Assembly: GCA_027487485.1 (NCBI GenBank)
Contig: JAIYDN010000073.1
Coordinates: 1 to 34,184 of the forward strand
Direction: 5' to 3'
Length of the DNA: 34,184 nucleotides
From: Planctomycetaceae bacterium
GTDB taxonomy: Bacteria > Planctomycetota > Planctomycetia > Pirellulales > Pirellulaceae
The position numbers and the translations under genes are program-made. Of this stretch, positions 1 through 34,184 are shown piece after piece (position 1 is the stretch's first letter; each line of letters opens with the position of its first letter). The notes below the pieces were generated by a model. The model had not been told where the DNA came from, made no database searches, and worked only from the letters and a program-made list of their open reading frames with translations.

Positions 1-401
1 AGCCGGCCCATCGAATGGGTTGTGTTGAAATGCTGTGTCACCGAAACAAAGGAGACGTGGAACTTGTCAAATGTTTCCATGACACGAGCGAAATCCAATA
101 GCGAACGACTCAGCCGATCTACCTTGTAGACAACAACACAATCGATCTTGCCGGCTTGGATGTCTTCCATCAGCCTCTTGAGTGCCGGCCGCTCGATGTT
201 GCCACCGGAGAAACCGCCGTCGTCGTAGCGATCGTAAACGATCTCCCAGCCCTCGCACTTCTGGCTGCGGATGTAGGCTTCGGCTGCTTCACGCTGGGCA
301 TCGAGGGAGTTGAACTGCTGATCGAGCCCTTCTTCAGTCGACTTGCGAGTGTAGATTGCGCATCGGATTGTCTTTGGCCGCGGTGGGGTTTTATTGCTCA
401 T
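1..401 (-). CDS. Serine recombinase, N-terminal part (cut by window edge)
   Basis: Large serine recombinase/resolvase family, which cuts and rejoins DNA through a serine-DNA link. About 133 residues are present, covering the catalytic domain; the rest lies left of the window. Visible landmarks are YTRKS near residues 17-21 (Ser21 the likely nucleophile), the NSLDAQREA segment, [20 protein letters not shown] and SVTQHFNTT, all standard for this family. The ATG at 401-399 overlaps the stop of the upstream DUF2924 gene as ATGA, so the two are probably translationally coupled. The pairing of DUF2924 with a recombinase is common in planctomycete and proteobacterial mobile regions. Whether the gene is intact cannot be judged here. 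Confidence 0.93.
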
Positions 402-886
402 GCTCTCCTCCCAAGTCGAAAGAATAGAAATCCATTGCAGTGCGAGCCGCTAACTTCTTTTGCGATCGCTGTAAGGGACTTGTAACGCCGCCCCTCGTAT
501 TCAAAACCATCCTTCAAGACAATCACGCGAATCATCTTGCCTTTGTATTGCCGCTCCACGATGTTGCCCGGTGGAGGCAGTCGCGGGTCCCAGTCGACAA
601 AGGAATCGGGCTCGGGCAAAACCAACTTCACGCCATCGGCGCTAGTCTTGCGGGGTGCAGTCACGCGCGTATCAGCGTCTACCGCCAACTCCTCTGCCTT
701 CTTCAATGCGGCTCTTGACAGACCGCCTTCGTCGTTCGCTTGCAATCGCCAGGCGATGCGCCGGATCAGGTATTGCTTGTTGCGGCTGCGACATTCTTCT
801 TCGAAGACCTGTTCGTAGCGTTGGACCAACTGGCTGACAGTCTTTTCCTGCAGTTCGGCGATCTCGAGTGTTACGTTTGGGCTCAT
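398..886 (-). CDS. DUF2924 domain protein
   Basis: Protein of 162 residues. The C-terminal half (about residues 105-160) carries the family hallmark: a VERQYKGK stretch, a [17 protein letters not shown] segment and a closing NGFLFFRL. The N-terminal half is helical and charged, with paired Arg/Lys ([15 protein letters not shown]). DUF2924 proteins are small partners encoded directly upstream of serine recombinases in mobile elements; their biochemical role is not established, and a DNA-binding or recombinase-accessory role is only an inference. The gene overlaps its neighbours by four bases on both sides (ATGA), so it sits inside a tightly coupled leftward operon. Confidence 0.9.
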
Positions 887-1107
887 TGATCAACTCCGTT
901 CTGAATTGGCGTAACTGAATCCACCTGGTCTTGGCTTGCTTCGTTCGTTTGCGTGCTCTGGGCCCGAGAAGGCTGATCGGTGGGAGCTGCCTTGCCGCCC
1001 GGGATGTAGGACTCGATAGCCTTGGCGACCAATGGTTGCTTTTGGACGCGTACAACCCCTCGGGCCAGAAGGGCTGCAATGTCTCGGTGTCTCGCTTCGT
1101 TGCTCAC
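883..1107 (-). CDS. Small hypothetical protein of the recombinase operon
   Basis: Protein of 74 residues, not recognised as a named family. The N-terminal part (MSNEARHRDIAALLARG) is helical and basic, the middle has VAKAIESYIPGG, and the tail is Gln/Thr/Ser-rich and probably disordered. The case for a real gene is positional: its ATG overlaps the stop of the ORF upstream and its own stop overlaps the DUF2924 start, both as ATGA. Short ORFs in this position are common before DUF2924-recombinase pairs. Function unknown. Confidence 0.65.
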   Translation of the reverse strand: MSNEARHRDIAALLARGVVRVQKQPLVAKAIESYIPGGKAAPTDQPSRAQSTQTNEASQDQVDSVTPIQNGVDQ

Positions 1108-1298
1108 GAATTACCTCCGTTCTGAATGTTTTGATTCGCCCCAAAACCCAGCGTTTCGGAGACGTCTGACACAGAGAGGGGTTTATCGAAAGCGAAATCA
1201 AGCGGCTCGGGTAAACAGTCTCCGAGATTGTCCAGAACAGAGTTTTCCTGGGCGGAAATTTCGATTGATTCGTCGTTCAAATCGCGGTCTGCGGCCAC
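1104..1298 (-). CDS. Small acidic hypothetical protein, start uncertain
   Basis: Protein of 64 residues with a GTG start, acidic (DLNDESIEIS, LPEPLDFAFD), no recognised family. Its stop overlaps the next gene as ATGA, like the two junctions downstream, which supports it as the first gene of the recombinase operon. The same frame stays open from 1298 up to a stop at 1497-1499 without ATG, GTG or TTG, and the upstream translation (for example SIAEIVLRGIRR) also looks protein-like. The true product may therefore be longer and begin at a rare start codon, or the gene may have lost its 5' end. I see no Shine-Dalgarno site that settles this. Confidence 0.45.
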   Translation of the reverse strand: MAADRDLNDESIEISAQENSVLDNLGDCLPEPLDFAFDKPLSVSDVSETLGFGANQNIQNGGNS

Positions 1299-1540
1299 GC
1301 ATCGGCGGATGCCACGAAGTACGATCTCGGCGATCGATCGAAAGCGGACCGACGCTGGATCATTTGGCTGATCTTCGTTGGAAGGAAGAGAGTCAAGAGG
1401 ATAAGTGTAGATGGTTCTGCCTCCATGAAAGGTCTTCGAGGGAACCGAAATGGCATCCCTCCCAGATCTATCTATGCAAAACAGCCGACGCGAGACTCAT
1501 TACCCAGGGAAAAAGTTCGCAACTGAAGGCCACATAGTGA

Positions 1541-1663
1541 GACAAACTCGACGAATTTGAATGTTTCCGAGTAGGCAGGCGTGCGCAAGAATTATTTCAG
1601 TCACTGGGAGATGATGGCGTGATCGTAGAAAAGCTACAGCAAAGAATACTGAGTTACGCCTGA
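1541..1663 (+). pseudogene. Coding-like remnant, no start codon
   Basis: A short open frame of 40 residues ends at TGA 1661-1663 and has no start codon; it is bounded upstream by an in-frame stop at 1538-1540. Its translation looks like a normal protein C-terminus (FRVGRRAQELFQSLGDDG, then VEKLQQRILSYA). It may be the tail of a gene cut off when the recombinase element inserted. The parent family is not recognised, and it could be chance. Confidence 0.2.
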
Positions 1664-1789
1664 TCGTTTAATTCGGCATTTGCGGTAAAGATAAGCAAAT
1701 TGATCTTCCGATACGATCTGTGATGGTTTCTCTTTGCAGGTAAATCATTCTTTCGGTTTCCAATTTCGAACGAATCCCTGGAATTTACC
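1664..1789. other. Non-coding stretch before cluster 1
   Basis: Together with 1299-1540 this forms the gap of about 490 bases between the leftward recombinase operon and the rightward metal cluster. It should hold the promoter of cluster 1. I found no convincing -35/-10 pair and no copy of the YTCTCAT box seen further right. A TGGA at 1780-1783 is a possible weak ribosome site for the gene at 1790. Confidence 0.3.
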
Positions 1790-2221
1790 ATGCTTTGCAC
1801 TCCACTAACGCGAATGGCTCAATACGCCGCGTTTGTGGCTGCAATCATCACTCTGATTCTCCCTCCTCAATCGCTGGTTTGCAGGCATTGCCTTCTGCAC
1901 GGGGCCGGTGAGTTCGTAGCAACTCAATGGAATCACACGGATTCTCAAGTTTGCCATTCTTGCGAATCCCATTGCAGCGAGTCCAATACCGAGAATTCAC
2001 AAGACGATGACCATTCCAAGCACGACTGCCCGTGTTGCCACGGTAATGTTGACACGTCAATCTTACAAACCGGTTCGTCAACGCAGTTAGTTCAGAATGC
2101 CGTACTCTCGTCCGAGTGGCTTGAAGCGGAACGAGTACAACCACCATTGATGCTCACATCAAAGCCAATCTTGGCGACTCTGGGCTACTCAACCTCTCTG
2201 CCAAAAGTCCTGCGTATTTGA
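1790..2221 (+). CDS. Small exported Cys-rich protein, putative metal binder
   Basis: Protein of 143 residues, family not recognised. A hydrophobic N-terminal segment (about residues 10-30) suggests a signal peptide or anchor. It is followed by Cys/His clusters: CRHC at about 32-35, CHSCESHC at about 55-62, and HDCPCCHG at about 78-85 after an acidic run. Such spacing suits binding of soft metals (Cu, Zn, Cd), but that is inference. It opens cluster 1, 115 bases before the TolC gene (2337). Its C-terminus is a Pro-flanked hydrophobic tail ending in VLRI, comparable in place to the ALRL end of the protein at 33257-33715. Gene reality rests on the signal-like start, the coherent Cys motifs and the context. 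Confidence 0.6.
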   Translation: MLCTPLTRMAQYAAFVAAIITLILPPQSLVCRHCLLHGAGEFVATQWNHTDSQVCHSCESHCSESNTENSQDDDHSKHDCPCCHGNVDTSILQTGSSTQLVQNAVLSSEWLEAERVQPPLMLTSKPILATLGYSTSLPKVLRI

Positions 2222-2324
2222 TCCGAACATGGCGCTACTCGTCGCCATTTCTTCGTTGTTCGGAACTTTCGCTGACATCTAAACCACACCAAGAATGCGT
2301 CAATTACATTTTCGCATTGTCCAT

Positions 2325-2329
2325 GGAGG
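2325..2329 (+). promoter_or_regulatory. Shine-Dalgarno GGAGG for the TolC-like gene
   Basis: GGAGG lies seven bases before ATG 2337. This decides the start against the earlier in-frame ATG at 2295, and the chosen start gives a proper lipoprotein signal. Confidence 0.7.
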
Positions 2330-2336
2330 CAACTCG

Positions 2337-3890
2337 ATGAAGTTCAATATTGCGCATTGGATTGCGTGTTCAGCCTTTTGCATGGCCATAGGCTGTAGTG
2401 GCATGGATCAGCGTCTCAGACCAACGGATGCAACAAGCATCTCATCCACCCAGACGCATGAACGACTCAATCAAAATACCGCCGCAGCGAGTAATTTCAC
2501 CAATGCTACGCCCATCGAAACGGACACTGGCGCTGATGCTTCCCTCAGATCCAATGTATCGCCAGTGACGCAGGCGACCTACTCTAATGACATCGCTATG
2601 TCTGCAAGCGTTGTCGAACCAGCTTCAGTAGATGTCGTATCACTCGATCCGGCCCTCGCAAATGAAAACTTGACAAACGGCGCGACGCTTGAAGATTTGC
2701 TATCGATTGCCTTCTCCAATAACCCGGCTGTTAAGGAACTGGCTGCGACTACTCAAATCGCAGCAGGCTATCGAACGCAGGTTGGACTCTATGCCAATCC
2801 GATACTTGGCTATCAGGGACAGCAATTGGCAGATGCGGGGACCGATCAACATTTGGTCTTCCTTCAACAGCAGATCATTACGGGTAACAAACTAGAACTC
2901 AATCGCGCTGTGCTCAACGAGGCAGTGCGAGCCCAATTGCAAGAGCTCGAAACTCAAAAGCTGCGTGTGACCACCGATATCAAGTCTGCCTATTACGATT
3001 GCGTTCGCATTCAGAAGCAGCTTTCTGCGATCGATCAATTCTCAAAGCTGCTTGAGCAAGGTGTCGGCGCAGCGAAAAAACGCATGGAGGCTGGTGAAGC
3101 CTCCAAGATCGACCTCTTGCAGACCCAAATTCAACTCAAGCAAATAGATCTGGATCGAAGGCAACTAGTCGCGTCACTCGAAGCCAGGCTTCGCGAAATA
3201 GTCTCACTTGCTGGCACACCAAGCATGCAACTTCAAAGTGTCGCCGGCGAGCTTCCCGAGTTGCCTGCGACGCAGGATTGGAAGACTATCGAGGAAGGAC
3301 TTGTCGCGACGAGTCCAGAATATGCCGCGGCACAAGCCAGAATTCGTCAAGCGATCGCTTCGATCCGCCGGCATGAATCCCAGCCGCTTCCAAACTTGGG
3401 CGTCCAATTCGGTGCAGGTGTAGATAATGGAACCAACTCCGGCATGATGAACCTGCAAGTTGGTGCACCCATTCCGGTTTTCAACAAGAACCAAGGCAAC
3501 ATCGCTGCGGCTCGGGCTGAATACTGTCGTGCATTGCAGGAAGCCCAACGAATCGACAATGCAATCAGAGCCCGCCTAGCAGTTGCATCAGGCGATTACG
3601 CCCGAGCCGCTGAGGCAGTCAACATGTACCAAAAAGAGCTTCTGCCTGCGGCTCAGGAAACACTCGTCTTGGCTGAAGCAGCGTATCGTGCCGGCGAGCA
3701 AGACTTTATCCAACTCTTGGTGACGCGAAGAACCTACTTCGATTCAAATCTCGCTTACATCGGGGCACGGGCTCAGTTGGCCACAGCACAAGCACAGATC
3801 GATGGCTATCTCCTCACAGGTGCCCTTAATTCCGTTATCAACAATAGTGGCGACGACTCCCTAAGAGGATTAACGCTTGGTCAAGAATAG
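2337..3890 (+). CDS. TolC-family outer-membrane efflux lipoprotein (CzcC/CusC-like)
   Basis: Outer-membrane duct of a tripartite RND efflux system. With the start at 2337 it has 517 residues. The N-terminus is a lipoprotein signal ending in a lipobox-like AIGC (Cys20), followed by a long Ser/Thr/Ala-rich linker of about 90 residues, then the duplicated TolC core. Core features are SIAFSNNPAVKEL, TQIAAGYRTQVGLYANP, a QQQIITGNKLELNR segment, the VGAPIPVFNKNQGNIAAA motif in the second half, and long Ala/Gln-rich helices. It precedes an adaptor and an RND pump in the same direction, with a small Cys/His protein between, so it very likely serves that pump. Confidence 0.92.
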   Translation: MKFNIAHWIACSAFCMAIGCSGMDQRLRPTDATSISSTQTHERLNQNTAAASNFTNATPIETDTGADASLRSNVSPVTQATYSNDIAMSASVVEPASVDVVSLDPALANENLTNGATLEDLLSIAFSNNPAVKELAATTQIAAGYRTQVGLYANPILGYQGQQLADAGTDQHLVFLQQQIITGNKLELNRAVLNEAVRAQLQELETQKLRVTTDIKSAYYDCVRIQKQLSAIDQFSKLLEQGVGAAKKRMEAGEASKIDLLQTQIQLKQIDLDRRQLVASLEARLREIVSLAGTPSMQLQSVAGELPELPATQDWKTIEEGLVATSPEYAAAQARIRQAIASIRRHESQPLPNLGVQFGAGVDNGTNSGMMNLQVGAPIPVFNKNQGNIAAARAEYCRALQEAQRIDNAIRARLAVASGDYARAAEAVNMYQKELLPAAQETLVLAEAAYRAGEQDFIQLLVTRRTYFDSNLAYIGARAQLATAQAQIDGYLLTGALNSVINNSGDDSLRGLTLGQE

Positions 3891-3970
3891 GTCTATCCGA
3901 TAGCCCTATCTCCCAGACTGAACTAGTTGCCAAGCCGTGAACGCGGTAGAATGCTCAGGGCCGTTAAATT

Positions 3971-4477
3971 ATGAACATCAATTACTTGATTCGGAAAAGC
4001 TGGTTTTGCATGTCGTTTGCCATTCGAATTATGACATTGGTTGCCTTCACCGCGCACGCGGTGCTTGGTTGCTGTTTGTCACATGGTAGTTGCATGCGTG
4101 AGCAAGCGGCGGTGCTGACCGGACATTGCTGTGACCACACAGCTTTGGCAGTCGATGTTCATAATCATGACGAAAACCATACGAAAACCTCTCACGAACA
4201 TGGTGATGAATTAGTTCAAGTTGCAAGTTCTCTATCTTGCAACAATGATCTACCCGGTCACTCGAATCACTGCGATGACGTAAGCTGTATCTTTGGGGTT
4301 TCCTTTGTTGGCGGTAATGCGGCCGAACTTCTGACATCAGTAGATGCGATATGGATCACATCTCCAGTCGACTTCTGGCGGCATACGAGCATGCTGGCTG
4401 GCTACGCTCGTACAGCTTTACCTTCTCCTTCGCGGGCTCTCTCAAACCGCTCCATACTTCAGGTTTGGCTTATCTGA
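3971..4477 (+). CDS. Small exported Cys/His-rich protein, putative metal binder
   Basis: Protein of 168 residues, family not recognised. A hydrophobic segment at about residues 14-35 (IRIMTLVAFTAHAVLG) looks like a signal peptide. Next come CCLSHGSC, HCCDHTA, a His-rich stretch (VHNHDENHTKTSHEHGDE) and, further on, HSNHCDDVSC. The remaining C-terminal 60 residues are hydrophobic or mixed and end in VWLI. It sits between the TolC and adaptor genes of cluster 1 and shares the plan (signal, Cys/His clusters, hydrophobic tail) with 1790-2221. A periplasmic metal chaperone or sponge is the natural guess. The upstream gap has no good Shine-Dalgarno site. Confidence 0.6.
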   Translation: MNINYLIRKSWFCMSFAIRIMTLVAFTAHAVLGCCLSHGSCMREQAAVLTGHCCDHTALAVDVHNHDENHTKTSHEHGDELVQVASSLSCNNDLPGHSNHCDDVSCIFGVSFVGGNAAELLTSVDAIWITSPVDFWRHTSMLAGYARTALPSPSRALSNRSILQVWLI

Positions 4478-4735
4478 TCGGCTTCTGCACACCCAATATA
4501 CGACGGACGTTGTAACTGGGTGGCTCTTCTGCCTCTCGCATCATTGAGTTGAATTCCTGCTTCACGGAAGCACCTCGGTTTAGGCTGCGCGTAACTAATG
4601 GTTACCTGCATTTCTGCGACGTTGGGCTGGACTACTCATTTCGTTGATTGCCGCGATTGATCATTTCAACAAGCGGGCCGATTCTCAGCGTGCAACTTCA
4701 TCATTCAAACGGATTTCCCAATTGTTGAGTTACCT

Positions 4736-6256
4736 ATGAAGAAATTTTCTTTTCAAGCCTTCCTCAGTTCCCCCTGGACAAGATGGACCTTGGGATTGCT
4801 TTTGATCGCGATCGCTGCCGGGACATTTCCTACATGGTGGCCTGCACTCAACGGTTGGATCGATGGCACGGTCACAGCACGCAAAGAGTCCATGCAAGAA
4901 TCTGGTGGAACCGACGCTCATGCAGAGGAAGGTCACGACCACGCCCTCGAAGGTGACGGGCATGACCATGCAGGTCACTCAGAAAGCACGTCCCTCGAGT
5001 TGACTACGCAATCGCTCAAGAACCTGGGGCTGACGGCCGAATTCTTGCGGCCAATTGAGCTCTCTAACTTTTATCGAACTGTGACCATCCCGGCGATTGT
5101 CGTTGCCAAGTCAGGTCGAACCGACATCCAGGTTTCCTCTCCAATGATTGGAATCATCCAACATGTTCACGCAGTAAATGGCGAAGCAGTCGTACCCGGC
5201 GATCTACTATTCGAAGTTCGTTTGACTTACGAGGATCTCGTCGACACGCAGACGCAACTACTGAAGAACTTGGCTGATGTTGCCGTCGAGCAGCGTGAAG
5301 TGGCTCGTCTTGAAGAGGTTACTCGCTCCGGCGCGGTCGCCAGTAAATTGTTGCTCGAACGCCAATACGCTCTGCAAAGACTCCAAAGTTCGATCGCAGC
5401 GCAAAAGGCCGCCCTAAAATTGCACGGTCTGAGTGACGAGCAGGTCGAAACCATTGTCCGCGAGCAGCGACTGCTGCGAGACTTAACTATCGCTGCACCC
5501 GAGATCGATAGCCACTCGCATGACGAGAACAATCTCCGACTGAGCGACCGACGCTTTAGGTCTGCTTCGTTTCATACCCAGGCCCAACTAACGGAAGTCG
5601 TCAAGGAGCCTACGCCTTTGATCGTCGAACGTTTGAGCGCAGCGAAGGGACAAGGTGTACAGGCCGGCGAAATGCTGTGCACGCTCTCCGACTACTCTGC
5701 GCTGTATATCGAAGGCAAAGCCTTTGAACAGGATGCCCCTGCAATTGCAGAGGTAGCTGCGAAAGGGTGGCCCATGGAGGCGATCATTCCAAGCGTTTCG
5801 GGACAGGAAACGGTCACTGATTTGAAACTGGCATTTGTGGCCAGTGCTGTCGACGCGCAGTCTCGAACGCTGTCGTTCTTTGTGAATCTTCCAAACACAA
5901 AGCTTCGCGATGAGAAGACGCCTGACGGTCAACGGTTTGTAACTTGGAAGTATCGCGTGGGGCAGCGGCTTGAGATCCGTGTGCCAGTGGAGGCTTGGGA
6001 ACAACAAATCGTTCTGCCAGTAGATGCAGCGGTCAAAGACGGTGCCGACTGGTTCGTATTTCAACAGAACGGCGATCACTTCGACCGTGTTGCTGTGCAT
6101 GTGAAGCACCGCGATCAACGCTACGTCGTTATTGAAAACGACGGAGCAATTTTCCCCGGGGATGTCGTTGCTCTTCGGTCTGCTCACCAGATGCAGATGG
6201 CTATCAAGAACAAATCCGGTGCTGGTGCAGACCCGCATGCAGGCCACAATCACTAA
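4736..6256 (+). CDS. RND efflux periplasmic adaptor (CzcB/CusB family)
   Basis: Membrane-fusion subunit joining the RND pump to the outer-membrane duct. It has 506 residues. A transmembrane anchor spans about residues 15-35, then comes a His-rich loop (HAEEGHDHALEGDGHDHAGH) typical of metal-handling adaptors. The barrel/lipoyl part has SSPMIGIIQHVHAVNGEAVVPGD, a helical hairpin at about 165-230, and a second lipoyl half (VERLSAAKGQGVQAGEML). The membrane-proximal part includes VLPVDAAVKDGADWFVF. The C-terminus ends in HAGHNH, a second possible metal site. It stops 17 bases before the pump gene, with GGAG between, so the two are co-translated. The 258-base gap before it shows nothing I can name. 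Confidence 0.93.
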   Translation: MKKFSFQAFLSSPWTRWTLGLLLIAIAAGTFPTWWPALNGWIDGTVTARKESMQESGGTDAHAEEGHDHALEGDGHDHAGHSESTSLELTTQSLKNLGLTAEFLRPIELSNFYRTVTIPAIVVAKSGRTDIQVSSPMIGIIQHVHAVNGEAVVPGDLLFEVRLTYEDLVDTQTQLLKNLADVAVEQREVARLEEVTRSGAVASKLLLERQYALQRLQSSIAAQKAALKLHGLSDEQVETIVREQRLLRDLTIAAPEIDSHSHDENNLRLSDRRFRSASFHTQAQLTEVVKEPTPLIVERLSAAKGQGVQAGEMLCTLSDYSALYIEGKAFEQDAPAIAEVAAKGWPMEAIIPSVSGQETVTDLKLAFVASAVDAQSRTLSFFVNLPNTKLRDEKTPDGQRFVTWKYRVGQRLEIRVPVEAWEQQIVLPVDAAVKDGADWFVFQQNGDHFDRVAVHVKHRDQRYVVIENDGAIFPGDVVALRSAHQMQMAIKNKSGAGADPHAGHNH

Positions 6257-6273
6257 GCACGGAGCATCCACAC

Positions 6274-9200
6274 ATGTTAAACGCCGTTATCCGGTTCGCG
6301 CTCCAGCAGCGCTTATTGGTCATCGCTGTATCGATTTTCCTTGTAGCGTTTGGCGCATGGCAAACCATGCGAATGCCAATCGATGTATTTCCTGACCTCA
6401 ATCGTCCGCGCGTTGTCATCATGACCGAGGCGATGGGAATGGCTCCTGAGGAGGTTGAGTCGCTGATTACATTCCCGATTGAAACCACTATGAATGGTGC
6501 CAATGGGGTTGAGGCAGTGCGCAGCTCATCTGGCGTCGGCATCTCCGTTGTTTATGTCGAATTCGCTTATGGAACTGACATCTACACGGACCGTCAGATC
6601 GTGGCTGAACGAATGCAGATGGTACAAGACCGTCTTCCAAAGGGCATTCAGCCTCAGCTTGCGCCGATCTCATCTATCATGGGTCAGATTCTCATGCTCG
6701 GCATGTGGAGCGATGACGGCAATGTGCCCCCCATGGAACTTCGCACGGCGGCTGACTGGGTCGTTCGGCAACGCCTACTCACAATCCCGGGTGTTTCCCA
6801 GGTATTCACGATGGGAGGCGAGCGAAAGCAATTCCAGGTTCTCGTCGATCCTTCAGCGATGTCTCGCTTTGGAGTCACGCTTGAACAAGTTGAGCAAGCC
6901 GTACGCAGAAGCAATGTGAACGGAACTGGCGGCTATCTCGACCGCCAGGGACCAAGCGAGTTGCTGGTGCGTTCATTGGGGCGGGTCACATCCATTGCGG
7001 ACCTCGAAACCCTCCCTGTTACCATTCGCGATGGACGACCTATTTTGCTTTCGCAAGTAGCTCAAGTTCACGAAGGGGCTCAGATCAAGCGAGGGGACAG
7101 CTCAGCGTTTGTCCGGCGTGATTCAGTGGACGGAAAGCCAAATCCGGATTTCTCCGGTGGTCCTGCCGTTGTACTTACCGTCAATAAACAGCCGGGCGCG
7201 GATACACGCCGCGTGACAGACGATGTACTGCGAGCGATCGAGGAGATCCGTCCATCATTGCCCGCAGGCGTCCGCATTGAGCCAACCTACTCTCAAAAGT
7301 CATTCATCGAACGCGCCATCAAAAACGTCGAGGAAGCCTTGCGCGATGGCGTGATTTTAGTAGTGATCATCTTGTTCTTGTTCCTGATGAATATTCGCAC
7401 GACATTCATCACGCTCACAGCGATCCCGCTTTCGCTTTTCATGACTGCAATCGTCTTCGCGGTATTTGGACTGTCGATCAACACCATGACACTCGGCGGA
7501 ATCGCTGTTGCCATGGGCGAACTCGTGGACGATGCGATTGTGGACGTAGAAAACATCTTTCGTAGGTTGAAAGAGAATCGACTTGCTGGTACGAAAGTGA
7601 ACCCACTGCTAGTTGTCTTTCGAGCTAGCGCTGAAGTTCGCAGATCGATCGTTTTCAGCACGATGATCGTGATCTTGGTGTTTCTGCCACTATTCGCACT
7701 TTCCGGAATGGAGGGAAAACTCTTCGCTCCACTCGGTGTCGCATACATCGTCTCGATTTTGTCGTCGTTAATTGTCTCGTTGACCGTCACACCGGTTTTG
7801 TCCTACTGGCTGCTGGGCTTCAGTAAAAGCAAAGAGCATGAGGTGGACGGATTTGTGTTGCGTGGATTCAAATGGCTTGGCGAACGAATCATCCGCTTTA
7901 GTCTGGCGCTGCCATACTTCAATTTGGCAGCGACTTTGATGTTGGTCGCGCTTGCGGGGCTATTCTTGTCGCGACTGGAACGAGACTTCTTGCCTCCATT
8001 CAACGAAGGCACCATTCAGCTCAACGTCGTTCTACCACCAGGAACCTCTCTGGCTGCTTCGAACGACATCTCGCGAACGGTCGAGCAATCGTTGCGGGAG
8101 ATCAAAGACGTCCAGCGATTTGTGCGTCGTACTGGCCGTGCGGAACTCGACGAGCACGCCGAAGGGGTCAACATGAGTGAATTTCTCATCGAGCTGGACC
8201 CTACTTCGCCACGCTCACGCGAAGAGCAGTTGAACGAAATACGATCAGCGATGGAGAGCATACCGGGCATTGTGACTGCTGTAGAACAACCAATAGCCCA
8301 CTTGATCTCGCACATGCTTTCGGGTGTCAAAGCTCAAGTCGGCATCAAGATCTATGGCGACGACTTGGATTTGCTGCGACAGAAAGCAGAGGCGGTAAAG
8401 GCTGAGATGCAGACGGTCCCAGGTGTCACTGACTTGTTGATTGAACCACAGGTCATCATTCCACAACTTAGAATTGAGATGAATCGGGCGGCTTTGACCC
8501 AATATGGACTCAGTGCCGAGGAGGTTAACAACTACGTTCAGACCGCTATGAATGGTGCTGTTGTCTCCGAAGTTCTTGATGGCATGCGGACCTTTGACTT
8601 AGTCGTTCGCATGAAAGATGAGTACCGCGAAGACATCGGTGGGCTCAAACGACTTGCCATCCATTTGCCTGAAGGGGGCACCGTCCCATTAGGGAGCATT
8701 GCAAATATTTATGAATCGGGCGGGCCCAACGCCGTGAACCGAGAGAATGTTCGCAGGCGCGTTGTAATTCAGTGCAACGTTAAGGACCGCGGCGTTGTCG
8801 ATGTCGTGAGAGATATCCAAAAAGCGATCAAGCCCATCGTCGCGTCGCTTCCACCTGGCTATTACCCGACCTACGAGGGCCAATTTCAAAGCCAACAATC
8901 AGCAAGCCAGATGATCGCTATCCTCTTTGCAGTTGCGTTGTTGGGCGTGTTCTTCGTGCTTTATACGTTGTTCCGTTCCATCAATCTTGCCCTGCAAGTG
9001 ATGGCAGCACTACCGATGGCCTTCATCGGTTCGGTGGCAGCGTTGGTATGGACAGGTCAAACGGTCACGATTGCGGCCATGGTCGGGTTCATTTCCTTAG
9101 CAGGTATCGCCTCACGCAACGGAGTGCTGTTGCTTCAACACTATTTGCATCTCGTCGAATTCGAAGGCGAAAGCTTTACGAAGTCGATGATCGTGCGTGC

Positions 9201-9486
9201 CGGCCTCGAGCGACTTGCACCGGTGCTTATGACGGCACTTACCGCTGGCATTGCACTCGTGCCACTAGTGCTCGCAGCAGGAGAACCGGGAAAGGAAATT
9301 CTCTACCCAGTGGCAACGGTCATATTGGGAGGAGTTGTGAGTTCAACAATGCTGGACTTCTTTGTTCATCCGGCATTGTTTTGGTTGTTCGGAATGAGAT
9401 CAGCGCAGCGCGTTGTCCAGAGTTCCAAACAACGTATCGAACTGAATGAAGAATCAGAGGTGGATACCAATCACGTGTCCAGTTGA
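6274..9486 (+). CDS. Heavy-metal RND efflux pump (CzcA/CusA family)
   Basis: Proton-driven inner-membrane pump exporting metal cations from the periplasm or cytoplasm. It has 1070 residues, normal for the family. It shows the N-terminal helix followed by the DVFPDLNRPRVVI motif, PISSIMGQI, ELRTAADWVVRQRLL, PGVSQV, six-helix blocks after about residue 350 and again after about 890, and the RNGVLLLQHY segment. The TM4 proton-relay region reads GELVDDAIVDVEN (residues 415-427), with Asp419, Asp420, Asp424 and Glu426. As I recall the family literature, this differs from both the classic CzcA form (DFG...DGA) and the CusA form, so the metal cannot be assigned. It lies directly downstream of its adaptor. 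Confidence 0.96.
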   Translation: MLNAVIRFALQQRLLVIAVSIFLVAFGAWQTMRMPIDVFPDLNRPRVVIMTEAMGMAPEEVESLITFPIETTMNGANGVEAVRSSSGVGISVVYVEFAYGTDIYTDRQIVAERMQMVQDRLPKGIQPQLAPISSIMGQILMLGMWSDDGNVPPMELRTAADWVVRQRLLTIPGVSQVFTMGGERKQFQVLVDPSAMSRFGVTLEQVEQAVRRSNVNGTGGYLDRQGPSELLVRSLGRVTSIADLETLPVTIRDGRPILLSQVAQVHEGAQIKRGDSSAFVRRDSVDGKPNPDFSGGPAVVLTVNKQPGADTRRVTDDVLRAIEEIRPSLPAGVRIEPTYSQKSFIERAIKNVEEALRDGVILVVIILFLFLMNIRTTFITLTAIPLSLFMTAIVFAVFGLSINTMTLGGIAVAMGELVDDAIVDVENIFRRLKENRLAGTKVNPLLVVFRASAEVRRSIVFSTMIVILVFLPLFALSGMEGKLFAPLGVAYIVSILSSLIVSLTVTPVLSYWLLGFSKSKEHEVDGFVLRGFKWLGERIIRFSLALPYFNLAATLMLVALAGLFLSRLERDFLPPFNEGTIQLNVVLPPGTSLAASNDISRTVEQSLREIKDVQRFVRRTGRAELDEHAEGVNMSEFLIELDPTSPRSREEQLNEIRSAMESIPGIVTAVEQPIAHLISHMLSGVKAQVGIKIYGDDLDLLRQKAEAVKAEMQTVPGVTDLLIEPQVIIPQLRIEMNRAALTQYGLSAEEVNNYVQTAMNGAVVSEVLDGMRTFDLVVRMKDEYREDIGGLKRLAIHLPEGGTVPLGSIANIYESGGPNAVNRENVRRRVVIQCNVKDRGVVDVVRDIQKAIKPIVASLPPGYYPTYEGQFQSQQSASQMIAILFAVALLGVFFVLYTLFRSINLALQVMAALPMAFIGSVAALVWTGQTVTIAAMVGFISLAGIASRNGVLLLQHYLHLVEFEGESFTKSMIVRAGLERLAPVLMTALTAGIALVPLVLAAGEPGKEILYPVATVILGGVVSSTMLDFFVHPALFWLFGMRSAQRVVQSSKQRIELNEESEVDTNHVSS

Positions 9487-9531
9487 ATGTTGCAGTCTGG
9501 ATGGTTCAGTTTTCTCAAAAGGATTTCAGAG

Positions 9532-10236
9532 ATGAAAAGTTACTTCCGAATCACGCTAGTTTGTTCGATGTCAGTTGTCGCCGTTGGCATGACTACGAAT
9601 ATTTCTTTAGCACAAACTCAAGCTCGGCCTGCGAGCCAAGCAAAACAGGTTCAGCCCGGGCATGAAGGCCACAACCACGAAGGTGATGCGCACGATCATG
9701 ACCATGGCAAAGAGACGATTGCGTTTCAATTGCCGCAGTGGAAGACGATGCACTTTGACGACGCAGCAAAAGCCAGTCAGCACGCAGACATGGTGAAGAA
9801 GCTTGGTTGCGAAGTAAAACAAGACCAACACGCTGGTCACATTGACCTGACGTATCGATGTGTGCAATGGAAATCGATGGCAATCGAAACGCATCAACTT
9901 GCCGATCAATGGAGCGGCTGGCTCAAGGGTTCTGGATTCGACGTTTCCCATGCTCATCCGGACCCGACCTATGCAGAAGGCAAGGAAGCCGTCGAGTTCC
10001 GCTTGGTCAGTTGGAAATCCATCCACGGCAAAGGCACGGCGGATGATAAGAAACTCGTTGACTTGCTAAGTAAGCTCGGTTGCGAAGTTGTCGAATCTGC
10101 ACACGCAGGACATTCAGATATCAAATTTCGTGCTCCCGTTTGGCGCGACGTTCACGTAGCAGATCACAAGACCGCTGACGAACTCGGCACGTGGTTAAAG
10201 AAGAACGGTTTCGAAGTTGCTCCTCACAAGCATTGA
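9532..10236 (+). CDS. Exported His-rich protein with four internal repeats
   Basis: With the start at 9532 (AAAGGA at 9517-9522 before it) it has 234 residues. Residues 1-28 look like a signal peptide, and residues 43-58 are His-rich (HEGHNHEGDAHDHDHG). The rest is four repeats of about 40 residues at 62-103, 104-151, 152-194 and 195-234. Each has a beta-like W-K/R-x-x-H/A start, a helix and a beta-like end. Repeats 1 and 3 share KLGCEV and HAGH; repeats 2 and 4 share WLKxxGFxV. This gives an ABAB order and suggests two successive duplications. Conserved Cys93, Cys184 and nearby His make a metal site plausible. I do not recognise the family. It follows the cluster 1 pump by 45 bases. Confidence 0.85.
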   Translation: MKSYFRITLVCSMSVVAVGMTTNISLAQTQARPASQAKQVQPGHEGHNHEGDAHDHDHGKETIAFQLPQWKTMHFDDAAKASQHADMVKKLGCEVKQDQHAGHIDLTYRCVQWKSMAIETHQLADQWSGWLKGSGFDVSHAHPDPTYAEGKEAVEFRLVSWKSIHGKGTADDKKLVDLLSKLGCEVVESAHAGHSDIKFRAPVWRDVHVADHKTADELGTWLKKNGFEVAPHKH

Positions 10237-10284
10237 TTCCTTCCAGCATATCAATCTAAGAACACAGAGTATCGGATACAAAAA

Positions 10285-10809
10285 ATGAATAGCAAACTTA
10301 TTTACATTGGCATGTTGGCCATCGTATCGGCCGTCGGCTGCAATAAGGGGGATTCTCCCGGTCAATCAATGAAGGAAGCGGAATCATCACTTAGCATGGA
10401 TATGCCGCCACCGGCAACGGTGGAGATTCATGAGCATCCGAGCGAAGGCCCTCATCACGGGACGTTAATTGAATTGGGCAAAGAGGAGTTTCACGCCGAG
10501 CTTGTCCATGACGACAAGTCAGTCACCATCTATGTTTTGGACAGTGCGGCAAAAAACTCTGTTCCAGTCGATGCCAGCGAGGTGCTGATCAACATCTTGA
10601 AAGACGGCAAACCCACGCAGTTTAAGCTTGTTGCTACGCAGGTCGAGGGTGATCCCAATGGGAAATCATCGCGATTTGTCGACAGCGGTACTGAACTGGC
10701 CGGTCACCTAGATAATGAGGCTGCTGCTCCCAAGTTAAGCATTACCATCAACGGAAAGTCTTATAAGGGTACAATCACTCATGAGCATGACCATGATCAT
10801 GCCCACTAG
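10285..10809 (+). CDS. His-rich lipoprotein, accessory to metal efflux
   Basis: Protein of 174 residues. The lipoprotein signal ends at Cys19 (SAVGC). A conserved-looking core starts with GPHHGTLIELG and HAELVHDD, then VTIYVLDSAAK, a GDPNGKSSRF segment and a closing HEHDHDHAH tail. It is clearly homologous to the protein at 27743-28267: same length, same Cys19, same GPH-G-T start, same (P/A)GK(S/A)SRF and same His tail ending in DHAH. Each sits near an RND pump gene. The function is not established. A periplasmic metal-binding partner of the pump is my inference from the His tail and the context. Confidence 0.85.
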   Translation: MNSKLIYIGMLAIVSAVGCNKGDSPGQSMKEAESSLSMDMPPPATVEIHEHPSEGPHHGTLIELGKEEFHAELVHDDKSVTIYVLDSAAKNSVPVDASEVLINILKDGKPTQFKLVATQVEGDPNGKSSRFVDSGTELAGHLDNEAAAPKLSITINGKSYKGTITHEHDHDHAH

Positions 10810-10914
10810 TGACTAATCGTTTATTGATGGAGGTATTCGTACCATCACTTCGCGTCGGAGTACTCAAGTCATCGCTTTTTGTGCAAGTTATTTACACTGG
10901 GAAGAGTCTGCGAT

Positions 10915-13389
10915 ATGGAGAAACTAAAGATCGAGTATCGATTGCTGTTCCCAGCTGAGGTAACTCCCGAGGATGCGTGCATTGAGCGATTGATAACGAC
11001 ACTAACATCAAAATCCGGTGTCGATTCGGCGCACTTGGTTGCCTCGGCAACAGATGATGCAAATGTTGTTTGCATCCACTACGATCCGTCGGTTGTGTCG
11101 ACAGCTGAACTTCGCGATGCTGCGATAACAGCGGGAGCAACACTCGATGCGACGTACGGCCATGTGTTCAAGACAATTCCTGCGACCCATATGCGGCGTG
11201 CGTCGGCAATTGAAGCTCATCTCACTAGGATTGACGGTGTCCTTGAGGCCGTTGTTTCTCCAGACGGAAAGATTCGTATTGAATTCGATCGAAGGCTAAC
11301 GAACGAATCCATAATAAACGCATCACTTCAGGCCTGGACGAATGACTCCATAGAACCCAAAACGCCGCAGGCCGGAGATAACCATGCAGAACACGAACAC
11401 GCGCATCACGGTAACCACGCCGAATCGCCGCATTCGCATGGCGGGGTCTTTGGCCCGCAGACCGAGCTGATTTTTGCTGGACTTTGCGGTGTGTTTTTAC
11501 TCGTTGGCTGGTTATTGGAAACTTTCTTCGAGCTCGACGCGTGGGTGCCTTTTGGATTGTTCCTCGTCGCATACTTTTTCGGAGGCTATTACACCGTCAC
11601 CGAAGCGATCGAGAAGCTTCGTTCGGGCAAGTTCGAAATCGACTTTCTAATGATTGTGGCTGCTGCAGGCGCGGCGACTTTAGGAGCATGGGCTGAAGGA
11701 GCTCTATTGCTGTTCTTGTTCAGCATTGGCCATTCGCTAGAAGGATTCGCGATGGGCCGCGCTAAGCAGGCTATTGAGGCGCTAGGTCATCTAGCTCCAC
11801 GCACGGCTCGAGTTCGTCGTGGTGGACTCGAATCGGATGTGCTGGTCGAAGAGTTGGTCGTGGGTGATGTCGTGGTGATCAAGCCAGATGAGCGAGTACC
11901 AGCCGATGGTTTTGTCATCGCGGGTTCCTCCAGTGTGAACCAAGCTCCCATCACTGGCGAAAGCGTTCCCAGTGATAAGCGTGCAATTGCCGATGGTGAT
12001 GCTGCAGCCGCAGATCCCGAGACGTTGCCAGCCGAGAATCGCGTGTTCGCGGGTACGATCAATCAGTCTGGATCACTGGAAATCCAAGTCTCCAAATTGG
12101 CTTCGCAAAATACTCTGGCTCGCATTGTGACAATGGTCAGCGAAGCCGAGACACGAGTTTCGCCGACTCAAAAGTTTACGAAGAAGTTCGAGCGGTACTT
12201 TGTGCCTTCGGTCATCGTCGGCGTGATTCTGTTACTGTTCGCACCGCTGATCATTGAGGAAGCATTTAGAGATTCCTTCTACCGAGCGATGGCTGTCCTA
12301 GTTGCCGCCAGTCCATGCGCACTGGCAATCGCGACACCGAGTGCAGTTCTTAGCGGCGTAGCTCGAGCTGCTCGCAGTGGAATTTTGATCAAAGGTGGCG
12401 GACCTTTAGAAAGCTTAGGAGGTCTCGATTCGATCGCGTTTGATAAAACGGGTACGCTTACCGAAGGCGAACCCAAAGTTACCGATGTTCGCACCGCTGA
12501 CGACGTCGATGAAACTGAATTGCTAAGGATCGTCATTGCCGTTGAAACCCTCAGCAAGCACCCGCTCGCACGAGCGATTGTGCGTGATGGAAAGAAGAAG
12601 TTGAGTGATGACAGCAGTGGAAGTCGAGGTGAAATCCCACAGGCCACCGATTTGAAGAGCATTACCGGCCGTGGAATTCAGGCGATGGTCGATGGCGACC
12701 TCGTTCATGTTGGCAAAGATGATCTGTTTGCTGAAGTCGAAGGATCGCCGCTGCCCGATGCGATCCGAGCGATTGTTGAGTCACTCGAGCAAAACGGTCG
12801 CACGACAATGATCGTCCGTCGAGCGGAACGTTACCTGGGGGTGATTGGACTGATGGATACGCCACGCGAAGCTTCCAAGCGAACGATCTCGCGACTGCGG
12901 GATCTCGGAATCAAGCGAATGATCATGATTTCTGGCGACAACCAGAAAGTTGCCGACGCGGTTGCCAAAGAAGTAGGTCTCGATGAAGCTCGGGGTGATT
13001 TGATGCCCGACGACAAGGTCGCTGAAATTAAGAAGCTTGAAGGTGAAGGTGGCGTGGCCATGGTTGGTGACGGAGTCAACGACGCCCCAGCAATGGCCAC
13101 AGCTTCGGTGGGTATCGCGATGGGAGCCGCTGGTAGTGATGTCGCATTGGAAACAGCCGATGTTGCTCTGATGGCTGACAACCTAGACAACTTGCCACTC
13201 GCGATTGGACTAAGCCGAGCGACACGGCGCATCATACGTCAGAATCTTTGGATGAGCCTAGGCATGGTCGCGTTCTTAGTCCCCGCCACAATATTTGGAC
13301 TCAACATTGGCCCTGCCGTCGCCTTGCATGAAGGGAGTACGTTGGTAGTCGTATTCAATGCGTTGCGGTTGCTGGCGTATCGAGACTGA
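10915..13389 (+). CDS. Heavy-metal P-type ATPase, P1B-4-like
   Basis: ATP-driven export of a transition metal from the cytoplasm. With ATG 10915 (GGGAAGAG before it) it has 824 residues. Two N-terminal domains (about residues 5-75 and 85-150) look like HMA folds, but I see no CxxC metal site in them; a His-rich linker follows (EHEHAHHGNHAESPHSHGG). Catalytic parts are TGES, SPC (466-468) in the membrane, DKTGT with the phosphorylated Asp510, SKHPLARA and GDGVNDAPA. The last helix has HEGST (His805). SPC plus HEG-x-T is the P1B-4 signature (Co/Zn/Cd-type pumps such as CoaT or HMA1), unlike the CPC of CopA and ZntA. It closes cluster 1. Confidence 0.93.
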   Translation: MEKLKIEYRLLFPAEVTPEDACIERLITTLTSKSGVDSAHLVASATDDANVVCIHYDPSVVSTAELRDAAITAGATLDATYGHVFKTIPATHMRRASAIEAHLTRIDGVLEAVVSPDGKIRIEFDRRLTNESIINASLQAWTNDSIEPKTPQAGDNHAEHEHAHHGNHAESPHSHGGVFGPQTELIFAGLCGVFLLVGWLLETFFELDAWVPFGLFLVAYFFGGYYTVTEAIEKLRSGKFEIDFLMIVAAAGAATLGAWAEGALLLFLFSIGHSLEGFAMGRAKQAIEALGHLAPRTARVRRGGLESDVLVEELVVGDVVVIKPDERVPADGFVIAGSSSVNQAPITGESVPSDKRAIADGDAAAADPETLPAENRVFAGTINQSGSLEIQVSKLASQNTLARIVTMVSEAETRVSPTQKFTKKFERYFVPSVIVGVILLLFAPLIIEEAFRDSFYRAMAVLVAASPCALAIATPSAVLSGVARAARSGILIKGGGPLESLGGLDSIAFDKTGTLTEGEPKVTDVRTADDVDETELLRIVIAVETLSKHPLARAIVRDGKKKLSDDSSGSRGEIPQATDLKSITGRGIQAMVDGDLVHVGKDDLFAEVEGSPLPDAIRAIVESLEQNGRTTMIVRRAERYLGVIGLMDTPREASKRTISRLRDLGIKRMIMISGDNQKVADAVAKEVGLDEARGDLMPDDKVAEIKKLEGEGGVAMVGDGVNDAPAMATASVGIAMGAAGSDVALETADVALMADNLDNLPLAIGLSRATRRIIRQNLWMSLGMVAFLVPATIFGLNIGPAVALHEGSTLVVVFNALRLLAYRD

Positions 13390-13486
13390 TCGTTAGTTCG
13401 AATAACTTAATGCTGAGATCGCAAGTAGATTTTCGAATTGCGGACTTTCCACATCAGCTTCAAAGTTGTGTCTTCGCTTGCAGTGG

Positions 13487-14830
13487 TTACCTTGGTTGGC
13501 TAAGCGGCAAAGCGCGTTTGCCTATGAGCATTAACGCGATGATAGCAAGGACAGCGAAACCAGATCCTAGCAGCAAAGCCGCTGGAGCACCAAACCGGTC
13601 CCAGAGAATTCCGGCACTTAAACTTGCAATCAGCGTGGTCAAGCCAGTGAGTCCATAGAAGAGTCCCATGGCAGTACCTCGGCAATCGCTCGGGGCATGG
13701 TCGGCAATCAACGCTTTTCCTACACCCTCGGTCAGTGCCATGTAAACACCGTAAATCGCCATGAGCGGCCACATACCCCAAGCTGCTGAAACTGGCAGGA
13801 GCGCAAACCCGGCGTAGACGCAAGCGTAAATGACCCAGCCGACGATGATGATTCGCCAGCGTCCAATTCGGTCACTCAATGCACCTGCGGGATAGGACAA
13901 GAACGAGTAAAACAGATTGTAGAACGCATAGACCATGACTACGGCCCACGGGGAGTAACCCAGGTCGCGAGCTCGAAGCAATAGAAAAGTGTCACTGCTG
14001 TTTGCGAGCGAAAACAGAACCAAAACTCCTAGCACATACCAATAGGACACTGGCAATTTAGCCCAAGCTTTGGTCGTGGCCTTGGTCTTGGGAGATCCTG
14101 CTTCCATCGACTTGCTGTCATCCCTAGATGAAGATGAATCGTTAGCGTCCGTCTTCCGAGCTTCCGACTCTTCTACCATGAAGGTTAGGATGAGGGAAGC
14201 AAATCCTAATACAGCCCCGATGCCAAAGATCGATCGGTAAATCCAAGCTGGCGTTTCGGTCGCCGCGTTTATTGCTTCCCCCGAAACATTCGATTGTGGC
14301 GTGCCTGTAAGCCACCACAATAGAAAGGCAGAGAGCAGCACACCGACGATTGCACCAGCGGTATCAAATGCTCGGTGCAGTCCAAACGCTCGTCCCCGCT
14401 GCTCCTCTGATACCGCATCCGCGATCAATGCGTCGCGAGGGGCTCCCCGCAATCCTTTACCAAAGCGATCCAGAAGTCGACCACCAACTACCAAGGGCCA
14501 AACCGTTGCCAATGCGATGATTGCCTTGCCGAAAACGGGTAATCCATATCCCCATCGAATCCATTTGACTCGGCCTCCTTGGCTTCCTTTGCGATCGCTT
14601 CGAATGCCAGCCACTGCCGACATGATGGCAACTATAAAAACAGCGCCACCTTCCATCGCTCCCAATTGCGTTTTCGATGAACCGAGGACACCAATCATAA
14701 ACAGCGGCAGAAGCGGGTAAACCATCTCACTGGAGACATCCGCAAAGAAGGAGACCCAACTCAGAATCCAAACCGGACGCGGCAACTGACGTACGCTGGC
14801 TGAGTCTGCATTTCTTTGGTTTTTTGGCAT
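13487..14830 (-). CDS. Major facilitator superfamily transporter
   Basis: Twelve-helix-type permease of 447 residues when started at ATG 14830, which has GGAG five bases upstream; a longer in-frame start at 14875 is less likely. Motifs include SWVSFFADVSSEMVYPLLP in helix 1, GRLLDRFGKGLRGAPRDAL after helix 4, and ALSDRIGRWR, the usual MFS motif A, in the second half. A Ser/Asp/Lys-rich cytoplasmic loop lies at mid-protein (KTDANDSSSSRDDSKS). The substrate is unknown; the site beside metal genes suggests, but does not show, a role in resistance. It runs convergent with the ATPase gene and shares direction with the PAP2 gene, 54 bases upstream. Confidence 0.88.
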   Translation of the reverse strand: MPKNQRNADSASVRQLPRPVWILSWVSFFADVSSEMVYPLLPLFMIGVLGSSKTQLGAMEGGAVFIVAIMSAVAGIRSDRKGSQGGRVKWIRWGYGLPVFGKAIIALATVWPLVVGGRLLDRFGKGLRGAPRDALIADAVSEEQRGRAFGLHRAFDTAGAIVGVLLSAFLLWWLTGTPQSNVSGEAINAATETPAWIYRSIFGIGAVLGFASLILTFMVEESEARKTDANDSSSSRDDSKSMEAGSPKTKATTKAWAKLPVSYWYVLGVLVLFSLANSSDTFLLLRARDLGYSPWAVVMVYAFYNLFYSFLSYPAGALSDRIGRWRIIIVGWVIYACVYAGFALLPVSAAWGMWPLMAIYGVYMALTEGVGKALIADHAPSDCRGTAMGLFYGLTGLTTLIASLSAGILWDRFGAPAALLLGSGFAVLAIIALMLIGKRALPLSQPR

Positions 14831-14884
14831 AAGGGCTCCGACCACGGTTTTTGAAAGCAATTCAATGAGGCACACATGATCGAA

Positions 14885-16018
14885 TCAGTATCGATATTCT
14901 GCCATCATCCCCGAGCCATCCCCAGTTGAATAGGGATAAAACCGCCATCGAGCGTTAGGGTTATCGGTCGCGTCGATCGCACTCGCCGCCAAGTATGCCA
15001 TCCACCATCCTAACGCAACTTGTGACGGATAGTGCGCGTTATCGTTTACTCGCGAAAGTGGTGCGATGGCTGAACCTGCATAGAAGAGAACCTTATAGCC
15101 ACGGTTTTCAGTCATCTTGGCGGCGGTGATGAAAGGCAGCGAACCCATAAACGCGTGACCGCTGATTCCATTGTTGTCTCGCATCGGATGCCATTCCGAA
15201 CTTTCATCTGTTTCAGTCGGTCTTGAACCTCCCGTTACCTGTTGCATGATGATCAATGGCGGCGCGCCTACAACAAAACCTCGAATAGATCGCTCACCCC
15301 ATCGGCCGCTCGTTTCCACAAAGGCATTATCTGGAAACAGTTCACCGGCAGCCCAGGCTGTCGCGAAAACGGGCAGCGTGTACATTCCATTGCCGAGTTC
15401 CTTGCTGGCGTGCAGGGATTCAAACCAATCGTCCGACGTAGCTCCACGGACGCTACTTTGAAAATGTCGATGAATGCCATCATCGATCGATGAGTTTGCC
15501 ATTGCACCACCAATAACTAAGCCTCCACCAAGTAACGTTAGTGACTCTGGCGAATAAAAGTTCTTTTGATCGTCCCACATGCGTTCAACTAGGGAGGACG
15601 GTCGCTCGATTTCAAACAGATTGTTGAAATCTGCTGTTTTCGTTCGGGCACCTGGGAGCGGATCGAATTGCCAGCGATCTGAATCCAAAAGATCTGGACG
15701 CAAGTCGCCGATAGCCGGCGTCCCGTCGACTGTGGAAATCTTCGAATCGTTCGCGACAGTTGAAATAGAGTTGCTAGAGGGATGGGCAGGTGCTTCATCG
15801 ACGGGAGCAGGCTGCGCTGAAATCAGGGTAACCTTCGATTCTCCAATTGGCCTATTGACCTGTCGGACCATCGTTGGAGGAGTGGCAATGGACTGTGAAG
15901 TCACCAACGGAACATGGCACCCCGAAGCGAGCAGCAAAACGCTAGCAATCAGTCCAGCAGCGACCCACGAAGTGAATGTATGTCGGGGGACAACCTCAGC
16001 TATAAATGACAGCATCAT
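14885..16018 (-). CDS. PAP2-family phosphatase-like lipoprotein
   Basis: Protein of 377 residues (start at 16018 or the adjoining ATG 16015). The N-terminus has a hydrophobic stretch and lipobox LASGC (Cys34). A low-complexity Ser/Ala/Pro linker precedes the PAP2 domain of roughly residues 150-360. PAP2 motif 2 is SGH at 286-288 and motif 3 is SRVNDNAH (Ser322-His329), the two catalytic His of the family. The Asp normally four residues after the second His is Gln333 here, so activity is uncertain. The family includes lipid and acid phosphatases. Its promoter faces that of the response regulator across 250 bases. Confidence 0.78.
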   Translation of the reverse strand: MMLSFIAEVVPRHTFTSWVAAGLIASVLLLASGCHVPLVTSQSIATPPTMVRQVNRPIGESKVTLISAQPAPVDEAPAHPSSNSISTVANDSKISTVDGTPAIGDLRPDLLDSDRWQFDPLPGARTKTADFNNLFEIERPSSLVERMWDDQKNFYSPESLTLLGGGLVIGGAMANSSIDDGIHRHFQSSVRGATSDDWFESLHASKELGNGMYTLPVFATAWAAGELFPDNAFVETSGRWGERSIRGFVVGAPPLIIMQQVTGGSRPTETDESSEWHPMRDNNGISGHAFMGSLPFITAAKMTENRGYKVLFYAGSAIAPLSRVNDNAHYPSQVALGWWMAYLAASAIDATDNPNARWRFYPYSTGDGSGMMAEYRY

Positions 16019-16191
16019 GCGTTGGAGGAACTTTCACTCGCCAGGGCGGGGTCGCGACCTACGGGATTTGACAACTGAACTCGTGGGATTTGGCGACAAT
16101 AGGTGCGAGGAAGTCGAGGCTACAAGCCGAACTTCGGCAAGTTTAGTAATTGTGAGAGAAAATGAGGAGATTCGGGTTGCACGAGATTGGA

Positions 16192-16209
16192 TTCTCATCA
16201 TTTTCTCAT
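16192..16209 (+). promoter_or_regulatory. Box A: direct-repeat operator before the response regulator
   Basis: Two copies of TTCTCAT start 11 bases apart (7-4-7 layout, as in a PhoB box). The box ends 10 bases before a TAGAAT -10 candidate. It is likely bound by the adjacent OmpR-type regulator (autoregulation). A degenerate inverted copy (GTGAGA, then ATGAGG ten bases on) lies at 16152-16167. Confidence 0.65.
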
Positions 16210-16219
16210 CTTCTACACC

Positions 16220-16225
16220 TAGAAT
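16220..16225 (+). promoter_or_regulatory. Candidate -10 element TAGAAT of the two-component operon
   Basis: TAGAAT sits 10 bases after box A, the usual distance when an OmpR/PhoB-type activator replaces the -35. The same hexamer occurs at the same place after box B. Confidence 0.45.
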
Positions 16226-16268
16226 CCAACTCACCCGTTCCAAGATCCTATTTTCCGAAGATTCGTTT

Positions 16269-16946
16269 ATGCGTGTGCTGGTAGTGGAAGATTACGATCC
16301 CATCCGTAGCGCGGTTGTTCAGGCTCTTACCGAGGAAGGGTATGCTGTTGATTCTACGGACAATGGACGCGATGGGCTGTGGCACGCCAAGTCTGCGGAA
16401 CATGACGTAATCGTGCTCGACATTTTGTTACCCCATGTCAACGGAATAGAAATCCTCCAAACGCTGCGAAGCAGTAACAACCATGTTCCCGTGTTATTGC
16501 TCACAGCCCTCGACGAGGTTGATCAGCGAATCAAGGGTCTCGACGAAGGTGCCGACGACTATTTGGTCAAGCCTTTTGCGATCGCTGAGTTGGTCGCGAG
16601 AGTAAAAGCGCTTCTTCGTCGCAGTTTTGGAGATGGAAATTCTATTATTGAGATTGGATCGCTAAGAATCGACACTTCCGCTCGATTGGTTTTCTGTAAT
16701 GACAAAGCGGTAGAATTAACGGCTCGCGAATACGGATTGCTCGAATTGCTTGCGCGACGACGTGGCAAAGTCGTTTCACGAGCGGAGATCTGGAAAAGCT
16801 TGTACGACTTCCAGGCCGACTCCTCAAGCAATGTCGTCGATGTTTACATCGGATACCTACGCAAAAAGCTCGATCCTGCTCAAGGCCCATCGATGATCCA
16901 AACTAGACGAGGACTCGGCTACGTACTTACTGGTCGAAATGAATAA
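16269..16946 (+). CDS. OmpR/PhoB-family response regulator
   Basis: DNA-binding response regulator of 225 residues. The receiver domain (about 1-115) has the acidic pair Glu7-Asp8, phospho-acceptor Asp51 in VLDILLP, Thr79 and Lys101 (LVKPF). The winged-helix DNA-binding domain (about 125-222) has LTAREYGLLELLA, the SSNVVDVYIGYLRKKLD segment and the closing IQTRRGLGYVL. The frame stays open well upstream, but ATG 16269 gives the exact family N-terminus (MRVLVVEDY). Its stop and the kinase start share one base (TAATG), so the pair is coupled. It resembles CusR/CopR-type metal regulators, and it probably binds boxes A to D. Confidence 0.95.
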   Translation: MRVLVVEDYDPIRSAVVQALTEEGYAVDSTDNGRDGLWHAKSAEHDVIVLDILLPHVNGIEILQTLRSSNNHVPVLLLTALDEVDQRIKGLDEGADDYLVKPFAIAELVARVKALLRRSFGDGNSIIEIGSLRIDTSARLVFCNDKAVELTAREYGLLELLARRRGKVVSRAEIWKSLYDFQADSSSNVVDVYIGYLRKKLDPAQGPSMIQTRRGLGYVLTGRNE

Positions 16947-18346
16947 TGTTTCCATCACTTCGCTCTCGCCTTATCACACTCATCGGTATAGGCACTACAG
17001 CCTTATTCTTAGTTGGTTCAATCGCGACTTCGCTGATATTTGAGTCATCTCTCTGGTCCGAATTTGATTCAGCCTTATTCGATCGAGCTCGTAATCTAGG
17101 ACAACTGATAGAGCAGGAAGAGCATGGCCTAAGCTTTGAATGGCTCGAAGGAGTCGGCTTGCCGAGTCCAATATGGGCCGAACGCGAGGTGTTAACGGTT
17201 TGGTCCGATGGGAAAATGTTGGAAGTCTTGCCACCCAAAGCGACACCCATAAATGTTCCACTAATTTCAGGGCCTCGAGCATTTGACATAAGGTTGGATG
17301 ATGGCACTCGCGCTCGAGCCATCGAGTTTCGTTTCGCACCGCGAATTGTTATTGAAGGGGATGTCGAACAGCAAAAGCTGCTTGTTCAGCCAAAAGTCTC
17401 TTTGATGTTTGCCCGATCTACTAGTGACATTCAGTCGGCGATTTCTGTTTTGCGATGGACTCTGGCCGGGGTGGGACTACTTGGAGTCTTCGGAACTCTT
17501 GGAATGTCGTGGTTCGTTGTTGGAATCGGACTGTTACCGATTCAATCAGCAACACAGCGTATTGGGGCAATTCGCGCAGGCACGCTTAGCGAGCGGTTGC
17601 AAGATATCGAATCGCAGCCACAAGAACTAAGACCACTGCTTACCACCATTAATCAGCTATTGGGTCGACTGGAACAGGCATTTGCTCGGGAGCGATCGTT
17701 CTCAGCCGATGTGGCTCACGAGCTACGCACACCGCTGGCGGGCTTACGCGCTCAGTTCGAACTCGCACTGGCCCGCACTCGCTCGAGTGAGGATTATGTA
17801 CAAACCATACGCAAATGCTTGGAAATCACGATACAGACCGGGGCTATTGTTGAAAGCTTGCTGGAGACCACTCGAAACGCCAAGGTAACACATGCCATGG
17901 AATCGGTCCCATTGCGTGTCTTAATAGTGGACCTTTTGAAAGAATCTGCGTCGATCATTTCGATACGTCATTTAGAAGTGGACAATCAAGTGCCGACCCA
18001 CTTGGCGATAAACACGGATCAGCAGTCGTTGACGATTATTCTGCGGAATGTGCTACAGAACGCAGTTAGCCACTCCGACGTACATTCATCGGTTGAGATA
18101 TCTACCAGCGAAGTTAATCTTGGATGCTTGATTGTTGTTTCTAATCGAGCCTCTACATTCCCCGTTGATGACATTGATAAGGTATTCGACCGCTTTTGGC
18201 GTGCCGATCCGTCACGGCATGAAACAGGATGCCACAGTGGTTTGGGGCTATCACTTTGCCAGCGGCTCGCTCAGCGTTGCGGTGCGAATCTAGAAGCCTC
18301 CTGTGACGGGGGCGTATTTCGCATGAAGATCTTCGTTCCCTTTTAG
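16946..18346 (+). CDS. Sensor histidine kinase, heavy-metal-sensor type
   Basis: Membrane kinase of 466 residues. TM1 spans about 10-32, a periplasmic sensor of about 130 residues follows, TM2 spans about 167-193, and a HAMP linker runs to about 245. The dimerisation/phospho-acceptor helix has SFSADVAHELRTPLAGLRA with His258. The ATPase domain has the N-box NVLQNAVSHS, the F-box FDRFWRADPSRHE and the G2 box GLGLSLCQRL. The DxGxG box is poorly kept (SNRAS in its region), as in other CusS/IrlS-like kinases. It starts inside the stop of the regulator gene. The periplasmic loop has no obvious Cys/His cluster, so the ligand is open. Confidence 0.93.
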   Translation: MFPSLRSRLITLIGIGTTALFLVGSIATSLIFESSLWSEFDSALFDRARNLGQLIEQEEHGLSFEWLEGVGLPSPIWAEREVLTVWSDGKMLEVLPPKATPINVPLISGPRAFDIRLDDGTRARAIEFRFAPRIVIEGDVEQQKLLVQPKVSLMFARSTSDIQSAISVLRWTLAGVGLLGVFGTLGMSWFVVGIGLLPIQSATQRIGAIRAGTLSERLQDIESQPQELRPLLTTINQLLGRLEQAFARERSFSADVAHELRTPLAGLRAQFELALARTRSSEDYVQTIRKCLEITIQTGAIVESLLETTRNAKVTHAMESVPLRVLIVDLLKESASIISIRHLEVDNQVPTHLAINTDQQSLTIILRNVLQNAVSHSDVHSSVEISTSEVNLGCLIVVSNRASTFPVDDIDKVFDRFWRADPSRHETGCHSGLGLSLCQRLAQRCGANLEASCDGGVFRMKIFVPF

Positions 18347-18355
18347 TTCCATCGA

Positions 18356-18386
18356 TGCGCCGTGAATGGGTTACATGCACGGCGCA
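18356..18386. terminator. Hairpin between convergent genes
   Basis: A perfect 9-bp stem (TGCGCCGTG at 18356-18364 with CACGGCGCA at 18378-18386) with a 13-base loop lies between the kinase stop and the stop of the facing PepSY-like gene. There is no clear T run on either side. It is likely a bidirectional transcription stop. Confidence 0.5.
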
Positions 18387-18412
18387 AGACGGTTTACGTT
18401 TACTAAGTCCAG

Positions 18413-19360
18413 CTACTTACCTTTGTTTGACTTTCCATCTTCGAGGTGATGCTTGGTTTCTTTGTCATCTTGGTCGTCATCATCATCGTCTTCGTCGTCA
18501 TTTTCGTCGTCATCTGCGTCCCTGCCAACCGAAACTGTGATTTCGCGACCAGTCGCATCCACGTACAATTCGACGGCTTTGCCGTGGCTGACCTTTTCGA
18601 ATTCATACAGAACAATTGTCTTACGCTCGAGTTTCAACTCAGCCTTTCCAGCGAACTTTTTGGCCGAGGCTTGGAGCTCCTTAGGTAATTGCTCCATCGA
18701 CAACGAAGTCTCTTCAGCGATCACACTGCCTGCGGCCGTGACGATTACTTCAATTTTGGCGTCCCCCTTCATCCAAGCTGCTTCGTAAACCGTCTGGCCG
18801 GCTTCCGTTATTGACTCGACGCCAACCAATTTGGCAGCACCGGAACTAGCTTCGATTGCTTTCCGTGCCGCAGCGGGGACGTCATCGATACTCAACTTCT
18901 TCACGACTTCGGAGCTGTGCTCACCATCGTCGTCTTCGTCGTCCTCACCATCGTCGTCGTCCTCGCCATCTTCGTCTTCTTTGTCAGCTTTCTTGCTTTT
19001 TGCTGATTCACCGGACTTGGCGTTCTCGGACTCCTCTTGTTTCCCGTGCTCGTCGCCGATGATTTCAATCCCAATCAACCTACCTTTGTCATTGAATACC
19101 AATTCAACGATTCCGCCTTCGACTTTCGCTTCAATTTCATAGACGTTCCTTCCGTCTTCAGTGCTCAATTCAACTTTACGGATATCATTGCTATCCGTTA
19201 CCAAATTGACGGCCTCTAGTACTCTTTTGGGTAAATCCGCAAGCTTGATGGTTTCTTCTTTTGTCGCATCTGCAGCTTGTCCCCAACTAGACTCCGTCAA
19301 GGTGGCTATTGCCAATACCATCAGGCTCATACACTTAAGCCAAGAATTTCGAGTTCCCAT
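18413..19360 (-). CDS. Secreted acidic PepSY-like protein with three repeats
   Basis: Protein of 315 residues with the start at ATG 19360 (GGAG nine bases upstream); earlier in-frame starts are less likely. Residues 1-28 form a signal peptide. Three PepSY-like units follow, at about 38-102, 155-218 and 218-280. Each has a helix (LPKRVLEAVN, VPAAARKAIE, LPKELQASAK) and two or three strands with a Y-E pair (VYEIEAK, VYEAAW, LYEFEK). Unit 1 is parted from unit 2 by an Asp/Glu run (126-147), and an Asp-rich tail (281-300) closes the protein. The acidic runs could bind cations. The gene faces the two-component operon and has box B at its promoter. PepSY-like proteins often lie next to such systems. 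Confidence 0.85.
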   Translation of the reverse strand: MGTRNSWLKCMSLMVLAIATLTESSWGQAADATKEETIKLADLPKRVLEAVNLVTDSNDIRKVELSTEDGRNVYEIEAKVEGGIVELVFNDKGRLIGIEIIGDEHGKQEESENAKSGESAKSKKADKEDEDGEDDDDGEDDEDDDGEHSSEVVKKLSIDDVPAAARKAIEASSGAAKLVGVESITEAGQTVYEAAWMKGDAKIEVIVTAAGSVIAEETSLSMEQLPKELQASAKKFAGKAELKLERKTIVLYEFEKVSHGKAVELYVDATGREITVSVGRDADDDENDDEDDDDDDQDDKETKHHLEDGKSNKGK

Positions 19361-19425
19361 GTTTCCCATCTCCAAATAGTGCTTTTGTTTTGCGGCGAAT
19401 GACACAGGTCGCCAAGTTGCGGCAG

Positions 19426-19431
19426 ATTCTA
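19426..19431 (-). promoter_or_regulatory. Candidate -10 element TAGAAT of the PepSY-like gene
   Basis: On the minus strand TAGAAT lies 11 bases after box B and about 65 bases before ATG 19360. It matches the arrangement at box A. Confidence 0.45.
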
Positions 19432-19442
19432 CGCAGAGCCGC

Positions 19443-19460
19443 ATGAGAGGATGATGAGAG
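19443..19460 (-). promoter_or_regulatory. Box B: direct-repeat operator before the PepSY-like gene
   Basis: On the minus strand, two copies of CTCTCAT start 11 bases apart, oriented towards the PepSY-like gene. This is the same 7-4-7 layout as box A. Confidence 0.65.
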
Positions 19461-19520
19461 GCGTAAGATAAAGTTTTCGAGAAGCCCGAGTCTCTTAGAG
19501 TTGCGTTCTTCCCTAGTCGA

Positions 19521-19538
19521 CTCTCATTCAGTTCTCAT
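19521..19538 (+). promoter_or_regulatory. Box C: direct-repeat operator before the second TolC gene
   Basis: CTCTCAT and TTCTCAT start 11 bases apart, oriented towards the TolC gene that begins at 19713. No good -10 is seen 10-11 bases downstream, so the start of transcription is unclear. The region 19361-19712 holds only boxes B and C as recognisable features. Confidence 0.6.
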
Positions 19539-19712
19539 AAATCGACCTGTCAGTCCGATTGCAACGATCGAATGGATTTCACGTCCAGTAACAATTGCGA
19601 GGTCCATCTTATCGAAGGTGAACGAAGTGCACTGTCGCGTTGTAGCGGTCGAAACAATGATTAGCGAAATACGTTTTGTAAGTCTTGCAATCATTGATCT
19701 CGAGAGAACGAC

Positions 19713-21098
19713 ATGGATGTCTACAATCGATTCTTGGCAGTAGCGTTGGCTTTCGTACCGCTATGGATTGCTGGTTGCAAGGCACCCATCGCTTGTTGCG
19801 ATCCGAGTCTCGTATCAAGGCAATTGGCTTGTCGAACGTCTATGTCAATGGAAACAGTTGCCCCTTGCCAAACGCGGATTCCTGCGACGGTCCTTTTGGA
19901 GGACGGGCTTAGCGAAGATGAAGCGGTTCTAACGGCTTTGTCGAATAACTCATTATTTCAAGCGACCTTGGCGCAACTCGGAGTTGCTGGGGGCGATGCC
20001 GTGCAGGCAACATTGCTGGCAAACCCACAGTTCCTGACCTATTTCCCGAGCGGTGCCAAGGAGGGACAGTACACGCTCTATGCCCCAATCGAATCCTACT
20101 TCTTAAGACCCGCTCGCGTCAAAGTAGCCAATCGGGAGTATCGGCGTGTTGGAGAGCAATTGGTTCAAAACGGTCTGAATCTCTCGCGCGACGTGCGACT
20201 GGCTTACGCGGATTGGGCTTTGGCGAAAGAACAAGCCGAACTGGCAACCGAAGCTCAAGAGATTCGGAGCCAGATCTCTAAGCTGACCAACGATCGACTG
20301 AAAGACGGCGATATCAGCGAACTGGAAACCATCGCAGCCAAAGTGGATGTCCTCAACGCGAATGCAGCCTTGGGTGTACAGCAAGCATCGATCAATATCG
20401 CTGAAGCTCGGTTAGCTACGTTGATCGGTTTGCCTCAACTCGGTCAAGCTCTAGTACCTGGAGACTTGTCGATGCCGCTTCTACCCGTTCAAAGCGAAGA
20501 TGAACTCGTTAGTGAAGCTTTAGCATGTCGGCCCGATCTTCACTCGGCTAAATGGGCGGTCGCCGCAGCCCGCGAGCGTACCAAGTTGTCTCGTTGGTTG
20601 TGGCTTAGACTTGACGGAGTACTAGATGTCCGCGATGGCCCTGGATACACACGCACGGGATCAGGCCTCCGTTTTGATGTTCCAATTTTTAATCGTAACC
20701 AAGGTGGCATACTCCGCGCCGATTGGGAACTCAACGCAGCATTACACAACCGTGATGCCATCTCGGATCAGATTGTAGCTGATGTTAAGACAGCGTATCG
20801 GCAGCTGGACCAAGCGTATAGAAACTTGGAAATTCTCAAAAAGGACGTCGAACCTGCGTTAGTCGAGGCGTTGCAAATCGCTAAGAAAGGATTTGAGGAC
20901 GGAGGTTCTGATTACTTGATCGTGTTACAGACTACGAACCAATATTTAATTGCGAAAGGTCAGATCCTGAATCAAACAGCAGCCTGCAACCGCGCAGTTG
21001 CGGAGCTAGAGCGAAGCGTCGGCCGCAGTTTGGTCGCACCTCCATTGGCTGCTGCTGAAGTTCTTGCCGCCACAAGTCCTCCGGCGGATGGTACCTAG
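19713..21098 (+). CDS. TolC-family outer-membrane efflux lipoprotein (second RND set)
   Basis: Outer-membrane duct of 461 residues. Lipoprotein signal with lipobox IAGC (Cys22), then a short Cys-containing linker. The TolC core starts at about residue 60 with SEDEAVLTALSNNSLFQATL. Repeat features include ANPQFLTYFPSGAKEGQYTLY, LNLSRDVRLAYADWALAKEQ, the DVPIFNRNQGGILRADWEL motif of the second half, and TAYRQLDQAYRNLEIL. It opens the second RND set (TolC, adaptor, pump), and box C lies in its promoter region. It is only distantly like the TolC-type protein of cluster 1. Confidence 0.92.
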   Translation: MDVYNRFLAVALAFVPLWIAGCKAPIACCDPSLVSRQLACRTSMSMETVAPCQTRIPATVLLEDGLSEDEAVLTALSNNSLFQATLAQLGVAGGDAVQATLLANPQFLTYFPSGAKEGQYTLYAPIESYFLRPARVKVANREYRRVGEQLVQNGLNLSRDVRLAYADWALAKEQAELATEAQEIRSQISKLTNDRLKDGDISELETIAAKVDVLNANAALGVQQASINIAEARLATLIGLPQLGQALVPGDLSMPLLPVQSEDELVSEALACRPDLHSAKWAVAAARERTKLSRWLWLRLDGVLDVRDGPGYTRTGSGLRFDVPIFNRNQGGILRADWELNAALHNRDAISDQIVADVKTAYRQLDQAYRNLEILKKDVEPALVEALQIAKKGFEDGGSDYLIVLQTTNQYLIAKGQILNQTAACNRAVAELERSVGRSLVAPPLAAAEVLAATSPPADGT

Positions 21099-21118
21099 GA
21101 TTTAAGCCACCATGGTTT

Positions 21119-21136
21119 ATGAGAAGCAGATGAGAG
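21119..21136 (-). promoter_or_regulatory. Box D: direct-repeat operator inside the RND operon
   Basis: On the minus strand, CTCTCAT and TTCTCAT start 11 bases apart, in the gap between the TolC stop and the adaptor start. It points the opposite way to the adaptor gene. TACAAT at 21162-21167 is a possible -10 only a few bases before ATG 21176. Confidence 0.55.
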
Positions 21137-21175
21137 ACGAAAACGCTGACGATTTACGGACTACAATAGACCTCC

Positions 21176-22501
21176 ATGAAATCTTCAGTACGACAATTTG
21201 CTAAATACCGCCCTGCCAGGTTCTTGTTGAACGCAGCCATAGGAAGCTTGCTCTGCATCAATGGCTGCTCGGACAAGGCTGCTCAAAATCCAATCAAAAA
21301 GGCTCCAGCCAAGGTTGAAATGGTGCCTCATGAGACCGAGTTGGCTACTCTTACATTGACTAGCGAAGCGGTTAAACGGCTCGCGATTCAAGTCGTGCCC
21401 CTTGAGCAACGAGAGGTATCACGCCACCGAACTTTGGCAGGTGAAGCCAGCGTTCCCTCAGGCAGATCGATCATTGCATCCGCTCCTGTACCCGGTGTCA
21501 TTGGTGCTGTGAATAACGTGTTCCCACAGCCAGGGAGCAAAGTGGTGGCTGCCCAACCACTGATGATTCTTCAGCCAATGTTGTCACCGGAGCGCGACGT
21601 GCCTACGCCTGCAGAACAGTTTCAAATGACTGGCGCGAAGGCGAATCTGATGGTGGCATTGGTTACCGCTCAAGGTGAAGTGGCACGTAGCGAGTCTGAA
21701 ATCGCTGGACTGCAGATTGCGCGTGATCGAGCGGCCAAGCTACTCGCCGATCGGGCCGGCAGCCGCCGAGCGCTTGATGATGCTGAAGCATTACTGGGTG
21801 TATCTCGTTCCGTACTCGAAGCAGCCAAGCAACGAGAGGTGGAGTTGAGTTCACTGCTAAAGTCGCTCGATAAAGCAAACGCAAACGGACGAGTCGATCC
21901 CGCGTCGCCACTGACGTTGACCGCTCCTGTAGCTGGCGTTGTTCGAAACGTTCAGGTTTCGCCTGGACAGTCGGTGACATCTGCGGCACCACTCTTCGAG
22001 GTCGTGGATCTAAGCACGATTTGGATACGGGTGCCTGTCTATGTCGATCTCCTTCCAAAACTTAAACGCGAACAAGCTGTTCGTCTCGTTTCGCTCGACG
22101 GTTCAACACTTGGAGGCTCATCGCAAGTTGGCAAGCCGATCGCAGCTCCACCGACTGCCGATGCGTCCAGTTCCTCGGCCGACTTGTACTACGAAGTCGA
22201 CAACCGTGAATTGAATTTGATGCCTGGGCAACGAATCGGCATCGACATTCCCATGACAAGTGTCACCGAGGCATTTGTCGTCCCTTCCTCAGCAATTCTC
22301 TATGACATCTATGGTGGAACTTGGGTCTATGTTCAAACATCCAAGTCGGACACAGGTACCAAGTTCACACGTAGCCGCGTGTTACTTGAGTGGGTCGAGG
22401 GAGATTCGGCAATTATCTCCAAAGGTCCAGCAGTGGGTACATTGATCGTGACCGATGGCGCAGCCGAATTGTTTGGGACTGAGTTCGGAGCTGGCAAATG
22501 A
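21176..22501 (+). CDS. RND efflux periplasmic adaptor lipoprotein (second set)
   Basis: Membrane-fusion subunit of 441 residues, shorter than the cluster 1 adaptor and without its His-rich loops. The lipoprotein signal ends at lipobox INGC (Cys31). The lipoyl/barrel region has [23 protein letters not shown] and the second half [21 protein letters not shown] helical hairpin lies at about 145-215. The membrane-proximal end has [20 protein letters not shown]. No Shine-Dalgarno site precedes ATG 21176. Its stop overlaps the pump start as ATGA, so these two are coupled. Confidence 0.92.
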
Positions 22502-25500
22502 GCTGGCTCATTAGAACTTCCCTCGAACTTAGACTGCTTGTCATCATTTTGGCGATTGTGCTGGTAGTCGTTGGCATTCGCAATAGTGACTCGGTGCCGC
22601 TAGATGTCTTCCCGGAATTTGCTCCGCCCCTGGTAGAAATACAAACCGAAGCCCCGGGCATCTCCACAGAGGATGTCGAAAGTCTGATCACGGTGCCAAT
22701 CGAAAATGCCGTCAATGGCATCCCTTTTGTGCAAACCGTCCGCTCGAAGTCCGTTTTGGGCCTTTCTAGCGTGCGCATGATCTTTGAGCCGGGCACGGAT
22801 TTGTTGGTAGCGAGACAACTAGTTCAGGAGCGTCTCGCGCTTGCCCAAGCTTCTCTACCTTTGGTTGCTCGACCTCCCGTAATCTTGCCACCACTATCGT
22901 CGCTCAGTCGTTGTTTGAAAATTGGACTTTGGTCCGATACGAAAAGCCAAATGGAAATGACCACGCTTACCAAGTGGACCATTCGGCCAAGATTGATGGG
23001 TATTGCCGGTGTCGCCAACGTGGCGGTGTGGGGCGAGAAAGATCCGCAATTGCAAGTAGTTGTCGATCCCGTGCGGCTCAATAACCATGGTATCTCGCTC
23101 GATGCCTTGCTCCAAACCGTTCGCGATGCGACCGCCGTCGGTTCAGGAGGTTTTGTCGATACACCGAATCAACGTCTGGCGTTGCGTCACGTGCCTGCAG
23201 TGTACAACCCAGATCAGCTTGGCGAAATTCCGATTCGGACAGGAACATCAAGATCCGTAACCAATCGAATTGCCGGCAGTGCATTGGCTGCCAATGGTTC
23301 GCCGCTCCGAATTCGGGACGTTGCAGAAGTACGATTCGATTTCGCACCGCCGATTGGTGATGCGATCATCAACAATCGACCAGGACTGCTTTTGATAGTT
23401 GAAAAGCAACCGTGGGCAAATACGCTCGACGTGACGCGTTCGGTCGAGAAAGCCATGCTGGATCTAAAACCGGCAATGGATGGAGTGCAGTATGACACGA
23501 CCATTTTTCGTCCAGCGACGTTTATTGAACGCTCGCTTGCTAATCTCAGCCACTCGATGTTGGTTGGATGCATTTTGGTGATCGTTGTTCTCGTATTGTT
23601 TTTATTCGATTGGCGTTGTGCATTGATTAGCGCAACCGCAATTCCACTGTCGCTGATCGCGGCCATGCTGGTGTTGTACTATCGAGGCGGAACAATCAAC
23701 ACCATGGTATTGGCTGGTCTTGTGATTGCCTTGGGCGAGGTGGTTGATGACGCGATCATCGACGTAGAGAACATCATGAGACGATTGCGATTAAACGCGA
23801 TCGCCGAACATCCGCGTTCAGCATTCGGCGTGGTATTTGATGCTTCGATGGAAGTTCGGAGCGCAGTGGTTTACGCTACGATTATCGTAGTTTTGGCATT
23901 CATGCCAGTGTTCTTCTTGACGGGACTCGCAGGAGCATTCTTCAAGCCGCTGGCAGCGGCGTACATTCTGGCAATCCTCGCCTCTCTCGCGGTTGCATTG
24001 ACGGTTACGCCGGCCATGTCACTATTCCTATTGCCAAAGTCTGCAACCAAACGTCACGTTGATGGACCGCTAGTTCTGTTCTTCAAGCGAGTGTATCGGT
24101 TAGTACTTAGTAAAGCCGTTCGCTTTCGCTGGGGAACATTGATTGTGACCTCAGTTATCTTCATTCTAATCGCAGGTACGATTACTCGATTGGGCGAACA
24201 GCTCATGCCCAAATTCCGTGAAACAGACTTCTTGATGCATTGGGTTGAGAAGCCTGGTATTGGTATCGATGCGATGGATCGCATCACTTTACGGGCAAGT
24301 GAAGAAATGATGGCGGTTGACGGCGTTTTGAACTTCGGCTCACACATTGGTCGAGCAACCGTCGCTGACGAAGTGGTCGGTCCAAATTTTACTGAGCTAT
24401 GGATTAGCATTGACGACAAGAAGGACTATGACAAAACGGTGGCCAAAGTCCAAGAGATAGTGGATGGCTATCCGGGCTTGTATCGGGACTTGCTGACTTA
24501 CTTGACGGAACGCATCAAAGAGGTTCTTACAGGCACCAGTGCATCCATCGTCGTGCGAGTCTTTGGCCCTGAAATGGATGAACTAAGGTCAACAGCCAAT
24601 TTGGTTGCAACTCAAATCAAACCGATCGCTGGTGTCACGACGCTTAAGGTCGAACCCCAAGTGTTAGTGCCACAGATTTCTGTGCACATGCGTCCCGAAG
24701 CGGCCTCGCAGTTCAATCTCACTCCCGGCGCTCTAATGCGCAGTGTCACGACTTTGGTCAATGGAATGCAAGTCGGCGAGATCTACAAGGATCAGAACAT
24801 CTTCGGTGTGATCGTGCGTGGGAAAACAGAATTGCACAGTGATCTGCGGACACTTAACGAGTTGATGATTGATACTCCGACGGGAGGACAAGTACCTCTA
24901 GGTGATGTCGCAGAGTTGGCGATTGTTCCAGCGCCCAATGAAATCAAACGTGAAGCTGCTTCGCGACGAATCGATATTACGTGCAACGTCGATGGTCGAG
25001 ATCTCGGTTCCGTCGCCACAGAGATTGAACGGGCCGTTCTTGCCAATGTAAACTTCAAACCCGGCTACCATCCTGAGTTTCTAGGTGAGTACGCAGAAGC
25101 CAAAGCGTCTCGCAATCGACTTTTGCTGCTTTCTATTGCATCTATCTGCGCGATTGCGGTGATCTTATACATTGACTTTCAGTCGTGGAAACTAGTCGGC
25201 ATGATTCTATGCACCTTGCCATTGGCGTTGCTGGGTGGAGTGCTCGGCGTCCACGCTTCCGGAGGTATTTTGTCGCTTGGTTCGCTCGTAGGTTTTGTGA
25301 CCGTGCTCGGCATTGCAGCGCGTAATTCCATTATGCTCATCAGCCACTATCGGCACCTTGCCACCGAGGAGGGCGTTACCAGCCAAATGGAATTGGTGAT
25401 GCGTGGAGCCGAGGAGCGTCTCGCACCGATCATGATGACGGCATTAACCACCGGTCTTGCGCTCGTTCCACTGATACTGACCGGTGAGATACCCGGACAG

Positions 25501-25644
25501 GAAATCGAGTACCCGTTGGGGCTCGTAATCCTATTTGGACTGATCACCGCAACGGTTGTGAATCTCGTCATTCTGCCAATTGTCTGTAGCTTCCGCTTTG
25601 CCCATGCGATCTTTCAAACGCCGGTTCGATCTGCCAACAGTTGA
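22498..25644 (+). CDS. Heavy-metal RND efflux pump (second set)
   Basis: Pump of 1048 residues of the CzcA/CusA family. It shows [19 protein letters not shown], a [14 protein letters not shown] segment where other members have the SS-x-GQI motif, [15 protein letters not shown], and the TM4 region [13 protein letters not shown] (413-425) with Asp417, Asp418, Asp422 and Glu424. The second membrane block has [16 protein letters not shown]. It is the most divergent of the three pumps here; the changed GQI motif may mean a different substrate. It is coupled to its adaptor by an ATGA overlap and ends the operon. Confidence 0.94.
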
Positions 25645-25860
25645 GTTGCTTCACCAGTAAGCTCAATTCGAGAACACACTCCATGAAAATCGTCTCGAAG
25701 CTATTCAGATAGCAAGCACTCCTTCGCATAGTTTTCCCGAATGTTTTGCTCAATCCATACATCCGTAAAAGACGATCAAATATTGAGGCTGTGATAGAAA
25801 ACTGTAGAACTTTTCAAAAATGCGTGCAGGAATGCAAATGCAGATCGGTTGCTAGCAAAC

Positions 25861-27327
25861 ATGGATTATCTGCGAAGCGTCGTCTGTGTTGGCTTTGTTG
25901 CATTGTCAACTTTCTTGACAGCATCAACTCTTCAAGCGCAGGTAGTCCCAACTACTGCCTCGCCTTTCTTACCGAGCAGCGAGGAAAACCTCGAAGTGAT
26001 TGGAGAGACGGACCTGCTAAATCGCATGCAGGCTATGGAATCGCAATCGGTTGAGTTGCGTGAAAAGATTAAGATTCTAGAAGATGCGAACAAGCGGCAG
26101 GATGCCGCCAAAGCAAAGTTACCCAGCGTGACTATCAATGGAGTGTTCCAGGCTGATGCAGTCGCGTTCGGCCAAGATGATGATAGTCGGGACGCCTATG
26201 GACGCGTTGAAGGTGGTGGAGATTTCCGTCGAGCCAGGCTCAGTGCAAAAGGGGCCGTCACGGATCGCATGGACTACTTCATGCAAATGGACTTTGCCTT
26301 CTTCGGAAGACCGACCTTCACCGATTTATGGGTGGACTTCAAAGACGCGGGCCCACTCGGTACTGTTCGCGTTGGCCAATGGAAGCAACCTTTCTCTTTG
26401 GAAGTCGTAAGTAGTTTTCGGTACACGACCTTTATGGAAAGGGCGGGCACATTTCAAGCATTCACTCCGTTTCGTCACCTTGGGATCGGATTCTACGATA
26501 ACTCAGACGACCTCAACTGGACTTGGGCTGCTTCTTACTTTCGAACCGGACAAGACCAGTTTGGTGGATCGTTAAGTACAGACGGCGGAAATGGGTTGGC
26601 AGGTAGATTGACTCACCTTCTCTGGTACGATGGCGCTAAGGGCGAGGATTACCTACACGTTGGAGCTGGCTATTTTTTAAATGCGCCGCCCAATGAAAGA
26701 GCTCGATTCCGGAGTATTCCTGAAATCTACGTTGGTGAGTTTGTTGTGCCAGCTGGAGAGCCTATTGGTACCAGTGGTCAAGCGGTTCCGGATGTAGCCA
26801 ATGGAACGCCCTTCTTTGTTGATACTGGAGTGCTGAATGGTACGAGCCTGTCGCAAAGTTTTGGAACTGAGGCACTGTGGGTTCGAGGGCCTCTGTCTTG
26901 GCAAAGCGAAGCGATCGGAACGTTGGTCGACACATCCACAGTGGGCAACGGTTTCCTTTGGGGCGGCTACTCACAGGTTGGCTTCTTTTTGACCGGTGAG
27001 CACCGTCCCTATGATCGTAAGGCGGGTGCAATTGACCGAATCATTCCTTGCAATAGCCTTTCAAAAAACAGCCGCGGCCTCGGAGCATGGGAAGTTGCCG
27101 CGCGTTGGTCCTACCTGGACCTTACCGACAAGCAAATTCAAGGCGGTGACATGCAAAACATGACCATTGGCTTGAATTGGTACGCAAACCCGTATTGCAA
27201 ATGTGTTTTTAACTACATCCATTCTTGGGCCGAATCGCGTCCGATCCGCAATGGAAGTATTGTTGGCAATCAGTTGATCTCATCGGAAACAGATGCTTGG
27301 GGAATGCGAGTCCAATTGGACTTCTAG
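25861..27327 (+). CDS. Porin of the OprO/OprP family
   Basis: Outer-membrane beta-barrel of 488 residues from ATG 25861; a TTG 12 bases earlier is possible but unlikely. Signal peptide at about 1-27 (ends LQAQ). A short coiled coil follows at about 45-80 (LLNRMQAMESQSVELREKI), as is usual in planctomycete porins of this type. The barrel begins with TINGVFQADAVAF and has FRRARLSAKGAVTDRMDYF, VRVGQWKQPFSLEVVSS, and a C-terminal strand ending in VQLDF with the terminal Phe needed for barrel insertion. OprO/P members take up phosphate or polyphosphate; the substrate here is unknown. The 215 bases before it hold no clear promoter. Confidence 0.9.
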   Translation: MDYLRSVVCVGFVALSTFLTASTLQAQVVPTTASPFLPSSEENLEVIGETDLLNRMQAMESQSVELREKIKILEDANKRQDAAKAKLPSVTINGVFQADAVAFGQDDDSRDAYGRVEGGGDFRRARLSAKGAVTDRMDYFMQMDFAFFGRPTFTDLWVDFKDAGPLGTVRVGQWKQPFSLEVVSSFRYTTFMERAGTFQAFTPFRHLGIGFYDNSDDLNWTWAASYFRTGQDQFGGSLSTDGGNGLAGRLTHLLWYDGAKGEDYLHVGAGYFLNAPPNERARFRSIPEIYVGEFVVPAGEPIGTSGQAVPDVANGTPFFVDTGVLNGTSLSQSFGTEALWVRGPLSWQSEAIGTLVDTSTVGNGFLWGGYSQVGFFLTGEHRPYDRKAGAIDRIIPCNSLSKNSRGLGAWEVAARWSYLDLTDKQIQGGDMQNMTIGLNWYANPYCKCVFNYIHSWAESRPIRNGSIVGNQLISSETDAWGMRVQLDF

Positions 27328-27360
27328 CTTTGACTGGTCAATTCGGACTTCGGATGCAGC

Positions 27361-27702
27361 TCAGTCAACAATACGACTGGCAAATACAAAATAGCCGCTA
27401 ATCGTTGTGGCGGCCATAGCCACACCTAGAAAACACGATGGCCAAAAGGTCAAACCTGTTCTATTTGCAAACGCAAATGGAACGAAGAATGGCAAGCCAA
27501 GCGGGACCAGGATGAGTGTTTCTCTCGCTAGTCCCGTGATGACTGCCATATCCTTTTGCGCGTACCAAGTCATCACAAAAGCAAGGATGCTCACAATGGG
27601 GAGCGAAAGTACCAATCCACCTAGACGCGGTGACCGACCCGCTATTTCTGAAACGAGAACGATCACCGCTGCCGAAATGAAAATCTTGATCGCGTAAAGC
27701 AT
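27361..27702 (-). CDS. Small integral membrane protein, DUF3147-like
   Basis: Protein of 113 residues with four hydrophobic segments (about 4-20, 28-45, 60-80 and 88-107). The start MLYAIKIFISAAVIVLVSE followed by an SPRLGGLVLSLP segment resembles DUF3147 inner-membrane proteins; the assignment is from memory of the pattern. A strong Shine-Dalgarno site (GAGGAG) lies seven bases before ATG 27702. It is the last gene of the third RND cluster, 40 bases after the lipoprotein gene, so it is probably co-transcribed. Function unknown. Confidence 0.75.
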   Translation of the reverse strand: MLYAIKIFISAAVIVLVSEIAGRSPRLGGLVLSLPIVSILAFVMTWYAQKDMAVITGLARETLILVPLGLPFFVPFAFANRTGLTFWPSCFLGVAMAATTISGYFVFASRIVD

Positions 27703-27742
27703 TGTGGACTCCTCAAGGTGTACTTAGATCGGGTTTCAAATC

Positions 27743-28267
27743 CTAGTGTGCATGGTCGCCGTGGGCTTCTTCCTTGAAGTCGCCTGAATAGGGTGTTCCA
27801 TCGATTACGCCGGTTAGTGTACCGGCGTACTCTTGGACCACTCCCAGTTTTTCATGCGTTCCAATAAATCGCGAAGCCTTTCCTGCTGGATCGCTTTCTT
27901 GCGGTGATGCTTTGAGGGCAACCTGCATCTCGGGTGAACCAATACTCAATTCAATCGATGCTGCATCGATCGGTGCGGGAGTCTTCTCATCGCTGCCGAA
28001 AACATAGACGGTCGCTTGTTGCTTGTCGTGGTCTACGGTGAACTCGACGTGATACTTACCTCCGCCCCAGTCGGCGACAGTACCTTCGTGTGGGCCGACG
28101 CCGTGCCCATGCCCCTCTGAACCATGATCGTGGCCTCCAGCACCATGGTCGTGCCCATGATCGTCCGCGGCCTTGGTCGATGACGTGGCTGTTGGCTCGG
28201 ATGGCTTGTTGCAACCAACGAAACCGAAGATCGCTACCAATGCAAGTGAAATACCAAAACGCTTCAT
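27743..28267 (-). CDS. His-rich lipoprotein, paralogue of 10285-10809
   Basis: Protein of 174 residues with the start at ATG 28267 (GAGGAAG upstream), chosen over a TTG at 28282. Lipoprotein signal to Cys19 (GFVGC). A His/Gly-rich segment (DDHGHDHGAGGHDHGSEGHG) precedes the core, which begins with GPHEGTVADWG and YHVEFTVDHD, then ATVYVFGSDEK, DPAGKASRF and an end in HGDHAH. It has the same length and lipid-anchor position as its cluster 1 paralogue, but here the extra His run is at the N-terminal side. It follows the pump gene by 11 bases and is surely in the same operon. A role as metal-binding partner of the pump is inferred. Confidence 0.86.
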   Translation of the reverse strand: MKRFGISLALVAIFGFVGCNKPSEPTATSSTKAADDHGHDHGAGGHDHGSEGHGHGVGPHEGTVADWGGGKYHVEFTVDHDKQQATVYVFGSDEKTPAPIDAASIELSIGSPEMQVALKASPQESDPAGKASRFIGTHEKLGVVQEYAGTLTGVIDGTPYSGDFKEEAHGDHAH

Positions 28268-28278
28268 ACTAAACTTCC

Positions 28279-31200
28279 TCAAATTGAAGGTGACTTTTCA
28301 GCGTCCACCAATCGCTTGGCGTCCTGACCGCTGAATTTCCAAAACAAACCAGGGTGAATCAAGAATTCACAAAACGTAGATGTAATTAGCCCGCCGAGAA
28401 TGACCGTTGCAACCGGGTAGAGAATTTCTCGACCAGGTTCTTGTCCACCAATGACCAGCGGAATCAAACCGATGCCAGCAGTCAGCGCCGTCATCAACAC
28501 AGGTGCCAGTCTCTCGAGACTGCCTCGCAAGATCATTGCCTTCGAGAAAACTTCCCCTTCTTCTTTCATGAGGTGGAAGTAGTGGGTAACCAGCAGAATA
28601 CCATTGCGAACGGCGATGCCGCCGAGCGATATAAAGCCGACCAGACTTGCCACGGTCAGCGTCTGTTGGGTGATCACCAATGCAAAAACACCGCCGATGA
28701 AAGCAGTTGGCAACGCGTTGAGTATTTGCATAACGATCCGAACCGATGGGAAGAGAATCATCAACACACCGAACATGGCAACTACGGAGAGTCCTGCCAA
28801 AATCATGATCAATCGAGTTGCGTTCTGCTGGCTTTCGAACTGCCCGCCATACTCAACGTAATAGCCGACCGGCATGGCAACTTGCGCATTCACGCGTTGT
28901 TGGATTTCGGCAACTGCGCTGGCCAAGTCGCGTCCTTCTGTGTTGCAGCGAATGACGATGCGGCGGCGGGCATTCTCACGATTCACTGAGTTAGGGCCAA
29001 CTCCTTCGTAGATCGTCGCTACGTCCCGCAGTTCAATCTGACCGCGTTCCGACTGACCTTCTTGGTGCGGTAGATCGATGCGTAATCGACCTAAGTTCGC
29101 ATAGTCCGTGCGGTGTGCTTCCTCAAGTCTGACCAGTAAATCGAACCTTCGCTGACCTTCGAGCACTTCAGAAACCACTTGGCCTTGGAGAGCTGTTTGA
29201 AGCACTGAAGCTACATACTGTCTTGTGAGACCATGCATCGCCAAGTCATCGCCCCGTAGCTGAATGTGCAATTCAGGAGTCATTTGAATGGGTTCGACAA
29301 TAGGCGGAGTCAGGCCAGAGACATCCGAGATTGACGACTTAACTTTCTCCGCAAGCGTTAGCAGCGTGTCCAGGTCGTCGCCGTGGATCTTGATCGCAAT
29401 TTGTGCGTAAACCCCGGAAACCATATGGCTGATCAAGTGCGCTAGTGGCTGTTCCACTTCGATATCAACTCCAGGGACTTCCTTGCCAATCCGCCCCCGC
29501 AAATCTGCAATCATCTTTTCGCGATTATGTGCAGCGTCAGGATTCATGCTGAGGATGTACTCACCGAAGTTGACAGGCGAAGCATGTTCGTCCATTTGTG
29601 CTCGTCCCGTGCGACGCACGAAGTTCAGTATCGCCCCGTCAGGATTGGTGGCGCTCTTTTGCATGGACTGAAAAACGCCATCGATACTTGTAGAAACTTG
29701 GTTCGAGGCTTGTAGCGAAGAACCAGGGGGAAGCGTCACGTTCACCTGTACGCTTCCTTCGTCGAAAGCAGGTAGGAAGTTGCGACCAAGCTGTGCGACT
29801 TGCCAGGCTGCCACAGCCACAATTAGCCAAGTCGCAATGACCAAGAGAGAAGGAAACCTCATGCTGAACTGAATCAACGGGCGTACAAGCCATTTGAGTG
29901 CCCGCAGCACCAAACCATCATGTTCTCCATGAGTTGCTTTCGAAGTCGGCAACAAGTAGTACGACAATACGGGTGTCACCGTCAGTGAAACCACAAACGA
30001 TGAAAGAATAGAGACAATGTAGGCAAAGCCCAGTGGCGTAAACAGCCGCCCTTCAACACCCGACAAAGCAAAGAGCGGCAGGAATACAAGGATCACCACG
30101 ACGGTACCAAAGAAGATCGAACTGCGAATTTCTTTACTTGCGAGGTAGACGACTTCGAGTGCCGGAAGTGGTTGCTCGCGTTGGTTGTTCTCTTTTAATC
30201 TTCGAAAGATGTTCTCGACATCGACAATCGCATCATCGACCAGCTCGCCCATCGCCACTGCGATTCCGCCAAGCGTCATGACGTTGATCGATAATTCGTT
30301 GCCACTGATCCAGCCGATAAAGCGAAAGGCCAGCGTGGTCATCACCAACGACATGGGAATCGCGGTAAGCGTGATGAATGTGGTTCGGAAATTGAGCAAG
30401 AATAGAAACAGAACGATGACCACCAGCGTTGCACCAATGGCCAACGCCTCAGCGACATTGAATACTCCGCGATCGATGAAGTTCTTCAATCGGAAGAGTT
30501 CCGAATTGATGACGATATCCGCTGGCAACGAGGCTTCTACTTCTGCAAAAGCAGTTGCCGCGTTATCGGTCAACTTACGGGTGTCGATATGCGGCTGCTT
30601 CACCACAGTAAATACAATTCCGCTTTTACCGTTGACACTACCATCTCCACGCTTCAGTTCGGGGCCTTCGATTACCGATGCAACTTGTTCAAGCAGGATG
30701 CTTCGTTTCGATGACTTAGCGACAGGGACCTTGAGCAGCTCGTCAATCACATTGTGACCGCCAGTCCCGAGCCTTCCGAGAATGCGGATCGGTCGTTCGG
30801 ATTCACCTTTTATGGCAAAGCCACCGCTGGCGTTGATATTGCTTTCACTAAGTGCCCGCTCGACGTCTTGTACCGTCACGTCGTACTCAAGTAGAGCGGT
30901 TGGATCGAGAAGTACTTGGTACTGCTTGCGATCACCGCCTTGCATGAAGACCTCGGCGACCCCATTCACTTTTAACAGTCGTGGACGAATCACCCAATCG
31001 GCAATGGTTCGTAGCTCAAGCAATTGCTTGGCTTCCGTTTCAAATTGAATCTCGTGAATACCGGAGGCGAGCTTGACCGTCGCGTGAAAGCGGCGACGTG
31101 CGTCGTCACCTTGGATAAGAAGAGGTTCAACAAACTCGAAGGGGACCGTTTCCCAAGATTCAGGCTTACGGCGATCAACGACGCGCCACAGCTTCATCGA

Positions 31201-31722
31201 TGGCTCGCCATTGCTAGTGAGCAACTCGGCCATCAACTTGGTTTGTCCGACGGCAACAAGCCTTCCTCCGGTCGGACCAGCCTGTCGATAGATACCGGCT
31301 ACAACGATCTGTCCCATAATGGACGAGGGCGGAGTCATTTGAGGTATGACACCCTGAGGCAGAATACCCTCGAGAGTTATCAAGCGTTCGCTGACCGTTT
31401 GACGAGCGGCGCGTATATCGGTTGACCAACCGAATTCGATATACAAAACATTGAGGCCGGCGGTTGTTTGGCTGCGGACTGCCTGGACGCCATTGGCCCC
31501 CATCAATGCAATCTCGATCGGCTGCGTAACCAGCGTTTCAACTTCCTCCGTTGCAAGGCCGGGAGCTTCGGTGATGATAACGACTCGTGGCCGATCTAAG
31601 TCGGGAAACACGTCGATAGACATCGTAGTTGTCAGATACGATCCATAGACAAGCACAACCAGACTGGAGATGAGCACCAGCGATCGGTAGCGTAAAGATA
31701 ATCGGATGATGGAATCGAGCAT
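28279..31722 (-). CDS. Heavy-metal RND efflux pump with an inserted domain (third set)
   Basis: Pump of 1147 residues, about 77 longer than the cluster 1 pump, to which it is clearly related. It shows DVFPDLDRPRVVIITEAPG, PPSSIMGQI, ELRTIADWVIRPRLL, TM4 GELVDDAIVDVEN (492-504; Asp496, Asp497, Asp501, Glu503) and RNGILLVTHY. The extra length is one block at about residues 146-233, between the GQI motif and ELRT, where the cluster 1 pump has only nine residues. The block begins GPTGGRLVAVGQ and contains MAELL and KLWRVVDRRKP, recalling the accessory lipoprotein core. AAGGAG, overlapping the adaptor stop, lies seven bases before the ATG. Confidence 0.95.
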   Translation of the reverse strand: MLDSIIRLSLRYRSLVLISSLVVLVYGSYLTTTMSIDVFPDLDRPRVVIITEAPGLATEEVETLVTQPIEIALMGANGVQAVRSQTTAGLNVLYIEFGWSTDIRAARQTVSERLITLEGILPQGVIPQMTPPSSIMGQIVVAGIYRQAGPTGGRLVAVGQTKLMAELLTSNGEPSMKLWRVVDRRKPESWETVPFEFVEPLLIQGDDARRRFHATVKLASGIHEIQFETEAKQLLELRTIADWVIRPRLLKVNGVAEVFMQGGDRKQYQVLLDPTALLEYDVTVQDVERALSESNINASGGFAIKGESERPIRILGRLGTGGHNVIDELLKVPVAKSSKRSILLEQVASVIEGPELKRGDGSVNGKSGIVFTVVKQPHIDTRKLTDNAATAFAEVEASLPADIVINSELFRLKNFIDRGVFNVAEALAIGATLVVIVLFLFLLNFRTTFITLTAIPMSLVMTTLAFRFIGWISGNELSINVMTLGGIAVAMGELVDDAIVDVENIFRRLKENNQREQPLPALEVVYLASKEIRSSIFFGTVVVILVFLPLFALSGVEGRLFTPLGFAYIVSILSSFVVSLTVTPVLSYYLLPTSKATHGEHDGLVLRALKWLVRPLIQFSMRFPSLLVIATWLIVAVAAWQVAQLGRNFLPAFDEGSVQVNVTLPPGSSLQASNQVSTSIDGVFQSMQKSATNPDGAILNFVRRTGRAQMDEHASPVNFGEYILSMNPDAAHNREKMIADLRGRIGKEVPGVDIEVEQPLAHLISHMVSGVYAQIAIKIHGDDLDTLLTLAEKVKSSISDVSGLTPPIVEPIQMTPELHIQLRGDDLAMHGLTRQYVASVLQTALQGQVVSEVLEGQRRFDLLVRLEEAHRTDYANLGRLRIDLPHQEGQSERGQIELRDVATIYEGVGPNSVNRENARRRIVIRCNTEGRDLASAVAEIQQRVNAQVAMPVGYYVEYGGQFESQQNATRLIMILAGLSVVAMFGVLMILFPSVRIVMQILNALPTAFIGGVFALVITQQTLTVASLVGFISLGGIAVRNGILLVTHYFHLMKEEGEVFSKAMILRGSLERLAPVLMTALTAGIGLIPLVIGGQEPGREILYPVATVILGGLITSTFCEFLIHPGLFWKFSGQDAKRLVDAEKSPSI

Positions 31723-31728
31723 TTCAGT

Positions 31729-31735
31729 TCTCCTT
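31729..31735 (-). promoter_or_regulatory. Shine-Dalgarno AAGGAGA of the third RND pump
   Basis: The site begins inside the TAA stop of the adaptor gene and lies seven bases before ATG 31722, which links translation of the two. Confidence 0.7.
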
Positions 31736-33128
31736 AGTGTGCCGCGTGGGAGGTGCCGTCCGCGTGAACGTGAAGACCTGGTTGCTGGCCGCTCGCTGAT
31801 TGAGCCTTAAGTACTCGACGCAACGACGCGGCTGCGTTCTGAGCTAAAAATGTTCCAGGGGTGATGCTTTGATCGTTCGCTAAAACTACATGCGTACGAT
31901 CTTCATGGAGAATGTGAACGGGTATTTGATTAAACAAGTCGCCGTTTTGTCGGTAAACGTAGGCGTCTGCTCCCTCACGTACAACGGCTTCGGAAGGCAG
32001 TACATAGACATTGGCCAACTTCTCAACAGGCACTTCAATTCGCGTGCGTTGTCCAGGTCGGAACCGCCACACCAAGAAGGTCATGCCATCTTTCTGGTAA
32101 GTCCGCGATTGGTTGATCAGCGGCACGAAGAAGTCGAAGGTTCGCGTGGCTGTGTCGATTGTGTTTGAGAGATGGCGAATTTGGAATTGTTGATCGATAG
32201 CCGGCCATATTTCATTGGAGTCCTCCGCGAACTCAAGTCCAAGTGGGACTTTGTTTTGGGCTGCTTGTTCGAGTAGACCAGCTTCACGTTTGAATGCATG
32301 ACCAATGACGAATAGCGACTGGTGATTGGCTAAGTTGGCCAGCAAGTCTCCTGCTTGAACGGTTTGCCCAAGCTCCACGCCCAGCGAATGCACTTCATAG
32401 CCAATGTCGCTGGCTACTTTGAATCCAACGGTTTGGATCTCAGGCTTTACCAGCCCATCAAGCACCGTCTCATGGGCGCGAGGAGGAGGAGCAAGAACCT
32501 CGATCGTCGAGATAAACGCACCATCGGTAACCAAGGCAATCTGGTCAGGGGTCAAGCCGCGATTGAGAAGCTCTTGCTTGGAAGCCTGAATCAACGTCTG
32601 TTGACGCTGGAGTTCATTGCGTTGTTCGATCAATCGCGAACCTGAAACCGCACCGGAACTAGCCACCGAGTTGAGTCGTTCTATTTGTTCCTGGACAAGC
32701 TTTACTTCCTGAGAAGCTTTGTAGAGCTGCGTTTGGGTTGCTTGCAGGTATTCGCTGAACAGACGTAGCGTTAGCAAGCGTTGCCCTGGCTTTACGGTAT
32801 CGCCGGGGAACGCATGAATCTCGGCAACCACGCCAACCGCCGGTGAAGTTACGCCGCGATCGGATACGCCAGGTCGGTCGGCAACGACACCTGGAATCGT
32901 GAGCGTTCGCCAATAGTCGGTCGGCCGAACTGCCTTGACCGCTAGGTTCAGGTTCTTTCTCGCCTTTTCGCCCAGTTCAAGCATCTGCAGTTCAGATTTC
33001 CCTGCAGTCTCTTTGGCAGACTGTGCAGCAGATCCCTTCGCAGTTTCTCGCGACGAGCAACCGACCGATTGAATAATGAAAAGTAACAAAAGGACGCACG
33101 TTGGTGCGAACACTCTATGGAAACGCAT
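31734..33128 (-). CDS. RND efflux periplasmic adaptor lipoprotein (third set)
   Basis: Membrane-fusion subunit of 464 residues, related to the cluster 1 adaptor rather than the second one. Lipoprotein signal to Cys24 (QSVGC) in place of the transmembrane anchor of the cluster 1 protein. Core features are RTLTIPGVVADRPG, SPAVGVVAEIHAFPGDTVKPG, a hairpin of about residues 130-190, LGVELGQTVQAGDLL, and VLPSEAVVREGADAYVYRQNGD. The C-terminus carries a small His motif (HVHADGTSHAAH). It lies directly before its pump gene. No TolC gene accompanies this pair in view, so the duct may come from elsewhere. Confidence 0.93.
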   Translation of the reverse strand: MRFHRVFAPTCVLLLLFIIQSVGCSSRETAKGSAAQSAKETAGKSELQMLELGEKARKNLNLAVKAVRPTDYWRTLTIPGVVADRPGVSDRGVTSPAVGVVAEIHAFPGDTVKPGQRLLTLRLFSEYLQATQTQLYKASQEVKLVQEQIERLNSVASSGAVSGSRLIEQRNELQRQQTLIQASKQELLNRGLTPDQIALVTDGAFISTIEVLAPPPRAHETVLDGLVKPEIQTVGFKVASDIGYEVHSLGVELGQTVQAGDLLANLANHQSLFVIGHAFKREAGLLEQAAQNKVPLGLEFAEDSNEIWPAIDQQFQIRHLSNTIDTATRTFDFFVPLINQSRTYQKDGMTFLVWRFRPGQRTRIEVPVEKLANVYVLPSEAVVREGADAYVYRQNGDLFNQIPVHILHEDRTHVVLANDQSITPGTFLAQNAAASLRRVLKAQSASGQQPGLHVHADGTSHAAH

Positions 33129-33256
33129 GATTGGCGGAACTTCATTGAATGAAGCTGCATTGCGTCAAGTGACCACTTGAGGGAGCTGAGCAGCAGGTGA
33201 AGGCTTGAAAGAAGAATACGCGTCGATGGAAAGCAAATGCTCTCCGTCGAGACGAA

Positions 33257-33715
33257 TCAAAGCCTTAGCGCAGCATGGAGCAGATAGAGCGGTAGCTCAG
33301 TGGTGGTAACGAGTGGTGGACGATCGAGCCTCGAAGGTGACCGAATCCCTGAAAAATAGTCTTCATATGTTTCGACAACAGCGCACGAACCATCCTCGAT
33401 CGAAATTCGATCGGAGGTGGTGACCATGAAGTCTGCAGCGGTTACGTAGACGGCGTCTGATTCGTGATCGACGGATTTTTCTACGGGTGCGGGTTTGGAA
33501 TCGTCAGTCGCATGGTCTTTGCCATGACTATGGCCATGATCGTGATGCGAGTGCCCATGAGATTCATCGCTATGACCGTGCTTTGGAGCACTTCCGACGT
33601 GGATATGGGCTCGCCCCTGGCTTGGCGATTGATGCGCAGCAGACCCATGAGAGTGAGCAAGGGAATTGCCCACTACAAAGAATGGAATCAGCAAAATCGC
33701 TATAAGTCGGTGCAT
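33257..33715 (-). CDS. Small exported His-rich protein, putative metal binder
   Basis: Protein of 152 residues. Signal peptide at about 1-20 (LIAILLIPFFVVGNSLA), then a dense His region at about 21-67 (HGHSDESHGHSHHDHGHSHG and neighbours). The rest is Asp/Ser-rich and ends in a Pro-flanked hydrophobic tail (PPLVTTTELPLYLLHAALRL). It has one Cys (SCAVVE) and so differs from the Cys-rich small proteins of cluster 1, but it holds the same place, first in an RND cluster. AGGA about nine bases upstream supports the start. It probably binds metal ions in the periplasm; the family is not recognised. Confidence 0.72.
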   Translation of the reverse strand: MHRLIAILLIPFFVVGNSLAHSHGSAAHQSPSQGRAHIHVGSAPKHGHSDESHGHSHHDHGHSHGKDHATDDSKPAPVEKSVDHESDAVYVTAADFMVTTSDRISIEDGSCAVVETYEDYFSGIRSPSRLDRPPLVTTTELPLYLLHAALRL

Positions 33716-33883
33716 TAGTAAAATCCTATCCGCATAAGCTTAGGCCACGAATAGCAGTTCGGACAAATTTTTAACAATGCAATCAGAAAGCGTTGCGCAT
33801 TACCCGGCCGCAATGTTCGCAACGTGGCACCCCTTAGTGAGGCAGATCAATGGATAAAAAAGAAACCCGAGTCAGGCAGACGA

Positions 33884-33928
33884 TTCATAACCCAGAGTCG
33901 TTAACCCGGCGGTTTTCATAACCCAGAG
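33884..33928. repeat. 14-base direct repeat
   Basis: TTCATAACCCAGAG occurs at 33884-33897 and again at 33915-33928, 31 bases apart, with a related GTTAACCCGG between them. It may be part of a dispersed intergenic repeat, or operator half-sites for a gene beyond the window. Confidence 0.5.
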
Positions 33929-34046
33929 AGTCTGAGAGTATTTGTCTCTAATTGGCCCCCAGAGAGGGGCTGTTTTGGCGAGAGTCGCGACCGGAAATCG
34001 AGTCTCTGGAGAGTGGTCGAGACCCCGGAGATTGCAGGAAAATACG

Positions 34047-34086
34047 AAAAAAGCCGGTGTTTTGCGTTGCTGCAATACACCGGCTT
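34047..34086 (-). terminator. Rho-independent terminator, leftward
   Basis: A perfect 10-bp stem (AAGCCGGTGT at 34051-34060 with ACACCGGCTT at 34077-34086) and a 16-base loop are followed, on the minus strand, by a run of six T (34052-34047). It should end transcription of a leftward gene lying beyond the right edge. Confidence 0.75.
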
Positions 34087-34184
34087 CTTCAAATAACCTA
34101 CTGCGGTCAGTTTCCTAACCAAACAGAGAAGTTGAGTGTGACCGACACCTCGCGAAACTCGCCTGTTTTCTCTCGTCCGGGTTA

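Follow-up and report, generated by a model that had tools for sequence, protein, structure and literature searches.

A Predicted Direct-Repeat Operator Linking an OmpR-Type Two-Component System to PepSY-Like and RND Pump Genes in Planctomycetota

Genes and Boxes of the Locus

The DNA considered here ("the window," 34,184 nucleotides) is the whole of contig C60 (JAIYDN010000073.1) of a 7.49-Mb genome, G000 (Planctomycetaceae bacterium, GCA_027487485.1). It encodes an OmpR-type response regulator (16269..16946, + strand) with Pfam domains Response_reg (PF00072) and Trans_reg_C (PF00486) above cut-off, and a sensor histidine kinase (16946..18346, +) with HisKA and HATPase_c domains, for which a structure model of moderate confidence places an alpha/beta domain between two long helices. 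A secreted-looking PepSY-like protein with acidic stretches (18413..19369, -; Pfam PepSY_like and PepSY; start codon inferred) comes next, followed by a TolC-like outer membrane efflux protein (19713..21098, +; Pfam OEP), an RND periplasmic adaptor (21176..22501, +; HlyD_D23 and HlyD_3) and an HME-like RND pump (22498..25644, +; ACR_tran).

A preliminary description of this DNA had reported four exact, intergenic copies of the tandem YTCTCAT-N4-YTCTCAT. All four were confirmed at their coordinates and strands, and the window holds no further exact copy. Box A (16192-16209, +) lies 59 nt 5' of the regulator start. Box B (19443-19460, -), the predicted operator of the PepSY gene, is flanked on both sides by degenerate extra half-sites and overlaps 2- and 3-mismatch matches at 19454-19471 and 19432-19449. 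Box C (19521-19538, +) and the reversed box D (21119-21136, -), also predicted operators, lie 174 nt 5' of the TolC-like gene and 39 nt 5' of the adaptor gene, respectively. Longer versions of open reading frames in the mechanical list overlap boxes A and B; the starts that fit the homologs (16269 and about 19369) exclude both boxes, which are therefore intergenic, as had been proposed. The repeats are 7 bp long and separated by 4 bp, which gives an 11-bp period of one helical turn upstream of the regulator and bears out the OmpR/PhoB-family layout suggested earlier (cf. PMC4832192).

Four exact matches compare with 0.002 expected by chance: 1500 dinucleotide shuffles of the window yielded three in total and at most one per shuffle; the 0.001 first estimated assumed equal base use. 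Eight of the 13 YTCTCAT heptamers in the window make up the four pairs. Matches with up to three mismatches are not enriched (12 vs. 10.4 by chance).

The Motif in the Genome and in Neighboring Loci

The exact motif is not spread randomly through the genome. G000 contains five exact sites against none for a reversed-pattern control, and all five belong to two paralogous regulator-pump loci, the fifth site being on contig C100, where 61 nt separate its end from the downstream regulator, which is 87% identical to that of the window. Degenerate matches are mostly noise, since 9 sites at up to one mismatch compare with 5 in the control and 109 at up to two mismatches with 64, and degenerate matching as a route to further targets was dropped. 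Two off-locus one-mismatch sites were also discarded: C50:68323, inside a 451-aa open reading frame, and C75:219250, 504 bp before the next long frame and without a TANNNT hexamer at the usual distance. No box accompanies the two other RND operons of the window (2295-9483; 28279-33128).

Contig C100 carries another such cassette, made up of genes for regulator, kinase, TolC, adaptor and pump, in which no PepSY gene was detected; its boxes occupy three places matching those of the window, two of them with one mismatch. As the cassettes are paralogous, the sites of the two loci are not independent. The three shared promoters were aligned between the window, C100 and G231, a genome of another genus of the same family. 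Boxes A, C and D stand out in this alignment, and much of the flanking sequence has diverged. Box A is kept in C100 and G231, box C has one mismatch in C100 and is exact in G231, and box D spans 17 consecutive invariant columns with its reversed orientation retained. In all three loci box D is followed by an invariant TACAAT (21162..21167, +), the candidate -10 element of the adaptor-pump genes, and then by the adaptor ATG. The pump genes have their own boxes in each of the three loci. Box D faces away from the adaptor gene downstream, an orientation that is conserved. A further block of 16 invariant columns upstream of box A (16153-16168) holds inverted, slightly mis-spaced half-sites resembling box halves, about 10 bp apart, and is probably an auxiliary site.

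All four boxes recur in G008, a second genome from this genus, whose regulator has the same sequence as that of the window. A regulator of at least 85% identity is confined to G000 and G008 among 27 genomes from the genus (own included), other matches reaching at most 55%, which makes the cassette accessory in the genus.

Could the copies be chance occurrences, or leftovers of a recent duplication? The paralogy of the two cassettes and the near-chance frequency of degenerate matches would fit this. Against it, exact sites lie far above chance, the boxes persist while their flanks diverge, the four window boxes differ among themselves in spacers and flanks, and boxes recur at regulators of only 51-58% identity. 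The likelihood of this explanation is practically negligible.

Conservation across the Regulator Clade

Related regulators were gathered by protein similarity (to the regulator, the kinase and a regulator profile) and not by motif. The profile listed matches in 83 of 392 genomes, from which 60 new places were taken and lower-scoring ones left aside. The clade count covers 37 members with at least 300 bp upstream, searched within 1200 bp for YTCTCAY-N4-YTCTCAY, a pattern whose last position was relaxed to Y after the held-out loci G594, G732 and G552 had been seen. These three share the same box and enter the clade count as three and the motif-free count below as one. G390, G478, G526:C80 and G653 (less than 300 bp upstream) and G008 (nearly identical to the window) were left out.

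The box is present without mismatch in 21 of the 37 upstream regions, with at most one mismatch in 26 and with at most two in 29, against 0, 0.33 and 3.5 in shuffled upstream regions. The corresponding counts in a sister subfamily are 0, 0 and 1 of 16 (shuffled 0, 0.17 and 1.42), and those in a set of other regulators 0, 0 and 4 of 41 (shuffled 0, 0 and 2.25; the set numbers 42, L273 not having been entered). The boxes extend to other orders and classes, so conservation upstream of orthologs, proposed at the outset as a check, is observed. It is not universal: 11 of the 37 upstream regions have no box at up to one mismatch and 8 none at up to two. The box is clearly missing from four clade members of one family (G571, G541, G713, G681), and no close box accompanies the regulator of G631.

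With the pattern in its original form, held-out clade members, which were placed by recognition helix and not by tree, had a box within 1500 bp in 4 of 15 cases at up to one mismatch and 9 of 15 at up to two, compared with 0 and 2 among 42 other fetched loci (more than 400 bp upstream). A motif-free count of 5-mer pairs with periods of 9-12 returned TCTCA-N6-TCTCA as the commonest, in 20 of 34 clade upstream regions (window excluded). Across 22 clade genomes there are 27 exact YTCTCAY-N4-YTCTCAT sites against one for the reversed control. Twenty-one lie at the regulator locus by position, and in three of the six elsewhere (G498, G631, G729) a TANNNT follows with the usual spacing.

In the regulator tree, box-bearing and box-free regulators are split by a single branch (support 100/99), with the two-mismatch rows G630, G572 and G498 counted as box-bearing; the unlabelled rows G390, G631 and G424 all fall on the box side. 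The recognition helix differs between the two groups, reading SNVVDVYIGYLR in the window and SNLVDVHISHLR in the sister rows. The sister subfamily has an 11-bp tandem of its own, CTTCAT-N5-CTTCAK, present at up to one mismatch in 8 of 16 loci, a count made without shuffle control in the loci in which the tandem was discovered.

The sites, their conservation, their spacing to the -10 hexamer and the link between box type and regulator clade are computed results. Such an association does not by itself prove binding, and the box occurs without the pump in several loci, so the boxes might belong to another transcription factor that merely co-occurs with the locus. This is very unlikely. The 7-4-7 direct repeat is a layout of OmpR/PhoB-family regulators (PMC4832192), the sister subfamily with its different helix lacks the box and has a tandem of its own in 8 of 16 loci, and among nine window proteins checked with Pfam only this regulator has a DNA-binding domain.

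Identity of the Regulator

Mycobacterial PhoP and PhoB likewise use 7-bp direct repeats with a 4-bp spacer, and a PhoP structure has a tandem dimer bound to such repeats (PMC4832192). The heptamer of the window is one base away from that of the E. coli Pho box, CTGTCAT-N4-CTGTCAT (PMC4832192). There is also a PAP2 gene beside the regulator and, downstream, a Porin_O_P gene. The boxes could accordingly be Pho boxes of the genome's PhoB, with the locus in the phosphate regulon. The heptamers differ, however: all eight paired heptamers of the window are YTCTCAT and none is CTGTCAT. The PhoB model TIGR02154 (cut-off 296.2) gives the window regulator a score of 181.5, against 229.6 from the regulator's best NCBIfam model, the heavy-metal response regulator TIGR01387 (cut-off 279.2). 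A different regulator, directly after PhoU, scores best with the PhoB model (240.7, itself below the 296.2 cut-off), and the 19 kb around it contain no box of either type at up to two mismatches. The box tracks the present regulator clade and not PhoB, and a Pho-box identity is unsupported and extremely unlikely.

The kinase also scores best with a heavy-metal model (TIGR01386, 177.5; cut-off 292.55). CopR, PcoR and AgrR thus represent the best-scoring model family for both proteins, at scores below the cut-offs, and type II activation has been proposed for AgrR (PMC7380067). These regulators, however, bind inverted repeats (AgrR box ATKACA-N4-TGTMAT; PMC7380067), unlike the direct heptamer repeats found here, and with both models below cut-off a CopR-type identity was also rejected as unsupported.

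Promoter Geometry and Mode of Action

Box A is followed after 10 nt by the -10-like TAGAAT (16220-16225) and box B after 11 nt by the same hexamer (19431-19426, - strand), as the preliminary description had stated; for box C, no TANNNT stands at the usual spacing. Across the clade, TANNNT starts 10 or 11 nt after the box, the distance of an activator site, in 20 of 26 loci with at most one mismatch. The spacing is found in 18 of 19 loci in which the box points toward the regulator and in 2 of 7 in which it points away. Because TANNNT starts 10-11 nt after the box, the downstream heptamer lies on the -35 region, and this spacing makes activation the likely mode at boxes A and B.

Alternatively, the regulator may bind the boxes but repress, wholly or at some of them, such as C or D. 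Box C is without the usual hexamer and box D is reversed, and a passage on MtrA in PMC7380067 states that a regulator may activate or repress depending on site position. Yet 18 of the 19 forward loci show the spacing typical of an activator box on the -35 region, and BqsR activates from a site of such spacing (PMC4682146). Repression is unlikely. At boxes C and D, the former without its usual -10 and the latter reversed, conservation is the sole pointer.

The box is very probably the operator of the adjacent response regulator, in an autoregulated pair that would also activate the PepSY-like protein and the HME-like RND pump. Each of the three parts of the earlier proposal (autoregulation, PepSY control and RND efflux control) finds comparative support. 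From these data we infer binding and activation, and likewise the signal, the role of the PepSY protein and the pump substrate. A regulator dimer would bind both heptamers in a head-to-tail arrangement spaced by one helical turn. On boxes A and B this dimer would cover the -35 region 10-11 nt upstream of the TANNNT -10 and recruit RNA polymerase, resulting in positive autoregulation of the regulator-kinase operon from box A and induction of the PepSY protein from box B. Through boxes C and D the same regulator would also control the TolC gene and the genes for adaptor and pump, box D presumably acting from another position since it is reversed and further upstream of its -10. The result is a small predicted gene circuit that is directly testable: besides the operator there are a promoter geometry, a candidate recognition helix and a short list of targets, and the sister subfamily supplies a matched control.

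The PepSY-Like Protein and the Pump

What might a PepSY protein contribute to such a circuit? The PepSY gene of the window lies on the opposite strand beyond the kinase gene, which it adjoins, within four genes of the pair, and has its own box and -10. Of 24 loci examined, 10 have, immediately 5' of the regulator gene, a gene for a secreted-looking protein built of PepSY-like repeats; most of these proteins have a tail rich in Asp and Glu. Profile comparison in three groups ties all ten to the window protein (probabilities 97.1-99.6%), and Pfam PepSY is detected in five of the ten at E <= 0.05. A moderate structure model of the window protein (mean pLDDT 64.3) contains three helix-plus-strands units, and the nearest solved chains by sequence profile are periplasmic proteins without assigned function (best E 2.8e-5). 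A single box in G161 stands at the head of a same-strand series of PepSY, regulator, kinase, TolC, adaptor and pump genes. The PepSY gene of the window has left the operon but carries its own box. By analogy with the systems described below, the protein may be a cation binder that acts back on the kinase; outside the inner membrane it would probably be a cation-binding partner of the kinase or a feedback signal to it.

The pump scores 567.9 bits with TIGR00914 (CusA/CzcA), below the cut-off of 701.45, yet this is its best-scoring model; the two other RND pumps of the window pass it (718.4 and 841.5). Several loci have the box and no pump. The pump appears to be a real, though optional, target. 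A metal link of regulator and pump is tentative: their nearest models are heavy-metal ones, with scores below the cut-offs.

Comparison with Known Systems

In the DbfQRS system of Vibrio cholerae, a secreted PepSY protein is similarly encoded beside a kinase and an OmpR-type regulator, and DbfQ binds the sensory domain of DbfS and shifts the kinase toward phosphatase activity (PMC12714742). The PepSY protein described here differs in having several repeats and usually a poly-acidic tail, and its locus in the attached RND pump and the defined predicted operator. In the available text of that source, PepSY-TCS modules are named in Proteobacteria, Terrabacteria and Fusobacteria, and Planctomycetota are not among them (PMC12714742). 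Pseudomonas aeruginosa BqsRS resembles the present system in its TTAAG-N6-TTAAG site with an 11-bp period, the downstream half over the -35 region, in acting as an activator (PMC4682146) and in having PepSY genes nearby (PMC12714742). The repeat unit is another one, and hundreds of candidate sites there contrast with five exact sites here (PMC4682146). In Microbacterium, UipA likewise has PepSY domains in tandem and a face of negative charge; its gene adjoins a two-component system (UipRS), and the protein binds uranyl via these domains (PMC8963506). It is described as a single-pass membrane protein, unlike the secreted-looking protein here; in the available account no operator is described, in contrast to the predicted one here, and UipRS had not been shown to take part in uranium sensing (PMC8963506).

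No operator of a planctomycete two-component system was found in the available text of open-license PMC literature (PMC10141476 included), nor a description among reports there on the heptamer, on PepSY proteins and planctomycetes, or on planctomycete regulons. PepSY-containing two-component systems are a known kind, and what appears new is the operator, its spread through the phylum and a PepSY partner with an acidic tail. The part that PepSY proteins play beside two-component systems is only now emerging, and they are here tied to a defined predicted operator.

A Possible Three-Part Sensor and Further Helix-Operator Pairs

A broader and distinctly more tentative reading, which we consider possible but rather doubtful, joins these elements into a phylum-wide three-part cation sensor of Planctomycetota with a private operator and with recognition helix and tandem changing together in related subfamilies. 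The acid-tailed PepSY protein would buffer or report a cation outside the inner membrane and so set the kinase, and the private operator of the regulator would travel with captured genes (the PepSY gene, the pump). If this holds, the helix-tandem pairs would form a natural set from which the DNA code of OmpR-family helices could be read.

No helix-operator pairing of the YTGTCAT or CTCATG type was seen at G453, G492, G672 and G697, and two Cupriavidus regulators (47% identity; 2 of 12 records) have no TCTCAT-type tandem in the 600 bp upstream (repeats of at least 6 of 7). VYIGYLR goes with YTCTCAT and VHISHLR with CTTCAT, the latter tandem being followed in several loci by a -10-like hexamer. 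A few further regulators hint at more such pairs: YTGTCAT-type tandems occur at G422, G681c, G526b and G510, and CTCATG-type tandems at G585b and G721; on this handful of loci, VLIGRLR would pair with YTGTCAT and HFIAKLR with CTCATG.

Putative related operators and candidate additional targets

The sister regulator subfamily, which lacks the box and differs in its recognition helix, has an 11-bp tandem of its own, CTTCAT-N5-CTTCAK, upstream of the regulator in 8 of 16 loci (L097, L100, L102, L103, L106, L109, L111, and L142); in L106 and L142 it lies more than 1 kb upstream. Among regulators that are less closely related and differ again in the recognition helix, YTGTCAT- or CTCATG-type tandems occur 30-75 bp upstream (L256, L265, L258, L240, L237, and L230). 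Recognition helix and operator may possibly covary across these few loci.

Genomes G631 (L184, 1062-1079), G729 (L185, 861-878), and G498 (L183, 350-367) have an exact box that lies elsewhere than at the regulator locus. In all three, TANNNT comes after the box at the usual 10-11 nt, and the box of G729 precedes a gene for a secreted-looking protein. These three are candidate marks of extra targets. At the G631 regulator itself, no box with two or fewer mismatches was found.

Genomic context of the cassette

The window contig also carries two other RND operons, both of the CusA/CzcA type (2295-9483 and 28279-33128), and a heavy-metal P-type ATPase (10879-13386); a motif scan of the window found the box at none of them. 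Comparison of the window with L093 and same-genus genomes revealed a locus nearly identical to 14885-27327 in G008, and the regulator was absent at 85% identity or above from all 25 other genomes of the genus, a distribution which suggests that this region is an accessory, perhaps mobile, cassette.

Upstream of box A, alignment of the window with the paralogous cassette (contig C100) and G231, from another genus of the family, delimits a conserved block at 16153-16168 (16 invariant columns), possibly an auxiliary or looping site. Inverted half-sites, TGAGAG and ATGAGGA, occur within this block at a spacing of ~10 bp.
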